From NCBI GenBank assembly GCA_945901795.1, contig CAMDLP010000014.1, positions 1 to 60,745 on the forward strand: a stretch of DNA of 60,745 bases, in the 5' to 3' direction. Each line of letters begins with the position of its first letter. The stretch's first letter is position 1. Source of the stretch: Akkermansia muciniphila. GTDB taxonomy: Bacteria > Verrucomicrobiota > Verrucomicrobiia > Verrucomicrobiales > Akkermansiaceae. Position numbers and translations under genes: made by a program. This document shows positions 1 through 60,745 of the stretch, one piece after another. The notes under the pieces are model-generated. The model worked only from the letters and a program-made list of their open reading frames with translations. It searched no databases and was not told the origin of the DNA.

Positions 1-2
1 TT

Positions 3-104
3 GTGCGATTCGCGCTCAACAACCGTTGGTTGGAGGAACAAGGAGTTCCCGATCTGAGAGCCATCTGGATCAAACTTCACTACGGGCCTGATGCCCGAGT
101 CTGA
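3..104 (+). CDS. Group II intron reverse transcriptase/maturase, C-terminal 33 residues only
   Basis: A frame open from the window edge ends in TGA at 102-104. It reads VRFALNNRWLEEQGVPDL and then RAIWIKLHYGPDARV. The W-L-x-x-Q-G and W-I-x-x-H-Y pattern is what I know from the extreme C-terminus of bacterial group II intron-encoded proteins. The assignment is supported by the domain V/VI hairpins that start within ten bases of the stop, where they belong in an intron whose ORF sits in domain IV. The reverse transcriptase and maturase domains are outside the window. Confidence 0.75.
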   Translation: MRFALNNRWLEEQGVPDLRAIWIKLHYGPDARV

Positions 105-721
105 TTGGAACCGCCCTGTACGGAGCCGTACGCAGGGTGGTGTGGGACCGGGGAGCTAACTACTCCCCGGGACCCGATTAGCCTCTTGCGTCTCAAAAGC
201 AAGCCAAGACCGGGGATGCAAAGGGCTACGGTAGATGTCTCGGGAACTGCCACAAGCTGGAAGTTGTCGAGGCGTGCCGTTCCTGTGCCAGTCTTTATGA
301 TGCTGAGTCCAGTCAGTTGCTTCGTCGGCTCAACTAATGAAAGCGCATCATACAGTCCCCAGCCGGGAGCGGTGCCGCCATTGATACTAACTCGACCTGA
401 CGAGCTTCCATCTTGATATGAGAGTTCAATGAACATGTTCGCTGTAGTAGGCCGATCAACCCAGAAGGTGAACGCGGTGACTTCGGCACCAAGAATGGAT
501 GAAAAACTTTGCGAAATCGACGCCTCATCCACGGTGAAAACATACCACGATCCATCCTGCGCTGATGCCGAACCTCGACCCCAGGGTCGAATTCCGGTAA
601 TTGCAGTCCTATTCCAAGCGCTCATGTCCGAGCTCTCAAAACTCGGATTCAGAATCAGGATCGCGGCGGAACTGACTTCGAGAAGGCAGATGAGCAAGGC
701 TATTGGGAGGAGGTTGGGCAT
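80..721 (-). CDS. PEP-CTERM sorting-domain protein with an intron-derived tail
   Basis: A secreted protein with an N-terminal signal peptide (MPNLLPIALLICLLEVSSAA). A beta-rich region (about 25-155) follows, containing NPSFES and LDNFQLVAVP stretches typical of DUF642/CBM-like surface proteins. The PEP-CTERM anchor is at about 159-180: VPETST, a hydrophobic stretch, then RRKR. The usual PEP is PET here. Proteins of this class are handled by the EpsH/XrtA exosortase system and linked to exopolysaccharide. A normal member would stop a residue or two after RRKR. This frame instead runs about 33 residues into the antisense strand of the group II intron, and its stop lies inside intron sequence. 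Whether the tailed protein is processed normally is unknown. Confidence 0.75.
   Translation of the reverse strand: MPNLLPIALLICLLEVSSAAILILNPSFESSDMSAWNRTAITGIRPWGRGSASAQDGSWYVFTVDEASISQSFSSILGAEVTAFTFWVDRPTTANMFIELSYQDGSSSGRVSINGGTAPGWGLYDALSLVEPTKQLTGLSIIKTGTGTARLDNFQLVAVPETSTVALCIPGLGLLLRRKRLIGSRGVVSSPVPHHPAYGSVQGGSNQTRASGP
105..178 (+). ncRNA. Group II intron domains V and VI
   Basis: Domain V: the arm 110-122 (ACCGCCCTGTACG) pairs with 127-141 (CGTACGCAGGGTGGT) around a GAGC loop. It leaves a two-base bulge (131-132) on the 3' arm, the hallmark of domain V. The basal triad reads C-G-C with a central G-U wobble. That is the class C variant of the AGC triad. Domain VI: GGG-A-CCGGGGAG pairs with CTCCCCGG-GA-CCC, leaving A172 unpaired as the likely branch point six bases before the 3' end. 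Confidence 0.8.
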
Positions 722-924
722 TTAATTATCCGGCAGAACGTTAAATGTGCGCCCACCGGCGCGGTTGAAGTGATGTTGAAATGAAATTGAAAAGCTTATG
801 GCCGGTTGGTGCGTCACGACTTGTGTGCTTCAGGGTCTGTGCTTCAGGGTCAGTCCCAAATAACAGACATTGGGCAATGGTGCATGGTGGAAAAGATGAT
901 GGAACCTTGAAGTGAGATGGGGAA
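722..924. other. Intergenic stretch with a short direct repeat
   Basis: No convincing gene lies between the PEP-CTERM start and the end of higA. The 14-base unit TGTGCTTCAGGGTC occurs twice in tandem (about 823-850) and leads into GGGTCAGTCCC. It may be debris of a small interspersed element. I cannot assign it. Confidence 0.4.
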
Positions 925-1224
925 TCAGGCGGCGGAGGTGATCGAGCGGGCGGGTTGGATGCCGGAGACGAGTTTGCCGCGCTGGCGGGCGAGGGCCCGG
1001 AAGTCGCATTCCACCTGGATGCCGTGCCAGAAGGTGTCGGACTGGCCGCAGAAGACGCCGAAACGGATGGACATGGCCGGGGTGATGGAGCGCTTGCCGA
1101 GCACGATCTCGTTGACCGCCCGGGGCGGCACGCCGATGGCGCGGGCCATGGCATTCTGGGAAATGCCCATGGGTTGGAGGTATTCCTCCAGCAATATTTC
1201 GCCGGGAGTGATGGGAGTGTTCAT
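925..1224 (-). CDS. higA: HigA-family antitoxin
   Basis: A 99-residue XRE-type helix-turn-helix protein starting [16 protein letters not shown], the characteristic opening of HigA/VapI-type antitoxins. The helix-turn-helix lies at about 20-60 ([20 protein letters not shown]), followed by the family-typical [15 protein letters not shown] segment. It lies 30 bases downstream of the toxin gene on the same strand, the toxin-first order usual for HigBA. An ATG at 1245 would add seven residues. I prefer 1224 because family members begin at this Met. HigA normally neutralises HigB and represses the operon. Confidence 0.88.
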
Positions 1225-1254
1225 GGCTGTAACGTATGGCGTCATAGCATCGCG

Positions 1255-1533
1255 TCAATGGTAATCCACGATGGCGACTTCGGCAGGCCCCGTTCCGGTC
1301 CAGCGAAAGACGATGCGCCATTGATCATTGATGCGGATGGAGTGGTAGCCCGCAAGCCGGCCCTTGAGGAGTTCGAGCCGATTGCCTGGAGGAACCGTGA
1401 GATCGTCGAGCCTGCCGGCCTGGTTCAGTTGGATCAATTTCCGCAGGGCGACCCGTGCGATGGCAGCAAAGGGGCGATGGGTCTCGGTTTGGAACAAAAT
1501 TTCCGTATCCCGATCTGAAAAGGACTGGATCAT
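1255..1533 (-). CDS. higB: HigB/RelE-type mRNA interferase toxin
   Basis: A 92-residue RelE-superfamily protein. It opens [14 protein letters not shown], has the central basic region [18 protein letters not shown] and [11 protein letters not shown], and ends with the conserved [16 protein letters not shown]...VDYH segment that carries the catalytic-face Arg and the terminal aromatic/His residues. HigB cleaves translated mRNA at the ribosome. The length matches the family and nothing is truncated. It is the first gene of the higBA pair and sits beside the intron-damaged PEP-CTERM gene and repeats, consistent with an accessory pocket. Confidence 0.88.
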
Positions 1534-1565
1534 GCCGAATAGATGTGTGGATTCGGAGGTCCCGG

Positions 1566-1703
1566 CTAACGAGCATTGCTTCCAGATATTGAATGTTTCC
1601 CGGTGAGGAGCGCGAGATCGGTGCCGAAGTCGGCAGGGTCTTGGCCGTCCCAGGTGGATTTGTAATCGGAGCTTTGGGCGAGGGTGATGCTTGAGCCCAC
1701 CAT
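1566..1703 (-). pseudogene. Short orphan coding fragment upstream of higB
   Basis: A 45-codon frame ([20 protein letters not shown], then [13 protein letters not shown], ending GSNAR) stays open about 20 codons further upstream without a start. Its amino-acid composition looks coding, but I do not recognise a family. It may be the C-terminal relic of a larger secreted protein. Weak evidence. Confidence 0.25.
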
Positions 1704-1879
1704 GTTGAGTTGATTCTGGAGCCGGAGATTCACATTGGGAGAACTAGCGAGCCAGTGGGTGGCTGCCTAGGATAAAACGCTGGTGGGGTGTTATTTTATT
1801 GATAGAAATTTGTTAGGTCATCCTCAAGTGATTGTGGGCGAGGGCGGTTTATTGCGATTATTTCTGTTAAAAATTGGAT

Positions 1880-2003
1880 GGGCGAAGTTGTTTTTCGGGT
1901 GTGCGGGGTGATTTCCTGGCTGCGAAGGGTGTTTCTTGGGTGCGCGTGGTCATTTCGCAGATGTGCGAGGGGATTTCTTGGCTGCGGGGGGCGTTTCTTG
2001 ACG
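1880..2003. repeat. Degenerate tandem repeat, unit about 21 bp
   Basis: About six imperfect units share a core close to TTTC(C/T)TGG(C/G)TGCG: GATTTCCTGGCTGCG at about 1910, GTTTCTTGGGTGCG at about 1931, a divergent CATTTCGCAGATGTGCG at about 1951, GATTTCTTGGCTGCG at about 1972 and GTTTCTTGACGG at about 1993. The period of about 21 bp keeps frame, but no supported protein spans the array. Confidence 0.5.
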
Positions 2004-2112
2004 GTGGAAATGAAGAGATCCGCTGCCCACGGAGCAGCGGGACTTGTCCGCCGTGCCCATGGCGAGCCCATGATCTGTGCGTTCCACTCGCTTCATTGGC
2101 TTCTCATGGGCA

Positions 2113-2184
2113 GGGCGATCGGATATCGCCCTTCCTTGTGGATGCACCCATCCGCAGGATCGGCATGGCGGTTGGAAACCGCCA
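2113..2184. repeat. Pair of short palindromes downstream of plsC
   Basis: GGGCGAT/ATCGCCC with a 5-base loop lies at 2113-2131. TGGCGGTT/AACCGCCA with a GGA loop lies at 2166-2184, 12 bases past the plsC stop. The second could act as a 3' stabiliser or factor-dependent terminator for the plsC operon, but it lacks a T-run on the minus strand. No gene is evident between 1704 and 2196. Confidence 0.5.
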
Positions 2185-2196
2185 CCACGTTGGAAA

Positions 2197-2820
2197 TCAC
2201 AGCTCGCGGATGGCGCTCATGATCCGCTTGGCGATGCGGTCGTAGTCGTCCTTGCCTTTGGCCGTCTTGAGTTCTTCGGCGGTTAGGCGGATGGGTTTGC
2301 CGACGGTGACGGTGATGCGGGCGAAACGGATCTTTCCGGAGCCTCTGGGGAGCGCCTCGCGGGCTCCTGAGATTCTAACTGGCTGAATCACCGCGCCGGA
2401 TTTCACGGCGATGAGGCCGATGCCGGGGGCAGCCTCGCCGATGTCGCCGTTGAGGGTGCGCTCGCCTTCGGGGAAGACGAGGACGCGCTCGCCTTCCTTG
2501 AGCTTGCGGATGATCGTCTTGAGGCTGCCCATGTCCGGGCGGTCCTGGTCCACCGGGATCGCGTTCCATTGCGGATAGAGCCATTTGCCGAATCCCACAA
2601 ACAGCGTTTTGCGGGCGAGGTAAGTCATCTCGGTCTTGTAGAGGTTTCCGATGAGCGGCGGGTCGAGGAAGCTCTGGTGATTGGAAGCGATGAGGACCGG
2701 GCCTTCCGAAATCAGGTTTTCCTCGCCGACGATTTTAAGACCGAAGAGCGTGCGGAAGGCGGCGCCGAATGACATCCAACCTAACCAATAGATCCAGCGC
2801 ATGGGAGTTTCCGGATTCAT
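2197..2820 (-). CDS. plsC: 1-acyl-sn-glycerol-3-phosphate acyltransferase
   Basis: Transfers an acyl chain to lysophosphatidic acid to make phosphatidic acid at the inner membrane. The 207-residue protein has the acyltransferase blocks in order: NHQSFLD (HX4D catalytic motif, about 46-52), a middle substrate-binding block near GFGKWLYPQWNAIPVDQ, FPEGERT (block III, about 117-123) and the proline-containing QPVRISG (block IV). An N-terminal hydrophobic segment anchors it. The start overlaps the end of cmk, so it is the last gene of the tyrA-aroA-cmk-plsC operon and is probably translationally coupled to cmk. Confidence 0.9.
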   Translation of the reverse strand: MNPETPMRWIYWLGWMSFGAAFRTLFGLKIVGEENLISEGPVLIASNHQSFLDPPLIGNLYKTEMTYLARKTLFVGFGKWLYPQWNAIPVDQDRPDMGSLKTIIRKLKEGERVLVFPEGERTLNGDIGEAAPGIGLIAVKSGAVIQPVRISGAREALPRGSGKIRFARITVTVGKPIRLTAEELKTAKGKDDYDRIAKRIMSAIREL

Positions 2821-3476
2821 GGGAGTGCGGGCAGGCCCTGTTGTTTGAGGATTTCAATGGCGGCATCGACGCCGCTCTCGATGGTGTGATTCGAGGTGTC
2901 GAGGACCACGGCGCCATCGGCGATTTTCAGCGGGGCGGTGGTGCGCTCGCTGTCGGCGGCGTCACGCTTGGCCACGGAATCGACCTCGCCGTCCGCGATC
3001 CGGCGGGCGGCGCGGACCTCCTCGCTGGCATCGACGTAGATTTTATAAGGCGTGTCCGGAAACACCACGGAGCCGATGTCGCGGCCTTCCATGACGATGC
3101 TGGTGTGGTCGAGGTAACCGCGCTGGAGTGCGACGAGCTTGTCGCGGACTTCGGGAATGGCGGCAATGGCGGAGACGTTGGAATTGATCGTCTCGCTGCG
3201 GAGTTCGTCGCCCGGATCAACGCCGTCGATGGTGCAGGTGGAGGTCATGCCTTCTTCGCCGCAATGGATGTCGATGCGGTTTAACAGGTCGATCACCGCG
3301 GCGGTGTCAGAAGGATCGATGTTTTCCCGGAGCGCCTTCCAGGTGACGGCGCGATACATGGCGCCGGAGTTGACCATGACGAGGCCGAGGCGTTCGGCGA
3401 GCTTGCGGGCGAGCGTGCTTTTGCCGGAGGCGGCGGGTCCGTCGATGGCGATGGCGAAACGGGGCGTGGTGGTCAT
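2817..3476 (-). CDS. cmk: Cytidylate kinase
   Basis: Phosphorylates CMP/dCMP with ATP in pyrimidine nucleotide supply. The 219-residue protein starts with IAIDGPAASGKSTLA, containing the P-loop GPAASGKS. It then has the NSGAMYRAVT substrate segment, GRDIGSVVFPD (the conserved G-R-D-I-G-T/S-V motif) and a lid with ARRIADGE. The length is normal. Its ends overlap plsC downstream and aroA upstream by about four bases each, consistent with coupled translation. The aroA-cmk neighbourhood is common in bacteria, often followed by rpsA, which is absent here and replaced by plsC. Confidence 0.93.
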   Translation of the reverse strand: MTTTPRFAIAIDGPAASGKSTLARKLAERLGLVMVNSGAMYRAVTWKALRENIDPSDTAAVIDLLNRIDIHCGEEGMTSTCTIDGVDPGDELRSETINSNVSAIAAIPEVRDKLVALQRGYLDHTSIVMEGRDIGSVVFPDTPYKIYVDASEEVRAARRIADGEVDSVAKRDAADSERTTAPLKIADGAVVLDTSNHTIESGVDAAIEILKQQGLPALP

Positions 3477-4825
3477 GCGCGGGAAACGGTGGGCAGGGTG
3501 AAGTCGGCGGCTTGCGAGCGCTCGTGAAGGATGGCGTCGAGGTGATGGGCGAATCCCGGATAGGAAGTGTTCACGCAGTCCGTGTTTTGGATCACGGTTT
3601 CGCCTTCCGCGAAAAGCCCGGCGATGGCGAAGGCCATGGCGATGCGGTGGTCGCCGTGGCTGTCGATCACGGCGGCGTGCAGCGGTTTGCCGCCTTCGAT
3701 TTCCATGCCGTCCTCGAACTCATCGACCTCGGCACCCATGGCGCGGAGGTGATTGACGACGGTGGAGATGCGGTCGGACTCCTTGACGCGGAGTTCCTTG
3801 GCGTTGCGGATGATGGTGCGGCCTTGCGCCAGCGCGGCGGCGACGGCGATGACCGGAATCTCATCGATCAGGTTAGGAACCTCGTCGATGAAGATCGTGG
3901 TGCCGGTTAGGGACGCGCCGTGGAGCTCGATGTTGCCGATGGGCTCGCCTTCGGACTCGTGGACGATCTCGGTCATGTGAGCGCCCATGCGGCTGAGCAC
4001 CTTGAGAATGGCGGTGCGGGTCGGGTTGAGGCCGACGTCCTTGACGAGCAGGCGTGAACCGGGAATGGCGGCCGCGGCGACGAGCCAGAAGGCGGCGCTG
4101 GAAATGTCGCCGGGCACGGTGAAATCGCAGGCTTGGGGGACTTGTCCGCCGTCGATCGAGATCGCATTGCCTTCGCGGCGGGTGGTCATGCCGAAGGAAG
4201 CCATCATCCGCTCGGTGTGGTCGCGGGTTTCGGCGGGCTGGACGACGGTGGTTTTGCCCTCGGCGAAAAGTCCTGCGAGCAGCACGGCGCTTTTCACCTG
4301 GGCGCTGGCGACCGGCATGTCGTAGGTAATGGGGTGCAGTTTGGCGGCGTGGATGAGAAGAGGCGCGCAGCCGGGTTTCTCGCCGCGGGTCTCGATGTGA
4401 GCGCCCATCTGTCCGAGCGGAATGGTGATGCGGCCCATCGGGCGCGAGGAGAGCGACGCGTCGCCGAAGAGTTCGGTGGAGAAGGACTGGCCTGCGAGAA
4501 GGCCTGCTAGAAGGCGCATGCCGGTGCCGGCGTTACCGCAGTCGATGGGCGCGGCGGGCGCGCTGAGTTTCATCGACTGGCCGTGGATGCGCAGGTTGAT
4601 AGGGCCGTAGCATTCAAGCTCGTCGAGGACCTCGTAGCTCGCGCCGAGCGCCTTCATGGCGTTGAGCGTGTTGATGCAGTCCTCGCTGGGCAGGAAGTTG
4701 TGGATGGTGCAGGTCCCGTTGGAAAGTCCGCCGAGGATGGCGGCGCGGTGGGACATGCTTTTATCGCCCGGGACGCTGAACTCCGCGTGTAGTTTTGAAA
4801 TGGCTTTGACTCGAAATTCCGACAT
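3473..4825 (-). CDS. aroA: 3-phosphoshikimate 1-carboxyvinyltransferase (EPSP synthase)
   Basis: Sixth step of the shikimate pathway: joins shikimate-3-phosphate and PEP. The 450-residue protein shows the N-terminal PGDKSMSHRAAILG motif, GNAGTGMRLLAGLLAG (the class-defining G-N-A-G-T segment), SQVKSA-type SAQVKSAVLLAGL, and near the C-terminus RVKESDRI and DHRIAMAFAIAG. ATG at 4825 is chosen over an upstream TTG at 4837, because MSEFRVKAIS is the usual opening. It sits between tyrA (18 bases upstream) and cmk (overlapping), so chorismate supply and its tyrosine branch are co-transcribed. Confidence 0.94.
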   Translation of the reverse strand: MSEFRVKAISKLHAEFSVPGDKSMSHRAAILGGLSNGTCTIHNFLPSEDCINTLNAMKALGASYEVLDELECYGPINLRIHGQSMKLSAPAAPIDCGNAGTGMRLLAGLLAGQSFSTELFGDASLSSRPMGRITIPLGQMGAHIETRGEKPGCAPLLIHAAKLHPITYDMPVASAQVKSAVLLAGLFAEGKTTVVQPAETRDHTERMMASFGMTTRREGNAISIDGGQVPQACDFTVPGDISSAAFWLVAAAAIPGSRLLVKDVGLNPTRTAILKVLSRMGAHMTEIVHESEGEPIGNIELHGASLTGTTIFIDEVPNLIDEIPVIAVAAALAQGRTIIRNAKELRVKESDRISTVVNHLRAMGAEVDEFEDGMEIEGGKPLHAAVIDSHGDHRIAMAFAIAGLFAEGETVIQNTDCVNTSYPGFAHHLDAILHERSQAADFTLPTVSRA

Positions 4826-4843
4826 GAGAGGTGGCAAAAAAGG

Positions 4844-5707
4844 CTATTGGGGTGAGTTCAACGGATCGCGACGCTGCTTGGCGGTGACGAGCCATTGGCG
4901 GGCTTGTTCTTGGTCGCCGCCTTCGAGACTGGCAAGGATTTCGCGAAGATCGGCGATGGTTTCCCGGAGCGGGCCGATAAGAGCCTCGCGGTTTTCGGTG
5001 ACGATTTCCGCCCACATCGCGGGGTTTCCGGCGGCGACGCGGGTGGTGTCGCGCAGGCCGCCGCCGCCGAAGCGGCCTTCCGACGGGTCCTTCAAACAAA
5101 CGCGTGCGGCGCTGGCGGCGATGAGGTGCGGCAGGTGGCTGATGCGGGCGACGAGCTCGTCGTGGACGGTGGCGCTCATCCACGAGGTGCGGCAGCCGAT
5201 GGTTTGCCAAAAACGCTCTAACGCGGCGGTGAGTTCGACTGGGGCAGCGTCGTCGTTAGTGAGCAGGCAGGCGGCGTTTTGAAATAAATTCGCAGTGACG
5301 GCGGCGAGTCCGTTGCGCTCGGAGCCGGCCATCGGGTGGCTGCCGATGAAGTGGATTTCACTGCCGTCGAGCAACGGCCCGATCTCCCGGTGCGGCACGC
5401 GCTTGACGCTGCCGACGTCGGTGACGATGCAGCCGTTAGGTAGGCCGGCCTCCAAGGCGGATGAGACGAGGGCGGCCATCGAGCCGACCGGAACGGCGAG
5501 GACGATTAGATCTGAGTCTCGAACCGCTTCGCCAAGATCGCCGGTGGCACCGGCGATGCCAAGATCGCGCGCGGCTCCGACGGTTTCCTGTTTGCGGGCC
5601 CAGAGCCGGACTTTCGGCGGGTTCTCCAACGCACCGAGCGCAAGCGCCAGCGAACCGCCGAGCAAGCCGCCGCCGAGGATGGTGATGTTTTGAAAATCGG
5701 TCTTCAT
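4844..5707 (-). CDS. tyrA: Prephenate (or arogenate) dehydrogenase
   Basis: Oxidative decarboxylation of prephenate or arogenate in tyrosine synthesis. The 287-residue protein opens with a Rossmann dinucleotide site, ITILGGGLLGGSLALALG, then DLIVLAVPVGS, TDVGSVK, IGSHPMAGSERNG (a conserved prephenate-binding His-Pro-Met-Ala-Gly segment) and a helical C-terminal domain with ISHLPHLIAAS and GGGLRDTTR. There is no fused chorismate mutase or ACT domain. ATG at 5707 is preferred to a TTG nine bases upstream. It is the first gene of the aromatic/lipid operon. The substrate preference cannot be told from sequence. Confidence 0.9.
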   Translation of the reverse strand: MKTDFQNITILGGGLLGGSLALALGALENPPKVRLWARKQETVGAARDLGIAGATGDLGEAVRDSDLIVLAVPVGSMAALVSSALEAGLPNGCIVTDVGSVKRVPHREIGPLLDGSEIHFIGSHPMAGSERNGLAAVTANLFQNAACLLTNDDAAPVELTAALERFWQTIGCRTSWMSATVHDELVARISHLPHLIAASAARVCLKDPSEGRFGGGGLRDTTRVAAGNPAMWAEIVTENREALIGPLRETIADLREILASLEGGDQEQARQWLVTAKQRRDPLNSPQ

Positions 5708-5710
5708 CAA

Positions 5711-5750
5711 AAACAAAAGGACCGGGTCCAGTACGCCGGACCCGGTCGGT
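5711..5750 (-). terminator. Intrinsic terminator after the 5785-6228 lipoprotein gene
   Basis: GACCGGGTCC (5720-5729) pairs with GGACCCGGTC (5738-5747) around an 8-base loop. On the minus strand the stem is followed by CTTTTGTTTTTG. It ends directly in front of the tyrA start, so it separates the lipoprotein gene from the tyrA operon. Confidence 0.85.
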
Positions 5751-5784
5751 TTTCCAAAATAGGTTTACCGGGAATCAGGAAATC

Positions 5785-6228
5785 TCAAGGCACGCGGAAG
5801 TAGCCCTTGCCCGCGCCGGTGTAGGTCGGATCTTGGACCAAGGTGCCGCTGGGAATGTCGCGGACATCGACCACCTTGTTGTTATATGGGCTGAAGACGA
5901 AGCCGTCCTTGCCGGGAACCTTGTTGGCGAACTTGTAGTCCGTGCGCTTTTCCTCAACTGGAGGTTTGGGAGTTTCCGTAGGCGGGGTCGTCGCGGTAGT
6001 GGCAGGAGTTTCCGGCGTGGTATTTTTGAGCTCGTCCGCTTTCGCGAGTTCTTCCTTTTGTTTCAGGAGGTCCCGTTGTTCCTGAATCTTTTGTTGTTCT
6101 GCGGCGGTGGCGGTTTTTTGCGTCGGGTTTCCAGTCGCCTTCTTGTTGGGGTGCTCGTTGTAAGGGGTGCAGGAGGCAAGTAAAACGCATCCAAGTGCGG
6201 CAAATCCGGTGAGGAAACGAAGGTTCAT
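5785..6228 (-). CDS. Putative lipoprotein of unknown function
   Basis: A 147-residue protein with a lipoprotein signal peptide (MNLRFLTGFAALGCVLLASC; lipobox LLASC, Cys20). A low-complexity Lys/Gln/Glu helical segment (about 40-75) and a Thr/Pro-rich linker (about 75-100) follow. It ends in a small globular tail of about 45 residues (YKFANKVPGKDGFVFSPYNN, then VVDVRDIPSGTLVQDP). The tail resembles short conserved ends of Verrucomicrobiota lipoproteins with no assigned role. It is monocistronic, followed by its own terminator. Export to the outer membrane is likely, because the residue after Cys is Thr, not Asp. Confidence 0.75.
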   Translation of the reverse strand: MNLRFLTGFAALGCVLLASCTPYNEHPNKKATGNPTQKTATAAEQQKIQEQRDLLKQKEELAKADELKNTTPETPATTATTPPTETPKPPVEEKRTDYKFANKVPGKDGFVFSPYNNKVVDVRDIPSGTLVQDPTYTGAGKGYFRVP

Positions 6229-6395
6229 AGTAGTGCGGAGGAAAGGAGATTGTGGATTGAAGTGTCGGGCGGGATGATGATCTTCCTGAGCTTTCCGTCA
6301 AGCAAGGTCGTTGTTCCCATTCCGAATCGGCCGTTAAATTTGGCACGGGCGGGGCTTGTCGGCAAGCAGGTTTCTGGCTGAGACTGCCGCACGCC

Positions 6396-6611
6396 ATGCC
6401 AGATGCCACGATTCACGCCGTCGGAGAGATTTTGGAAAACCTCAACCCCGTCCTCTACCGGGTGGCCTTGCCGAACGGGAAAAAAATCCTCGCCCACCTC
6501 TCGAAGCCGCTCACCGGGGCGAAAGCCGAATTCTCAACGGATGACCGCGTCGTGCTCGAGTTGACGGCCTATGATTTCGACCAGGCGCGTATTCTCTGCC
6601 GCGCGGAATGA
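6396..6611 (+). CDS. infA: Translation initiation factor IF-1-like protein
   Basis: A 71-residue S1/OB-fold protein. IF-1 binds the ribosomal A site with IF-2 and IF-3. Family signatures kept are VGEILENLNPVLYRVALPNG, then KKILAHLS and the C-terminal VVLELTAYDFDQARILCR, corresponding to the V-x-V-E-L-x-P-Y-D-L-x-x-G-R-I block. The middle (KPLTGAKAEFSTDD) differs clearly from the usual ISGKMRKNFIRILPGD segment. It may therefore be the cell's IF-1 or a divergent second copy. It stands alone on the plus strand and converges with mnmE, its stop lying about five bases from the mnmE stop. Confidence 0.8.
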   Translation: MPDATIHAVGEILENLNPVLYRVALPNGKKILAHLSKPLTGAKAEFSTDDRVVLELTAYDFDQARILCRAE

Positions 6612-6616
6612 GCGGT

Positions 6617-7975
6617 TTATTTGCCGATGCAAAAGCTGCTGAAAATCACGCCGAGCAGGTCTTCGGTATCGACCTTTCCGGGGATTTCCCCGAGCGCGTC
6701 CAAGGCTTCGCGAAGGTCGATCGCGGCGAGCTCCGGGTCGGTTGATAGATCGTTGATCAACTCCAGCGCGGCGAGCAGCGAGGTGCGGGCGAGTTGGAGG
6801 CTCGCCTGATGGCGGGCGTTGATAGCGACCGCGTGCTCGCCCCAGTCCGCCTCGCTGAAATGAAGCGAATCGCGGATGGTGTCAGAAAGCGAGTCGAAGC
6901 CTTCGCCCGTGGTGCAGGATAGGCGCACGGCCTCGATTCCCGTCCAGGAAGGATGCTCGCCGAGATCGGTTTTGTTAAGCACTTGAAGGCGCTTGGCGGT
7001 GGTCGCGGGAAGAATCGCATCGGCGGGCCGGCGCTGGCTGGCGTCGGCGATTTCCAATAACAGATCGGCGACTTCGATCTGCCGGACGGTGCGCTGGATG
7101 CCTTCCGCCTCGGTCCGGTCGGACGCTTCGCGGACCCCGGCGGTATCGACTAACCGGAGTGGGATGCCGTGCAAATTGACGATCTCCTCGATCGTGTCGC
7201 GGGTGGTGCCGGCGATATCGCTGACGATCGCCCGCTCGAATCCCAGCAGGCGGTTGAGCAGGCTGGACTTCCCCACGTTGGGCTCGCCGAAAATCACGGT
7301 CCTAACTCCTTCACGCAGCACCCGTCCCTGGTCGGCGGTGGCGAGCAGGGAATCGACCACGGCGAGGACCGAGCTGACGCGGCCGCGCAGCAATGCGCCG
7401 GTCTGCGGGTCGATGTCCTCCTCGGGGAAGTCGATCCACGCTTCGAGGTGGGCGAGGGTCTCTAACAATTGATCGCGGGCCTCGGTGGTGCGCCGGCCGA
7501 GCGTGCCTTCCAGCTGGCTGCGGGCGGCGCGCAGCGAGAGCCGGGTCTGCGCGGAGATTAGATCCATGACGCCCTCTGCCTGAGTTAGATCGAGTTTCCC
7601 GTTCAGGAACGCGCGCTGGGTGAACTCGCCGGGCCCGGCGGCGGCGGCGCCGCAGGCGAGAAAGCGCGCCAGCACTTCGCGGGTCACGAGAATCCCGCCG
7701 TGGCCGGTGAACTCGACGCTGTCCTCGCCGGTGTAGCTGTTGGGTCCGCGGAAAACCGTCATCAACCCGTCGTCGAGAATTTGCCCTTCGGCGTCCCGGA
7801 TGGTGCAGTAGCGGGTGGTGCGGGACATCACGGAAGACGCCTTGCCGCCGGTGGCCTGGTCCGCGATTCGGATCGCGTCAGGTCCGGAAATCCTCAGCAA
7901 CGAGACCGCTCCCATGCCGGGCGGCGTGGCGATCGCGGCGATCGTCGTGCGGTGCGGATCTGGAATGGTTTCCAT
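6617..7975 (-). CDS. mnmE: tRNA uridine-5-carboxymethylaminomethyl(34) synthesis GTPase
   Basis: With MnmG it modifies the wobble uridine of certain tRNAs. About 452 residues: an N-terminal tetrahydrofolate-binding domain (TIAAIATPPGMGAVSLLRIS, then GPGEFTQRAFLNGKLDLTQAE), a helical domain, and an inserted Ras-like GTPase with G1 GEPNVGKSS, G3 DTAG and NKTD. It ends in the essential FCIGK tail carrying the catalytic Cys. ATG at 7975 (METIPDPHRTTIAAI) is chosen. A start at 8074 would overlap the small gene at 7984-8115 and add 33 non-conserved residues. Confidence 0.93.
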   Translation of the reverse strand: METIPDPHRTTIAAIATPPGMGAVSLLRISGPDAIRIADQATGGKASSVMSRTTRYCTIRDAEGQILDDGLMTVFRGPNSYTGEDSVEFTGHGGILVTREVLARFLACGAAAAGPGEFTQRAFLNGKLDLTQAEGVMDLISAQTRLSLRAARSQLEGTLGRRTTEARDQLLETLAHLEAWIDFPEEDIDPQTGALLRGRVSSVLAVVDSLLATADQGRVLREGVRTVIFGEPNVGKSSLLNRLLGFERAIVSDIAGTTRDTIEEIVNLHGIPLRLVDTAGVREASDRTEAEGIQRTVRQIEVADLLLEIADASQRRPADAILPATTAKRLQVLNKTDLGEHPSWTGIEAVRLSCTTGEGFDSLSDTIRDSLHFSEADWGEHAVAINARHQASLQLARTSLLAALELINDLSTDPELAAIDLREALDALGEIPGKVDTEDLLGVIFSSFCIGK

Positions 7976-7983
7976 CCGGTTAG

Positions 7984-8115
7984 TCACTTCTTCGATGCCG
8001 AGGCGAATGTTTGGCGGCCGGTCGTCGGCGGAAGATCCGGGGGAATCACGATTTTCCCGGCGCAGTGCCGGCAATGGAATTCCCGTTGGGGCTTTAGACT
8101 CACAAAATTTGCCAT
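7984..8115 (-). CDS. Small CxxC protein, possible zinc-knuckle remnant
   Basis: A 43-residue frame starting ATG at 8115: MANFVSLKPQREFHCRHCAG, then KIVIPPDLPPTTGRQTFASA. It has one CxxC pair (CRHC) followed by a hydrophobic-PPDLPPTT segment. I associate this opening with larger Verrucomicrobiota proteins that begin with a short zinc ribbon and a second CPHC pair, which is missing here. The stop is eight bases from the mnmE start, so it could be a leader cistron of mnmE or a broken N-terminus. Composition argues for coding. Function unknown. Confidence 0.5.
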   Translation of the reverse strand: MANFVSLKPQREFHCRHCAGKIVIPPDLPPTTGRQTFASASKK

Positions 8116-8167
8116 GCTGAAAAGTTAGGAAATCGAGGCCGCCCTGTCAAACGCGGGCGGTGAAACT

Positions 8168-9274
8168 TCAGACTGCAGCCGTGGCCGCCAGCACGGAATC
8201 CAGCACCTCCACGCAGCGGTGGTTCTGCGGCTCGGTGCCGATGGAAATCCGGATCCAGTCGGGGAGTTTGTAGCTGCTCATGGCGCGGACGATCACGCCT
8301 TGCTTGAGCATGTCGCGGAAGACCCGGTCGCCGTCGCCGGTTTTGACGAGCAGGAAGTTGGCGAAGCTTGGGACGTATTCTAGGTTTCTGGCGGCCAAGG
8401 CGTCCTCATAAAAAGCCATGCCGGCGCGGTTCACCGCGCGGGTCTTTGCGATGTGGTCCGTGTCCGCGAGCGCGGCGAGGGCGCCGGCTTGGGCGATGGC
8501 GTTCACGTTGAACGGCTGCCGCGCTTTTTGCAGGAGCGTGGCGACGTTTTCCGAGGCCAATCCGTAGCCGACCCGCAAGGCGGCGAGGCCGTGGATTTTC
8601 GAAAATGTCCGCAGCACGCACACGTTTCGGCCTTCCCGGACATACTTGAGAGCGTCCGGCGGCGAGTCGGGAAATTCGAAATACGCTTCATCGAAGACAA
8701 CGATCACGTGGTCCGGGACCCTGGCCATGAAGCGGTCGATCGCCTGCTGGTTGACCATCGTGCCGGTTGGGTTGTTCGGATTGGCGATGAAGACTAGGCG
8801 CGTCTTGTCGGTGATCGCGTCGGCCATCGCATCGAGGTCGTGGACGAAACCCGGATCCGGCACTTCGACGTATTTTGCGCCGAAAAGCGTGGCCATCAGC
8901 TTGTAAACCACGAACGCGTGTTTCGCGGCGATGAGCTCCGCGTCGCGGTTCAAAAACGTATGGCAGAGCAACTCGATGATTTCGTTGGAGCCGTTGCCGA
9001 GCACGACGTTGGAAAGATTCATCCCGAAGGATTCGGCGATCGCGCTGCGCAGGCGATAGCCGCCGCCGTCCGGATAGATGTGGGATTCCTCGAGCGCCTC
9101 GCGCATGGCGATTTTAGCCAGCGGAGATGGGCCGAGCGGATTTTCGTTTGAGGCGACCTTGACGATTTGTGAGGGGTCCAGCCCGAGCTCGCGGGCAGTT
9201 TCATCAATCGGTTTGCCGGGCTCATAAGCCACGAGGTCGCACACAAATCGGTTCGCGTATTGGTCAATCGTCAT
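8168..9274 (-). CDS. hisC: Histidinol-phosphate aminotransferase
   Basis: A PLP-dependent class I/II aminotransferase, converting imidazole-acetol phosphate and glutamate to histidinol phosphate. The 368 residues match the family. Visible features are ASNENPLGPSP near the N-terminus (the HisC-typical S-x-N-E-N-P-x-G-P), YPDGGGYRLRSAIA, GNGSNEIIELL, NPNNPTG, FDEAYFEF and the PLP lysine in RTFSKIHGLAALRVGYG. No other his genes are adjacent, so it could also serve as a general aromatic aminotransferase, as some HisC paralogs do. It lies in a minus-strand run with mnmE and the kinase gene at 9332-10885, each separated by tens of bases. Confidence 0.9.
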   Translation of the reverse strand: MTIDQYANRFVCDLVAYEPGKPIDETARELGLDPSQIVKVASNENPLGPSPLAKIAMREALEESHIYPDGGGYRLRSAIAESFGMNLSNVVLGNGSNEIIELLCHTFLNRDAELIAAKHAFVVYKLMATLFGAKYVEVPDPGFVHDLDAMADAITDKTRLVFIANPNNPTGTMVNQQAIDRFMARVPDHVIVVFDEAYFEFPDSPPDALKYVREGRNVCVLRTFSKIHGLAALRVGYGLASENVATLLQKARQPFNVNAIAQAGALAALADTDHIAKTRAVNRAGMAFYEDALAARNLEYVPSFANFLLVKTGDGDRVFRDMLKQGVIVRAMSSYKLPDWIRISIGTEPQNHRCVEVLDSVLAATAAV

Positions 9275-9331
9275 CGCGGCTGCAAAGTAGGAGAGAAGTC
9301 AGGATTGGTCAAATATTTGGGGAGAATCCCC

Positions 9332-10885
9332 TCAGAGATTGGCGTTGAGCAGCGTTTGGAAGCGTCCAAGCGCCTCGTTATAAGTGCCAGCAAGCGATGG
9401 ATTGGGCTGGAGCGACGAGCCGGGGGCGGCCTTGCAGAAAATTTCCTGAAGCGCCGGCAAATCATGACCGTCGGCTACCGCGGCGATGAGCGCGGCACCC
9501 AGGGCCGCGGAGTTCAGGACATCGAGCCGCTCGACAGGTGCTTGGAAGATATCGGCGACGACTTGGGCGATGCCGTCGTTTTTGGCGGCACCGCCGGTGA
9601 GCCGGATGCGCTCGGTTTTCACTTCCATCCATTCCGAATGAAGGCGCATGTTCAGGAATTGTCCTTCAAGTAGAGCGCGGACTTGCAGGGCCGAATCAGT
9701 GCCGGATTCAAAGGCGGCGGAACCCTGCAAAACCGGTTCCGTGAAATCATGACGCGGGGTAACTTCCGGACCGAAGAACGGTAGCATCAGATTTTCTCCC
9801 GCCGATGCAAGCGTGCCGACAAGTGCTTCACGGTCGAACGCCGACCAGTCCACGCCGAGCTTGTCGCGCAGGGCTTCGCGGGCGAGCGAGCCGTTGCGAA
9901 AACAGATCAGCGACATGAAGCCGCCGGCAGGGTTTCCGAAGACGTGGCCGAAGCCATTCGGGTCGGTTTTCGGCCCGGGCAGGGCGGCGAAAAAGGTGTC
10001 GCTGGTGCCGAGGGAGATCACCACGTTGCCCGGTGTGGTCGCGCCCATGCCGACCAAGGAGGCCGGATTGTCGCCGGTGAAAAGTGCGGTGCGGCAATTT
10101 TCGGGAAAGCCGTATTTTTGGGTGAAATACGGCGAGATCCGGTCTTGGACCGTTGTCGCGGCGGCCGGTGGTAGGAGTTTCTTCCCGAGATTGGGCGCGG
10201 TCGCGGCTAGCAGATCGGTGTCCCAGCCGAGCTTGGAAAGGTTGAGAAGATTCATCCCGGCTCCATCACCGAAATCAATCGGCACGGATTTCCCGGCGAT
10301 CACCGAAGCGATGAACGAACTCACGAGGTGGATCTGGCTGGTGCGTTCATAGGCTGCCGGATCGGATTTGTAAAAGCGACGGATCTGAGGACCGGTGAAG
10401 CGTTCGATGGCGATCGAGCCGCTGCGCCGACAGACTTCAGCGGAGCCGCCGAGGGCCGCGGTGATTTCCGCGCACTCGGCGCCGGTCGAGGTATCCATCC
10501 AGATCGGCGAGGTCGCGCGGGTCAGGGCGGGGGAGAGCTGGGAGGCAAGGTCGTGGGCGGGATCGAGCTTGGCGAGGCGGGCGTCGAAAGTGGCGTCCAG
10601 ATAGACCGAGCCATGTTGTTGCCCGGAGCCGGCGATCCATTTCACTTTCGAAAGATCCGTGGCGGAGGAAAGCCGGGTGAGCAGCAGATCGAGCGCTTCA
10701 AGCCACATCAGCGGGTTCGAGTGGACTTCGCCATCTTTGCCGCCGGGAATGAATCCGCTTGGGGAATGGTATTGCGGGAATTCAGCTCCGAAGTTGACGG
10801 AAAGCTGGCAGGCGATTTGTCCCGATTCGGGATCGATCAGGACTGCGGTGAGGGACTGGGTAGATGAATCGAGACCGAGGAACAT
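9332..10885 (-). CDS. xylB: Xylulokinase-like FGGY carbohydrate kinase
   Basis: An ATP-dependent sugar kinase of the FGGY family, 517 residues. The N-terminal FLGLDSSTQSLTAVLID carries the phosphate-1 D-x-S-T-Q-S motif, and GSGQQHGSVYLD is typical of xylulokinases. The C-terminal domain has NVVISLGTSDTFFA (phosphate-2), LTGGAAKNDGIAQVVADIF (adenosine-binding GG-A-K/S-N) and SAALGAALIAAVA. ATG at 10885 is used because the upstream continuation is proline/serine-rich noise running into the neighbouring terminator. No isomerase or transporter is adjacent, so the substrate (D-xylulose most likely) is inferred from family only. Confidence 0.85.
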   Translation of the reverse strand: MFLGLDSSTQSLTAVLIDPESGQIACQLSVNFGAEFPQYHSPSGFIPGGKDGEVHSNPLMWLEALDLLLTRLSSATDLSKVKWIAGSGQQHGSVYLDATFDARLAKLDPAHDLASQLSPALTRATSPIWMDTSTGAECAEITAALGGSAEVCRRSGSIAIERFTGPQIRRFYKSDPAAYERTSQIHLVSSFIASVIAGKSVPIDFGDGAGMNLLNLSKLGWDTDLLAATAPNLGKKLLPPAAATTVQDRISPYFTQKYGFPENCRTALFTGDNPASLVGMGATTPGNVVISLGTSDTFFAALPGPKTDPNGFGHVFGNPAGGFMSLICFRNGSLAREALRDKLGVDWSAFDREALVGTLASAGENLMLPFFGPEVTPRHDFTEPVLQGSAAFESGTDSALQVRALLEGQFLNMRLHSEWMEVKTERIRLTGGAAKNDGIAQVVADIFQAPVERLDVLNSAALGAALIAAVADGHDLPALQEIFCKAAPGSSLQPNPSLAGTYNEALGRFQTLLNANL

Positions 10886-10953
10886 GGGCGGACTTTTGTC
10901 AGCAGCCGGATTTTTCCAAGTCAAAACCTCAATCAACGATCTTTGTGCGCCCC

Positions 10954-10986
10954 AAAAAAAGAGCGGCCGCTTGCGCGACCGCTCTT
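10954..10986 (-). terminator. Intrinsic terminator of the first porin gene
   Basis: AAGAGCGG...CCGCTCTT with an inner CCGC/GCGA extension and TTGC loop, followed on the minus strand by TTTTTTTGGGG. It is almost identical to the hairpin at 11914-11947, so the duplication that made the two porins included their terminators. Confidence 0.9.
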
Positions 10987-11021
10987 GGCTGGAGTTTGAT
11001 GTCTCGTGTTCTTGGGGGGAA

Positions 11022-11723
11022 TTAGAAGCTGACACTGAGCATGCAACCGCCGACGAGCTCGTTACTTGAACCGGCGTAGAGGGTGGTTGGCTCATCGCTG
11101 AGGGCGACTGAGAAAGCCACGAACGGCGAGAGCTTGGCGTGTTCCGCGAAGCCCCAGTCAAGGGCGACCTTGGTCGTCCATGCGGTGAAGTCACCTTCTT
11201 CGACGAGATAGCCGAAATTGGTGCCGACATTCAGCGAGAGGCATTGGTTGATTTCGAACGCATGGCTGAATGCGAGTTCGGTGTAGCCGTCGTTGTCAAC
11301 TTCGGCGTCCCAGAAGTATTTGAGCGACACGTCAACCAAGCCGAAGCTGTGGGAGACTCCGAAATAGACTTCCTGAGCGGTGTCGGCGTTTGAATTCGGG
11401 TAGAGGTAGGCGATGTATCCGATCGATCCCTTGAGAATGCCGAAGTCCTTGGAGGCTTCAGCATAAAGATCGAGTTCGTCGACATTCGATCCTGTGTTTT
11501 CGAAGCTGCCATACCAGGCACCGGCGCTCAGGCCCACGCCGTTCCATGTGGTGCTGGCGTCTACCCCGGCTTCGACGAGGGCGGTGCCAAGGTCTTGGCC
11601 GCGCCACAGGTATTCGCTGGAGTAGCCGGTGTGGAGGAGGTATTCGACTTCCGCTTGGGCGTTGCCGGCCACAAGGGCGGCAGCGGCGGCCAAGGCTCCG
11701 ATAGTTTTGAAGTGGTTTTGCAT
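11022..11723 (-). CDS. TorF-family putative porin (copy 1)
   Basis: An outer-membrane beta-barrel of 233 residues with signal peptide MQNHFKTIGALAAAAALVAG (cleavage near NAQA-EVE). It then has the family opening YLLHTGYSSEYLWRGQDLG, alternating amphipathic strands, and the terminal aromatic signature MLSVSF required for BAM insertion. The family (TIGR02001 type) is thought to form general or small-solute channels, with no proven substrate. ATG at 11723 is chosen, since the signal peptide starts there. A sigma-54-like promoter lies 78 bases upstream. It is a paralog of the next gene, with the same start, end and terminator design. Confidence 0.82.
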   Translation of the reverse strand: MQNHFKTIGALAAAAALVAGNAQAEVEYLLHTGYSSEYLWRGQDLGTALVEAGVDASTTWNGVGLSAGAWYGSFENTGSNVDELDLYAEASKDFGILKGSIGYIAYLYPNSNADTAQEVYFGVSHSFGLVDVSLKYFWDAEVDNDGYTELAFSHAFEINQCLSLNVGTNFGYLVEEGDFTAWTTKVALDWGFAEHAKLSPFVAFSVALSDEPTTLYAGSSNELVGGCMLSVSF

Positions 11724-11800
11724 AATCTGGTGTTGGTCTTCGGTTGTTGCTTTCGACCTTGTCTGCTCCGTTGGGGAACAGAAAGGCACATGCTGGGTTT

Positions 11801-11816
11801 AGCATGCTGCGTGCCA
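11801..11816 (-). promoter_or_regulatory. Sigma-54 (-24/-12) promoter candidate for porin copy 1
   Basis: Minus strand TGGCACGCAGCATGCT: the -24 element TGGCAC is perfect, and the -12 GC is correctly spaced (12 bases from GG to GC). The consensus TTGCT is ATGCT here. It lies 78 bases before the start codon. Confidence 0.6.
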
Positions 11817-11913
11817 AATGATGGCTTCAGGTATTAGTAGTGTATTTTTTCTGCGGCAATACAGGCGGGTCGTCTCCGGGGGGTGGGGTCGTCGTGCGGT
11901 TCTTCATACCCAT

Positions 11914-11947
11914 AAAAAAAGAGCGGTCGCTTGCGCGACCGCTCTTT
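11914..11947 (-). terminator. Intrinsic terminator of the second porin gene
   Basis: AAGAGCGGTCGC pairs with GCGACCGCTCTT around TTGC (about 11919-11946), followed on the minus strand by TTTTTTTATGGG. A perfect 12-bp stem. Confidence 0.92.
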
Positions 11948-11982
11948 GAATGGATGTTGAAGTCTTGCGACCTCGGATCAGC

Positions 11983-12738
11983 TTAGAAGCCGACGCTGAG
12001 CATGGCACCGCCAACAACTTCGTTGTCGGTCTGCACCCAGCGGGTGTTGGCTTGCTCGCCGAGAGCCACGGACACTGCAACGAATGGCGACAGCTTGGCG
12101 TGTTCTGCAAAGCCCCAGTCAAGGGCGACCTTGGTGGTCCAAGCGGTGAATTCACCATCATCGGCAAGATAGCCGACGTTGGTGGCCACGTTGAGGCTCA
12201 AGCAAGGGCTGAGTTCGAAGCTGCGGCTGAGTGCAAGTTCGGTGTAACCTTCGGTGGTGCCGGATGCGATATCATCGACACCCCAGTAGTAAGTGAGGGA
12301 TGCGTTGGCAAAGCCGAGGTCGCGGGAAGCGGCGAAGTAAACTTCTCCGGTCGATTCGTCATCATTTCCAGCGTCGTAGCTACGATAGATGTAGCCGACG
12401 GAACCCGTGAGAAAACCAAGGTCCTTGGAGACATCGGCGTAGAGGTCGAGTTCGGTGATGGCAGTGTTTGCATTTTCGAACGAGCCATACCAAGCGCCGG
12501 CGCTCAGACCAAGGCCGTAAGCCTCGGTTTTGATGTCAAAGCCCGCTTCGACGAGGCTTTGGCCGAGGATGATACCACGGTAGAGATACTCGCTGGTGTA
12601 TCCGGTGTGGAGTTCGTATTCGACTGCCGATGCAGATGCTGGTGCGGCGGCAGTGGTGGTGGTTCCCGCGTTAGCGTTGCCGGCCACAAGGGCGGAGGCA
12701 GCGGCCAAGGCGCCAATGGTTTTGCAGTAGTTTTGCAT
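11983..12738 (-). CDS. TorF-family putative porin (copy 2)
   Basis: A 251-residue outer-membrane barrel with signal peptide MQNYCKTIGALAAASALVAG and a short Thr/Ala-rich spacer. It then has YELHTGYTSEYLYRGIILGQ, SAGAWYGSFENA, and the near-identical late segment VALDWGFAEHAKLSPFVA shared with copy 1, ending MLSVGF. It is about 18 residues longer than copy 1. The two genes are tandem, each with its own terminator and a related promoter-proximal region. This points to duplication followed by independent expression, not an operon. Substrate unknown. The divergent amt gene suggests nitrogen compounds. Confidence 0.82.
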   Translation of the reverse strand: MQNYCKTIGALAAASALVAGNANAGTTTTAAAPASASAVEYELHTGYTSEYLYRGIILGQSLVEAGFDIKTEAYGLGLSAGAWYGSFENANTAITELDLYADVSKDLGFLTGSVGYIYRSYDAGNDDESTGEVYFAASRDLGFANASLTYYWGVDDIASGTTEGYTELALSRSFELSPCLSLNVATNVGYLADDGEFTAWTTKVALDWGFAEHAKLSPFVAVSVALGEQANTRWVQTDNEVVGGAMLSVGF

Positions 12739-12817
12739 GTTGTTGTGTTGGTTTTCGGTTGCTGCTTGCGTCCTTGCTGTGCCGAGTTGCGGAACAGATA
12801 GGAGCAATGTCGGATCT

Positions 12818-12833
12818 AGCGTCTCGCATGTCA
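12818..12833 (-). promoter_or_regulatory. Degenerate sigma-54-like site for porin copy 2
   Basis: Minus strand TGACATGCGAGACGCT aligns without gaps to the copy 1 site TGGCACGCAGCATGCT and lies at the same distance (80 bases) from its start codon. The second G of the -24 GG is A here, which would normally weaken sigma-54 binding strongly. The downstream leaders (TCTGTTCC...CAAC..., AGCAACAACCGAA-like) are clearly homologous. Confidence 0.4.
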
Positions 12834-13036
12834 GATGTCATGCTGGAAACTCTCCGTTGGGCGAAAGGTTTACCTTTCCGAAGTAATTGTCCAGAATTAT
12901 TTTGATGCGGATCAGCGCCCCGACGCAAGGGGGGATAGGGGCAGGTGCTGGCGCTGGCAAGCAAGAACCGGAATTTTCCATGTTTTTTCATGCCGAATCA
13001 ATTGCGACGCGAGTAAATTGCATGAGGTTCTAGTTT

Positions 13037-13052
13037 TGGCACGGTGTTTGCT
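13037..13052 (+). promoter_or_regulatory. Sigma-54 (RpoN) promoter of amt
   Basis: TGGCACGGTGTTTGCT matches the TGGCACG-N4-TTGCT consensus completely, with GG at 13038-13039 and GC at 13050-13051. Transcription would start near 13063, leaving a leader of about 65 bases before amt. The region 12739-13036 holds no gene. I could not see a convincing NtrC-type dyad in it. Confidence 0.85.
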
Positions 13053-13127
13053 AAGTCCGCTCTCAAGCCTCGAAGATTTGGAATCGTCGGGACCAAGCAA
13101 TCAAATATCCGACCCACTCCGACCACC

Positions 13128-14597
13128 ATGACCCGTCGACATCTCAATAAAATCCGAGCCCTCACGGCTGCCGCCATCGCGATCATCGCTATTCCTCTGT
13201 CCCATACCGTGCATGCGCAGGATGCGGCGTCGATTCCGCCGGTCGCGGAAGCCGCCGCCGCGCCTGTGGCCACGCTCGAGGAACGCCTGGCTGACGTGGA
13301 GGCCTATATGAACAACGTGGCCCGTCCCGAGAAGGCGAGCGGTGCCGAGTCGCTGGTGAAAGGTCCGGGGCCCGGAGCCAATGCGTGGCAAATGGTGAGC
13401 ACCGCGCTTGTCCTGTTCATGACCTTGCCTGGGCTGGCACTATTCTACGGTGGTCTTGTCCGCCGCAAGAACGTGCTCTCCGTCCTTGCCCAGTGCTTGG
13501 GAATCGCCTGCGTGGTCACCCCGATCTGGTGGCTCTGCGGGTATTCGCTCTCCTTCGGCGCGGGAAATTCCCTGATCGGCGACTTCAGCATGGCTCTCTT
13601 CAAGGGCGTGGAGCCGGGCAACACCGGAGCCGGCTATTGGTGGATTTCGGACAGCATCTGGGCCATGTTCCAGCTGACTTTCGCGATCATCACTCCGGCG
13701 CTCATCATCGGAGCCATCGCCGAGCGGATGAAGTTCGCAGCCATCATGGCTTTCGTGGTGATCTGGATGTTCGCCGTGTATTTCCCCTTCGCCCACATGG
13801 TCTGGTCCGCGACCGGCTTGATGTGCGGCCCGCTTAACCCCACCGCCGCCATCAAGGCGCTCGATTTCGCCGGTGGCACCGTGGTTCACATGACCTCCGG
13901 CTGGAGCGCTCTCGTGCTCTGCATGATTCTCGGAAAGCGCAAAGGACTCGGCAAGGAGTCGATGGCTCCCCACAGCATGGTTCTTTGTATGGTCGGCACC
14001 GGCATGCTCTGGGTCGGCTGGTATGGATTCAACGCCGGCTCCGCGCTCGGTGCGGACGCCATCGCCTCCAACGCCTTCACCACCACCACCCTCTGCGCCG
14101 CCACCGCAGGCCTTGCATGGGCGCTCATTGAATGGATATTCAAAGGCAAGCCAAGTGTTCTCGGTTTCTGCTCGGGCATCGTCGCCGGCCTGGTTGTCAT
14201 CACTCCCGCTTGTGGATTTGTCACCACCAGTTCAGCAATGATCATGGGCGTTCTCGCCGGGGTGATTCCATTCCTCGCCGTCGCCTATCTCAAGAAACTG
14301 CTCGGCTACGATGACGCTCTCGACACCTTCGGCATCCACGGTGTGGGTGGCACCTTGGGCGCGATCCTCACCGGTGTCTTCGCCGATGAGAAGGCCAACT
14401 CGGTGGTCGGACCACTCAAGGATGGTTTGCTCTTGGAGCAATTCAAGGCCGTCGGCCTGACCATTGTCTGGAGCGTGGTTGCCACCGCCATCATCGCCTA
14501 CATCGTCAAAGCCGTCATCGGTCTCCGCCCAGCGCCGGAAGTCGAAGAAGCCGGCCTCGATCTCGCCGAGCACGGCGAAGTCGGCTACGAACATTGA
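13128..14597 (+). CDS. amt: Ammonium transporter (Amt/MEP/Rh family)
   Basis: Inner-membrane ammonium channel/transporter of 489 residues. A cleavable signal peptide (MTRRHLNKIRALTAAAIAII, ending near VHAQ) and a linker of about 60 residues precede eleven membrane spans beginning NAWQMVSTALVLFMTLPGLA. Recognisable elements are GLVRRKNVLS, the pore-lining W-x-x-x-Y-S-L-x-F segment (WWLCGYSLSFGAGN), DFAGGTVVHMTSGWSAL (first pore His), WVGWYGFNAGSA and DTFGIHGVGGTLGAILTG (second pore His). No glnK lies beside it, unlike in many bacteria. Transcription from the sigma-54 site at 13037 fits induction under nitrogen limitation. Confidence 0.95.
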   Translation: MTRRHLNKIRALTAAAIAIIAIPLSHTVHAQDAASIPPVAEAAAAPVATLEERLADVEAYMNNVARPEKASGAESLVKGPGPGANAWQMVSTALVLFMTLPGLALFYGGLVRRKNVLSVLAQCLGIACVVTPIWWLCGYSLSFGAGNSLIGDFSMALFKGVEPGNTGAGYWWISDSIWAMFQLTFAIITPALIIGAIAERMKFAAIMAFVVIWMFAVYFPFAHMVWSATGLMCGPLNPTAAIKALDFAGGTVVHMTSGWSALVLCMILGKRKGLGKESMAPHSMVLCMVGTGMLWVGWYGFNAGSALGADAIASNAFTTTTLCAATAGLAWALIEWIFKGKPSVLGFCSGIVAGLVVITPACGFVTTSSAMIMGVLAGVIPFLAVAYLKKLLGYDDALDTFGIHGVGGTLGAILTGVFADEKANSVVGPLKDGLLLEQFKAVGLTIVWSVVATAIIAYIVKAVIGLRPAPEVEEAGLDLAEHGEVGYEH

Positions 14598-14624
14598 TTT
14601 TTTAAATCGAGTTGTTAAATTCCA

Positions 14625-14658
14625 CGGGCGGGCCGGTAACGGCCCGCCCGTTTTCGTT
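14625..14658 (+). terminator. Intrinsic terminator after amt
   Basis: CGGGCGGGCC (14625-14634) pairs perfectly with GGCCCGCCCG (14641-14650) around GGTAAC, followed by TTTTCGTTTG. Confidence 0.92.
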
Positions 14659-14692
14659 TGCAGCATTGCTCCAATCAGTTTCCTCTCTCCAC

Positions 14693-15142
14693 GTGAAGCG
14701 CCAGATCCTTCGAAACTCCCTTTTGGCATGCCTGCTGATCTCTGCGGCGTTCGCGGCGTGGAGTTGGTTCCGGCCCTACGCATGGCGTCCGGATCCCGCG
14801 GCGCGCTGCAAAGTCGTGGAAACCCTAGTCACCCGCGATCAATCCTATTTCTGGGTCGATGTCCGCCTCAAGGTGAACCCCGGGATGACTCACGATCTCC
14901 AGAAACCCGTCCGCCTCGAAACCGCCGCCGGCGCGAAACACGAGCCAGCCGACACGACGTTCGCCGGAACCGAGGGGCAGGGGACCACCGAGATCTGGTT
15001 CAAATTCTGGCTCGAGCCCGCCGATCTCGCCGGCCCTCTCACCTTGGATCTGAATGACGGAAAACTCCTGATCAAAACCGGAAACACCGTCCCCGAACTC
15101 GCGACCTCCACTTACCAGAACTTCACCACCAACCACTGGTGA
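14693..15142 (+). CDS. Single-span membrane-anchored protein of unknown function
   Basis: A 149-residue protein with GTG start (14693), placed after the amt terminator. A basic N-terminus (VKRQILRNSLLACLLISAAF) forms one membrane span. A periplasmic domain of about 115 residues has alternating beta-type sequence: QSYFWVDVRLKVNPGMTHDL, TEIWFKFWLEPADLAGPL, LDLNDGKLLIK. I recognise no family. The start codon of coaX lies three bases beyond its stop, so the two are co-transcribed. An in-frame ATG at 14612 would translate through the terminator hairpin and is rejected. Confidence 0.7.
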   Translation: MKRQILRNSLLACLLISAAFAAWSWFRPYAWRPDPAARCKVVETLVTRDQSYFWVDVRLKVNPGMTHDLQKPVRLETAAGAKHEPADTTFAGTEGQGTTEIWFKFWLEPADLAGPLTLDLNDGKLLIKTGNTVPELATSTYQNFTTNHW

Positions 15143-15145
15143 CCC

Positions 15146-15886
15146 ATGGCCTGGCTCCTGATCGACAACTCGAACACCCGCACGAAATTCGCCCTCGGCG
15201 ACGCCGACCGCCTGCTGCCGTGGCGCGATGTGCTACCGACCGCCGAAATCTCTCCCGACTCGCTGGCCGCGCTGCTCGCGGAAATTCGCTTCGACGCCGT
15301 GATGGTCTGCTCCGTCGTCCCGGAAAAAGCCGCGATCCTCCGAGCCCGCTTCGAGGAGAAATACCCGCTGCATTTTCTCAATCACCAGAGCCCGCTCGGC
15401 ATGGGCATCGACTATCCGCTGCCCTCGCAGATCGGCGCGGACCGCCTCGCCAATGCCGCCGGCGTCCTCAGCCGCCACGGAGTTCCCGCCGTCATCATCG
15501 ACTTCGGCACCGCCGTCACCTTCGACGTCATTTCCGCCGCGCCCGCCTATTGCGGCGGCGTGATCGCCCCCGGCCTCGGCGCGATGTCAGGCTATCTCTC
15601 CCGGAAAACCGCGCTGCTTCCCGAGATCGAGCTCGTCGAACCCGCGTCCGCCATCGGCAAATCCACCGTCCACGCCATGCAGGTCGGCGCCGTTTTCGGA
15701 TACCGCGGGTTGGTGAGGGAAATCCTCGCACGGATCTGCGCCGAACTCCCCGGCAAGCCGAAAATCATCGCCACCGGCGGCGACGCGGCGCTCATCGCCC
15801 GCGGCTTGCCCGAGATCGACGCGGTCGATCCCGACATCACCCTCGACGGCCTCCGCCAAGTGGCCGCCCGCGTGTTTGGTAATTAA
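15146..15886 (+). CDS. coaX: Type III pantothenate kinase
   Basis: First step of coenzyme A synthesis, the feedback-insensitive CoaX type of the ASKHA fold. The 246 residues contain LLIDNSNTRTKFAL (phosphate-binding loop, D-x-G/N-N-T), VCSVVPEK, the pantothenate-site GADRLANAAG, VIIDFGTAVTFDVI (second D-F-G-T-A motif), GGVIAPGLGAMSGYLSRKTALLP and a GGDAALIA near the end. Length and order match the family. Last gene of a short operon with the preceding membrane protein. Confidence 0.93.
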   Translation: MAWLLIDNSNTRTKFALGDADRLLPWRDVLPTAEISPDSLAALLAEIRFDAVMVCSVVPEKAAILRARFEEKYPLHFLNHQSPLGMGIDYPLPSQIGADRLANAAGVLSRHGVPAVIIDFGTAVTFDVISAAPAYCGGVIAPGLGAMSGYLSRKTALLPEIELVEPASAIGKSTVHAMQVGAVFGYRGLVREILARICAELPGKPKIIATGGDAALIARGLPEIDAVDPDITLDGLRQVAARVFGN

Positions 15887-15917
15887 ATACGCACCATCCA
15901 ACACCTCTCTTCCCTTT

Positions 15918-16082
15918 ATGCCTGACAGCCCCCTGACCATCGGCATCGACTTTGGCGGCACCTCGGTGGAAATCGCCGTGGTTTTCCAAAGCCACATCAT
16001 CGACCACGCGCCGCCCATCGCCACCCAGGAATTCACCGGCCCTGACGAGCTGATCGCCGCCCTCGCCCGCGAAGCCATTTGA
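15918..16082 (+). pseudogene. Truncated ROK-family kinase N-terminus
   Basis: A 54-residue frame MPDSPLTIGIDFGGTSVEIA, then a hydrophobic strand, QEFTGPDELIAALAREAI and stop. The D-F-G-G-T-S/K loop is the phosphate-binding motif of ROK sugar kinases/glucokinases, which are about 300-330 residues long. The sugar-binding and zinc motifs are missing and no continuation is found before the superoxide dismutase gene, which starts 46 bases later. Most likely a deletion relic. A functional 54-residue peptide is improbable. Confidence 0.7.
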
Positions 16083-16127
16083 ATCAGCGTTTGAATTTTC
16101 CTCCCGCTCCGCTTAGCTAGTCCGACC

Positions 16128-16859
16128 ATGAAAAATTCACACCCCCTCGACCGCCGTCATTTCGTGAAACTCGGCACCCTCGGCACCCTCGCCGCCCTGC
16201 TGCCTCAAGCCACCAGCGCGCAAACCACCGCCATCCACAAGCTGCCCGCCCTGCCATACGCCTTCGCCGCTCTGGAGCCGCACATCGACGCCCGGACCAT
16301 GGAGATCCACCACGGCAAGCACCACGCCGCCTACATCAACAATCTCAACACCGCCCTCGCCACCGCGCCCGAGCTCGTCAAGCAACCGCTCGAATCCCTG
16401 CTCGCCAGCCTCCCCACCATCGGCAACGAAGCCCTCCGCGCCACCCTCCGCAACAACGGCGGCGGCCATTGGAACCACGACTTCTTCTGGAAAACCCTCG
16501 CTCCCGCAGAAAAATCCGGCAAGCCATCCGCCGAACTCACCGCCGCCATCGACGCCGCGTTCGGCTCGATGGAGGGCTTCAAGAAATCCTTCGGCGAGGC
16601 CGCCGCCAAGCGCTTCGGTTCCGGCTGGGCCTGGCTCATCGCCAAGGACGGCAAACTCAAAATCACCAGCACCGCCAACCAGGACAACCCCGCGATGAAC
16701 GGTCTCGTCCCCGACGCCGACCTCGGCACCCCGCTCCTCGGCCTCGACGTCTGGGAGCACGCCTACTACCTCCACTACCAGAACCGCCGCCCCGACTACA
16801 TCGCCGCCTGGTGGAACATCGTCAACTGGCCCGCCGTCTCCGAGCGTTTCAAAGCCTAG
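16128..16859 (+). CDS. sodA: Exported Fe/Mn superoxide dismutase
   Basis: Dismutes superoxide. The 243-residue protein has a twin-arginine type leader ([20 protein letters not shown], cleavage near TSAQ), so it probably acts folded in the periplasm. The catalytic domain starts [20 protein letters not shown]. The four metal ligands are visible as the His in [16 protein letters not shown], the second His in [10 protein letters not shown], and the Asp and His of [13 protein letters not shown]. The WWNIVNW end is typical. Fe versus Mn cannot be decided. The Tat leader is unusual compared with cytosolic SodA/SodB. Confidence 0.92.
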
Positions 16860-16939
16860 CCCGAAGAGCCTACCAAGCCCATCGGGGGGCTGTTCAACCT
16901 GTAAACGTGCTAGCTATTCCCTTGCCAGCGCTCTCGGGG

Positions 16940-18037
16940 ATGTTTGAATTTTCCGACATGAAAAAAGAAGACCGCGAGTTCCTGTTCCATCTGTTGGAAA
17001 CCCCGAGCCCCACGGGGTTCGAAATGCGCGGCCAACAGGTCTGGGCGGACTGGATCAAAAGCTACGCGCCCGAGGTTACCTGCGACGCCTACGGCTCGAC
17101 CTGGGCGACGCTCCCCGGCAAGTCCAAGCGCATCGTCATGCTGGAAGCCCACGCCGACGAGATCGGCTACATGATCAAGCACATCGATGAGCGCGGATTC
17201 CTCCGTCTCGACCGCGTCGGCGGCTCGGATGCGGCCACCGCGCGGGGCCGCCGCCTCACGATCCTCGGCGACAAGGGGCCGGTCTCCGGCATCATCGGCA
17301 ACACCGCCATCCACCTCCGCCGCGACGAAGCCGGCCAAGAAAAAGCGCCCCACGTGCATGACCTGTGGGTTGATGTCGGCGCCTCGACCGCCGCCGAAGT
17401 CACCGCGCTCGGCATCCGAGTGGGTCATCCGGCGGTCTATCAGGATGGCCCGCTGGAGCTCTCCCACAAGCGCCTGATCGGCCGCGCGCTCGATAACCGC
17501 ATCGGCGGTTACATCATCGCCCAAGTGATGAGACGCATCGCCGCCGGCAAAAAAAAGCCCGCGTTCACCCTCGTCTGCCTGAATGCCGTGCAGGAGGAAA
17601 TCGGTGGCCACGGCGCGATGATGGCGACCTATCGCCTCAAGCCCGACGTCTGCGTCTGCCTCGACGTCACCCACGCCACCGACACTCCCGGACTCGACGC
17701 CGCCAAGCACGGCAGCGTGAAACTCGGCGGCGGGCCGACGCTCACCCACGGCACCGCCAATCACCCCATCGTCGTCCAGCGCCTGCTAGACGCCGCCGCC
17801 AAGATCAAGGTGCCGATCCAGCATGAAGCCAGCAGCCGCTTCACCGGCACCGACACCGACAAGATTTTCCACAGCCGCGAAGGCGTGCCGAGTGCGTTGG
17901 TTTCCCTACCGCTGCGCTGCATGCACTCGGTGGTGGAAACCGCGCACCTCGACGACATCGAGCACAGCATCAGCCTGCTCACCGAATTCGTCCTCTCCCT
18001 CTCGGAGAAAGACCAGTTCCGGCAGATGCTGAAATAA
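16940..18037 (+). CDS. M42-family metallopeptidase (glutamyl aminopeptidase/FrvX-like)
   Basis: A cytosolic di-metal aminopeptidase that forms tetrahedral complexes and trims peptides. About 365 residues. Metal and catalytic residues are recognisable in order: EAHADEIGY (His and catalytic Asp), ALDNRIGGY (bridging Asp), AVQEEIGGHGA (catalytic Glu and ligand Glu), DVTHATDTPG (Asp) and LRCMHSVVE (His). ATG at 16940 (MFEFSDMKKEDREFL) and at 16958 are both possible. The choice affects six residues. Not obviously in an operon with sodA, since the gap is about 80 bases. Confidence 0.9.
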   Translation: MFEFSDMKKEDREFLFHLLETPSPTGFEMRGQQVWADWIKSYAPEVTCDAYGSTWATLPGKSKRIVMLEAHADEIGYMIKHIDERGFLRLDRVGGSDAATARGRRLTILGDKGPVSGIIGNTAIHLRRDEAGQEKAPHVHDLWVDVGASTAAEVTALGIRVGHPAVYQDGPLELSHKRLIGRALDNRIGGYIIAQVMRRIAAGKKKPAFTLVCLNAVQEEIGGHGAMMATYRLKPDVCVCLDVTHATDTPGLDAAKHGSVKLGGGPTLTHGTANHPIVVQRLLDAAAKIKVPIQHEASSRFTGTDTDKIFHSREGVPSALVSLPLRCMHSVVETAHLDDIEHSISLLTEFVLSLSEKDQFRQMLK

Positions 18038-18068
18038 AAACCGACGGCCGATCGAAACCGGCCGCCGG
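18031..18068 (-). terminator. Terminator of hsp20, between convergent genes
   Basis: CCGACGGCCG (18041-18050) and CGGCCGCCGG (18059-18068) pair with one mismatch. On the minus strand the stem is followed by TTTTTATTT. It serves the hsp20 gene and may partly stop the converging peptidase transcript. Confidence 0.7.
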
Positions 18069-18085
18069 CGGGAGCATTCGTTGGT

Positions 18086-18535
18086 TTAGCGGACTTTCAC
18101 CTCGATGGCCTTGGTCTTGGTCTCGATATCTTTCGGGACATGCACCGTGAGCAGGCCGTTCTCATATTTCGCGGTCATCGCTTCGGGCTTGGACGTTTCA
18201 GGCAGGGTGAAACTCCGTTCGAACGAGCCATAAGACCGTTCGATGCGGTGATACTTCTTGCCCTTTTCCTCCTTCTCGAACTTGCGTTCGCCGCGGATTT
18301 GGAGGATTCCGTTTTCAATGAGGACCTTGACGTCGTCTTTTTTGACGTCCGGCAGTTCCGCCTTGATGATGAATTCATTGTCGTCCTCGGTCACATCGAC
18401 CGGCGGAGCCCATTCGGCAAAGCCGAAGCCTCCTTCGCCTTCCGTGCGCATGGCCGGGCGTCCGAACAAGGTTGTCAGTCTGTTTTGCATCTCGTTCAGC
18501 TCGGCGAACGGATTCCATTTTGCGAGTGTGTTCAT
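18086..18535 (-). CDS. Small heat-shock protein (Hsp20/alpha-crystallin)
   Basis: An ATP-independent holdase chaperone of 149 residues. The N-terminal arm NTLAKWNPFAELNEMQNRLT is typical of class A bacterial sHsps. The alpha-crystallin domain (about 42-135) begins WAPPVDVTEDDNEFIIKAEL and contains LPDVKKDDVKVLIENGILQI, the RSYGSFERSFTLPE strand and the signature A-x-Y-E-N-G-L-L-T-V-x-V-P-K. The domain structure is complete. The upstream space (18536-18662) contains a large dyad at 18608-18644 that may be regulatory. Confidence 0.93.
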   Translation of the reverse strand: MNTLAKWNPFAELNEMQNRLTTLFGRPAMRTEGEGGFGFAEWAPPVDVTEDDNEFIIKAELPDVKKDDVKVLIENGILQIRGERKFEKEEKGKKYHRIERSYGSFERSFTLPETSKPEAMTAKYENGLLTVHVPKDIETKTKAIEVKVR

Positions 18536-18607
18536 GGTAGTTTAGTTGATCCGGCGGGAGGTTGTCTGCCGAGGCGGTTCGCCGGATTGACGGAACCCCG
18601 GCAAGAG

Positions 18608-18644
18608 GGACGGGAAGTTTCCTCGTATGGAAAACGTCCCGTCC
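18608..18644. promoter_or_regulatory. Large inverted repeat between the PocR regulator and hsp20
   Basis: GGACGGGAAGTTTCC (18608-18622) and GGAAAACGTCCCGTCC (18629-18644) form a 15-bp stem with a 6-base loop. It lies 64 bases upstream of hsp20 and 19 bases after the end of the regulator gene. There is no T-run on either side. It could be a terminator of the regulator gene or an operator/RNA element for hsp20. It is not the CIRCE sequence. Confidence 0.5.
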
Positions 18645-18662
18645 TTCTGTGGATATCTTCTC

Positions 18663-19640
18663 CTATATGATCGCGGATTGCTTCCCGGTTCTTGTCAAAG
18701 GCCGCACATCTTTTACACCCGCCAGCCAGCCGGGCAGCTCTTCACGGTATTTCGACGGGCATTGGCCGGTGATTTCCTTGAAGACCCGGTTGAAATGGGT
18801 GATCGACTGGAAGCCGACCTCGAAGGCCACTTCGGAAATCCGCACCTGTGGATTGAGCAGGAGATTCTTGGCGGTCTCCACGCGGGTGCGCGCCACATAC
18901 TCGGTGAAGGTGAAGCCGGTGGCCTCCTTGAACTTCCTGCAGAAATAACAACTGCTCATCCGGGCCTGTCCGGCCACTTGCTTCAGCTCCAGCGGCTCGC
19001 CCTGGTGCTCGTGAATGAACTGGCGGGCACAGGCGATGTTAGGAGCCTCCGAGTTGCCGTTGCTCAACAGGAGCTGGCCGGCGACCAACGACAAATGCCC
19101 GGCGAAAATCGCCAGCAGGTCGAGGATGGACCGGTATTTCTCCGGCGGCATGACCGGGGTGGAGAAATACGCCCGGCTGAGTTCCGCCTGGTCGAAATCC
19201 GCGCCCCCCTCTCTCAAATGCCGGGCGATTCTCTCAAACCGCGGCCGTGAAGGTTTGAGAGTGGCGACCTCCCCGGTCCGCAGAAAAGCGATGGTTTTCT
19301 CGCCACTGCGGATGGCCACGCTGCTTTCGCACAGCCCCGCGAAATAGGTAAAAGTGCGCGGCCCCGCCAGTCCGTCACCCGTCGTTTCCTGCTGCGAGCA
19401 CAAGCAGGCGGCGCATGTCTGATGATGCCGCGCCAGCAATTGACAAAAAGGATTTCCCTGATGGTTGGCGCGGCAGAAGAACTGCCCGTCTCCCGCCGGA
19501 GCGAGGCTCAAGGGCAGCCCGGTGGCCTCGCTGAACGCCCGCTCGTAATCCCGATACAACGCGGATTGCTCCAGCTGCTCCACAATCCGGTCGTCCCGCC
19601 ATTCTTTCGCGGGTTCCCAAGCTGACATCGGCTCATTCAT
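18663..19640 (-). CDS. AraC-family regulator with PocR sensory domain
   Basis: A 325-residue transcription factor. Residues about 30-190 form a PocR-type ligand pocket: LPLSLAPAGDGQFFCRANHQ, a Cys-rich stretch CAACLCSQQE, and FTYFAGLCESSVAI. Residues about 215-310 carry the two AraC helix-turn-helices: LKQVAGQARMSSCYFCRKFK and ISEVAFEVGFQSITHFNRVF. PocR-AraC proteins usually sense small hydrophobic molecules or diols and activate a catabolic operon. No such operon is adjacent on this strand. The PSD1/DUF1501 pair lies just upstream on the same strand. Target unknown. Confidence 0.85.
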   Translation of the reverse strand: MNEPMSAWEPAKEWRDDRIVEQLEQSALYRDYERAFSEATGLPLSLAPAGDGQFFCRANHQGNPFCQLLARHHQTCAACLCSQQETTGDGLAGPRTFTYFAGLCESSVAIRSGEKTIAFLRTGEVATLKPSRPRFERIARHLREGGADFDQAELSRAYFSTPVMPPEKYRSILDLLAIFAGHLSLVAGQLLLSNGNSEAPNIACARQFIHEHQGEPLELKQVAGQARMSSCYFCRKFKEATGFTFTEYVARTRVETAKNLLLNPQVRISEVAFEVGFQSITHFNRVFKEITGQCPSKYREELPGWLAGVKDVRPLTRTGKQSAII

Positions 19641-19733
19641 ACGCGTTTTCCTACCTGTGCCATATTCCTGAAATGCGCGTCCGGGTCAAACTTAAAGCGG
19701 CTCCGGCGGTTATCCGTTAGGATTCGGCTTGGC

Positions 19734-21220
<1,487 letters not shown>

Positions 21221-21224
<4 letters not shown>

Positions 21225-24034
21225 CGGGTGAGAGCGGAGTCCAGGTTGAGAATCGTGTTCGCCACGAGCACGAGTGCGGCGGCTGCCGGTGTTTCCGCGA
21301 GCTTGGCGGATCCGGCGGGATCTTTCTGATAGTCGGAAACGCAGTCGGCGAGGAGGGCGGCGAGTTCGTCGAGCATCGCGGGCGAGGCGACTTGCTGGGT
21401 GGCGAGCAGGATGCCGAACGCGAGCTGCGCCGGAAGGTCCGCCGAGCGCGCGGTCATGCGTTTGGCGAATCCCTGGGCGGCCTCGATGTGGGCGGGATCG
21501 TTGAGGGTGACCAGCGCCTGCAACGGCGTGTTGCTCACCAGCCGGCGGGCGCTGCACAGGTCGCGGCTCGGCGCGTCGAAAGTGAGAAATCCCGGAAATC
21601 CGCTGGTCCGCTTGGAGTAGGTGTAAAGCCCCCGGCGGTAGCGGTCCTCGCCGGTCGATTCCTTCCAAGTCGCGCCGCTGTAAACCGAGTTCCACACTCC
21701 GTCGGGTTGCGGCGGATAGACAGGCGGACCGTGCATTTTCGGCGAGAGCAATCCGGCGACGGCGAGCGCCTGGTCCCGCACCATTTCGGCGGAAAGCCGG
21801 TTGCGCGGACCACGGGCCAGCAGGCGGTTGGCGGGGTCGTTCTCCACGAGTTCTTTCGACGCGCGGTGGGTCTGGCGGTAGGTCGAGGACAGCACGATTT
21901 CACGGAGCATGGATTTCACCGACCATTTGAAATCGCCTTGAAAGCGAAGTGCAAGATGATCCAACAGTTCCGGATGGCTCGGCGGCGTGCCGGAAGTGCC
22001 GAAGTCCTCCGCGGTCTGCACGATGCCAGTGCCGAAAAGCTCGCCCCACAGCCGGTTCACCATCACGCGGGCGGTGAGCGGGTTTTGCGGGCTGGCGATC
22101 CAGCGCGCCATGTCGAGGCGGCTCATGCCGTCCTTCGTGGTGTTGTTAGCCAGCAATTCCGGCACGCCGGTCGTCACCACGTCTTCCTTGGACAAGCGGT
22201 TGCCGCGGGCGAAGACGCGGGTCTCGCGGGCGGGGCGCTCGAGCATGACAGGAACCATCTTGCCCTCGATGGTTTTGTATTGCCTGGCGATCTCGTCGCG
22301 GGATTTCCAGATGGCGGCGCGCTGCGGGTCGTCCACCAGCGTCGTCCATTCAGGGCTGTTGGAAACATCCACGGCAAAGCGCCGGACCGGGGTGGCTTGA
22401 GAGCCCGTGGTTGCGCCATTCTGGGTCATCGAGATTTCCAGTCGCGCGCCGGGACCGGGATTCACCGCTTTTTCCGGAACGAAGACGAACCAGCGCGGGC
22501 CTTCGAGTTTCGGAAAACCGCCGATATTGCCGCCGGGTTCGGGCTCGACGGGATCGCCCAGATGATCGACAAAAACCTCCTTCATCGCGACGGGCGTGAC
22601 CGCTCCGGTTGGATCGATCAGGTTCACCTCGAACTTCGTGACCAGAGAGCCGCGCTCGGGCCATTTTTTCGGGTCGTCTTTTTCCGGCAGGATTTTCAGG
22701 CGCAAGGCGCTGAACGCCGGTGCCGGACCGGACACCTTGTGGATATTTCCTTTCGGCAAGGTGCCTTCGCTGCGGATCGTGCCGTCGTCAGAAATCGCCA
22801 GTTTTCCATGGCTTGGAGCGAGGGTGTCGGGCGTGAAGGGTTTCCAGTCGGTGGAGGATTCCGCCAGGTCGTGGCCGGCCCGGTTGAGCTGCTCGCGGAG
22901 AATTCGGATGTCGATTTCAAGCGCCGAGGCTTCGACCGACTTGGCGGGATCCGTCGGCACTTTCATGCGCGGGAAATCGTCGTCCTGGTCGAAATCCGCA
23001 GTGCTGTTGAAGAAGGCGGTGAACTTGTAAAACTCGTCGTGCCCGATGGGGTCGTAAGGATGCGAGTGGCATTGCACGCAGCCGAAGGTCGTCGCCTGCC
23101 AGGTGGTCCAGGTGGCGCTGACGCGGTCGATCACGGCAGCCACGCGGAACTCCTCGTCATCGGTGCCGCCCTCGGTGTTGGTCTGCGTGTTGCGATGGAA
23201 CGCGGTCGCTAGGCGCTGGTCAGGAGTGGCGTTAGGCAGCAGGTCGCCGGCGAGTTGCTCGACGGTGAACTGGTCGTAAGGCATGTCCGCGTTGAACGCG
23301 CGGATCACCCAGTCGCGGAACGGCCAGACGTCGCGGTGCGGGTCTTTTTCAAATCCGTAGGTGTCCGAGTAGCGGGCGAGGTCGAGCCAGACCGCCGCCC
23401 AGCGCTCGCCGAAATGAGGAGAAGCTAACAAGCGATCCACCACCGCGGCGCGATCCGTTTCCGCGACCGCCAGATCCTCCGGTGACGGCGGCAGCCCGGT
23501 GAGGTCGAAGCTCACCCGTCGCAGCCACTCGGCGGGGCTGGCTTCGGGCGACGGCTTGAGGTTTTCCCGGTCGAGGCGTTGCAGGATGAAACGGTCGAGC
23601 GGCGCGGTCGGCCATTTTTCATCGGAAATCTTGGCCACCGGTGTTTCCTTGGGCGAGACGAACGCCCAGTGGTTCTGCCACTCCGCGCCTTCGGAAATCC
23701 AGCGCTCGATGAGCGCGATCTCGGCGGCGGCCAACGGCGGACCGTGTTTCGGCTTGGGCATGATCTCGTCCGGATCGGTGCTGCGGATGCGGCGCAGCAT
23801 GTCGGACTCCGCGGGCTTGCCGGGGACGATGGGATGCTCCCCGGACTTCCCCTTCCCCAGCGCCTTTTCCCGATAGATGAATGAGATTTTCCCGGCCTCC
23901 TTCACCCCGCCGTGGCAGGCGGTGCAGTGCTTGGTAAGGATCGGTCGGATGTCGCGATTGAACTCCACGCGCTCCGCGGCTCCCGCGAGGGAAGCGAGTA
24001 GGAAGACTGGAAAAAGGCGGTGCGGGCGGATCAT
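21221..24034 (-). CDS. PSD1-type cytochrome c protein (DUF1549/DUF1553)
   Basis: A 937-residue exported protein: signal peptide MIRPHRLFPVFLLASLAGAA, an N-terminal cytochrome c domain with heme motif CTACH (37-41), then DUF1549 (about 130-330) with a second CxxCH in CVQCHSHPYDP. A divergent middle and a C-terminal DUF1553 region follow, with MVNRLWGELFGTGIVQTAED, LLARGPRNRLSAEMVRDQAL and FDAPSRDLCSARRLVSNTPL. It is translationally coupled to the DUF1501 gene. Known as planctomycete PSD1 cytochromes; probably periplasmic electron-carrying proteins with unknown substrate. A second such pair lies at 56115-59823 and is only moderately alike in length and heme sites. Confidence 0.88.
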
Positions 24035-24157
24035 CGTGCGGCCACAAAATACGCCGATATGGCCGGAAGTTTATCACTCAAATCGCGGCTCCGCCGGACT
24101 GAAAATCTCCCGCAATCCGCGGTTGGCGAACGCCGGCGCTGGCATTAGGATTTCGCC

Positions 24158-24724
24158 GTGGCCGACGATCCGTTCAATCCCAATCACCCGATCCAGCTCC
24201 AAGGGCAGCTGCTTTTGGCGGATCCGTCGTTGAGGAGCGGGACTTTCCACCGCTCGGTGATCCTGCTCGCGGAGCACAACGCGGATCAGGGCGCTTTCGG
24301 TCTGATCCTGAATCATCCGACTGGAAAAATCGTCGGTGATCTCCTGCACGGCGAGGATTTCGCCCCGCTGCGGCAGCTTGCGGTCCACGAAGGCGGGCCG
24401 GTCGCGCCGGACCAACTGACGTTTTCCTCGTTCTGGTGGAGCAAGAAACTCGGCCTGCGCTGGGCGCTGCGAATCTCCGCCGAGGAGGCCGTGACGCACT
24501 CCCATCGGCCGGGGCGGATCGTGCGGGCCTTCATCGGCTACTCGGGCTGGTCGGCCGGACAACTGGAGAACGAACTTCGCCGCAGTTCATGGATCGCCAC
24601 CCGCCCGCAGCCGGATTTGCTGGGCCACGAGCACGACCTCGGTCTGTGGTCCGAGCTGCTGCGCCATCTTTCCCCGCTCCACCGCATCCTCGCCGAGGCC
24701 CCGGATGATCCGTCGCTCAACTGA
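24158..24724 (+). CDS. yqgE: YqgE/AlgH family protein
   Basis: A 188-residue protein with GTG start. Conserved family features are GQLLLADPSLRSGTFHRSVI, LLAEHNADQGAFGLILNHPT, the VHEGGPVAPDQLTF segment and RAFIGYSGWSAGQLENEL. The family is widespread and named after AlgH, a regulator of alginate genes in Pseudomonas, but its molecular function is unresolved. Length is normal. It is 32 bases upstream of ribBA and likely co-transcribed. Confidence 0.9.
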   Translation: MADDPFNPNHPIQLQGQLLLADPSLRSGTFHRSVILLAEHNADQGAFGLILNHPTGKIVGDLLHGEDFAPLRQLAVHEGGPVAPDQLTFSSFWWSKKLGLRWALRISAEEAVTHSHRPGRIVRAFIGYSGWSAGQLENELRRSSWIATRPQPDLLGHEHDLGLWSELLRHLSPLHRILAEAPDDPSLN

Positions 24725-24756
24725 AGATTTCCGCCCGCCGATTTTCCCAATCCATC

Positions 24757-25962
24757 ATGTCAGACCCGTCTCTAACGTTCAGCCCCGTTCCTGAAATCAT
24801 CGCGGAAATCGCCGCCGGTCGGCTGGTGATCGTCGCCGATGATCCGGCCCGCGAAAATGAAGCGGACCTTGTCGGCTCCGCGTCCCTTTGCACCCCGGAA
24901 ATGGTCAATTTCATGGCGGTCCATGCCCGCGGATTGATCTGCGCGCCGGTCACCGCCGAGCGGGCTGAGGAACTCGAACTGCCGCAGATGACCCGCCGCA
25001 ACCGGGAGGGCCATAAAACCGCATTCACCGTGAGTGTCGATGCTGCGGAGGGCATCACCACAGGCATTTCCGCGGCCGACCGGGCGTTGACCATCCAACT
25101 GCTCGCCGATCCAAATGTGGGGCCGCATGCGTTCGTCCGCCCCGGCCACGTCTTCCCGCTGCAGGCGGTGGCGGAAGGTGTGCTCCGCCGGACCGGTCAC
25201 ACCGAGGCGGCGCTCGATCTCGCCGGGCTCGCCGGACTGCCGAAAGCGGCGGTGATTTGCGAGATCATGAACGACGACGGCACGATGGCCCGCGTCGGCC
25301 AGCTCGGCGACTATCAGAAGCGCCACGGCCTCAAGGCCTGCACCATCGCCCAGCTCATCGAATACCGCAGGCGCTCGGAGAAGCTCGTGGTCCGCGAGCA
25401 GACGGTGAAGATGCCGACGGATTTCGGCGAGTTCGACTGCCATCTCTATCGGATTTCCACCGATGCCAGCCATCACCTCGCCATGAGCCACGGTGTCATC
25501 GATCCGGAAAAGCCGACGCTCGTCCGGGTCCACTCCGAGTGCCTGACAGGCGATGTTTTCCAATCCCGGCGCTGCGATTGCGGCGGCCAGCTCGCGGCGG
25601 CGCTGGAGCACATTTCCAAGGAAGGCGGCGTGCTGCTCTACCTCCGCCAGGAGGGCAGGGGAATCGGCCTGCCGGCGAAGATTCACGCGTATAAATTGCA
25701 GGAAGAAGGGCTCGATACCATCGAGGCGAATGAAAAACTCGGCTTCGGCTCGGATCTCCGCGACTACGGCATGGGCGCGCAAATCCTCTACGATCTCGGC
25801 GTCCGCAAGATGCGCCTGCTGACGAACAATCCGAAGAAAGTCATCGGCCTGGAAGGCTACGGGCTGGAGATCGTCGAGCAGCTTCCCATCAGTTTGCCGT
25901 CTAATCCGCACAACGAGAAATACCTCGAAACCAAACGGACGCGCATGGGCCACACGCTCTGA
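24757..25962 (+). CDS. ribBA: Bifunctional DHBP synthase / GTP cyclohydrolase II
   Basis: Makes both precursors of riboflavin. The 401-residue protein has an N-terminal RibB domain (1-205) with VIVADDPARENEADLVGSA, where the family usually reads E-D-R-E-N-E-G-D and the acidic E-N-E core is kept. It also has TGISAADRALTI, RPGHVFPL and RTGHTEAALDLAGLAG. The C-terminal RibA domain (about 210-401) has VRVHSECLTGDVFQSRRCDC (zinc Cys residues), LRQEGRGIGL and LRDYGMGAQIL. Both halves look catalytically complete. No FMN riboswitch fits in the 32-base gap upstream. Confidence 0.94.
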   Translation: MSDPSLTFSPVPEIIAEIAAGRLVIVADDPARENEADLVGSASLCTPEMVNFMAVHARGLICAPVTAERAEELELPQMTRRNREGHKTAFTVSVDAAEGITTGISAADRALTIQLLADPNVGPHAFVRPGHVFPLQAVAEGVLRRTGHTEAALDLAGLAGLPKAAVICEIMNDDGTMARVGQLGDYQKRHGLKACTIAQLIEYRRRSEKLVVREQTVKMPTDFGEFDCHLYRISTDASHHLAMSHGVIDPEKPTLVRVHSECLTGDVFQSRRCDCGGQLAAALEHISKEGGVLLYLRQEGRGIGLPAKIHAYKLQEEGLDTIEANEKLGFGSDLRDYGMGAQILYDLGVRKMRLLTNNPKKVIGLEGYGLEIVEQLPISLPSNPHNEKYLETKRTRMGHTL

Positions 25963-25963
25963 C

Positions 25964-26264
25964 CCGGTCGCACCGGATTTCGACCTTGAGGAAGTGGACG
26001 AGGTATTTCTCAAACGCAGCATCGCCTACCTCGAAGAGCATGCCGGGAAACTCCCTTAAAACCTATCTGGCCCTGCGCGCGTTCGACATTCCCGACCAGG
26101 CGCCCGACACCCCGGGCCAGCTCTACAACCTCGACGAGGATCCGGGCGAAACCACCAATCTCGTCGAGAAGATGCCGGAACGCGCCGCCGCCCTCAAGTT
26201 ATTGCTAGATCAATCCCGTCGCTCCGGCCGCAGCGTCCCGCGTTCCGGAGGCAAGTCTCAATGA
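25964..26264 (+). pseudogene. Degenerate sulfatase remnant
   Basis: Two pieces of a formylglycine-type sulfatase in different frames. The first (25973-26058) reads APDFDLEEVDEVFLKRSIAY, then LEEHAGKLP and a stop, matching the middle helix that precedes the K-P-F-F-L-Y strand of sulfatases. The second (about 26045-26264) reads QLYNLDEDPGETTNLVEKMP, the classic sulfatase C-terminus, then a basic tail. The catalytic C-x-P-S-R half is absent. A large deletion plus frameshift has inactivated it. Confidence 0.75.
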
Positions 26265-26525
26265 CTCCTCACCGTTGAGCGTTTGGAACCAGAGCTCCTC
26301 GCCGACAAATAGGCATTGGAAAAGGAGAAGGCCAAGCAGCGGGAAAAGACCCGTGCGGTCACTCCCCCCCAGATAAACGGGTCTGATTGTAAGCGGCGGG
26401 CGGCTGCCGATGGCGCTGCGGCGATGGTTCAGGATTGACCATGATTCCCCCGGTCCGGGATCATTTCTCTGCCCGTGCATCCCTCGCTTCTTGATTCTTC
26501 CAAACCGCCCCGCCACCCTTCGCCC
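26265..26525. other. Intergenic region before mutS with degenerate coding texture
   Basis: A Lys/Glu-rich frame (ALEKEKAKQREKTRAVTPP) at about 26311-26370 is interrupted by stops. It looks like further decay of the sulfatase neighbourhood. The mutS promoter must lie here, but I see no strong -35/-10 match. Confidence 0.35.
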
Positions 26526-29057
26526 ATGTCCGAGCCCGCGTTGACCCCCATGATGGCCCAATACCAGGCCATGCGCCGGTCCCTGCCCGCCGACATCATC
26601 CTGTTTTACCGGCTCGGCGACTTCTATGAAATGTTCTTCGACGACGCGAAAGCCGCCTCGCCGATCATGAATGTCGCCCTCACCAAGCGCGGCGGCACCC
26701 CGATGTGCGGCGTCCCCTATCACGCCGCGCAAGGCTACATCGCCCGCCTGCTCAAGGCTGGCAAACGCGTCGCCATCGCCGAGCAAACGTCCGAGCCCGT
26801 CGCCGGCAAACTCGTCTCCCGCGAGATCGCTCGCATCCTCACGCCCGGCTCGATCGACGACGAAGCGCTGCTCGACAACCAGCGCCCGAACTACCTCGCC
26901 GCCGTCTGCCGCCACGGGAAATCCGCCGGTCTCGCCTGCATCGACCACACCACCGGCGAGTTCACCATCGCCGAGTTCGCCGATCTCGGACTGCTGGAAG
27001 ACGAGCTCGCCCGCATCTCCCCCTCCGAGCTACTCATCCCGGACCACCAATCCGCCGAGTTCGGAAAACTCACGAACTGCCTGATTTACGAAGGCTACAC
27101 CTTCCTCCCCGAGCACGCGAACCAACTCCTCAAGGACCATTTCAACGTCCACTCGCTCGACGGCTTCGGCTGCGCGAATCTCCACGCCGCCAGCGGGGCC
27201 GGGGGCGCGGTGCTCCACTACCTCATCCATCAGCTGCGGAGAAACTGCACCCACCTGCACCCGCCGCACGTTAGGGAAAGCGCCGACCACGTGCTCATCG
27301 ATGCCGCCTCCCAGCGGAATCTCGACCTCGTCGATTCCCGCTCCGGCAAGGCCCACACACTGCTAGGCGTGCTCGACCGCACCGCCACCCCGATGGGTGC
27401 GCGACTGCTCCGCGACTGGATCCTCCACCCGCTGCGCGACCTAACCGCGCTCACCGCCCGGCAGGACATCATCGCCGCGTTTCTCGCAGAACCCTTCCTC
27501 CTCTCGAAATGCCGCGAATCCTTGAAAGGCATCCGCGACATCGAGCGCACCACCTCCCGCCTCTCCCAAGGCTCGGGAAATGCCCGCGATCTCCAATCGC
27601 TCTCAATTTCCCTCTCGCACATCCCTTCACTCAAGCAGGATCTGTCTTCTCTAAGTAACATAGGCGTCTCGCCTGTGCCGGACGATGGCCGTCTCGGCCG
27701 TCGTCTTCTCCTCCAATCTTCCATTCTCCCCCATCTCCACGAGTTCCACGAACTCACGGAAATGCTTTCCCAGGCGCTAACCGACGAGCCGCCCGCCCAC
27801 CTCCGCGACGGCGGCGTCATCCGCGACGGCTGGTCGCCCGCGCTCGACGAACTTCGCGACGCCTCCCGCGGCGGCAAGGACTGGATCGCCCGCCTTCAGG
27901 AAGACGAACGCAAGCGCACCGGCATCGACTCACTCAAAATCAAATTCAACAACGTCTTCGGTTACTTCATCGAGATCACCACCAGCCATCTAGCGAAAGT
28001 CCCGGACGACTACACGCGCAAGCAAACCATGTCCAATGCCGAGCGCTACATCACCCCGGCGCTCAAGGAGATGGAAAACAAAGTGCTCGGCGCCGAAGAA
28101 CGCTCGAAACAACTCGAAAACGAACTCTTCCTCGAACTTCGCGCCCGCGTCATCACCCACCTGCCCGCGCTCCAGGAAACCGCCGCCGCCGTCGCCGAAA
28201 TCGATGTCCTTTGCGCTCTATCCGAAGTCGCGCAATACCACCGTCACTGCCGCCCGGTCCTCAACACCGGCAACGGCTTCTTCGTCATCAACGGCCGCCA
28301 CCCCGTGCTCGAGCAAACGCTCACCGACGTCAAGTTCGTCCCTAACGACACCGAACTCGATCCCGACACCGCCCGGCTGCAAATCCTAACCGGCCCCAAC
28401 ATGGCCGGTAAATCCACCTACATCCGCCAGATCGCGCTCATCGCCGTGATGGCCCAGATCGGCGCCTACGTCCCCGCCGAGTCCGCCACCCTCGGGTTGG
28501 TCGACCGCATCTTCTGCCGCGTCGGTGCTAGCGACGATCTATCACGCGGCCATTCCACCTTCATGGTTGAGATGAGCGAAACCGCCCTCATCCTCAACCA
28601 CGCCACCGACCGCTCGCTCGTCATTCTCGACGAGATCGGCCGCGGCACCGCGACCTTCGACGGCCTGTCCATCGCCTGGGCCGTCGCCGAGCATTTGCAT
28701 GACACCATCGGCTGCCGCACCCTCTTCGCCACTCACTACCACGAGCTCACCGACCTCGCGAACACCAAGAGCGCCGTCGCCAACTACAACGTCGCGGTTA
28801 GAGAATGGAACGAGGAGATCATCTTCCTCCACAAGATCCTCCCCGGAGCCGCTGACAAGAGTTACGGCATTCAGGTCGCCCGCCTCGCCGGCCTTCCGAA
28901 AGTCGTCGTCGAGCGCGCCAAGTCCATCCTCTCCCACCTCGAGCTCCACTCCGTGAAACCCGAGGCGAAAACCCAAGGCCCGAAGGCGAAGAACACCGTC
29001 CAGGACGCCCTTCCCCGCCCGAACGCCCCGCAAATGGACCTCTTCGCGGATTTCTGA
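26526..29057 (+). CDS. mutS: DNA mismatch repair protein MutS
   Basis: Recognises mismatches and recruits MutL. 843 residues from ATG at 26526. Domain I starts LTPMMAQYQAMRRSLPADII and includes FYRLGDFYEMFFDDA, with the mismatch-stacking F-Y-E motif. Connector, core and clamp follow, then the ATPase with Walker A GPNMAGKSTYIRQ, the DDLSRGHSTFMVEM signature, Walker B LVILDEIGRGTATFDG and ATHYHEL. The C-terminal tail ends QMDLFADF, a beta-clamp-type motif. About 20 residues encoded at 27645-27712 (SNIGVSPVPDDGRLGRRLLL) interrupt the core domain and derive from a palindromic repeat. Confidence 0.95.
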   Translation: MSEPALTPMMAQYQAMRRSLPADIILFYRLGDFYEMFFDDAKAASPIMNVALTKRGGTPMCGVPYHAAQGYIARLLKAGKRVAIAEQTSEPVAGKLVSREIARILTPGSIDDEALLDNQRPNYLAAVCRHGKSAGLACIDHTTGEFTIAEFADLGLLEDELARISPSELLIPDHQSAEFGKLTNCLIYEGYTFLPEHANQLLKDHFNVHSLDGFGCANLHAASGAGGAVLHYLIHQLRRNCTHLHPPHVRESADHVLIDAASQRNLDLVDSRSGKAHTLLGVLDRTATPMGARLLRDWILHPLRDLTALTARQDIIAAFLAEPFLLSKCRESLKGIRDIERTTSRLSQGSGNARDLQSLSISLSHIPSLKQDLSSLSNIGVSPVPDDGRLGRRLLLQSSILPHLHEFHELTEMLSQALTDEPPAHLRDGGVIRDGWSPALDELRDASRGGKDWIARLQEDERKRTGIDSLKIKFNNVFGYFIEITTSHLAKVPDDYTRKQTMSNAERYITPALKEMENKVLGAEERSKQLENELFLELRARVITHLPALQETAAAVAEIDVLCALSEVAQYHRHCRPVLNTGNGFFVINGRHPVLEQTLTDVKFVPNDTELDPDTARLQILTGPNMAGKSTYIRQIALIAVMAQIGAYVPAESATLGLVDRIFCRVGASDDLSRGHSTFMVEMSETALILNHATDRSLVILDEIGRGTATFDGLSIAWAVAEHLHDTIGCRTLFATHYHELTDLANTKSAVANYNVAVREWNEEIIFLHKILPGAADKSYGIQVARLAGLPKVVVERAKSILSHLELHSVKPEAKTQGPKAKNTVQDALPRPNAPQMDLFADF
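27663..27703. repeat. Palindromic repeat inserted in frame within mutS
   Basis: Two mini-hairpins share the loop TCT: GGCG-TCT-CGCC (27663-27673) and CGATGGCCG-TCT-CGGCCGTCG (27683-27703). They encode residues with no counterpart in other MutS proteins, placed between the DLSSL and SSILPHLHEFHEL segments. The insert keeps the frame. Confidence 0.65.
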
Positions 29058-29134
29058 ACGGACCGCGGCCAAATTCAGCTTTACACGACACTAGCAGGAA
29101 ACATGTTCATGTTTATCCATGAACCCTTCGGAGA

Positions 29135-30670
29135 TCAGTAACTCCGGCCCCAGATGGCGAAGGTAGTCGTCTCCTCGCCGGTAAGGATGCACTTTCCGCT
29201 AGAGGCGCGGAGGGTGTCCGGGAGCTTGGCTTCGGCGATGGGCAGGCAGCGGATGGTGATTTTATGCTGCTTGGAGAGTTCTTCCTCCTGCTCGCGGGTG
29301 CCGGCCCACGGGGTGTAGAGCCAGCCGGGATTTTCCGTGGCCCAGTGGCCGTGGAACACATCGAGGCGGGTACAGAAGGTGATGTTCGCGTTGCGGAAGG
29401 CGGTGGCGCGGGCGAGCAGGGATTGGTGGATCTCGCCGAGGATCTCGGGCGCGCGCTGGATGAAGGATTCCTTGTCGGCGAAGTCCTTTTCAGAGATCGG
29501 CTGGTCGCGGCGTTGCACGCAGATTTTCCGGGTCTCGATGTCGCGCGGGCCGATCTCGATGCGGATCGGCACGCCTTTCTTGATCCATTCCCACTTTTTC
29601 ACGCCGCCTGATAGATCGCGGGTATCGACGTGAACGCGGAGCGTGTCGCCGTGGAATGTCTGGTGGCGCAGGGTTTCGGCAAGCGCCTGGCAGGAGGCGA
29701 GCACCGCCTCGCGGCTGTCTTCCTTGGGCGTGATCGGGAGAATCACGATCTGTTGGGTGGCGACGCGCGGCGGTAGGACCAGGCCGTCGTCGTCCGAGTG
29801 CGCCATGATCAGCGTGCCGATGAGGCGGGTAGAAACGCCCCATGAAGTGGTGTGCGCGTGTTGGACGGTGCCGTCGCGACCGGTGAACGAGATGTTCTGC
29901 GCCTTGGAAAAATTTTGGCCGAGGTAGTGCGAGGTGCCGGCTTGGATGGCTTTGCAGTCCTGGACCATCGCCTCGACGGTGAAGGTCATTTCAGCGCCGG
30001 GAAAGCGCTCGTTCTCGGTTTTCTCACCGGGAAGGACGGGGATAGCGAGGTGGTCGCGGAGGAATTCCTCGTATTGGCCGTGGATCATTTTGGTTTCCAC
30101 GATCGCTTCTTCCTTCGTCTCGTGGGCGGTGTGGCCTTCCTGCCAGAGGAACTCGGCGGTGCGGAGGAAAAGGCGCGGGCGCATTTCCCAGCGCATCACG
30201 TTCGCCCATTGGTTGATCAGCAGCGGCAGATCGCGGTAAGACTCGATCCAACGGGCGAAGGCCGCGCCGATGATGGTCTCGGAGGTCGGCCGGATGACGT
30301 AAGGCTCGGCGAGTTCGCCGGAGGGAACCATCTTGGTTTTCCCGGTGAGCGGGTCTTTCACGACTTCAAGGCGGTGGTGGGTGACCACGGCGCACTCGGT
30401 GGCGAATCCTTCGGCGTGTTCCGCCTCTTTTTCCAAATAGGAGAGCGGGATGAGCAGCGGGAAATAGGCGTTCTGGTGGCCGGTCGCCTTGAAGCGGCGG
30501 TCGAGCTGCTGCTGGATGAGTTCCCAGATGCCGTAGCCCCACGGCTTGATCACCATGCAGCCGCGGGTTTCCGAGTTTTCCGCGAGGTCGGCGGCTTTGA
30601 TGACTTGCTGATACCACTCGGGGAAATCCTGGGAGCGGGTCGGGGTGATGGCGGTCTTTTCTGAGGACAT
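29135..30670 (-). CDS. proS: Prolyl-tRNA synthetase (eukaryote/archaeal type)
   Basis: Charges tRNA-Pro. 511 residues from ATG at 30670 (MSSEKTAITPTRSQDFPEWY). This is the short class II ProRS without the bacterial editing insertion: FPEWYQQVIKAADLAE, RGCMVIKPWGYGIWELIQQQ, then motif 2 around YVIRPTSETIIGAAF and RWEMRPRLFLRTAEFLWQEG. The late catalytic segment is GVSTRLIGTLIMAHSDDDGL. An anticodon-binding domain follows and a C-terminal zinc-type domain ends IWGRSY. Many Verrucomicrobiota and other bacteria carry this type. The gene is divergent from 30841-31434, with 170 bases between. Confidence 0.92.
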   Translation of the reverse strand: MSSEKTAITPTRSQDFPEWYQQVIKAADLAENSETRGCMVIKPWGYGIWELIQQQLDRRFKATGHQNAYFPLLIPLSYLEKEAEHAEGFATECAVVTHHRLEVVKDPLTGKTKMVPSGELAEPYVIRPTSETIIGAAFARWIESYRDLPLLINQWANVMRWEMRPRLFLRTAEFLWQEGHTAHETKEEAIVETKMIHGQYEEFLRDHLAIPVLPGEKTENERFPGAEMTFTVEAMVQDCKAIQAGTSHYLGQNFSKAQNISFTGRDGTVQHAHTTSWGVSTRLIGTLIMAHSDDDGLVLPPRVATQQIVILPITPKEDSREAVLASCQALAETLRHQTFHGDTLRVHVDTRDLSGGVKKWEWIKKGVPIRIEIGPRDIETRKICVQRRDQPISEKDFADKESFIQRAPEILGEIHQSLLARATAFRNANITFCTRLDVFHGHWATENPGWLYTPWAGTREQEEELSKQHKITIRCLPIAEAKLPDTLRASSGKCILTGEETTTFAIWGRSY

Positions 30671-30840
30671 GGTGGCTGCGCCCATTGGAATCACGGCGCA
30701 CGGCAAAGAGCATCAAAAATTTCTCCCGGACCGCGACTTTGGGCGGCGGGAAATTTTCCGGAAAATCGCGAGTTGGGGGTTTGACAGGCCGGGGGCAAGT
30801 TGTCTTAGTCACTCGCAAGGAAACAAAAACCCTAGAGCGC

Positions 30841-31434
30841 ATGAGCGAAAACGAAAACCAACCACCAGCTCCGTCCAAGCAGACGTCGAGCGTGCCCCTT
30901 AAAAAGGAAACTGTCCGCATCACCTTGAAAGCGGCCGACGCGCCTCCTGCCATTCCGTCGGCCACCGTGCCGATGGCGCCGCCAGTGAGGCCGCCAATAC
31001 CGGGTGGCCCTCCGACCGCGACCGGCGGTCCGCCGCGACCCACCGCTCCGGCACCGACCATTCCACTCCGCACGGCTGGCGCTCCTACCATGGCACCGGC
31101 ACCGACGATCCGCTTGGCGACTTCCGCCGCGCCGACTGGAGCCATCAGGCCTCCCGGGGGCTTGCCGACCATGGCTCTGCCGAAAGCCACGGTCCAGCTT
31201 CAGCCTCCGACGCAAGCGTTAGGCACGACCTTTCCGCCGTCACAGGCGATGACCGTTCAAGCGGACGAAGAAGAGGATGAAGAGGCCGGACAAGGCCTCG
31301 TGGCCATTCTCTCCGGTGTCGGTCTCGCGGCGGCGATTGTCGTCCTGGTCTTCCAAGTGATGACCGCCGACACTTGGATCAACGCGGAAGACAACGAGAA
31401 GAAGGGTGACTGGACCCAGCTTTCGCCGCTCTGA
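30841..31434 (+). CDS. Proline-rich single-span membrane protein, unknown function
   Basis: A 197-residue protein: a short charged N-terminus with KKETVRITLKAA, a long Pro/Ala/Thr/Gly-rich disordered stretch (about 45-135), an acidic patch QADEEEDEEAGQG and one C-terminal membrane span LVAILSGVGLAAAIVVLVFQ. A short tail TWINAEDNEKKGDWTQLSPL follows. It looks tail-anchored, with the disordered part in the cytoplasm. I recognise no named family. The start ATG at 30841 is supported by the switch to biased coding composition there. No partner gene is adjacent. Confidence 0.7.
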   Translation: MSENENQPPAPSKQTSSVPLKKETVRITLKAADAPPAIPSATVPMAPPVRPPIPGGPPTATGGPPRPTAPAPTIPLRTAGAPTMAPAPTIRLATSAAPTGAIRPPGGLPTMALPKATVQLQPPTQALGTTFPPSQAMTVQADEEEDEEAGQGLVAILSGVGLAAAIVVLVFQVMTADTWINAEDNEKKGDWTQLSPL

Positions 31435-31540
31435 GCACATTTCCCGCAAACATCGTTCCCGCCGCAGCTGTTATTTCTCCCGCCCTCCGGGGTTGGGAAT
31501 TTACAACTGACTGAGAAAACCGGTTTCAGCAACCTTTCAC

Positions 31541-31576
31541 CAAGAGCCGCCCTCGCGATCAGCAGGGCGGCTCTTG
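31541..31576. other. Strong 13-bp hairpin upstream of trxA
   Basis: CAAGAGCCGCCCT (31541-31553) pairs perfectly with AGGGCGGCTCTTG (31564-31576). No T-run follows on either strand. It ends 33 bases before trxA, so it may be a factor-dependent terminator of the preceding gene or a structured leader of trxA. Confidence 0.5.
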
Positions 31577-31608
31577 ACGTATCGGGATTCTGGATTCAGA
31601 TTCCGCGC

Positions 31609-31929
31609 ATGGCTCTGAACCTTACCGACGCAAATTTTCAATCCGAAGTAATCGACTCCAACTTGCCCGTCCTCGTGGACTTTTGGGCCGAATGGTGCGG
31701 CCCCTGCAAAATGATCGGCCCCGTGATCGACCAAGTCGCCACCGATCTCGAAGGCGTGGCCAAGGTCGGCAAGGTCAACGTGGACGAAGCCCGCGAGCTC
31801 GCCGTGAAATACAACGTGCGCTCGATCCCGCTGCTGCTGTTCTTCAAGAACGGCGAGGTCAAGGACCAGATCGTCGGCGCGAGCGTGACCAAGGACCAGC
31901 TCAAGGCAAAGCTGCAAGCGCTCGCGTAA
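31609..31929 (+). CDS. trxA: Thioredoxin
   Basis: Cytosolic dithiol reductant of 106 residues, with no signal peptide. The active site WAEWCGPCKMIGP, the buried Asp in VDFWAEW, the cis-Pro segment VRSIPLLLFFKNGE and the VGASVTKDQLKAKL helix are all present at standard positions. It has its own terminator and is probably monocistronic. Confidence 0.96.
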   Translation: MALNLTDANFQSEVIDSNLPVLVDFWAEWCGPCKMIGPVIDQVATDLEGVAKVGKVNVDEARELAVKYNVRSIPLLLFFKNGEVKDQIVGASVTKDQLKAKLQALA

Positions 31930-31954
31930 ACCGCTCCGCTGAAATTTCAAACAA

Positions 31955-31986
31955 CCGTCCCGGAGAGATCCGGGGCGGTTTTTTTG
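31955..31986 (+). terminator. Intrinsic terminator after trxA
   Basis: CCGTCCCGG pairs with CCGGGGCGG (one wobble) around AGAGAT, followed by seven T. Confidence 0.92.
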
Positions 31987-32053
31987 CGATCGGAAACATG
32001 GGGAAGTCTCAGAAACACCTTGCCCAGACTCATCTCCGCGCGATCCTAGATCG

Positions 32054-32665
32054 ATGAAAAAATTCCTCATGCGTATCCCCCTGCTTGCCACGGCCATCCT
32101 TCCTGTGACCGCGCAACCCACCGCGAAACATTTCGAAACGCGCGCCGAGCCGGCGTCCGCGCCGGTCTATCTGAGCGAATCCGCGCTGCCGGAAGGTTGG
32201 CCGGTTCCTGGTCCTTTCGATCAGGTGACGCGGAAAAAATACCCCGCCTACCGCGCGGCGTTCACCGTCGGCTCCAGCTCTAACGGTGGCTTCTGGACGC
32301 TTTTCAAACATATCAAGCGCAACGGCATTCCAATGACATCGCCCGTGGAAATGACCATGAAGGACGAGTCCGGCGGCGGGATGAAAATGGAGCGAATGGG
32401 CTTTCTCTATCAATCCCCCGAAGTCGGCAAACCCGGCGCGGATGGCGAAACCGTCAACGTCCGCGATGTCCCGGCGTTGAGCGTGCTCAGCTACACTTGG
32501 CAGGGACCGCGTGGCGATGCGGAGGTCGCCAAGGCGCGCGCGGCGATCGACGCGGTGCTGGCGGAGAAGAAGCTTCAGGTGGCGGGCTATCGGTTGTTCG
32601 GATATAACAGCCCGTCGGTGCCGCGGAAGAAGCAGACTTACGAGCTGCAGGCGGTGCTGAAGTAG
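32054..32665 (+). CDS. Exported SOUL-type heme-binding family protein
   Basis: A 203-residue protein with signal peptide MKKFLMRIPLLATAILPVTA. The domain carries SOUL/HBP features: YPAYRAAFTVGSSSNGGFWT, LFKHIKRNGIPMTSPVEMTM (the I-x-M-T-x-P-V motif is diagnostic), a middle strand KMERMGFLYQSPE, RDVPALSVLSYTWQG and YRLFGYNSPSVPRKKQTYEL. SOUL proteins bind heme or act in tetrapyrrole handling, and many have unknown roles. Export to the periplasm is less usual. No heme operon is nearby. Confidence 0.82.
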   Translation: MKKFLMRIPLLATAILPVTAQPTAKHFETRAEPASAPVYLSESALPEGWPVPGPFDQVTRKKYPAYRAAFTVGSSSNGGFWTLFKHIKRNGIPMTSPVEMTMKDESGGGMKMERMGFLYQSPEVGKPGADGETVNVRDVPALSVLSYTWQGPRGDAEVAKARAAIDAVLAEKKLQVAGYRLFGYNSPSVPRKKQTYELQAVLK

Positions 32666-32673
32666 TTGGAATA

Positions 32674-32708
32674 GAAAAAGCCTCTCGTTCGCACGAGAGG
32701 CTTTTTTG
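32674..32708. terminator. Bidirectional intrinsic terminator between the SOUL gene and typA
   Basis: AAAAAGCCTCTCGT and ACGAGAGGCTTTTTT form a perfect stem around TCGC, with an A-run before and a T-run after. It can terminate both converging transcripts. Confidence 0.92.
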
Positions 32709-32749
32709 AAAGACGGAAGAACGGACTGAAGTCCGGGACTGCTTTTTCG

Positions 32750-34585
32750 TTAGCGCGCGGCGCGGTCTTCGGTGCCTTTGGATGCCCGCTTGCGGACGTT
32801 GGCGTCGAGGATGCGCTTGCGCAGGCGGATGTTAAGCGGGGTGGCTTCGACGAGTTCGTCGGCATCGATGTATTCGATGGCGCGCTCTAACGAGAAGCGC
32901 AGCGCGGGAGTCAGCTTGGAGGTTTTGTCCTTGCCCGATGAACGCATGTTGTCGAGGTGCTTTTCCTTAACAGGATTGACCGGAAGGTCGCCCACCCGTG
33001 GGTTTTCTCCGACGAGCATGCCGCCGTAAACCGCATCGCCGGGAGCGACGAAGAGGATGCCGCGGTCTTCGAGCGTTTGCAGCGAGAACGGGGTGGCGGT
33101 GCCGGAATCCATGGAAACAAGCGTGCCGGTGGTGCGGTTCTGGATTTCCCCGGCGTGCAAGGCGTATTCCTTGAACAAGTGCGACATGATGCCGTGGCCG
33201 GACGTTAGGTTGACGAGCTCGGTTTCGAAACCGATGAGGCCGCGGGTCGGGATGGTGGCTTGGATGAAGACGCGGCCGGAGGCCTCGGTGTCCATGTGCT
33301 CCATCAGTCCTTTGCGGTTCATGAGGATTTTCAGGATGCCTTGGGTGTAATCGCCCGGTGCTTCGACGTAGAGTGTTTCGAATGGCTCGAGCAGCTTGCC
33401 GTTGTCGTCGCGGCGATAGATCACGACCGGACGGGAAACCAGCACTTCGAATCCTTCGCGGCGCATTTGTTCGACGAGCACCGCGATCTGCATCGCTCCG
33501 CGGGCGGAGACGTTGAAGACGCCAGACATGTCGGTGTCCTCGACCTGGATGGAAATGTTGGTTTTCAACTCACGCATCAAACGCTCGCGGATGGCGCGCG
33601 AAGTGACGTGTTTGCCTTCTTTGCCGGCGAGCGGGCCGTCGTTGATCGAGAACTGCATCGAAACGGTCGGCGGATCGATGGCGACGAAGGGAAGCGGCTC
33701 TTGGTCGGGACTGCCGGCGATGGTTTCGCCGATGTCGATGTTTTCAATTCCGGCGGCGATGCCGACGATGCCGCCTGCGCCGCAACCGTCCGAGTCGGCG
33801 GTGGCGAGGCCGGAGTAGGTGAAGGTTTTCATCACCTTCGACTGCACCTTGGTGCCGTCCTGGCGCATGAGATAGATGGTGTCGCCCTTTTTGACGCTGC
33901 CGCCGAGAACCTTGCCGACGGCGACGCGGCCGACGTATTCATCCCACTCGATGTTAGAAACGAGCATGAGGAAAGGCGCCTCAGGATCGGCGATTGGCTC
34001 GGGAATGAACTCGATGATTTTCTTGAGAAGCGGGATGCAATCCTTCCGCTCGTCATCCGGATGATCCATGAAATAGCCGTCGCGGGCGGAACCATAGACG
34101 AAGGGAGCGTTGAATTGCTCGTCGTCGGCGTCGAGGTCGAGGAAGAGTTCGAGCACTTGGTCGTGGACCTTGAGAGGGGTGGCGAGCGGGCGATCGATCT
34201 TGTTGATGACGACGATCGGCTTGAGGCCTTCTTGCATCGCCTTACGGAGAACGAAGCGGGTTTGCGCCTGCGGGCCGCCGGATGCGTCGACGACGAGGAG
34301 CACGCCATCGACCATTTTCATGACGCGTTCCACTTCGGCGCCGAAGTCGGCGTGGCCCGGGGTGTCAACGATGTTGATGGTGTAACCTTCCCAGAGAATG
34401 GCGGTATTTTTCGCCTTGATGGTGATGCCCTTTTCGCGTTCGAGGTCCATGGAGTCCATGGCGCGCTCGGTGGTGGCTTGGTTTTCACGGTAGGTGCCGC
34501 CCGCTTGGAGAAGCTGGTCGACGAGGGTGGTTTTCCCATGGTCAACGTGGGCGATAATGGCGAGATTTCGAATTTTCAGAGACAT
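32750..34585 (-). CDS. typA: Translational GTPase TypA/BipA
   Basis: A ribosome-associated GTPase of 611 residues that aids 50S assembly under stress. The N-terminal GTPase has G1 [15 protein letters not shown], the switch-[17 protein letters not shown]3 [15 protein letters not shown] and G4 NKIDRP. Domain 2 and the EF-G-like domains III and V follow, with the TypA-specific segment [20 protein letters not shown] and a C-terminal RALEYIDADE-like [20 protein letters not shown]. All complete. Monocistronic. Confidence 0.95.
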
Positions 34586-34719
34586 GGGAACGATTGGATA
34601 ATGGACGGCCTCCGTGCGAAGGGGGGCGGGCTATGCACGGTTTTTCCCGGGATGGCAAGGCGGGATTCGGGAGAATGTTTCCGCTGCGGTGGAGAAACAT
34701 GGATTCACCCATCGTCGCA

Positions 34720-34863
34720 TCAGCGGGAATCGGCAAGGGCGAAGAATTTCTTCCGGTCGCGGGAGTCAAGGAACCGAGCCCCCAGTCCGTGGATCCGTTG
34801 TTCGTAAAACCGGGCCGCTTCGATGAGTTCAGCCTCGGCGTCGGGGTGGTAGATCAGGCGCAT
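34720..34863 (-). pseudogene. Truncated ParE/RelE-type toxin
   Basis: A 47-residue frame beginning MRLIYHPDAEAELIEAARFY and EQRIHGLGARFLD, the standard first half of ParE-family toxins of about 95 residues. It then switches to SRDRKKFFALADSR and stops. Its ATG overlaps the last codons of the antitoxin gene by ten bases, the normal arrangement for the pair. The catalytic C-terminal half is lost. The switch point coincides with a 35-bp sequence that recurs at 35272-35306, suggesting recombination through a repeat. It is too short to be an active toxin by known family rules. Confidence 0.7.
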
Positions 34864-35306
34864 CCGATGGCGTTCCGGGCGGCTTGCATGACCTCGTCGT
34901 GAGTGCGGCCGGTCACCGCGCCTGAAGTAATCTCTTGGTCGCGGCGAATCGCTTCCTCCACCGCTTGGTCCTCGTCGGCATTTGCCAAGCCGACGTCAAT
35001 ACTCTGCCAGAGCGCCTGCGCGAGGGAAACTCGCTCGGAGAGCGGAAGCGACATTGCTGCTGAAGTGAGTTGCTGCGTGGACATGGGTAATGAATAGCGT
35101 TTCGACGGGTGCAGGTCAACTTGGGAGGGCCATCGTCCATGAAAACCTGCTCCGTAAACCATCCGGTGCATGAATTGAAAATCCGTCCCGAAAGCCGGAG
35201 ATCGCAATCACCAGGCCGATCGTCAGAACACGGGTCACGAAATTGAAGGATCGCTTGCCGATCTTGCGTCCGCGAAGAATTTACGCCGGTCGCGGGACTG
35301 GAGGAA
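34739..35306. repeat. Two copies of a 35-bp coding repeat (34739-34773 and 35272-35306)
   Basis: The copies share 29 of 35 bases. On the minus strand both read in frame as FL(D/Q)SRDR(K/R)KFFA, once at the broken end of the ParE toxin and once near the C-terminus of the membrane protein at 35235-35810. Same strand, same frame, unrelated hosts. Confidence 0.6.
34854..35084 (-). CDS. Putative addiction-module component (antitoxin)
   Basis: A 76-residue protein, MSTQQLTSAAMSLPLSERVS, then LAQALWQSID, matching the TIGR02574 addiction module component, which pairs with ParE/RelE toxins. It has an N-terminal helix-helix region, an acidic DEDQAVEEAIRRDQEI linker and a C-terminal TGRTHDEVMQAARNAI that would wrap the toxin. 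ATG at 35084 is chosen, since the upstream extension is unlike the family. Its toxin partner immediately downstream is truncated, so this is probably an orphaned antitoxin. Confidence 0.82.
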   Translation of the reverse strand: MSTQQLTSAAMSLPLSERVSLAQALWQSIDVGLANADEDQAVEEAIRRDQEITSGAVTGRTHDEVMQAARNAIGCA

Positions 35307-35810
35307 AATCACGGCGAAGAGGGAAATCATCAGCAGGATGAAGGAGATGATGAAGCCTTCCATCAAGGTGGTGGCGTAGATCGGGAGGAAGCTTTTGTCG
35401 GCGGCATTTCCGTTGAAGAAGTTGAAGGCATTGGTGCCCGAGTGGAGAAGTTCCGCAGCGCGGGCCAGCAGCCCGACTGAGAGGAACCCGCACCAGAAAT
35501 CCGGAATGAACAGCATGAGCTTTTCGGACGGCAGCACGAGCAACGACAAGCCGGAGATCCACGCGCGGATCTTGGCGCCGAGTTTGAGTGCGCGTGAGAA
35601 AACATGGCTGGGGGCAGAAAGCGGACCGTCGAGCGAGGTGAGCGTGGCGTAAAGCAGAATGAAAGTGCCGATCGCGGCGAGCATCGCCGCCACCGCGACG
35701 GGGCTCCGCAATTTCAACCAAGCCGCGGCGATGATGAAGCTGGGCAGGGCGTTGAGCAGACAGTGGAAGGTCCAGTGGCGGAGTTGGCGGCGGAAGGTGG
35801 CGGGGTTCAT
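35235..35810 (-). CDS. Four-to-five-span membrane protein, unknown function
   Basis: A 191-residue inner-membrane protein. Hydrophobic segments are at about 18-33 (LNALPSFIIAAAWLKL), 37-57 (AVAAMLAAIGTFILLYATLT), 84-100 (WISGLSLLVLPSEKLML), 103-120 (FWCGFLSVGLLARAAEL) and 148-170 (MEGFIISFILLMISLFAVIF). It ends in a cytoplasmic basic tail QSRDRRKFFADARSASDPS that shares sequence with the truncated toxin upstream. I recognise no family. Minus strand, monocistronic as far as can be seen. Confidence 0.7.
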   Translation of the reverse strand: MNPATFRRQLRHWTFHCLLNALPSFIIAAAWLKLRSPVAVAAMLAAIGTFILLYATLTSLDGPLSAPSHVFSRALKLGAKIRAWISGLSLLVLPSEKLMLFIPDFWCGFLSVGLLARAAELLHSGTNAFNFFNGNAADKSFLPIYATTLMEGFIISFILLMISLFAVIFLQSRDRRKFFADARSASDPSIS

Positions 35811-35937
35811 GGTTGGCGGGATGCTTCACCCGCTCCGGTGAAACCTTGGTGAAGGTGACGTGAAAATACCGTGCGGGAAGGGCGATTTCAAAAAACTTCC
35901 CAAGCCGCCCGGACGGCCTAAGGTGCAGGCCTTCCGC

Positions 35938-36801
35938 ATGACTTTTTCCAAAATCCTCACCCACCCCGGCGGCTCGCACAAAGACGAGTTTCTGGCCTGC
36001 TGTCTTCTACTCGCCGAGAATCCGGTGACCATCGTCCGCCGCGAGCCGACGGCCGCGGATCTGGCGGATCTCTCCACCGCGGTGGTCGATGTCGGCCACG
36101 AGCACGCGCCGGCGCGGGGGAATTTCGATCATCACCAGTTTCCGAAGGACCACCCGCCGGTGTGCGCGCTGAGTCTGGTTTTGCAGCACCTCGGGGTTTA
36201 CGAGGACGCGCGGAAATTCTGCGACTGGCTGGAGCCGGCGGAATGGTTCGACACGCGCGGGCCCATCGAGACGGCGCGCTGGCTCGGCGTGGCGCGGGAA
36301 ACCTTGTTCAAACTGAACTCGCCGATCGATACGACGCTGCTCCGCCGCTTCGCCGGGGCGTGGGAGTTGCAGCCGGGCGAGCCGCTGTGGGAGGTGATGC
36401 GCTGGACCGGGCAGGACTTGCTCGACTATTTGAAGAACCTGCGCGAGCGGCTGAATTTCATCGGCGACGTCGGCGAGTTTTGGGAAATCGAAACACCGAC
36501 CGGGCCGTTCAAGGTGTTATATATGCCGCGCACCTCGCCGATGCCGGACGAGCCGTCGTCGGGTTTGGCGCGGTTCATCGAGTCTCATCCGGCGGCGAGC
36601 GAGGTGGCGGGGCTGGTGTATCCCGACCGCCGCGGCGCGGGTTTCGGGCTCTCCCGCCACAACGATCATCCGGGCTTGGATTTCACCCGGATCGAGAATT
36701 GCGAGGACGTGCATTTCGCGCATGCGCGGGGTTTCGTAGCGAAGACCTCGGCCACCGATCCGGCGAGATTGCGGGAACTGCTTGGGCAGTCCTGGGGCTG
36801 A
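35938..36801 (+). CDS. MYG1-family protein (UPF0160, DHH-type exonuclease relative)
   Basis: A 287-residue protein starting MTFSKILTHPGGSHKDEFLA. It has the His-x-Asp-x-D-E metal segment GGSHKDEFLACCLLL, VVDVGHEHAPARGNFDHHQF (D-H-H-Q is the hallmark) and CALSLVLQHLGVY. A C-terminal region with SGLARFIESHPAASEVAG, VYPDRRGAGFGLSRHND and DVHFAHARGFVAKTS follows. Eukaryotic MYG1 is an RNA 3'-5' exonuclease; bacterial homologs are little studied. ATG at 35938 is used, because upstream codons overlap an A/G-rich leader and are not family-like. Confidence 0.85.
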   Translation: MTFSKILTHPGGSHKDEFLACCLLLAENPVTIVRREPTAADLADLSTAVVDVGHEHAPARGNFDHHQFPKDHPPVCALSLVLQHLGVYEDARKFCDWLEPAEWFDTRGPIETARWLGVARETLFKLNSPIDTTLLRRFAGAWELQPGEPLWEVMRWTGQDLLDYLKNLRERLNFIGDVGEFWEIETPTGPFKVLYMPRTSPMPDEPSSGLARFIESHPAASEVAGLVYPDRRGAGFGLSRHNDHPGLDFTRIENCEDVHFAHARGFVAKTSATDPARLRELLGQSWG

Positions 36802-36900
36802 AACCGTCATGATGTTGAAAACAAGCTCTTGCGCGGTTCCGGTAGCGGTGGGACTCGTAGCTAGTGCCGCTTCGGCAAGCCCCCCACTGCCCCAATTCTC

Positions 36901-37719
36901 ATGCGTGAAACCCTTATTGTCATCGGCCTGCTGATCCTAGCGGTGGCGCTGCGCTCGGCGCGGACGGGCTGCCTGCGCAAGCTCGGGGCGCTGACGTTTC
37001 TGGCGGCGAGTTTCTGCCTGCTCTATTTCCTGACCGGCAGCCTGCTCGGCGGCTTGCTCGGCGCGTTGCTGTGGTTTTTCCTGCCATGGATCGAGCTGCT
37101 CACGCGGATCCGGCGGATGCGCCTGCCGCTCAATAACCGCCTGCGCCACCGCGAAGTGCCGAATCCGTCGTTCTTTCCGAACGCCATCGAAGCGGCGGCG
37201 GCGATGGAGGAGGCGGGCTTCGAGCACGTCTCGGACTGCGGCTGGGAATGGGCCGGCATGCAGCAGTTTTTCCGGCTCTTCTGGCACCCGGAGGAGCGTG
37301 CGGTCGCCGCCGTCTGCCTGTGCGAACAAAGCGACGTGGCCTTCGCGTTCATTTCCATCACCTCGCACGACACCGACGGCGGAACCTGGCGCACCACCAA
37401 TTTCCCCTTCGCCCCCACGCTGCAATGCCCGCCGAAGGTCCGTTGGAACCACGTCCCGTGCGAGCGCAGTTGCTTCCATCAGATTCTAGCGGATCACCGG
37501 AAATATCTCGGCCGCGTGAAGATCCCGGCGGACCGCCTGAGGATGCCCGACCCCGAGGAAATCGAGGATTCCATCGAACTGGAAATGCGCACGCAGGTGG
37601 ATCACAACCTCGCCGCCGGACTCATCAAGCTCACCGGCGACGGCCATTTCCAATACTCCAAGCGCGGCCTCGTCTTCCTCTGGGGCCAGTTCATCAAGGA
37701 CATGGTCCGGCTCTGCTGA
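36901..37719 (+). CDS. Membrane-anchored protein of unknown function
   Basis: A 272-residue protein. Two N-terminal membrane spans (about 4-20, TLIVIGLLILAVAL; about 28-62, ALTFLAASFCLLYFLTGSLL continuing into LGALLWFFLPW) are followed by a cytosolic domain of about 200 residues. This has NPSFFPNAIEAAAAMEEAGF, DCGWEWAGMQQFFRLFWHPE, SDVAFAFISITSHDTDGGTW and ADRLRMPDPEEIEDSIELEM. I do not recognise a family. The domain looks like a small soluble alpha/beta fold. Nothing in the context suggests a role. Confidence 0.68.
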   Translation: MRETLIVIGLLILAVALRSARTGCLRKLGALTFLAASFCLLYFLTGSLLGGLLGALLWFFLPWIELLTRIRRMRLPLNNRLRHREVPNPSFFPNAIEAAAAMEEAGFEHVSDCGWEWAGMQQFFRLFWHPEERAVAAVCLCEQSDVAFAFISITSHDTDGGTWRTTNFPFAPTLQCPPKVRWNHVPCERSCFHQILADHRKYLGRVKIPADRLRMPDPEEIEDSIELEMRTQVDHNLAAGLIKLTGDGHFQYSKRGLVFLWGQFIKDMVRLC

Positions 37720-37858
37720 TTCAGACTTGGACGAGCTCGCCAGCAGCACCAGTGCGGATGAGTGAAGAGCCGCACAATGAAGTGTTCGGTTTTGACTACA
37801 AAAGCCTCGATCGAAACGCGGGTTGCCACGACGCTGCCCAATTCTGTAACTTCCACCC

Positions 37859-38998
37859 ATGAGCAATCACGACGATCCATTTCAAGAAGCCCGGGCGAAA
37901 TGCCCGATCCACGTCGGAACCTTCCAGGGCGCGCGTGTGCCCATGATCCTGCGCCTCAAGGACGTCCGGGAGGCGGCGAAAGACACCGTGAAGTTCAGCT
38001 CGGACGCGCCGCGGCGGATACCGATCCCCTCGGAGGAGGACGTCCGGACGGTGCGCCAGTATCCGCTGGAAGTGGACCCGCCGGTGCATGCGGAGTATCG
38101 CAAAATCGTCGAGCCGTTTTTCCTGCGCCCGAAGCAACCGGAGGTGCTCGCAAAGATCCATGGTTTGATCGACTCGCTTCTCACAAAGGCGCTCGCAGCG
38201 GATTCCATCGATGCGGTGAAGGACTTCGCCATCCCACTGCAATCCTACGCACTAACCTATCTGCTCAATGTTTCCGAGAAGGAAGCGGAGTTATGGGTGA
38301 GCTGGGGCATCCATGTGTTCAAAGACGGTGACGGAAAATCCAAGGGGCCGTTCATGGAAAAATACTCGCAGCAGATGTTCGAGACCGCCGCCGAAAACCC
38401 GGGTGACGATTTCTTCTCCGCACTGAATGAGGCGAAATTCGAAGGCCGGCCACTCACGATGGAAGAGAAGCTCGGCTATGCGAACATCGCCTTTGCTGGA
38501 GGCCGGGATACGATCATCCACACGGTCACCCGCACCATTTCCTACTTCGCGGAAAACCCCCAGGCCTTGGCGTGGATTCGCGAAAATCCGGATCGGATCA
38601 CTCTGGCGTCCGAGGAATTTTTTCGGGTTTTCATCCCGCTCACGCACATCGGGCGCATCTGCCCGGTGAAGACGGATGTGCATGGCTTCGAGGTGCAGCC
38701 TGATGGGCTCGTCTCGCTTTGCTGGTCGTCCGCCAACCGCGATCCCGAGGTCTTCGCTGAGCCAAACGAAGTCCGACTCGACCGCAAACCAAACCCGCAT
38801 GTGGCCTTCGGATTCGGAGCGCACCTCTGCCTCGGAGCGCATCATGCGCGAGCCATCATGCGCGGGTTGATCCAGATATTGGCCGAGCGGGTTTCTAATA
38901 TTGCTATTCTTGAAACCGTGGAACTCATCGAAAGAGAGCCCGACTACACCCGCAAGATCGGCTACGAATTGTTGCGGACGAAATTCACGAAACTTTAA
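37859..38998 (+). CDS. Cytochrome P450
   Basis: A soluble bacterial P450 of 379 residues, first gene of a three-gene operon. Diagnostic features are the I-helix AFAGGRDTIIHTVTR (A-G-G-x-D-T), the K-helix E-x-x-R in EEFFR and the heme loop FGFGAHLCLGAHHARAIMRG with the ligand Cys. DPPVHAEYRKIVEPFF is the usual C-helix region. No ferredoxin or reductase gene is adjacent, so electrons must come from elsewhere. The ADH gene starts two bases after its stop. With a class III-like ADH and an esterase next to it, O- or N-demethylation is plausible (inference). Confidence 0.93.
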   Translation: MSNHDDPFQEARAKCPIHVGTFQGARVPMILRLKDVREAAKDTVKFSSDAPRRIPIPSEEDVRTVRQYPLEVDPPVHAEYRKIVEPFFLRPKQPEVLAKIHGLIDSLLTKALAADSIDAVKDFAIPLQSYALTYLLNVSEKEAELWVSWGIHVFKDGDGKSKGPFMEKYSQQMFETAAENPGDDFFSALNEAKFEGRPLTMEEKLGYANIAFAGGRDTIIHTVTRTISYFAENPQALAWIRENPDRITLASEEFFRVFIPLTHIGRICPVKTDVHGFEVQPDGLVSLCWSSANRDPEVFAEPNEVRLDRKPNPHVAFGFGAHLCLGAHHARAIMRGLIQILAERVSNIAILETVELIEREPDYTRKIGYELLRTKFTKL

Positions 38999-39000
38999 AA

Positions 39001-40110
39001 ATGATCATTCACGCGCAGGCGGCCCTCGCCGATCAAAACGGATCTTTCACCCTCGAGGAAATCGAAGTGCATCCGCCGCAAGCGGGCGAGGTGCGGGTGG
39101 CTCTGATGGCATCCGGCATTTGTCATACCGACTATGACTCCCTCAACTGGGGCTATCACCACGTGCTTGGCCACGAGGGTGCCGGCATCGTCGAATCCGT
39201 GGGCGAGGGCGTCTCGCATGTGAAAGCCGGCGACAAGGTGTTGCTCAACTGGGCCATCCCATGCCGCGCTTGTTATCAATGCCAGACCGGGCATCAGAAT
39301 ATCTGTGAGAAAAACTCACCAGTCACCGGAACGAATCCCGATGACGGCGCGGCGCATGTGGGCTCGACGATTTGGAAAGGCGCACCGTTGAAGCGCTCGT
39401 TCAACATCGGCACGCTCAGCACCCACACGGTGGTGAAACAGGAAGCGGTGATTCCCTATGCAGTGGAAATCCCGTTCACATCCGCCTGCATCATCGGCTG
39501 CGGCGTGATGACCGGCTACGGATCGGTCGTGAATGCGGCCAAGCTCGCGGCGGGCAGCACTGCGGTGATTCTCGGCACGGGCGGCGTCGGACTGAATGTG
39601 ATTCAAGGAGCACGGATCTCAGGCGCTGCGAAAATCATTGCCATCGACGTGAATCAACAACGGCTCGACATGGCCAAACAGTTTGGTGCCACTCACTTGA
39701 TTTTAGCCGATCGAGCCGATGTCGGACTAACGGAAGCTGCGGAAAAAGTGAAACTCTTGTGCGGTGGCCGTGGTGCCGACTACGCGTTCGAATGCACCGG
39801 CGTTCCTGCCTTGGGGGCCGCGCCGCTGGCGATGGTGCGCAATGCCGGCACAGCAGTTCAGGTTTCCGGGATCGAGCAATCCATCGAGATCGACATGCGC
39901 CTTTTCGAGTGGGACAAAATTTACATGAATCCACTCTACGGCATGGCGATGCCCGAGTTTGATTTCCCAAAACTGCTAAACCTCTACAGCCAAGGTGCGC
40001 TAAAGTTAGATGAACTGATCACCCGCACCTACGCTCTCAAAAACCTGCAACAAGCGATCGACGACATGCTGGCCGGCCGCAATGCGAAGGGAGTCGTAGT
40101 CTTTTCCTGA
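39001..40110 (+). CDS. Zinc-dependent alcohol dehydrogenase (class III-like)
   Basis: A 369-residue medium-chain dehydrogenase. Catalytic zinc ligands are in GICHTDYDS (Cys), LGHEGAGIVESVG (His-Glu) and IIGCGVMTGYGSV (Cys). The structural zinc loop has four Cys in CRACYQCQTGHQNIC. The NAD site is AVILGTGGVGLNVIQGA, followed by the acidic IAIDVN. The overall pattern matches the class III / glutathione- or thiol-dependent formaldehyde dehydrogenase branch and related aryl-alcohol dehydrogenases. It is the middle gene of a P450-ADH-esterase operon, with one- or two-base gaps on both sides. Confidence 0.92.
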   Translation: MIIHAQAALADQNGSFTLEEIEVHPPQAGEVRVALMASGICHTDYDSLNWGYHHVLGHEGAGIVESVGEGVSHVKAGDKVLLNWAIPCRACYQCQTGHQNICEKNSPVTGTNPDDGAAHVGSTIWKGAPLKRSFNIGTLSTHTVVKQEAVIPYAVEIPFTSACIIGCGVMTGYGSVVNAAKLAAGSTAVILGTGGVGLNVIQGARISGAAKIIAIDVNQQRLDMAKQFGATHLILADRADVGLTEAAEKVKLLCGGRGADYAFECTGVPALGAAPLAMVRNAGTAVQVSGIEQSIEIDMRLFEWDKIYMNPLYGMAMPEFDFPKLLNLYSQGALKLDELITRTYALKNLQQAIDDMLAGRNAKGVVVFS

Positions 40111-40111
40111 C

Positions 40112-40918
40112 ATGTTAGATCCTCAATCCTATTTCCGCACCACCGAGAGCGGCGACTTTCCCTGCCCGGGAGGTGTCTTGAAACACGTGACCGTGAAAAG
40201 CCCGGCGCTCGGAGCGCGTGCGGACGCCTCGGTCTATATTCCGGACCAAGCGCGTCGACTGGAAAAAGTGCCGGTGGTGGTTCTCTTGCATGGAGTCTAC
40301 GGCAGTCACTGGATCTGGGCGGGGATGGGCAAGGCGCACACCACGTTGCAATCCCTGATCGATGCGGGCGAAGTTTCACCCATGATTCTGGCAATGCCCT
40401 CCGACGGCTTGTGGGGTCATGGCAGCGCCTATCTGAATCACAGTGGCAAAGACTTCGAAAAATGGATCGTCGATGAAGTGCCACGACTGGTGAGCGAGGT
40501 CACCGGCAATGCTCCCGACGCACCCTTGTTCATCGCCGGACTATCCATGGGCGGCTACGGTGCCCTGCGCCTCGGAGCGACCTATCCGGAGCGCTTCAAG
40601 GCATTCGCCGGGCACTCGTCGATCACGCGTTTTAGCGAGATGAGTCAGTTTGTCGAAGAGCCACTGGATGCCTACGGGGACATCGATGACGAGGAAAGCT
40701 CGGTCATCACCGCCATGCTGAGAAACAAACACCGCCTACTGCCCTTCCACTTCGACTGCGGCTTGGATGATCCGTTGATCGAGGGCAATCGCCGGCTTCA
40801 CGCGCAATTGCAGGTAGCCGGGATTGATTGCTCTTATCAGGAATTCCCGGGAGGCCACGAATGGCCGTATTGGGTCGAGCATATTCGTGAGACATTCCGG
40901 TTCTTTGGCCGGGTGTAG
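40112..40918 (+). CDS. Esterase D-like alpha/beta hydrolase
   Basis: A 268-residue putative esterase of the EstA/FrmB (S-formylglutathione hydrolase-like) group, with no signal peptide. The strand and oxyanion region is KVPVVVLLHGVYGSHWIWAG. The nucleophile elbow is FIAGLSMGGYGALRLG (G-L-S-M-G-G). The acid is likely in CGLDDPL and the His in EFPGGHEWPYW. Starts one base after the ADH stop. Paired with a class III-like ADH, it could hydrolyse the formyl-thiol ester made from formaldehyde. Deacylation of a substrate for the P450 is the alternative. Confidence 0.87.
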   Translation: MLDPQSYFRTTESGDFPCPGGVLKHVTVKSPALGARADASVYIPDQARRLEKVPVVVLLHGVYGSHWIWAGMGKAHTTLQSLIDAGEVSPMILAMPSDGLWGHGSAYLNHSGKDFEKWIVDEVPRLVSEVTGNAPDAPLFIAGLSMGGYGALRLGATYPERFKAFAGHSSITRFSEMSQFVEEPLDAYGDIDDEESSVITAMLRNKHRLLPFHFDCGLDDPLIEGNRRLHAQLQVAGIDCSYQEFPGGHEWPYWVEHIRETFRFFGRV

Positions 40919-41103
40919 GGTATTCCCCCGCCATCATCCGTCCTCACCAACACTCCCGCAACCAAAGCGACCGCCACGACGACCGGGCTCTAATTTTCGA
41001 ATTGACCTGATAGACAGGAGCCTCATCTGCCGAAAAACCGTCTCCAAAAGAAATCTTGGCAACGTGGTTCAGACAACTACTCTCGCCGTCACCGAAAGGC
41101 TCG

Positions 41104-41187
41104 ATGTTCAAAGTGTCCAATGGCTTTGCAGTGGGAGCACTGATGATTCTTGGAATGCTTGCGGCCCTTTACACGATCTTCTGGTGA
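41104..41187 (+). CDS. Possible 27-residue hydrophobic membrane peptide
   Basis: An ATG frame with AAAGG about eight bases upstream encodes MFKVSNGFAVGALMILGMLA and then ALYTIFW. This is a single transmembrane-like helix with a basic N-terminus. Such size and shape fit type I toxin or small regulatory membrane peptides, but nothing more supports expression. Confidence 0.3.
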   Translation: MFKVSNGFAVGALMILGMLAALYTIFW

Positions 41188-41231
41188 AATGGCTGCTAAG
41201 AAATCCCTTTTGGGGGATGCGGGCCGCTGAG

Positions 41232-41253
41232 GGGACTTCGCGTTGCGAGTCCC
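41232..41253. repeat. REP-like palindrome beside the transposase relic
   Basis: GGGACTTCGC and GCGAGTCCC pair with one bulged T around GTT. It is located about 100 bases upstream of a REP-associated transposase fragment, the usual neighbour of such hairpins. Confidence 0.45.
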
Positions 41254-41334
41254 GCCCAAGTAATGCTCATGTGAGGACCGTTGAGCGTAAGCGTCCCAAA
41301 TTCATCCTGTGGGGTTTGTCCCGCACGGGGGCGG

Positions 41335-41726
41335 GCGCGGTCGTTCAAGCGACTTCCTCTGCATCCGCTTTGGCGCGGCGTTCGGCGGCGATGCTGGCGG
41401 GGGAGCTGGTGGAGGCCCGCAAAAGCATCGCGGCGGGTGAGGCTGACGAGTCTTTGGTCGCCGGGATCCACGAGCGATTCACCTACCAGATGCATGACTC
41501 GAGCCAGTTCATGAAGGGTCTGTTCAACCGGACTCATTCACGGACGGGCACCTTGTGGGAGGAGCGGTTCAAGAGCGTGATCGTGGAGAGTGGTGCCGCC
41601 GCCCGGACGATGGGGGTCCTACATCGATTCAGGGAAGGCGCAGTGATCGGCAGCCGGGAATTTGTGAACGAGGCATTTGTGATCTGCTTTTTGGGATTCT
41701 TCAGCGTCGCGTCAGCGATGTTATGA
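41335..41726 (+). pseudogene. Relic of a REP-associated Y1-type transposase
   Basis: The frame gives LARRSAAMLAGELVEARKSI, then HERFTYQMHDSSQFMKGLFN, RTHSRTGTLWEERFKSVIVE and SGAAARTM, the central part of IS200-like/RAYT proteins. After ARTM the expected A-Y-I-D-L-N-P-V-R-A-G is only partly present in the +1 frame (TAC ATC GAT). The original frame resumes with REGAVIGSREFVNEAF, a typical C-terminal end. A one-base shift plus a deletion, together with the absent N-terminal HUH domain, show it is dead. Confidence 0.75.
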
Positions 41727-41762
41727 GAATCGTAAAATACCCGGACCTCTCTCGCCACAGGC

Positions 41763-43256
41763 TCACTCGTCCTCGGAACCGCCGAGGGTGACGTTGATGT
41801 TGTATTCGTTCTGCAGGTGGGCGTGGGCTTTGCTTGCTTGGCCTGACTTCGGATAGCGTTTGCAGGTGAGTTGGAAGGTGCGGATGGCATTCTCCTTGTC
41901 CTTGGCTTCTTCGTAGGTGAAACCGATTTGGAGCGATGCCTCAGGTGCGGCGGTATCGACGATCTTGATTTGGTTGTAGAGAACAATCGCTTCTTTTTGT
42001 TCGGCGAGTTTGCGGTGGCAGGCCGCCATTTGGAAGTTGCTGTCGGGGAATCGGTCGATCAGTCGATAGGTGGCGATGGCTTTTCTCCAGTCGGCCATAT
42101 TCTCGTAGCACCCGGCGATGGACCAGAGATAGCCGCCGGCGTGCTCACCGTCGATCTCGATGAGTTTTCGAAACACCGCCATGGCTTCTGCTAGTTTTTT
42201 TTCCTCAAGGAACATGGCTGCGATGTTTTTCAGACCGGTGACGACATCCTTGAATTCGCCGTAGATCCGGCGGGCTTCATCACGCTTTTCGCGTTGTTTA
42301 TACCAAGCCGCCATTTTTCCGAGGAGATCGTCATCGCGGCCGAATCGTTTGCCGATTTCCTCGTAGAGATTCCACGTCTCACTGGGACGTCCGAGGGTGC
42401 CGTTGAGTTCGGCAGCGCGATAGAGCAGTGATTTTTCTAACGCGGGCCTTTCGATCGCTTCGGCTCGTAAGGTGACTAACAGTTGGTCGGCGAGTTTGAG
42501 GGCTGCGGGTTTTGTCGCGGGTTGTTTGAGCAGGTGATCGACGGTTTTTGCGGACATGCTGTAAACGGCATCGAAGAGTTCGGGGCCGGCGTAAGTGGTG
42601 GCGAGTGCCTTTTTCCCCTCATCGAGACGTTGGGCGAAAAAGTGGAGTTCGGCGAGTTCGCGGCAGGCGTCGATGCAGGTGGATTTTGAAGATTCCGTGC
42701 GTTTCACTTTGAAGGTGAGATCATTCAACAGGGCGAGACGTTCGACTTCGTCCTTATGGAGCTTTGCATAGTGGAGCAGATCCACACGGGACCGGAGTGC
42801 GATGTCGTGGTCCGGGTATTCCTTGATAAGGAAGCGGAAGGCGGCTTGGGCTTCCTTAACCTCGCCCATTGTGCGGTAGGCATCGGCAATGCAGTAGGCG
42901 GCCATGGTGGCTTCCTGGGATTCCGGCCAAAAGTCGATGACCGATTGGAAACCCTCGCGCAGGGCGGTCTTGGGTTTCTTGAGATGCATCATCGTGTGGC
43001 TCCACATGAGCTGGGCGTAAGGCGCGCCTGGGCTTTTTTCGTAGATCGTTAGAAATTTTTCGTATTCGCCGAGGGCGGTTTTGAACTCACCATTGGTGTA
43101 GTGCTTTTCGGCAATCTTAATTTGATAGCGCTCGACCTCACGCATTTTTTCGAAGGTGGCGATGGAGATTTGTTCAAGCGTTGAGAGTCCGGCATGCGAT
43201 GCCGGGGCGAGCGCGAGGACAAGGATGCAGATGGTGATGTTGAAGCAGGCTTTCAT
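41763..43256 (-). CDS. Periplasmic TPR protein, last gene of the ExbBD-TPR operon
   Basis: A 497-residue protein with signal peptide MKACFNITICILVLALAPAS (cleavage near SHA-GLS). The remainder is an alpha-solenoid of tetratricopeptide-like repeats, for example AEKHYTNGEFKTALGEYEKF, AYCIADAYRTMGEVKEAQAA, AMFLEEKKLAEAMAVFRKLI, SIAGCYENMADWRKAIATYR and GFTYEEAKDKENAIRTFQLT. No enzyme domain is visible. It is coupled to the DUF4159 gene by a four-base overlap. TPR proteins of this type scaffold envelope complexes. A role with the ExbB/ExbD motor is inferred from the operon only. Confidence 0.85.
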   Translation of the reverse strand: MKACFNITICILVLALAPASHAGLSTLEQISIATFEKMREVERYQIKIAEKHYTNGEFKTALGEYEKFLTIYEKSPGAPYAQLMWSHTMMHLKKPKTALREGFQSVIDFWPESQEATMAAYCIADAYRTMGEVKEAQAAFRFLIKEYPDHDIALRSRVDLLHYAKLHKDEVERLALLNDLTFKVKRTESSKSTCIDACRELAELHFFAQRLDEGKKALATTYAGPELFDAVYSMSAKTVDHLLKQPATKPAALKLADQLLVTLRAEAIERPALEKSLLYRAAELNGTLGRPSETWNLYEEIGKRFGRDDDLLGKMAAWYKQREKRDEARRIYGEFKDVVTGLKNIAAMFLEEKKLAEAMAVFRKLIEIDGEHAGGYLWSIAGCYENMADWRKAIATYRLIDRFPDSNFQMAACHRKLAEQKEAIVLYNQIKIVDTAAPEASLQIGFTYEEAKDKENAIRTFQLTCKRYPKSGQASKAHAHLQNEYNINVTLGGSEDE

Positions 43257-44698
43257 TTGCGGGTGGATTCGAGCCACTTGTTGTATTCGACGTGGGCGTA
43301 GAAAATCACATTCACTCCGAGTTGGTAGCAGGATTCCCAGATTGGCTGGGGGACGCCGGAGTGACCGTCGGACCATGCGTCACCGATGTCGCCGGGATGA
43401 TAATAGACAACGAGGCGGCCGTCCACGACCCAGCCGAGGGCATTGGAACGGCCATGGGGAGCGACGATTGGAAGGCGTGGGAGCGCGTAGGGGATACGGT
43501 GGATCGGGTGGTCGAGATAGACGGAGATCGGCTCAACCTTTGGTAAAACTTTTTGCATCATCGAGATGAACTGGCCTTCCCAGCCCGAGCTGCCGCCATT
43601 GTCGCCGAAGAGCATGCCGTGGTGGTCGAGAAGATAAGTGCGCAGGATTTTGATTTCGCCGTCGCTGACATTGATGTTCTGCTGGCCGGTCATGTAAACC
43701 ATCGGTGGGCTTTTACGGGCTGGAAAACTTTTGAGTCGGCTAATTTCCATCGGTTCGGGCCGGTCGTTGACGGGTTGGCCGAGGCGGACACCATACTCTG
43801 TGAGCAGGTTGAGATCCGAGCCGCGGTCCATGTCCTGAGCCCAGTCTCCGCCGTCATATTTGAGGCGAATGAAGCGGACCTTGCCTTTTGCCGTGCCGGA
43901 AGAGAATCCAGATCCTTCGCCCTCGCCGTTGCCGTTGCCATGTCCGTGGCCTTGGCCGATTTTGTAAAGGTGCTCGGTGACTTCGAGGACTTGGAGTTTT
44001 ACGTCGTCGATGGGCGGGGGATTAAAGAGAATGCTGCTGTAGGGATTGATGACATACTTCTTCTTGATGGACTTCTGAACCCGGACTGTCTGCGTAAGTT
44101 GCTTCTCCTCGCCACCTCCGCCTAACGGGGCTTTATAGATGCTGCATCCTGTGAGTCGCGTAAGGATGAGGAAGACAGCTCCGAACATGCTGGTGTATGT
44201 CAGGATTGTGAAGAGGGACTGGTGGAGTTTTCGATTCCTGCGGCCAAAATACCAAGCAGCCAAGTGACGTGGGTCCCAGATACGGCCGGGTGAGGCAGGT
44301 TTTTCCAAGCGTTTGGTTTGTCGGTCGATCCACCAGACCGCCCACGCGAGTCCGATGAAGAAGGCGCCTAACATGCCGGCGAGGTAGATTGAAGCTGCCA
44401 GGCTGTCATCTCCTCCATGCCCGGTAAAGCGGGTGGCAAGCTGCCATGCGGGGAGGATGCAAGCGGTTAGAACTGCCCGGAAAACAAGCGGCGGACCGTT
44501 TTTCCAACGCCACATCCAATACAGGCAGACCGGGACGGCGGCGAGAAATCCGAGCGTCACCAGCCACGGCGGAAGAAAAAATCCGACCCGGGAATCCAGC
44601 CAGAGCAGGCACCACAACACTGCGAAAATGCCGGTGAGCACGACCGGACGACGACCGTGATGTTGCAGCAGTTTCCTGATCCGGAGCCAATCCATCAC
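43253..44698 (-). CDS. Membrane protein with periplasmic DUF4159 domain
   Basis: A 481-residue protein. Five likely membrane spans lie in the first 190 residues: VVLTGIFAVLWCLLWLD, LVTLGFLAAVPVCLYWMW, FRAVLTACILPAWQL, LAGMLGAFFIGLAWAVWW and LFTILTYTSMFGAVFLILT. A Gly/His-rich linker (GQGHGHGNGNGEGEGSGF) leads into DUF4159 (about 265-478) with VRFIRLKYDGGDWAQDM, LRTYLLDHHGMLFGDNGGSS and NALGWVVDGRLVVYYHPGDI. DUF4159 folds like a glutamine-amidotransferase/ThuA-type domain, but its biochemical role is unknown to me. Overlaps both neighbours by about four bases. Confidence 0.85.
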   Translation of the reverse strand: MMDWLRIRKLLQHHGRRPVVLTGIFAVLWCLLWLDSRVGFFLPPWLVTLGFLAAVPVCLYWMWRWKNGPPLVFRAVLTACILPAWQLATRFTGHGGDDSLAASIYLAGMLGAFFIGLAWAVWWIDRQTKRLEKPASPGRIWDPRHLAAWYFGRRNRKLHQSLFTILTYTSMFGAVFLILTRLTGCSIYKAPLGGGGEEKQLTQTVRVQKSIKKKYVINPYSSILFNPPPIDDVKLQVLEVTEHLYKIGQGHGHGNGNGEGEGSGFSSGTAKGKVRFIRLKYDGGDWAQDMDRGSDLNLLTEYGVRLGQPVNDRPEPMEISRLKSFPARKSPPMVYMTGQQNINVSDGEIKILRTYLLDHHGMLFGDNGGSSGWEGQFISMMQKVLPKVEPISVYLDHPIHRIPYALPRLPIVAPHGRSNALGWVVDGRLVVYYHPGDIGDAWSDGHSGVPQPIWESCYQLGVNVIFYAHVEYNKWLESTRK

Positions 44699-45153
44699 TC
44701 AAGATCCTTAAGGAAGTTGTCGCTCTTACTCTCCAATGGGTTTTTGTTAGGCGGCGCGATCAACTCTTCTCCGACTCCGATGGGGGCGAGCGGATCGGCC
44801 TTTGTCGCGGGTTTCAGATCCAGCTTCGGTGTCTCCGGAACAACGGCTGGAGCTGGAGCTGGAGGTGCCGCCACCTCAGCCGGTGTTTCCGGTGAGCCGA
44901 AAAAATAGGAGATCGCCGTGAACACCAGAATCCCGCCGATGATAATCGTGCTGGAGATGCCAAGCGCACGCACCAGATAGCTGGTCGCAACCACACCGAG
45001 CATGTCGTGGGGGCTCTTGCCTTTGAGTTCGTGTAGAAATACCTGTAATTCCTGCACCGTAGCGTGCGAGTTGCCCGAGAGTTCGCGAAGATCCGCCTTG
45101 GTGCTTGCAAGAGCTCCGCGTCTGGGGGAGGAATCATCGGATTGAATTTTCAT
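44695..45153 (-). CDS. Single-span protein with Pro-rich tail, TonB-like topology
   Basis: A 152-residue protein of unknown family. A cytoplasmic N-terminal part of about 65 residues (ATVQELQVFLHELKGKSPHD, MLGVVATSYLVRALGIS) is followed by a span IIIGGILVFTAISYFFG and a Pro/Ala-rich periplasmic tail (PETPAEVAAPPAPAPAVVPE). It ends in a short acidic end without a TonB C-terminal domain. Position directly after ExbB-ExbD-ExbD and the topology recall TonB or TolA linkers, but no sequence homology is visible. Start and stop codons overlap both neighbours (TAATG upstream). Confidence 0.75.
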   Translation of the reverse strand: MKIQSDDSSPRRGALASTKADLRELSGNSHATVQELQVFLHELKGKSPHDMLGVVATSYLVRALGISSTIIIGGILVFTAISYFFGSPETPAEVAAPPAPAPAVVPETPKLDLKPATKADPLAPIGVGEELIAPPNKNPLESKSDNFLKDLE

Positions 45154-45566
45154 TATTTGTTAGGTATTTGTTCGGGTTCGAGAATGTGCACAAGGTCGCC
45201 TCCTGCATCGCTGATGGCGGCGATGACGGGCTCGAAATGAGTCGCCTTGGCCTCACGGTGGACTTTGAGAAAAACGTATCTTTGGCCGCTTGGCGCGTCT
45301 CCAAGGATCGGCGTGAGTGCATCGGCGAGTTCGTCCGGTGAGATGACTCTGCCGTTGAGATAAGTCTTGAATCCGACGTCGATGGTGACAGTGGCGCGCG
45401 CGGTGCTGACCACTTTCACGTCCTTGGCTCTGGCTGGCTGCCACTGGACATGGCTGTCATCCTCGCCGCGGGCGAGGATGACGAAAAAAATGAGCAGCAG
45501 GAAGGCGATGTCCGCCATCGCGAAGGTTGGAACCGATGCTGATAGTTTTTTGCGTGGGAGTTTCAT
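45153..45566 (-). CDS. ExbD/TolR-family protein (second copy)
   Basis: A 137-residue inner-membrane protein: MKLPRKKLSASVPTFAMADI, with the conserved Asp19 just before the single span AFLLLIFFVILARG, then a periplasmic domain with YLNGRVISPDELADALTPIL and RYVFLKVHREAKATHFEPVI, typical of ExbD. The Asp is the protonatable residue of the proton channel. It overlaps the first ExbD gene by about four bases. Two different ExbD subunits in one operon resemble ExbB-ExbD-ExbD modules in which the subunits form a heteromeric stator. Confidence 0.9.
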   Translation of the reverse strand: MKLPRKKLSASVPTFAMADIAFLLLIFFVILARGEDDSHVQWQPARAKDVKVVSTARATVTIDVGFKTYLNGRVISPDELADALTPILGDAPSGQRYVFLKVHREAKATHFEPVIAAISDAGGDLVHILEPEQIPNK

Positions 45567-45985
45567 TCGACGTTGATGGTGCGCTCGGATTCCAGCTCGA
45601 GAGTGAGGACGCCGCCCGCTTGGGAGATGGCTTGGGAGACGCCGATCCATGTCGGATAGGGAGTCTCCGGGGCGCTCTTGACCACCACGATCCGGTCGGC
45701 CTCGCGGGTTTTCTGTTTGAGGGCCTCGGCGATGCGTTGCGCGAACTCCGGGAGCTGGAGCGGACTGCCGTTGAGCACAATGCCAGTTGGGGTGATCGAA
45801 ACCTCGATGTTCTTGCTTTGCTCACCCTTCTCCGCCTTGGCCTCGGTTTTTGGGAGCAGTTGGGGTATTCCTGTCTCCGTGTGCTCGCCTGCGGAGACGA
45901 GGAAGAAGATAATCAGCGTGAAGGCGATGTCCGAACTGGAACAGTCCGGCGGATCCACCAGCAGCTTGCCGCGTCGCAGTTTCAC
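45563..45985 (-). CDS. ExbD/TolR-family protein (first copy)
   Basis: A 140-residue protein: MKLRRGKLLVDPPDCSSSDI with Asp19 before the span AFTLIIFFLVSAG. The periplasmic part contains SKNIEVSITPTGIVLNGSPL, LPEFAQRIAEALKQ and DRIVVVKSAPETPYPTWIGV. The overall plan equals the second copy, but identity outside the membrane segment is low. It is coupled to the ExbB gene by a stop-start overlap. Predicted to be in a 5:2 or similar stator with ExbB. Confidence 0.9.
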   Translation of the reverse strand: MKLRRGKLLVDPPDCSSSDIAFTLIIFFLVSAGEHTETGIPQLLPKTEAKAEKGEQSKNIEVSITPTGIVLNGSPLQLPEFAQRIAEALKQKTREADRIVVVKSAPETPYPTWIGVSQAISQAGGVLTLELESERTINVE

Positions 45986-46707
45986 GAGTCTTCCTTGTTG
46001 AGGGTCATGCGCAGGGTGATAGTTTCTATCAGCTCTGCGGCGGAGGTCTCGACCTGTAGGACAAATTCATTGATGATGCCGGTGAAATAGTTGAAAGCCA
46101 TATAGGCCGGGATGCCCACGATCAGCCCAAAAGCCGTGGTGAGCAGGGCCACACGGATGCCGGAGGCGGCGGCCAGCACGATGTTTTGACGTCCCAGGCT
46201 TGCCTCGATGTCGCCGAATGACACGATCATTCCCTGCACCGTGCCGAGGAATCCGAGCATCGGCGCGACGGATGCGACGGTGGCGAGGATCGGGAGGTGT
46301 TTTTCGAGTGCGGCGACGATGTGGCCGCCATAGTTTTCCATGCTCTTGAGCACCTGTTGCTCCGTCAGTGCCGGATCGTAGTTGAGACGGCGGAGGACAA
46401 GGTATTTTCGAAGTCCGTTAGATAAAATGGCGGGGACCGGGCCTCGGGTAGCGTCGCAGAGATCCAGTGATTCTTCGATTCGGTCCTCGGATAAGAGTTC
46501 TACGACCTGCTCACGCAAGGTGGAGGAATCGGCTTCTAGCAGTTTCAGACTGCGGTAGCGTTCGATGATGACGGCAAGCGCGAGAATGCCGAGCGCGAGA
46601 ATCGGCCACATGAAGAAGCCGCCATCGATGAGATACTTCATGGCGCCGCTTTGGAAAAATCCGGCGGCGAGGAGGGTGGGTTCTGTGAGGTGGAGGGTCA
46701 TGGTCAT
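45982..46707 (-). CDS. ExbB/TolQ/MotA-family proton channel protein
   Basis: A 241-residue inner-membrane protein. Three spans: about 30-48 (GFFMWPILALGILALAVIIE), 138-163 (LPILATVASVAPMLGFLGTV, the family signature) and 184-207 (RVALLTTAFGLIVGIPAYMA). A long cytoplasmic loop lies between spans 1 and 2 and contains RIEESLDLCDATRGPVPAIL. Conserved small and Thr residues facing the proton path (T143, T156, T191) are present. It follows the 2374-residue gene with a stop-start overlap, so motor and giant periplasmic protein are made from one transcript. Confidence 0.92.
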   Translation of the reverse strand: MTMTLHLTEPTLLAAGFFQSGAMKYLIDGGFFMWPILALGILALAVIIERYRSLKLLEADSSTLREQVVELLSEDRIEESLDLCDATRGPVPAILSNGLRKYLVLRRLNYDPALTEQQVLKSMENYGGHIVAALEKHLPILATVASVAPMLGFLGTVQGMIVSFGDIEASLGRQNIVLAAASGIRVALLTTAFGLIVGIPAYMAFNYFTGIINEFVLQVETSAAELIETITLRMTLNKEDS

Positions 46708-49700
46708 TCGTTCAAGTTGGCTTCTTTATCAAATTGGTTGAGAAGTTCGGGCAGGGCCAGCCGACCGCGCGAGTATTTGGCGGCATCGCTCTCGGGAAAA
46801 TCCCAGCGGCAGCGGTTGTAACGGCGGAAGGCGTTCGGGATGTCCTTGGCCATGCGGTAACTCTCGCCGGCCCAAAACAAGGCTTGGGCGGTGAGTTCCT
46901 GCTCGGGGAATCGTTTCACAAACGCGTCAAAGGAGAGGCCTGCTTTTGCAAATTCCTCGATCTTGTAGTGGCACTGACCGATGCGGAAAGCCATTTTAGG
47001 CGTCCATTCGTGGTCGGGAAAACGTTCGATGAACTTGCTGCCCACGGCGGCGGAGACCGCATAGTCCTCTTTCTGATAGAAGTGTTCATTGATGCGCAGC
47101 ATCACGTTGGCGATGAGCGGACTTTTCGGATAGGTGGCGGCGAGGGTGACATAGGCCTCCAGTGCTTGGGCCAGTTCGCCGGCCTCCTCAAAGCACTGGC
47201 CGAGTTTGTATTGGGCGTCGGGAGCGAGGTTGTGTTCGGGATGGTTGTGGACAATCGAGTTGTAAGCCGCGATGGCTTCATTCCAATCCTGCATTTCCTG
47301 GGCAAACTGACCTAGCAGGTAAGAAATGCGTGGAGCGTATTTGGGGTTGGGATAGTCCTCGTGAAGTTCGCGCAAGACCCGGCGTCCGGCCTGGAGGTCA
47401 GCGGCGGCGTCCTCCTCGTGTTTGACTTTGCGATGGCCCTTGAACAGCTCGAAATAGCTCTCGGCGATATGAAACTGCGTTTGAATGGCGAGATCCTCAT
47501 CTTTGAAAACCTTGCTGAATGCGGCGAGTTCTCCATCGGTTCCGACGGCGACGGGCATTTTGATTTCAATAATGGTTAGGCCATCCGGTGTTTGAGAGAC
47601 ATTGTCGAGGTAGCCTATGGTGATTTCATCGCCGAAAAAGCACTCGATTTCACCGGCAAAGTTGCTAGATGTCGGTTTGGCCGTCGCTTTAAGCGGGAAC
47701 GATCCACTGAAAATACCGCTGTGGGTGAGAGTCTCTTCCAGCTCGACGGTCTCATCCTCACCGGAGGCTGTGACGATGCGGACTAGGGCTTTGTCCCGCT
47801 GATCAGATGCGTCGCGGTCGGGATCATCTAACATAATGAAGAGCTTCTTGCCGACATGGGAAATGGTGGCGTCTTCGAGATACTCCGCGTCGGTGAGTCG
47901 AAGGGCTGCGGCCGAAGTCATGGCGGCCTTCGCTTCGATAGGAGTTTCGGTTTCATCCGGCCGGGAACGGTCATGATAGGTGGCAGTGAAAATGTCGGAG
48001 CCGATGACATTGAGAACATGAAATTCTGCTAGTGCCTTCTTGCCATTATTCTTGGGGCTGTCTTCACCTGTGGCGTTGGATGGAGGTCTTACCTGGCCAA
48101 GCCCGCCCTTGACCGGGGATCCGTCGACGGGAAGCGCAGCGGCGCTGTCGAGCCCACCGAGGCTCAGAGGAATCTGGCCGACGAATCGCCCTTCGAACAG
48201 GGCTGGATTACGCGATTCATCCATGGTTTCGTTAGGGGAAGCGAAGGTACGCGAAAGGACGCATTCGACTTGGATCTTGGTGCCTTGGGTAGTGGCGACT
48301 TCGACGGTAACAGAGCTTCGCGTGTCTTTCGCCTGGTCAGGATCAATCACTTCCACAGTGAGCGGCAGTCGATATTCGACTTTGCTGATGTGATCCGTAG
48401 GACCGACACCCATCACCGGGATCAAGCGCGGTGGGCCGGTCAGCGGTTTTTCACTTTCCAATATCTGGATTAGCGCAGCGGTGGGGTGATTCAGATAGAC
48501 CACTGTTTCGCGGTGAAAGGCATGTCCCGGGAAGGTGTTTTGTTTGTCCTGATAGCGCAGGTAAACCCTGTCGCCTTGTTTCACGACTGTCTTTCCTTTC
48601 GCCGCTTGTGCGGAGGTATCGATCTCGGCTGTGAATACACCGGTCGATGGACCGGTCTCGGTTGCAGTGATCTTGGTGGATGCTTCGGCATTGACCTGCA
48701 GCTCGATCTCTACCGTGTCCCGGTCAAGGCCGGTATCGAGATCCGAATCGGCGACCTCGGCGACGATCCGATCGCCGGGCTCGATGCGCATAAGTTCCTT
48801 ACGGGTTCCCTTGACGGATCCGCCTCCACTGCGGGCGAAGTCATAGCCGATCGGTGTGATGGTGCCATTGTCATAGGTGGCTGTCAGATCCTTGGTCAAT
48901 AGCCGGTTGTGCTGGAGGCCGCCGGCGGTGATCTCGTCGAGATAGGATACTTTCACGCTATCGCCGGGAGCGAGTTCGAGAATTTGATTGCGGGCGAGTT
49001 CGAGCACATCAGATGTTGGAGGGATGTGTTTGGTGCCGCCGCCACTGACTTCGATATTGCTGATAGAAATGGCCTCGCCCCGGTATTCGAGAAACTCGTA
49101 TTCGATGAAGCGAAGTTCACGGACAGGCATGGCGATGGTCCACTGGTTAGAATCATGTTTGATTTCGGTGGGCGGAAGAACACCGATTTTTGGAAGGCCG
49201 GGTGTTGCTGCAAAATCGAAGTCCGCAGGACCGAAGGGGTGCATCGAGATGGTGGATGACTGGCGGTTCTCCCGCGCGCGGAGAGCTTCGACGGGCTTGG
49301 TTCCGGCAGTAGCGATCGAGAGAATCGTCAGTTCATGGAAGCCGCGCTGGGCGTAAATATCGACGGTCCGGGCACCCTCGCCGACTGGCAGCTCAAGCCG
49401 CCCGTCGATCATGATGGCGGTTTTTTTACCTGAAACTCCGAAGCGAATGGCTCCGTCGCGCTCCTGTACCAAGGGGCCGGACCAGACGACGAAGTAGGCG
49501 TCCTCGCTTTTTTCGGGAGGCTGCCACAAGAGTTGATCGACTTTCTGATTTTCGTCGGGTTCCAACTTTTTGATTAGATCTGCGATTTCATCCCAGGTGT
49601 AGGATTCCCGGAGGTTTTTGGCAGGTGTTTTGTAAACACGAACGCGCATTTCCGGATTTGTAAAGGTGATGTGGGCGGGCGGCTTGGCGGTGGGAAAATC

Positions 49701-52700
49701 ACCAATGCCGAACCAAAACCGTCCGTCGTGACTGGCCCGCGCGCGCATGCGAACCGGAGTTTCCTGATCGGCCGCATAAGATGTGAGAGTGATGGATTCC
49801 ACCGGTCGCAATTCCTTCATATCAACCGAGAGCGACTTCGGTGCGGTGCCGTCGGGTTCGCTGCGCCAGAAAGTTTTCGGATCATGGTCGATGGCCATCA
49901 GCGGGCTGTGATCGAGGGCGGAATCCGATGCTTTCGCTCCGGCGGGGAGTTCTCCCGTGCGGACCGTGCCTTGGAAGACTCCACCGTGCTGGCTTTGTTC
50001 CTCGATATTCAGTTGCACCTCGTCGCCGCTTGATGATGTGAGCTTGACGGGCGTTTTGTCGGGGTTGGCCGTGATGTCACGGTCGCCGTCTTTCACTTGG
50101 AGGTAGATAAAATTACCGGGTTTGATCTGGCTTTTCGGGCGTGTTGCGGAGCGTGGTTGCGCGGCCTCGGTGCTGGTGATTTCTTTCTTCAGGTTTTCGG
50201 TGAAGGTCGCCTCGTCCTGGTTGATGATTTCGCTACTGGCGACATCGAGGTGGCCATCAGTAGCAATTTTGAGACGGGTGTTACTGAGGAATTCGAACTG
50301 GAATTGTTTCTTTAAATCCTCCGGGTAATCCACCGTGATGGTATCTCCACCGGTGACCTGGAGGGTGCCGTCATTAGGTTTGGCGACACCGAGAATGGTC
50401 GGCACCTCTGCTAGGAAAATTCCTTTACCCGCACCGCCGCTGGTTAGAAATGCCTGCTCGAGGTCGTTACCGGGATCGGTGCGAACGAGCACTGGGATGC
50501 GTGTGTCGCCGCGGCTGATACCGAGATCGGAGTCCTGCACCACGACTGAGATCGCGGTGCCCGGAGTGTGCCAGAGTTTGGACTCCTGTCCTAGACGACC
50601 GACCGTCCGCAGGGTTTCGAGTTGGGTGAGGAACCGTTGTTCAATTCCGTATACCTCGGCGAGGTTGAACAGGGTTTCGTTTGCGAGATCGGCATCGGGG
50701 GCACTTTCGAGGACGGATAGAAAAATCTTGCGGGCCTGCTCGTTGTTTTCCTGTCGCAGGGAGACGACGCCACGAAGGAAGCTGGCGCGGATCGCTGTCG
50801 CCGGGATCGGGCTTTCGGCAAGGTTCGTGAAAATTTCTTCGGCTTGATCATAGACTTTCTGTGCCATGTAGGTTTCGCCGATACCAAAGCGGGCGTTGAT
50901 CGCTTCGGGTTGGTTTTTGTAAACATTCAGGACGGTGGTGAATTCCGCCCTGGCGATGTCGTATTGACCGGCTCGCTGATAGTTTTTCGCCAGCAGCAAT
51001 TGGACGCGCGCCTTGTCCCGGGTATCGACGTTTTCTGCCGCGCCGAACTTGATCAGCCAAGCGCGCAGGATGTCTTCAGCGCGTTCGTGATCCTTGGGTG
51101 TTGCCTGCGAGATATGGGTTTCTGCGGCAAACAATATCAGTTCAATGGGTAACTCGGCGCGGTGGGCATCGAAAAGTTTTTGGTTTCGCTCATAAGCGAT
51201 TTCTGCGAGGTCGGATTCACCGAGTCTGAGGTGGAGTATGACCTGTAGAAGTGGTGCGATGGGGCTATCGGACGGGATGTCAGCACTCATGCTGCCCATC
51301 TTGGCATAGGCTTTGCGGAGCAGGGTGCGGGCATCGTTCATTTCAGCTTCGCCGACCGAGCGGATCGAGTTGAGCAGGCCGTTGAGAATGGCGACGGCGA
51401 GGGTGTAGTCTTCGCGGGCCAAGGCGGATTGGGCGAAAGGGTAGATGCGTTTCCATGACTCGTAATGGGAATCAGCCATCAGAATCAGGCGTTGGGTCTG
51501 GAGCAAGCGGTCGATGGTGCGGGGTACGTCAACTAACAATTCCATTCCGGCTTCCGCGCTGATGCGGCCAAGGTTCAAGTCACGGACGATTCGGTAAAGT
51601 TGGGCTTTCTTTTCAGCAGGCCAGTCCTTGTTGTTGCGAGTCGCCTCAAGCCATCCGCGGGCCGGCCACTCGCCCATGCCTGACGGGCGGAAAGGTGAAA
51701 GCGCGGATCGTGCGGTGGATTTTGAGAGAACCGATTCCATCGCGGGAAAATCTGCGGTATTGAAGGCGATGCTGGCGATCTCTCCGGCGTAGGAAGCTTG
51801 AAAGTCGGTGTCGGCCTCGAAGCGGGGTTGCAGGAAAGATTTGGCGGCAGCAGGGTCAAGGGTGTGGGCGACACGCAGGGCACAGGAAACGGATTCTTGT
51901 TCGTTAGGTTTCAAATCCATGCGTGATCGCCACCAGGTTGCGGCTTCCGCCTTCATGCCGAGATCATTCATGAAATCGCCGATGCGAGATGAATGGTTGA
52001 GCGGGTAAATGCTTTCCTTGGAAGACGCGGTGATCCACGGCAGTGCTTTGCGGATGATGGCTTCGTCTTTGATTTCGCAAAGGCGTATCCAGGTATCCGG
52101 GGATGTATCGGCAGGGGGGATAGTGAGTAGGTGTTGGGCTGCGGCGAGTTGCATGTTGCGGTCGGCGAAGCTGGCGGATTCTAACCAGCGGGAGGCGGCC
52201 TCGAGATCGAGAGGTGCTTCCTTGCAGAGAGCGGCGTAGTGTTTGGCGGCGACCTCTTTGGACTTCCCGCCGAGATGGTGGCGATAGACATAGGCGAGGC
52301 GGGCGAGTAGCCGCAGGCGATTCTCAGGGGATGGGTTTTTCTGGAGGAGTTCCTGACAGGCTTGGCCGGATTTACCGCCATCCTCGCGGGTTTGTCGCCA
52401 GAGTTTGGCGGATTCATCATTCTGATAAGTCTTCTTGGCTGTCTGCCAATCGCGGTTGTGATTCTTGTCAGAAGGAGAGGAATTCCAGATCCGATCCTGG
52501 AATCCGGCGAGGTAGGGAAATGCTTGGGCACTGGCGATGACGCGTTCCAAATTTTCACGGAAGGCCTCGTCACTGGATGCGGAGTCATAGAGAAACTTGA
52601 TGATTTCCTCGGACCTAGCCTCATTCGCCGGAGATTTTGCGAGGAACTCGCGGGCCATCTCCGTGGCCTTGGCGGCGTCCTTCATGCGGTCGCGATACAC

Positions 52701-53828
52701 ATCGAGTGCCAACACCGCTCGCAAGACAGATGACCCGTTAGAATTCTTGGAAATCACTTTTAAGAGTCCTTGTTCCGCACGGCGCGTATCTTCAGCACAC
52801 CAGGTGACGTAATGTTTAGGAATCTCATGGCTTGTGACATCATAAAGCATGACATCTTCGCTGATGGTTAGTGCCAAAGCGGTGTTTTTAGCCTCAGCTG
52901 CGGCATGGGCGGAGCGGGCAAGTGGTTCGTAACGGTCATCGCGGCGTGGATAGGTGGTGAGGTAACGGCGCGCTTCTGCTTCGATGGATGGAGGAGGTTC
53001 TTTCGCGGAAATCATCGCCGAGATCAGACTTCGATGGATCTCGTCGTTACCGGCGGTGAGTGCCTTGCGGAAGGACTGGACGGCATTTGCGTGTTGTCCG
53101 AGCTGGGATTCAAACTGGCCGGAGCGGAAAGAGAGCTCCCGCTGCCGGGCTTCGCTCATCGGGGCCTTGCGACGGATGAGGGCTTTGGCGATTTGTAGGC
53201 CAGCGGACCATTGTTCGGCGTGCCAGGAGGCTTGCATGCCCTGGAAACCGACATTGGTTAGGATTGCGTTCACGGGAATTTTTTCCACCATCGCAGTAGC
53301 TAGGGTGGTGGCCTGTTTGTATAAAGGTAATGTGTTAGGCACCATCAAGAGTTGGAGCGCGCGTATACCCTGCAAGGCATCGCCGCCATTTAGCCAGATA
53401 TCCCGGCACTGGGTCGCGGCGGAGGGGCTGCGCCCGGTGCGCTCGTAAGCAGTTGCGAGGCGATCCCGCGCGTTGTTGGTGAGTGGGTTGTTAGGAAAGA
53501 GTTCGAGGAACTGGCGACCGGTGGTGATGACGTCCTCATGGCGGGCCGTAGCCGCGTAGCCGTCGATCAATTTGAGCATGATCTCGGCGCGACGTGGATG
53601 AGATGATTGGGAATGTGAGAATTTTCCGGCAGTCCGGATCAATCCGAAGACCTGGCCGTCCTGCCAGTAAAGGTCGATGAGATCGAGCATCAGCTTGGCC
53701 GCAGCCGGCGACGCTTCGGCGGATTCCTTGAGCCGTGCTTCAAGGTCGGCGGCCTTGTCAGCGGCAGCGCCGAAGCAGTGGGCGCCCAGCATCAATAGAA
53801 TGGCGAGTTGTCGGAGAAGTATTTTCAA
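46704..53828 (-). CDS. Giant exported TPR / beta-repeat protein (2374 aa)
   Basis: Signal peptide MKILLRQLAILLMLGAHCFG. Residues about 25-1110 form a long TPR-like solenoid (e.g. LLLAKNYQRAGQYDIARAEF, ARFGIGETYMAQKVYDQAEE). Residues about 1130-2100 are beta-rich, with at least four copies of a pattern like D-x-D-x-D...D-x-V-x-(I/V)-x-(L/V)...E-T...(T/S)-G-(V/I)-F-x-(G/A), e.g. VEIELQVNAEASTKITATET and ETLTHSGIFSGSFPLKA. Inside this lie an F5/8-type-C-like segment (about 1300-1430, LMAIDHDPKTFWRSEPDG) and a PA14-like segment (about 1440-1560). Residues about 2105-2374 are TPRs again (FHIAESYFELFKGHRK, FWAGESYRMAKDIPNAFRRY). Not recognised as a named family. Probably a periplasmic or outer-membrane-associated scaffold. 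Confidence 0.85.
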   Translation of the reverse strand: MKILLRQLAILLMLGAHCFGAAADKAADLEARLKESAEASPAAAKLMLDLIDLYWQDGQVFGLIRTAGKFSHSQSSHPRRAEIMLKLIDGYAATARHEDVITTGRQFLELFPNNPLTNNARDRLATAYERTGRSPSAATQCRDIWLNGGDALQGIRALQLLMVPNTLPLYKQATTLATAMVEKIPVNAILTNVGFQGMQASWHAEQWSAGLQIAKALIRRKAPMSEARQRELSFRSGQFESQLGQHANAVQSFRKALTAGNDEIHRSLISAMISAKEPPPSIEAEARRYLTTYPRRDDRYEPLARSAHAAAEAKNTALALTISEDVMLYDVTSHEIPKHYVTWCAEDTRRAEQGLLKVISKNSNGSSVLRAVLALDVYRDRMKDAAKATEMAREFLAKSPANEARSEEIIKFLYDSASSDEAFRENLERVIASAQAFPYLAGFQDRIWNSSPSDKNHNRDWQTAKKTYQNDESAKLWRQTREDGGKSGQACQELLQKNPSPENRLRLLARLAYVYRHHLGGKSKEVAAKHYAALCKEAPLDLEAASRWLESASFADRNMQLAAAQHLLTIPPADTSPDTWIRLCEIKDEAIIRKALPWITASSKESIYPLNHSSRIGDFMNDLGMKAEAATWWRSRMDLKPNEQESVSCALRVAHTLDPAAAKSFLQPRFEADTDFQASYAGEIASIAFNTADFPAMESVLSKSTARSALSPFRPSGMGEWPARGWLEATRNNKDWPAEKKAQLYRIVRDLNLGRISAEAGMELLVDVPRTIDRLLQTQRLILMADSHYESWKRIYPFAQSALAREDYTLAVAILNGLLNSIRSVGEAEMNDARTLLRKAYAKMGSMSADIPSDSPIAPLLQVILHLRLGESDLAEIAYERNQKLFDAHRAELPIELILFAAETHISQATPKDHERAEDILRAWLIKFGAAENVDTRDKARVQLLLAKNYQRAGQYDIARAEFTTVLNVYKNQPEAINARFGIGETYMAQKVYDQAEEIFTNLAESPIPATAIRASFLRGVVSLRQENNEQARKIFLSVLESAPDADLANETLFNLAEVYGIEQRFLTQLETLRTVGRLGQESKLWHTPGTAISVVVQDSDLGISRGDTRIPVLVRTDPGNDLEQAFLTSGGAGKGIFLAEVPTILGVAKPNDGTLQVTGGDTITVDYPEDLKKQFQFEFLSNTRLKIATDGHLDVASSEIINQDEATFTENLKKEITSTEAAQPRSATRPKSQIKPGNFIYLQVKDGDRDITANPDKTPVKLTSSSGDEVQLNIEEQSQHGGVFQGTVRTGELPAGAKASDSALDHSPLMAIDHDPKTFWRSEPDGTAPKSLSVDMKELRPVESITLTSYAADQETPVRMRARASHDGRFWFGIGDFPTAKPPAHITFTNPEMRVRVYKTPAKNLRESYTWDEIADLIKKLEPDENQKVDQLLWQPPEKSEDAYFVVWSGPLVQERDGAIRFGVSGKKTAIMIDGRLELPVGEGARTVDIYAQRGFHELTILSIATAGTKPVEALRARENRQSSTISMHPFGPADFDFAATPGLPKIGVLPPTEIKHDSNQWTIAMPVRELRFIEYEFLEYRGEAISISNIEVSGGGTKHIPPTSDVLELARNQILELAPGDSVKVSYLDEITAGGLQHNRLLTKDLTATYDNGTITPIGYDFARSGGGSVKGTRKELMRIEPGDRIVAEVADSDLDTGLDRDTVEIELQVNAEASTKITATETGPSTGVFTAEIDTSAQAAKGKTVVKQGDRVYLRYQDKQNTFPGHAFHRETVVYLNHPTAALIQILESEKPLTGPPRLIPVMGVGPTDHISKVEYRLPLTVEVIDPDQAKDTRSSVTVEVATTQGTKIQVECVLSRTFASPNETMDESRNPALFEGRFVGQIPLSLGGLDSAAALPVDGSPVKGGLGQVRPPSNATGEDSPKNNGKKALAEFHVLNVIGSDIFTATYHDRSRPDETETPIEAKAAMTSAAALRLTDAEYLEDATISHVGKKLFIMLDDPDRDASDQRDKALVRIVTASGEDETVELEETLTHSGIFSGSFPLKATAKPTSSNFAGEIECFFGDEITIGYLDNVSQTPDGLTIIEIKMPVAVGTDGELAAFSKVFKDEDLAIQTQFHIAESYFELFKGHRKVKHEEDAAADLQAGRRVLRELHEDYPNPKYAPRISYLLGQFAQEMQDWNEAIAAYNSIVHNHPEHNLAPDAQYKLGQCFEEAGELAQALEAYVTLAATYPKSPLIANVMLRINEHFYQKEDYAVSAAVGSKFIERFPDHEWTPKMAFRIGQCHYKIEEFAKAGLSFDAFVKRFPEQELTAQALFWAGESYRMAKDIPNAFRRYNRCRWDFPESDAAKYSRGRLALPELLNQFDKEANLNE

Positions 53829-56011
53829 AATCCTGCTTTCTTGAGGGCTTCGACGATCTTGTTGGCCTCCAGAGCGATATCGCTTTCCGGGTAATCATCG
53901 ATGAGTTGCTCGAAACGGCGTCGGGCTTCGGGCTTGCGGTCGAGCTTGTAGAGGCAGCGGCCGTAGTTGAAGAGGATGACATCGAGGAAATTGGCGTCGG
54001 GATGGTCTGAAAGGACGTTTTCAAACACATCGACCGCGCGCTTGTAGTCTTCTTTTTGATAGTAAAACGCCGCCATTTTCGCGACCGCATCACCGACGCG
54101 GCCGGAATCGGGAAATTGCTCGTAAACTTTTTGATAAGCCATGAAAGCTTTTTCGTAGAGTTGGCCTGCTTGTTGTGCTGCCGCCTTGAGAGCCATTGCC
54201 TCGTAGCATTCGCCGATAAAGAACTGGCCCTCGCCGCGCAGCTGACTGGCCGGAAGTTTGGTGATGCTGGTGTAGAGGTTGATTGCCTGGGTGTAGTTCT
54301 CGCGTTTGCGTTCGACGTGGGCCTGCTGGAGCATCGCCTCGTCGATGAATGCGCTGGCGGGAAACTCGGCGAGCAGGCGCTTGCTCATTGCGAGCGCGAG
54401 GTCGAGTTTATCCATGGCGAAGTAGATGCGCCAGAGTTGCACATAAGTTTCCTCGAGGAGTTTGCCGCCCACGCCGCGGGCTTTGTCGAGAGTCTCCTCA
54501 CAAACGTCCAGGGCTTCGGTGTATTTCAAGTCGGCTTTGGAGTTTAGCCCGAATTCCTTGTAGTGATTGCCGACTTCGGTGAGAGCTGTTGCGGTGCGGA
54601 CTCGGGTTTTCAGGGCAAGGTCTTCATCGGAAATATCCGTGCGGGTCACCCGGACCTCGCCGAGATTGCCTTCAATGATGCGGGCTTCGGCGGTCCGGAT
54701 GATCGGGCTTGGTCCGAGGTTCCGCTCGTCAAGATAGACCAGGCGTATGGTTTGACCGGGTTCGCCTGTGAGTGTTCCCTCGGCGGTGCCGATTCGGAGT
54801 GGCATTGAGCAACGGAATGTTCCGGCTTGTTCGGTTTCTTTAAGGCTGACAGGAACACTGCGGACCATTATGAGCGGGTCGAGTTGCTGTTTCATGTCCT
54901 TGCCGTCGGCGCCTTCGGTGAGTTCGCCACTGGCCACCTTGCGGGCGAGTTCGTCATCGAGCTCGTCGGGCGTCTTGCGGCGGAAAATCTGTGTTTCAGC
55001 GGCAATTTCGTCAAGACCGGACGTGGTGTCGTGATCGGCATCGGTCACTTGCAAGTGGAGAGGTTTGCCAATCACCGCAGCCTGGATTTCACGTTGATAG
55101 GATCCGTCAGTGATGCTGGCCAGTCCGATGCCGACGACGACGACTTTCTTTAGGCGCTTCTCGTCAAATGATTTGCTGGCAGTGTGGGTATCGATGTAGG
55201 TCACGCTAATCGAGTCGCCGCCGCGGACATCGAGGACGAAATCGTTAGATTTCTGTCGGCCGAGTTTGGTGAGAATTCCGCCGAGGGCTATTCGGGCATT
55301 GCGACCCACCAGATTGCAGAGCACGGTTTCCTCGTCACCGCTTTGGGTCGTGCAGCGGATTTTCACTTGTTCTCCGACCGGGAGGATGGCGAAATCCGGA
55401 TCGTCGATTTTGATAAAGAGGCGTTTACCTGCCTCGACCTTGTCGATCTTCGAGTCTTCACTGGAGAGGGCGGTGCCGACATTTTCGAGGGCTTCGATCG
55501 CACGGCTGTAGTGGCCGAGTTTGAAATGGCCGAGGCCGATGTAGTAATACGCCTCGTTGACTTGGGTGGATGCGGGGAAGCGCTCGATCACGTCGCGCAT
55601 GATCGAGAAGCACTTGCCATAGTTCGCGGCCTCGTAAAAGCAGGTGCCCGTCTGAAGATAGGCATAGGCGCGGCATTCGTCGTTCTCGTTAGTTTCTATC
55701 GCCGCGGCTTCATAGTGGAGGCGTGCTTTGTCAAAGTCGCGGGTTTCCTTGAGCAGGTGGTCGGCTAGGCGCAGATGCGCGTCGAAGCGGACCTGGCTGC
55801 GCGGGTAGCGTTCGACGACGGATTCCCAGATTTCCAGCGCCTTCTCGTTTTCTCCGACCTCGTGGCGGGCGTTACCGGCTTGAAGGAGTTTGCGTGCTGC
55901 CCGGTCCTCGATGATCGAACCGCGTTCGGCGGCTGGTGGGGCTTGTTCGTCCGCGAGCAAAGGAAGTGCTAAGAGAAGGCAAAGAAGAGTGTAGGGTAAT
56001 GGATTTGTCAT
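53825..56011 (-). CDS. Exported TPR / beta-repeat protein (728 aa)
   Basis: Signal peptide MTNPLPYTLLCLLLALPLLA. TPRs at about 30-190 (AGNARHEVGENEKALEIWES, YYIGLGHFKLGHYSRAIEAL). A beta-rich centre at about 195-480 contains IKIDDPDFAILPVGEQVKIR, HLQVTDADHDTTSGLDEIAA and ETEQAGTFRCSMPLRIG, the same D-x-D / E-T-x-x-x-G-x-F pattern as in the 2374-residue protein. TPRs at about 490-728 include YEKAFMAYQKVYEQFPDSGR and FNYGRCLYKLDRKPEARRRF. So it is a smaller version of the TPR-beta-TPR plan. Its stop overlaps the start of the giant gene. First gene of the coupled eight-gene operon. Confidence 0.85.
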   Translation of the reverse strand: MTNPLPYTLLCLLLALPLLADEQAPPAAERGSIIEDRAARKLLQAGNARHEVGENEKALEIWESVVERYPRSQVRFDAHLRLADHLLKETRDFDKARLHYEAAAIETNENDECRAYAYLQTGTCFYEAANYGKCFSIMRDVIERFPASTQVNEAYYYIGLGHFKLGHYSRAIEALENVGTALSSEDSKIDKVEAGKRLFIKIDDPDFAILPVGEQVKIRCTTQSGDEETVLCNLVGRNARIALGGILTKLGRQKSNDFVLDVRGGDSISVTYIDTHTASKSFDEKRLKKVVVVGIGLASITDGSYQREIQAAVIGKPLHLQVTDADHDTTSGLDEIAAETQIFRRKTPDELDDELARKVASGELTEGADGKDMKQQLDPLIMVRSVPVSLKETEQAGTFRCSMPLRIGTAEGTLTGEPGQTIRLVYLDERNLGPSPIIRTAEARIIEGNLGEVRVTRTDISDEDLALKTRVRTATALTEVGNHYKEFGLNSKADLKYTEALDVCEETLDKARGVGGKLLEETYVQLWRIYFAMDKLDLALAMSKRLLAEFPASAFIDEAMLQQAHVERKRENYTQAINLYTSITKLPASQLRGEGQFFIGECYEAMALKAAAQQAGQLYEKAFMAYQKVYEQFPDSGRVGDAVAKMAAFYYQKEDYKRAVDVFENVLSDHPDANFLDVILFNYGRCLYKLDRKPEARRRFEQLIDDYPESDIALEANKIVEALKKAGF

Positions 56012-56028
56012 GAAAGTTTTGGATCAGC

Positions 56029-56040
56029 TAACCGGTTAGA
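56029..56040. promoter_or_regulatory. Perfect 12-bp palindrome upstream of the TPR/ExbBD operon
   Basis: CTAACCGGTTAG lies 18 bases before the start codon at 56011, in the 103-base gap after the DUF1501 gene. It could be an operator for an internal promoter of the eight coupled genes. A single 12-bp palindrome is weak evidence. Confidence 0.35.
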
Positions 56041-56114
56041 AGTGCCTGTCTTTGAATTCCGGGTAGGAGTTTCGCCTGCGGTAAAGACTCTCACTCGATG
56101 ATTTTTTACATTCA

Positions 56115-57371
56115 TCAAACAAAAAGTTCGTGGATCGGATTGGCTTCCTTGCGGACGAGGCGCATCGGGCGGCCTTGGGGAGTGATAATTTCCTTGTCGA
56201 GTTGGATTCCAAGGGCGAGGCAGATCGAGGCATGGAGGTCGGGGACGCTGACCGGTCGCTCGGCAGGTTCCATGCCATCCTCGTCTGAGGAGCCGATGAT
56301 GGTGCCTCCCTTGATGCCGCCGCCTGCCATCATGCAGCTGAAGCAGCGGGCCCAGTGATCGCGTCCCGCGCCGTCGTTGATGCGCGGGGTGCGCCCGAAC
56401 TCGCTGAGAACGACCACGAGCGTTTTGGATAACAATCCGTTAGCCTTGAGATCGGAGAGTAGAGAGGCGATACCGGGGTCCATTGCCGCGCCGTGGGCCC
56501 GCATGGCTTGGAAAATATTGCCATGATTGTCGAAGCCGCCGCGGTTGACCTGGACGAAGCGCACGCCTTTTTCGACGAGGCGCCGGGCGAGCAATGCGCC
56601 GCGACCGAACTCGGTGTTGCCGTAACGTTCGATCGTTTGAGGTGATTCCTCGTCGAGTTCGAAGGCTTTGAGGGCGGGGCTTTCCATGAGGGCGACGGCA
56701 TCCTTGATGGCGATTTCGGTGGCCTTCATTTCGCTCGAACCGATGTTGCCGGAGGCGCGGGCGTTCATACGTTCGAGAATTTGCAAACGCTGCATGCCGC
56801 GGGCGTGGCTGATGCCTTCGGGAAATGCGAGGTAGGGATCTTTTTCGCCTGGGCGACCCACAAAATAGGCCTCACATTGTTGGCCGAGGTATCCGGCGCG
56901 CGATGCTTGACCGCTGATGCTAACAAATGCGGGAAGGTCGCCGAGTGGCTCGCGCTCATGGACGATGATGGATCCGAGCCCGGGGTGAAGGATGTTAGGC
57001 GATTGGCTGAAGCCGGTCTGGAGCTCATATTGTGCCCGGCCGTGGTCACCATTGGTACCGGCGATCGACCGGATCAACGCGGCATGGTGCATCTGCTTGG
57101 CGAGTTGGGGGAAAATCTCCGAGATCTCCATGCCGCTGACCGAGGTCTTGATTGGCGCGAACTCGCCTTGGACCTTGCGCCCGGGCTTGGGATCCCAGGT
57201 ATCGAGGTGACTCATGCCGCCGCTGTTCCAGAACAGGATCACGTGTTCGGCGTTAGCTTTCCCTGGGACTGCACGCGCTAACAATTGGCTGATGGGCATG
57301 CCTAACATTGTAGCGCCGAATGTTTTCAACATTCGGCGGCGGGTGATCTGGTAGTCGGTGCAAGCGTTCAT
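56115..57371 (-). CDS. DUF1501 protein with Tat-like leader (second pair)
   Basis: A 418-residue protein opening with a twin-arginine type leader, ITRRRMLKTFGATMLGMPIS. Family segments are HVILFWNSGGMSHLDTWDPK, AALIRSIAGTNGDHGRAQYE, VRFVQVNRGGFDNHGNIFQA, LVVVLSEFGRTPRINDGAGR and CFSCMMAGGGIKGGTIIGSS. It is shorter than the DUF1501 at 19734-21224 and belongs to the compact variant. Starts eight bases after the PSD1 gene and ends 103 bases before the TPR operon. Whether it is co-transcribed with the TPR/ExbBD genes cannot be decided from sequence, but no terminator is visible in the gap. Confidence 0.88.
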   Translation of the reverse strand: MNACTDYQITRRRMLKTFGATMLGMPISQLLARAVPGKANAEHVILFWNSGGMSHLDTWDPKPGRKVQGEFAPIKTSVSGMEISEIFPQLAKQMHHAALIRSIAGTNGDHGRAQYELQTGFSQSPNILHPGLGSIIVHEREPLGDLPAFVSISGQASRAGYLGQQCEAYFVGRPGEKDPYLAFPEGISHARGMQRLQILERMNARASGNIGSSEMKATEIAIKDAVALMESPALKAFELDEESPQTIERYGNTEFGRGALLARRLVEKGVRFVQVNRGGFDNHGNIFQAMRAHGAAMDPGIASLLSDLKANGLLSKTLVVVLSEFGRTPRINDGAGRDHWARCFSCMMAGGGIKGGTIIGSSDEDGMEPAERPVSVPDLHASICLALGIQLDKEIITPQGRPMRLVRKEANPIHELFV

Positions 57372-57378
57372 GTCTGGA

Positions 57379-59823
57379 TTAGGGTAGGAAGCGGAATTCG
57401 TGGCTGTTGAGCAAGGCCCAGCGCAGGTCGGCCATGCCTTCCAAGGCGTCTTGGGAGAGCACTGCGCGGGCCTCGGATTTTTCTTCGGCAGTGGGGAGGC
57501 GGGTCAGGATTTCCTGATAGGCGTAGTCGATGGCGAGGGTTGGATTTTTTTCAAGGATGGCGTGGAGGGGTTCGAGCGGGCCGACGCGTGACGCTTCGTG
57601 GGTCATCCGGCCGTTAAGCATCATGAGTTGCTGGCGCAGCGAGGACGAGCTATCGCGGAATTCGCCGAGTCCGGTGCGATCCGGTTGACCGAAGACGCGA
57701 AGAAAGTGGGCCGGCGGGGCCGGGGTGGCCATGTGCATCGAGCTGTCGAATCGGGGGTTGTCGTCGATCGTTTCAGTGACCTTCTTGGTCGTGAATTTCT
57801 TATCATCGCCTTGCGAATCCTTGGTCATGGCAGCCATTTTTTCCGCTTCGATTTGTTCGTCTGACATGGCGCGCATCGAATCGAGTTCGGATAGTTCCTG
57901 CTTGGTTAGGATTTCGTTGAAGTCGAGTTTGAGGGTCGATTCAAGATCGTAGCCGTCGCTGCGTCTGATAGGGGAAATTATGTCGCCCTTCATGGTGGAG
58001 ACAGGGGCGACCTGAGGCTTGGCCTTGGTGGATTCCTCGATGGGAACGCGGATTTCCCGGCTGACCTGTTTTTCATTGGCGCCCTGCGGCCACTTGTAAT
58101 CGGCGAGGTGGCCTGCCAAGACCACGCTGTCAAAGAGCACTTCACCTAACATCCTGCGGGTGGGGGCGGCGGTGAAACTTTTCTCGCTTGCTTCACGTTG
58201 CACGACGGGCGTCTCGGTGGGCAGTGAGGCGCGGCGGTAAGCATCGGTTAGAGTGATGATGCGGATGAGGCTGCGGATATCATATCCACTCGCGATGAAT
58301 TCCCGGGCGAGAAAATCCAAGGTAGACGCATTGTGCGGGGCGTTGTAGTCGGAGAAGTTGTCGAGTGGCTCGACGAAGCCATGGCCGATGAGTTCGGCCC
58401 AGATGCGGTTGACGAAGGCGCGAGCGAAGTATTCGTTGTGAGGGTCGGTGACCAGTTGGGAGAGTTGGTTGCGTAACTCGCTGGTGCGATAGATGTCGGC
58501 GTGGACGTCGAGGGCTCGGCTGTCTTTTTTGGCTTGTTCAAGGACTGGATCGCGTGGGCTGCCGATCGTGGGTTCGATGGAGTCGAGCAGTGCATCAAGA
58601 GCAGCGTTGGCCTTGCCTGAGGATGCGGCTTGCTGCTCACCGTTGCGGATTTTTTGAAAACGGTCCAAGTAGTCTGGGGTTTTCTCGAACTTGGCGAGTT
58701 GAAATGGGAAACGTGGCGTGACCGCGGTGCGTGGCTTGGTGCCAGCCTTGTCCTCCGGCGGCCAGAGAACCATCATTTCCTTGCCCTCGGTGGTGTAAAC
58801 CATTTGATCCTTACGACCCTGGACTTTTTTGGTTTTCCCGAAGTAGGCGGCAAAGTGGTAGAAGTCTTTTTGCCTCCAGTCATCGAAGGGATGGTCATGG
58901 CACATCGCGCAGCCGATCCGGACGCCGAGAAATATCTGGGCGGTGGCGGCGGCAAGTTCCATCGGTTTGGCGTCGTCGCCTAGCAGATAGCCAACGGCCG
59001 GGTTGGAATTGGCACGGCCCGATGCGCTGATGAGTTCACGGACAAGCACATCGTAGGGTTTTGCCTGCTCGATCGAGCCATGGATGTAGGCAAGCAATTG
59101 GTTGCCGCCCGGAATGTCCGAGCGGATGCGCAGCATGTCCGACATGAAGACTGTCCAGCGGTCGTTGAAGCGTGATTGGGTAATGAGTTTTTCGACAGTT
59201 TTGAGGCGATATTCATCACCGGCACGCTCAAATTCGCGGATCTCGGCCATGGTTGGGATGCGACCAATAAGGTCGATGGTGACGCGGCGTAGAAATGCGG
59301 CATCGTCGATGAGCCCGGCGGTAATGACCGCGCTGTCGGCGTTTTCACGTTTCAAGATGTCGTCCAGCATCGCGGCAGCCGCTGTGGGTGATGTCGGAGG
59401 CTTGTTAGGCAGGGGTACACGCTTGAGGGCCGGGGGAGTGCGTTGGGTCAGCTTGACTCCAGATGGCCACGGCGCTCCGGCACGAACCCAGGCATCGAGT
59501 AACTCGACTTCATCCTTTGTCAGAGCCTGGCCTTCATCTGGCATGATGCCTTCGTCGATCGGGCGGAGGTGGATTCGGGTCAGCAGTTCACTTTTGGTGG
59601 TATCACCCGGAACAACCGCCTCGCGAGTGTCGCCGCCCTCAAGCATGGCCTCGCGGGTGTCCAACTGGAGGCCGCCCTTGGTTTTTTCAGAATTGTGGCA
59701 ACGGACACAGTTCAGTTCGAGAATCGGCTGGATTTGCGTCGTGAAATCAGGGCCCGCCGCCAAAGCCGGACGTGAAAATGCGACCAATGTCGCGAGGCAA
59801 ATAATGGATAATAGAGATGGCAC
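57379..59823 (-). CDS. PSD1-type cytochrome c protein (second pair)
   Basis: An exported protein of 814 residues from GTG at 59823, where a signal peptide begins (VPSLLSIICLATLVAFSRPA). Cytochrome c motif CVRCH in LELNCVRCHNSEKTKGGLQL. DUF1549 follows, with FLRRVTIDLIGRIPTMAEIR and a second CxxCH in GCAMCHDHPFDDW. DUF1553 has FVNRIWAELIGHGFVEPLDN, RMLGEVLFDSVVLAG and RVFGQPDRTGLGEFRDSSSS. No ATG gives a signal peptide at the right place, so GTG is preferred. Forms a pair with the DUF1501 gene downstream. Electron partner and substrate unknown. Confidence 0.87.
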   Translation of the reverse strand: MPSLLSIICLATLVAFSRPALAAGPDFTTQIQPILELNCVRCHNSEKTKGGLQLDTREAMLEGGDTREAVVPGDTTKSELLTRIHLRPIDEGIMPDEGQALTKDEVELLDAWVRAGAPWPSGVKLTQRTPPALKRVPLPNKPPTSPTAAAAMLDDILKRENADSAVITAGLIDDAAFLRRVTIDLIGRIPTMAEIREFERAGDEYRLKTVEKLITQSRFNDRWTVFMSDMLRIRSDIPGGNQLLAYIHGSIEQAKPYDVLVRELISASGRANSNPAVGYLLGDDAKPMELAAATAQIFLGVRIGCAMCHDHPFDDWRQKDFYHFAAYFGKTKKVQGRKDQMVYTTEGKEMMVLWPPEDKAGTKPRTAVTPRFPFQLAKFEKTPDYLDRFQKIRNGEQQAASSGKANAALDALLDSIEPTIGSPRDPVLEQAKKDSRALDVHADIYRTSELRNQLSQLVTDPHNEYFARAFVNRIWAELIGHGFVEPLDNFSDYNAPHNASTLDFLAREFIASGYDIRSLIRIITLTDAYRRASLPTETPVVQREASEKSFTAAPTRRMLGEVLFDSVVLAGHLADYKWPQGANEKQVSREIRVPIEESTKAKPQVAPVSTMKGDIISPIRRSDGYDLESTLKLDFNEILTKQELSELDSMRAMSDEQIEAEKMAAMTKDSQGDDKKFTTKKVTETIDDNPRFDSSMHMATPAPPAHFLRVFGQPDRTGLGEFRDSSSSLRQQLMMLNGRMTHEASRVGPLEPLHAILEKNPTLAIDYAYQEILTRLPTAEEKSEARAVLSQDALEGMADLRWALLNSHEFRFLP

Positions 59824-60014
59824 GGTGGCGGTGGTGAAGAGTGCTGGTAAATTCGGACGGCCCGGATACCTCGCGGCAAGGCGGAGCCTTTCAAACTTTG
59901 GCACCGGACGCCCGGCGCGAAAGAGGATTTCTGGCCGTTCCACCGCTCCGGTCAATCGATGGTGTTGCGGTTTTACAGCCAATAATATAAAGTGACAGAT
60001 AAATAATAAGGCTC

Positions 60015-60050
60015 CCATAAAAAAGCCGCCCGGATTGCTCCCGGCGGCCA
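60015..60050 (-). terminator. Intrinsic terminator of the barrel gene
   Basis: GGCCGCCGGG pairs with CCGGGCGGC around AGCAAT on the minus strand (60030s-60048), followed by TTTTTTATGGG. It lies 27 bases past the stop at 60077 and separates this gene from the PSD1 operon. Confidence 0.88.
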
Positions 60051-60076
60051 GAATTTGATTCTAACTCAGGTTTGAA

Positions 60077-60631
60077 TTAGAATTTGTAGCGCGCGCCGAC
60101 TTCCCAACCGAGTTGGTTGTCGAGCGCGAGTTCTGTGTCGCCGAAATCAAGACTGTCGAGGTAAACCCAGCGACCGCCACCGTAAAGGTCCACGGACTCA
60201 GTGACGTTCCAAACAAGTCCTGCGGCCAATTGCGCGTAAAAACCACCATCGGTTTCATCAGAGCCAAAGCCTGAAACATTGGTCCAAGCGTATCCGACAC
60301 CACCGGAAAGATAACCACCAATCGGACCATAGATGTTGTGCTCAGCCTTGAAATTGATCGTCACAGGAACGATATCGATATCAAGGGTCTCACGGAAAAG
60401 CACCAGTTCGTTGCCAAAGGCAGGCTCTTCGGTGAGATTGGTTGCGATGCCTTCCACATCCATGTCTCCAGTGAGCCAGGCCACCTCGAGATAAGCGGAC
60501 AGATCGAAACCTTCAGGGCAAGCCAGCGAACGACCGAAGTGGAGCGAATACATGTTCAGGTCAACGTCGCTGACTTCCGTGCGGAGATCTGCTAAGAGGC
60601 TGTCCGTGGAATCCGGTGGTTTTTCCTTCAA
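60077..60631 (-). CDS. Outer-membrane beta-barrel protein, N-terminus probably truncated
   Basis: A 184-residue frame from TTG at 60631. The body is an OmpA/OmpW-like small barrel: TEVSDVDLNMYSLHFGRSLA, AYLEVAWLTGDMDVEGIATN, IYGPIGGYLSGGVGYAWTNV and GGFYAQLAAGLVWNVTESVD. The C-terminal aromatic signature LGWEVGARYKF marks BAM substrates. The expected signal peptide is absent: the first residues are KEKPPDSTDSLLADLR. The TTG overlaps the stop of an unrelated 37-codon frame entering from the window edge. This suggests that recombination replaced the true 5' end, or that the gene is a relic. Confidence 0.65.
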   Translation of the reverse strand: MKEKPPDSTDSLLADLRTEVSDVDLNMYSLHFGRSLACPEGFDLSAYLEVAWLTGDMDVEGIATNLTEEPAFGNELVLFRETLDIDIVPVTINFKAEHNIYGPIGGYLSGGVGYAWTNVSGFGSDETDGGFYAQLAAGLVWNVTESVDLYGGGRWVYLDSLDFGDTELALDNQLGWEVGARYKF

Positions 60632-60741
60632 GCGATGGAGAGGTCGAGTTTGCCAAGGAAGAACAAGACCCGGATGCGAAGGGCGGCGAACGTCCGCAGC
60701 CCCCTCGCATTCGCGATGATCCGGGCAACCAGTGAATTCAT
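60628..60741 (-). other. Orphan 37-codon frame fused in front of the barrel gene
   Basis: ATG at 60741 gives MNSLVARIIANARGLRTFAA and then LRIRVLFFLGKLDLSIA, ending in a TGA that overlaps the TTG of the barrel frame. The Arg-rich, regular composition looks like translated mobile or repeat DNA. I do not recognise it. The frame could continue beyond the window. Confidence 0.35.
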
Positions 60742-60745
60742 CCCT

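Follow-up and report, generated by a model that had tools for sequence, protein, structure and literature searches.

An ExbB-like and two ExbD-like proteins, encoded among TPR proteins, a giant protein, a linker, and a DUF4159 membrane protein, raise the question of what they drive in Akkermansia muciniphila. The eight minus-strand open reading frames occupy 41763-56011 of the window, as the whole analysed stretch of 60,745 nucleotides is called here, and the open reading frame list places each where the initial annotation had it (Table 1). The coupling through overlapping stop and start codons that had been described is present at all seven junctions, which read, in order, TTGA, ATGA, GTGA, ATGA, TAATG, GTGA, and ATGA. 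The longest frames of the second ExbD gene and the last TPR gene begin at 45650 and 43376, respectively, upstream of their coupled starts. A Pfam scan of ten proteins, the eight operon products and two encoded upstream, recovered TPRs in the 728-residue protein, the giant, and the last TPR protein, and the MotA_ExbB and both ExbD matches all lie above the Pfam cut-offs. No outer-membrane channel was found in the operon.

Table 1. Positions of the operon genes, their notable domains, and the two preceding genes in the window
Feature	Coordinates	Strand	Length or residues	Basis and remarks
PSCyt1/DUF1549/DUF1553 (PSD1) protein	57379..60018	-		in this family, probably opens the unit
DUF1501 protein	56115..57371	-		in this family, probably follows PSD1 as second gene
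TPR protein	53825..56011	-	728 aa	export predicted by eye from a signal-like N-terminal stretch
Giant	46704..53828	-	2374 aa	exported (by eye); TTGA overlap with preceding gene
Giant, split CBM32 / F5-8 type C-like domain	49032..49943	-	about 1296-1599	
Giant, PA14-like insertion	49200..49661	-	about 1390-1543	
Giant, S-layer-like stretch	47589..47999	-	1944-2080	Kustd1514 family model NF052345
ExbB/TolQ-like stator protein	45982..46707	-	241 aa	MotA_ExbB 8.4e-26
First ExbD/TolR-like protein	45563..45985	-	140 aa	ExbD 4.7e-12
Second ExbD/TolR-like protein	45153..45566	-		ExbD 2.6e-11; coupled start 45566
Linker	44695..45153	-	152 aa	cytoplasmic part, one TM, proline/alanine-rich tail
Linker, conserved C-terminal peptide	44698..44781	-	125-152	IGVGEE...NPLESKSDNFLKDLE
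DUF4159 membrane protein	43253..44698	-	481 aa	Pfam (DUF4159 4.2e-29) and model
DUF4159 soluble domain	43289..43882	-	273-470	class I glutamine amidotransferase-like fold
TPR protein	41763..43256	-		exported (by eye); coupled start 43256

The genes for ExbB, both ExbDs, the linker, and the DUF4159 protein keep their order in all 61 loci that contain them, with the giant directly upstream in 52 and TPR537 directly downstream in 50. The initial annotation held that an order unique to this strain would speak against a dedicated system; instead, the order recurs in Verrucomicrobiota and Planctomycetota, which is more than chance would give. The carriers are many and mostly water-dwelling. Within the genus, 16/61 genomes contain the system, and the DUF4159 protein and a giant of either type are concordant in presence or absence in 60/61 (Fisher 2e-13, uncorrected for kinship). 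For type A alone, ten genomes have both, two only the DUF4159 protein, and one only the giant (p 8e-9, likewise uncorrected for kinship); in these counts types A and B were divided by score, genome G547, broken into two pieces at contig ends, was assigned to A by hand, and the counts omit a third and weaker match in G507. Among Planctomycetota, the system is found in 16/294 genomes, the centre genome included. Of the loci with no adjacent giant, six were checked (L082, L091, L092, L108, L112, and L114), and five of the six genomes encode a high-scoring one elsewhere, which for L108 lies about 16 kb off on the same contig. In Rubritalea profundi (L092) the set is broken and the giants reach a type B score only. 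The complete genome G494 keeps both halves, stop-free within genes, about 417 kb apart. The neighbours downstream of the operon differ between loci. On comparative sequence evidence, the eight-gene block is a dedicated, conserved system.

The stator proteins retain the residues expected of their families. Both pore threonines of ExbB are kept in 62/62 aligned rows, and the transmembrane aspartate is present in 66/66 rows of the first ExbD and 66/67 of the second. In the tree, which used 28/66 rows labelled type A with the window included, the operon ExbB falls into its own type A clade (support 100/99) beside a paralogous system, its deep placement being weak. A stray ExbB outside the operon (L122 at 17405) also bears the type A label in this tree, hence group A needs two changes. 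The operon ExbB groups neither with E. coli TolQ or ExbB nor with the TonB-linked ExbB of its own genome, and the latter clusters with the E. coli sequences on long branches (95/90). A position within ordinary TonB or Tol clades, the other outcome named in advance as adverse and checked here for ExbB, was thus not observed, and together with the invariant order the separate clade bears out the proposal of an ExbB/ExbD-type system with its own partners. Judged by family, pore residues, and clade, ExbB and the two different ExbDs form a working stator.

The linker had been described as TonB-like. It does possess a single transmembrane helix (about residues 63-85) and a proline/alanine-rich tail, but it lacks the TonB C-terminal domain and the transmembrane histidine, and it has no Pfam match. 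The histidine is absent from the transmembrane window of 72/73 type A linkers and, by eye, from the linker studied here, and each of the two type B linkers read contains one (by eye). Next to the helix, residues 46-53 form the motif KSPHDMLG, of KSPxEMLG type. The tail following the helix is 41-99 residues long (median 77) and domainless, and NP[LFMYI] occurs within the last 30 residues of 68/73 linkers, from Verrucomicrobiota to Planctomycetota. In addition, an N-terminal GYF_2 domain is present in six of seven long linkers scanned. By these sequence features the linker is not TonB; its own marks are a new motif beside the membrane helix and a tail peptide that is conserved.

The DUF4159 protein is modelled (mean pLDDT 83.1) as five transmembrane helices, followed by an invariant Gly-Cys and a soluble domain; Gly-Cys follows the helices in 35/35 rows. 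The soluble domain, predicted from loop charges to be periplasmic, resembles 4i66 (Foldseek 2.4e-8; VIA-align Z 24.2, rmsd 1.7 over 186 residues). Class I amidotransferases carry a cysteine at a particular strand end, which here reads GDNGGS by eye; an enzymatic role was rejected on this ground, and the domain is probably non-catalytic. A search of open-licence papers returned no literature on DUF4159, alone or with ExbD.

The giant is built from a TPR arm, beta domains, a CBM32-like domain interrupted by a PA14-like insertion, further beta domains, and a second TPR arm. The CBM32-like domain superimposes on 5xnr (VIA-align Z 11.9, rmsd 2.7 over 117 residues) and has a profile match to 2kd7 at 0.0013, its Pfam F5_F8_type_C match (1.5e-5) being below the cut-off. 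The insertion superimposes on 6m8m (VIA-align Z 12.1, rmsd 3.2 over 142 residues). PA14 lectins bear a DD motif, which is missing in the alignment (every second row inspected), and the insertion was not accepted as a proven lectin. With this motif missing and the CBM32 match below cut-off, sugar binding by the giant is suggested only at the depth of the modelled folds. The stretch matching NF052345 does so at 8.6e-14 and 49.9 bits, far below the cut-off of 1400, and the likeness to S-layer proteins holds at the level of domains (TM-score 0.16 with 8c8m); complement and alpha-2-macroglobulin chains also match the giant. The 728-residue TPR protein, whose homologue precedes the giant in 20/80 loci reaching that far, has a central S-layer-like stretch by eye.

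The 80-locus set does not extend upstream of TPR728, and ten upstream stretches were used for this region. In 6/10 of them (6/7 of those with TPR728) the gene immediately ahead of TPR728 is DUF1501, at 78-88% identity, and PSD1 precedes both in 5/10. G427 has both genes upstream, with DUF1501 at 79%, L193 has TPR728 with no DUF1501 upstream, and L185, L187, and L194 are without TPR728. Neither gene was found upstream in two type B loci checked likewise (L043 and L166). Among the first five frames downstream of the operon, PSD1 occurs in 13/54 loci and DUF1501 in 8/54. In this family the unit thus probably starts two genes before 56011, with the DUF1553 and DUF1501 genes.

DUF1501, which we take to be a sulfatase-superfamily family, directs attention to glycans. 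Sulfatase candidates, counted at first look and uncorrected for kinship, number 14.4 per Mb in the 16 carriers of the genus and 6.3 in the 45 non-carriers (p 4e-5). Response regulators reverse the trend (5.0 vs 8.2). Carriers have smaller genomes (3.19 vs 3.9 Mb), and TonB receptors occur in genomes of the genus, with slightly more per Mb in carriers (1.7 vs 1.1, p 0.02). The CBM32- and PA14-like folds, the DUF1501 gene, and the sulfatase excess suggest that the system is probably used in glycan handling.

The coupled junctions, fixed order, and concordant presence indicate one unit. We tentatively favour, with somewhat less than even confidence, the reading that its genes encode one proton-driven envelope machine with the giant as its working part, most likely acting on a large glycan. 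In such a machine, the linker would dock on the stator through its transmembrane helix and KSPxEMLG-type motif, and the conserved peptide at the end of its tail may bind a periplasmic TPR protein. Through the tail, stator motion would then reach the TPR proteins as well as the giant, which most likely would bind a large glycan or move it across or within the periplasm. The DUF4159 protein may serve as a second membrane part, placing its periplasmic amidotransferase-like domain against this assembly. Weighing against this reading are the lack of an outer-membrane channel in the operon, the varying downstream neighbours, the fold-level and domain-level nature of the sugar-binding and S-layer likenesses, and, in carriers, the TonB receptors and smaller genomes.

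The initial annotation recognised no described system of this composition. This stands for the giant, the CBM32/PA14 folds, and DUF4159, which go unmentioned in the accessible text of PMC12204202, but the TPR-TolQ-TolR-TolR-vWA set of the PVC superphylum described there is close, and in its accessible parts is the nearest published system that we found in open-licence literature. Both systems belong to the same superphylum and have the order TPR - TolQ - TolR - TolR, with a single TolQ-like gene and two TolR-like genes that differ from each other. In both, a TM-tethered protein with a disordered linker follows the TolRs (PMC12204202, accessible text). As far as that text goes, the vWA transducer has a SHLS/His transmembrane helix and a vWA domain, whereas the operon linker has a helix without histidine and a domainless tail; vWA gave no Pfam match at 0.1 in the linker or the DUF4159 protein. 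The giant and DUF4159 set the operon system apart from this published set (PMC12204202, same portions).

A different use of the stator, which we regard as unlikely, is a Tol-Pal-like maintenance machine anchoring or remodelling an S-layer or an expanded outer envelope. TolQ proteins are the closest solved relatives of the operon ExbB by sequence (6.2e-16), and the giant shares S-layer-like beta domains with Kustd1514 of Kuenenia and the Nitrosopumilus S-layer protein, for which we know of no TPR arms or stator. The operon has stator families, pore threonine, and transmembrane aspartate in common with TonB-ExbB-ExbD and Tol-Pal, and differs in lacking a TonB/TolA C-terminal domain, receptor, TolB, and Pal and in the clade of its ExbB. 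The Pfam scan found no TolB or Pal among the ten proteins, which counts against envelope maintenance, as does the patchy distribution in the genus and Planctomycetota, with a broken set in Rubritalea profundi; housekeeping would be more even.

The GYF_2 domain at the N-terminus of some linkers also occurs in GltJ. By kind, the parts list resembles that of Agl-Glt in Myxococcus, which has one ExbB-like and two ExbD-like proteins (AglR, AglQ, and AglS), TPR partners, and the giant TPR protein GltI of 4132 residues (PMC3169522, accessible parts). A machine for gliding or surface motion in the Agl-Glt manner, its stator driving scaffolds of TPR type together with a giant TPR protein, nevertheless seems doubtful to us. 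It leaves the lectin-like module of the giant without explanation, and the accessible text of PMC3169522, drawing on 1180 proteomes dating from about 2011, assigns the close core to Fibrobacter, a single betaproteobacterium, and delta- and gammaproteobacteria; "planctomycet-" and "verrucomicrob-" are absent from its main text.

Still less probable is a stator-gated sensor, with a ligand bound by the DUF4159 domain and the TPR giant informing the cell of load or glycan, without transport. By eye, the domain lacks the cysteine usual in its fold class, which points to binding over catalysis, and the GYF_2 domain of some linkers would lie on the cytoplasmic side, but no regulator was found among the ten proteins scanned. 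The reported lack of TonB and receptors holds for the operon but not for the genome, where contig C11 encodes TonB_C (4.1e-22) together with ExbB-like and, by eye, ExbD-like proteins, and eight TonB-receptor plug matches occur. An ordinary TonB or Tol energiser with transducer and receptor elsewhere could draw on these parts, but it is very improbable given that the TonB_C gene adjoins its own ExbB-like gene, while the operon ExbB forms a separate clade and stays with linker and DUF4159 across loci. A defence system (Zorya or others) was rejected, 0/7 proteins matching PADLOC models at 0.001, with the giant outside that scan.

The proposed envelope machine acting on glycan may be set beside the Akkermansia mucin utilization locus MUL1, with which it shares the family Akkermansiaceae and glycan uptake. 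Locus L161 of genome G100, where TPR genes accompany an ExbB-like and (by eye) an ExbD-like gene, may be MUL1, a guess on our part; no giant or DUF4159 of the operon kind was found in G100. MUL1 resembles Sus, and its synteny is absent in aquatic relatives (PMC13174399, accessible parts); its gene list was not found in the accessible parts of PMC12418764 and PMC11790493.

Polysaccharide uptake in Bacteroidetes and alginate uptake in a Verrucomicrobiota isolate have been credited to TonB-dependent transport (PMC5520146, PMC13274419, accessible parts), accounts that speak against a glycan-moving role of the operon. A bolder form of the glycan-handling machine, which we put forward as rather unlikely, would be a separate, ancient class in Planctomycetota and Verrucomicrobiota, a "glycan winch" in which the transducer would be a tail peptide docking on TPR arms, in place of a folded TonB-like protein, and the stator hauls the lectin-like giant together with long polysaccharides. 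If this is true, a short tail peptide acting on TPRs would be an added type of transducer for ExbB/ExbD motors, and the glycan winch could supply a missing engine for the selfish uptake of polysaccharides by Planctomycetota and Verrucomicrobiota.

The eight genes make up a single conserved unit, in which the stator is intact and the linker is conserved at both ends. Re-reading of the sequence bore out the eight open reading frames and seven overlapping junctions of the initial annotation; the contig belongs to a 3.28-Mb genome of 120 contigs. Pfam models identify P0001 (TPR728) and P0008 (TPR537) as TPR proteins, P0002 (the giant) as a TPR protein with further domains, P0003 as ExbB-like, P0004 and P0005 as ExbD-like, and P0007 as a DUF4159 protein. 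Signal-like stretches were seen by eye at the N-termini of P0001, P0002 and P0008, and the TPR partners are predicted to be exported.

Positions of the operon, its surroundings and related loci
Feature	Location	Strand
Eight-gene operon	window 41763-56011	-
DUF4159 gene	window 43253-44698	-
TPR537 coupled start (overlapping the previous stop)	window 43256	-
DUF1501 gene	window 56115-57371	-
PSD1 (PSCyt1/DUF1549/DUF1553) gene	window 57379-60018	-
Second DUF1501 and PSCyt1/DUF1549/DUF1553 pair	window 19734-24034	
Short cytochrome P450-like gene	window 37859-38998	
TPR728 and giant, genome G494	0.845-0.854 Mb	
ExbB to TPR537, genome G494	1.271-1.276 Mb	
512-aa protein gene, contig C44 of the window's genome	L154:7867-9402	
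ExbB/ExbD-like locus, genome G100	L161:823-8118	

A search with a DUF4159 alignment of four rows gave 174 relatives from named genomes, of which the best 80 were retained. Among these 80, the closest come from Akkermansiaceae and other Verrucomicrobiales, on which grounds the window is assigned to Verrucomicrobiota, and 26 bear planctomycete titles (our count; MAG titles can be wrong). All five core genes occur in 61 of the 80 loci, in identical order in 61/61. An order unique to this strain would, according to the initial annotation, have spoken against a dedicated system; this one is not unique. In 52 of the 61 the giant immediately precedes the core genes, and in 50 the last TPR gene immediately follows them; several of the other loci run into a contig end. 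Sixteen of the 19 loci without the full core set have <3 kb upstream of DUF4159, and in L092, L112 and L114 genes are missing despite 10 kb. L092, from Rubritalea profundi SAORIC-165, holds a remnant of the window's operon family (type A), with ExbB and giant not adjoining and a stop inside DUF4159; a copy of the paralogous type B system lies elsewhere in that genome. DUF4159 was detected in 35/387 sampled genomes of the window's phylum at 1e-20 (24 above 150 bits, our count) and, at 1e-40, in 16/294 of the phylum to which a Rubripirellula belongs; three of the 16 reach the type A score, two of these three being already among the named-genome relatives.

Within the genus, DUF4159 is present in 16/61 genomes and the giant in 15, all among those 16 (Fisher p 2e-13, without kinship correction); the remaining one, G533, is 72% complete. 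For type A, separated from type B by score, both genes occur in 10 genomes (p 8e-9, again uncorrected for kinship), the exceptions being G533 and G545 with DUF4159 only and G498 with the giant only. In the complete genome G494 the operon is split into two blocks, whose genes are free of internal stops, the single stop in the TPR537 match preceding the coupled start. There, DUF1501 moved together with TPR728 and the giant.

In the window, PSD1 (DUF1553) and DUF1501 genes precede TPR728 on the same strand, with a gap of 103 bases. TPR728 was found in 7/10 upstream stretches fetched from other genomes; DUF1501 directly precedes it in six of these seven (78-88% identity) and PSD1 is also present in five (50-64% identity); both genes likewise occur in G427. 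In G512 (L185) and G549 (L187) no TPR728 lies in the roughly 10 kb next to the start of the giant. Elsewhere, the window holds an additional DUF1501/PSD1-type pair, and its P450-like gene (6.7e-13) adjoins alcohol dehydrogenase and esterase genes.

The initial annotation had also counted a place of the ExbB/ExbD proteins within ordinary TonB or Tol clades, with a partner elsewhere, against a dedicated system. In a tree of 48 rows, a single clade (100/99) takes in the operon ExbBs; the TonB-linked ExbB of the window's genome lies apart from it and groups with E. coli rows (95/90). Type B ExbBs adjoin the operon clade (87/74); the deep branching order is unsure because of long branches. Within the operon clade Planctomycetota and Verrucomicrobiota are roughly apart, a pattern more suggestive of an old system that was often lost than of one that spread recently. 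The type B system on contig C32 of the window's genome (L039, L176) comprises a giant, another giant-like ORF, a 122-aa gene, ExbB, two ExbDs, a linker whose TM contains His, DUF4159, a membrane protein of 388 aa and a DUF6288/HEAT protein of 1317 aa. DUF4159 of both types occurs together in 8/61 genomes, each type in 12 (p 6e-5).

Two further loci carry related genes. In the 512-aa protein on C44, encoded between two ExbB-like genes, the N-terminal TM contains His (by eye) and the C-terminal domain resembles squalene-hopene cyclase (1.8e-9); the protein is possibly a force transducer with an unusual head. The G100 locus encodes ExbB-like and ExbD-like proteins together with a TPR protein of 1101 aa and another protein of 347 aa; G100, a genome of the same family, is apparently Akkermansia muciniphila, and this locus may be mucin utilization locus MUL1.

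The linker was found in 73/80 loci by phmmer. The motif [KR]xPx[ED][MVL][LMIV]G immediately precedes the TM in 71/73 linkers, and His is absent from the TM window in 72/73. The tail varies from 41 to 99 residues, and its end (by eye LGxGExK, NPLD, DDLLxxLE) is kept from Akkermansiaceae to Rhodopirellula and Phycisphaeraceae, with NP[LFMYI] in 68/73 tails. A GYF_2 domain precedes the linker in 6/7 scanned, all picked for length.

The DUF4159 protein is predicted to be a membrane protein: its model (35 rows, mean pLDDT 83.1) combines five long membrane helices with a soluble domain, which the basic loops 0, 2 and 4 would place in the periplasm. For the soluble domain, Haliangium 4i66 comes first (Foldseek 2.4e-8; Z 24.2, rmsd 1.7, 186 residues), with amidotransferase domains as the next matches. 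A Gly-Cys pair directly after the fifth and last TM is invariant (35/35 rows), and in 23/35 the four-letter stretch there conforms to a loose lipobox, [LIV][STAG][GA]C (our tally); the pair could be a site of internal lipidation or cleavage.

The giant's middle 1035 residues were modelled from 33 rows (mean pLDDT 81.4). For this model Foldseek ranks Nitrosopumilus S-layer chains first (1.1e-19, TM-score only 0.16), with alpha-2-macroglobulin and complement chains next, a mixture that puts the likeness at the level of beta domains. VIA-align gave Z 15.1 (rmsd 8.1, 225 residues) against S-layer chain 8c8k, Z 11.9 (rmsd 2.7, 117 residues) for a split CBM32-like domain against 5xnr, and Z 12.1 (rmsd 3.2, 142 residues) for a PA14-like domain, inserted in the latter, against 6m8m; sequence models back these domains weakly.

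Taken alone, a dedicated machine is very probable. The whole chain, in which the linker would couple the stator to the TPR proteins, the giant would be the driven part and the load would be a glycan, is tentative, with chances slightly short of even. Of the published systems found, the PVC vWA transducer set (PMC12204202) comes nearest; the two share a common plan, but the operon stands outside the set on the vWA domain and TM His, both features of the set. Agl-Glt resembles the operon in its list of parts.

Carrier genomes are smaller than non-carriers (3.19 vs 3.9 Mb, p 0.01) and have more sulfatase candidates (14.4 vs 6.3 per Mb, p 4e-5), fewer response-regulator candidates (5.0 vs 8.2, p 2e-4) and slightly more receptor plugs (1.7 vs 1.1, p 0.02), all without kinship correction and both candidate sets being first-look. 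These differences, which do not prove a role of the operon, agree with a polysaccharide-degrading life of the carriers.
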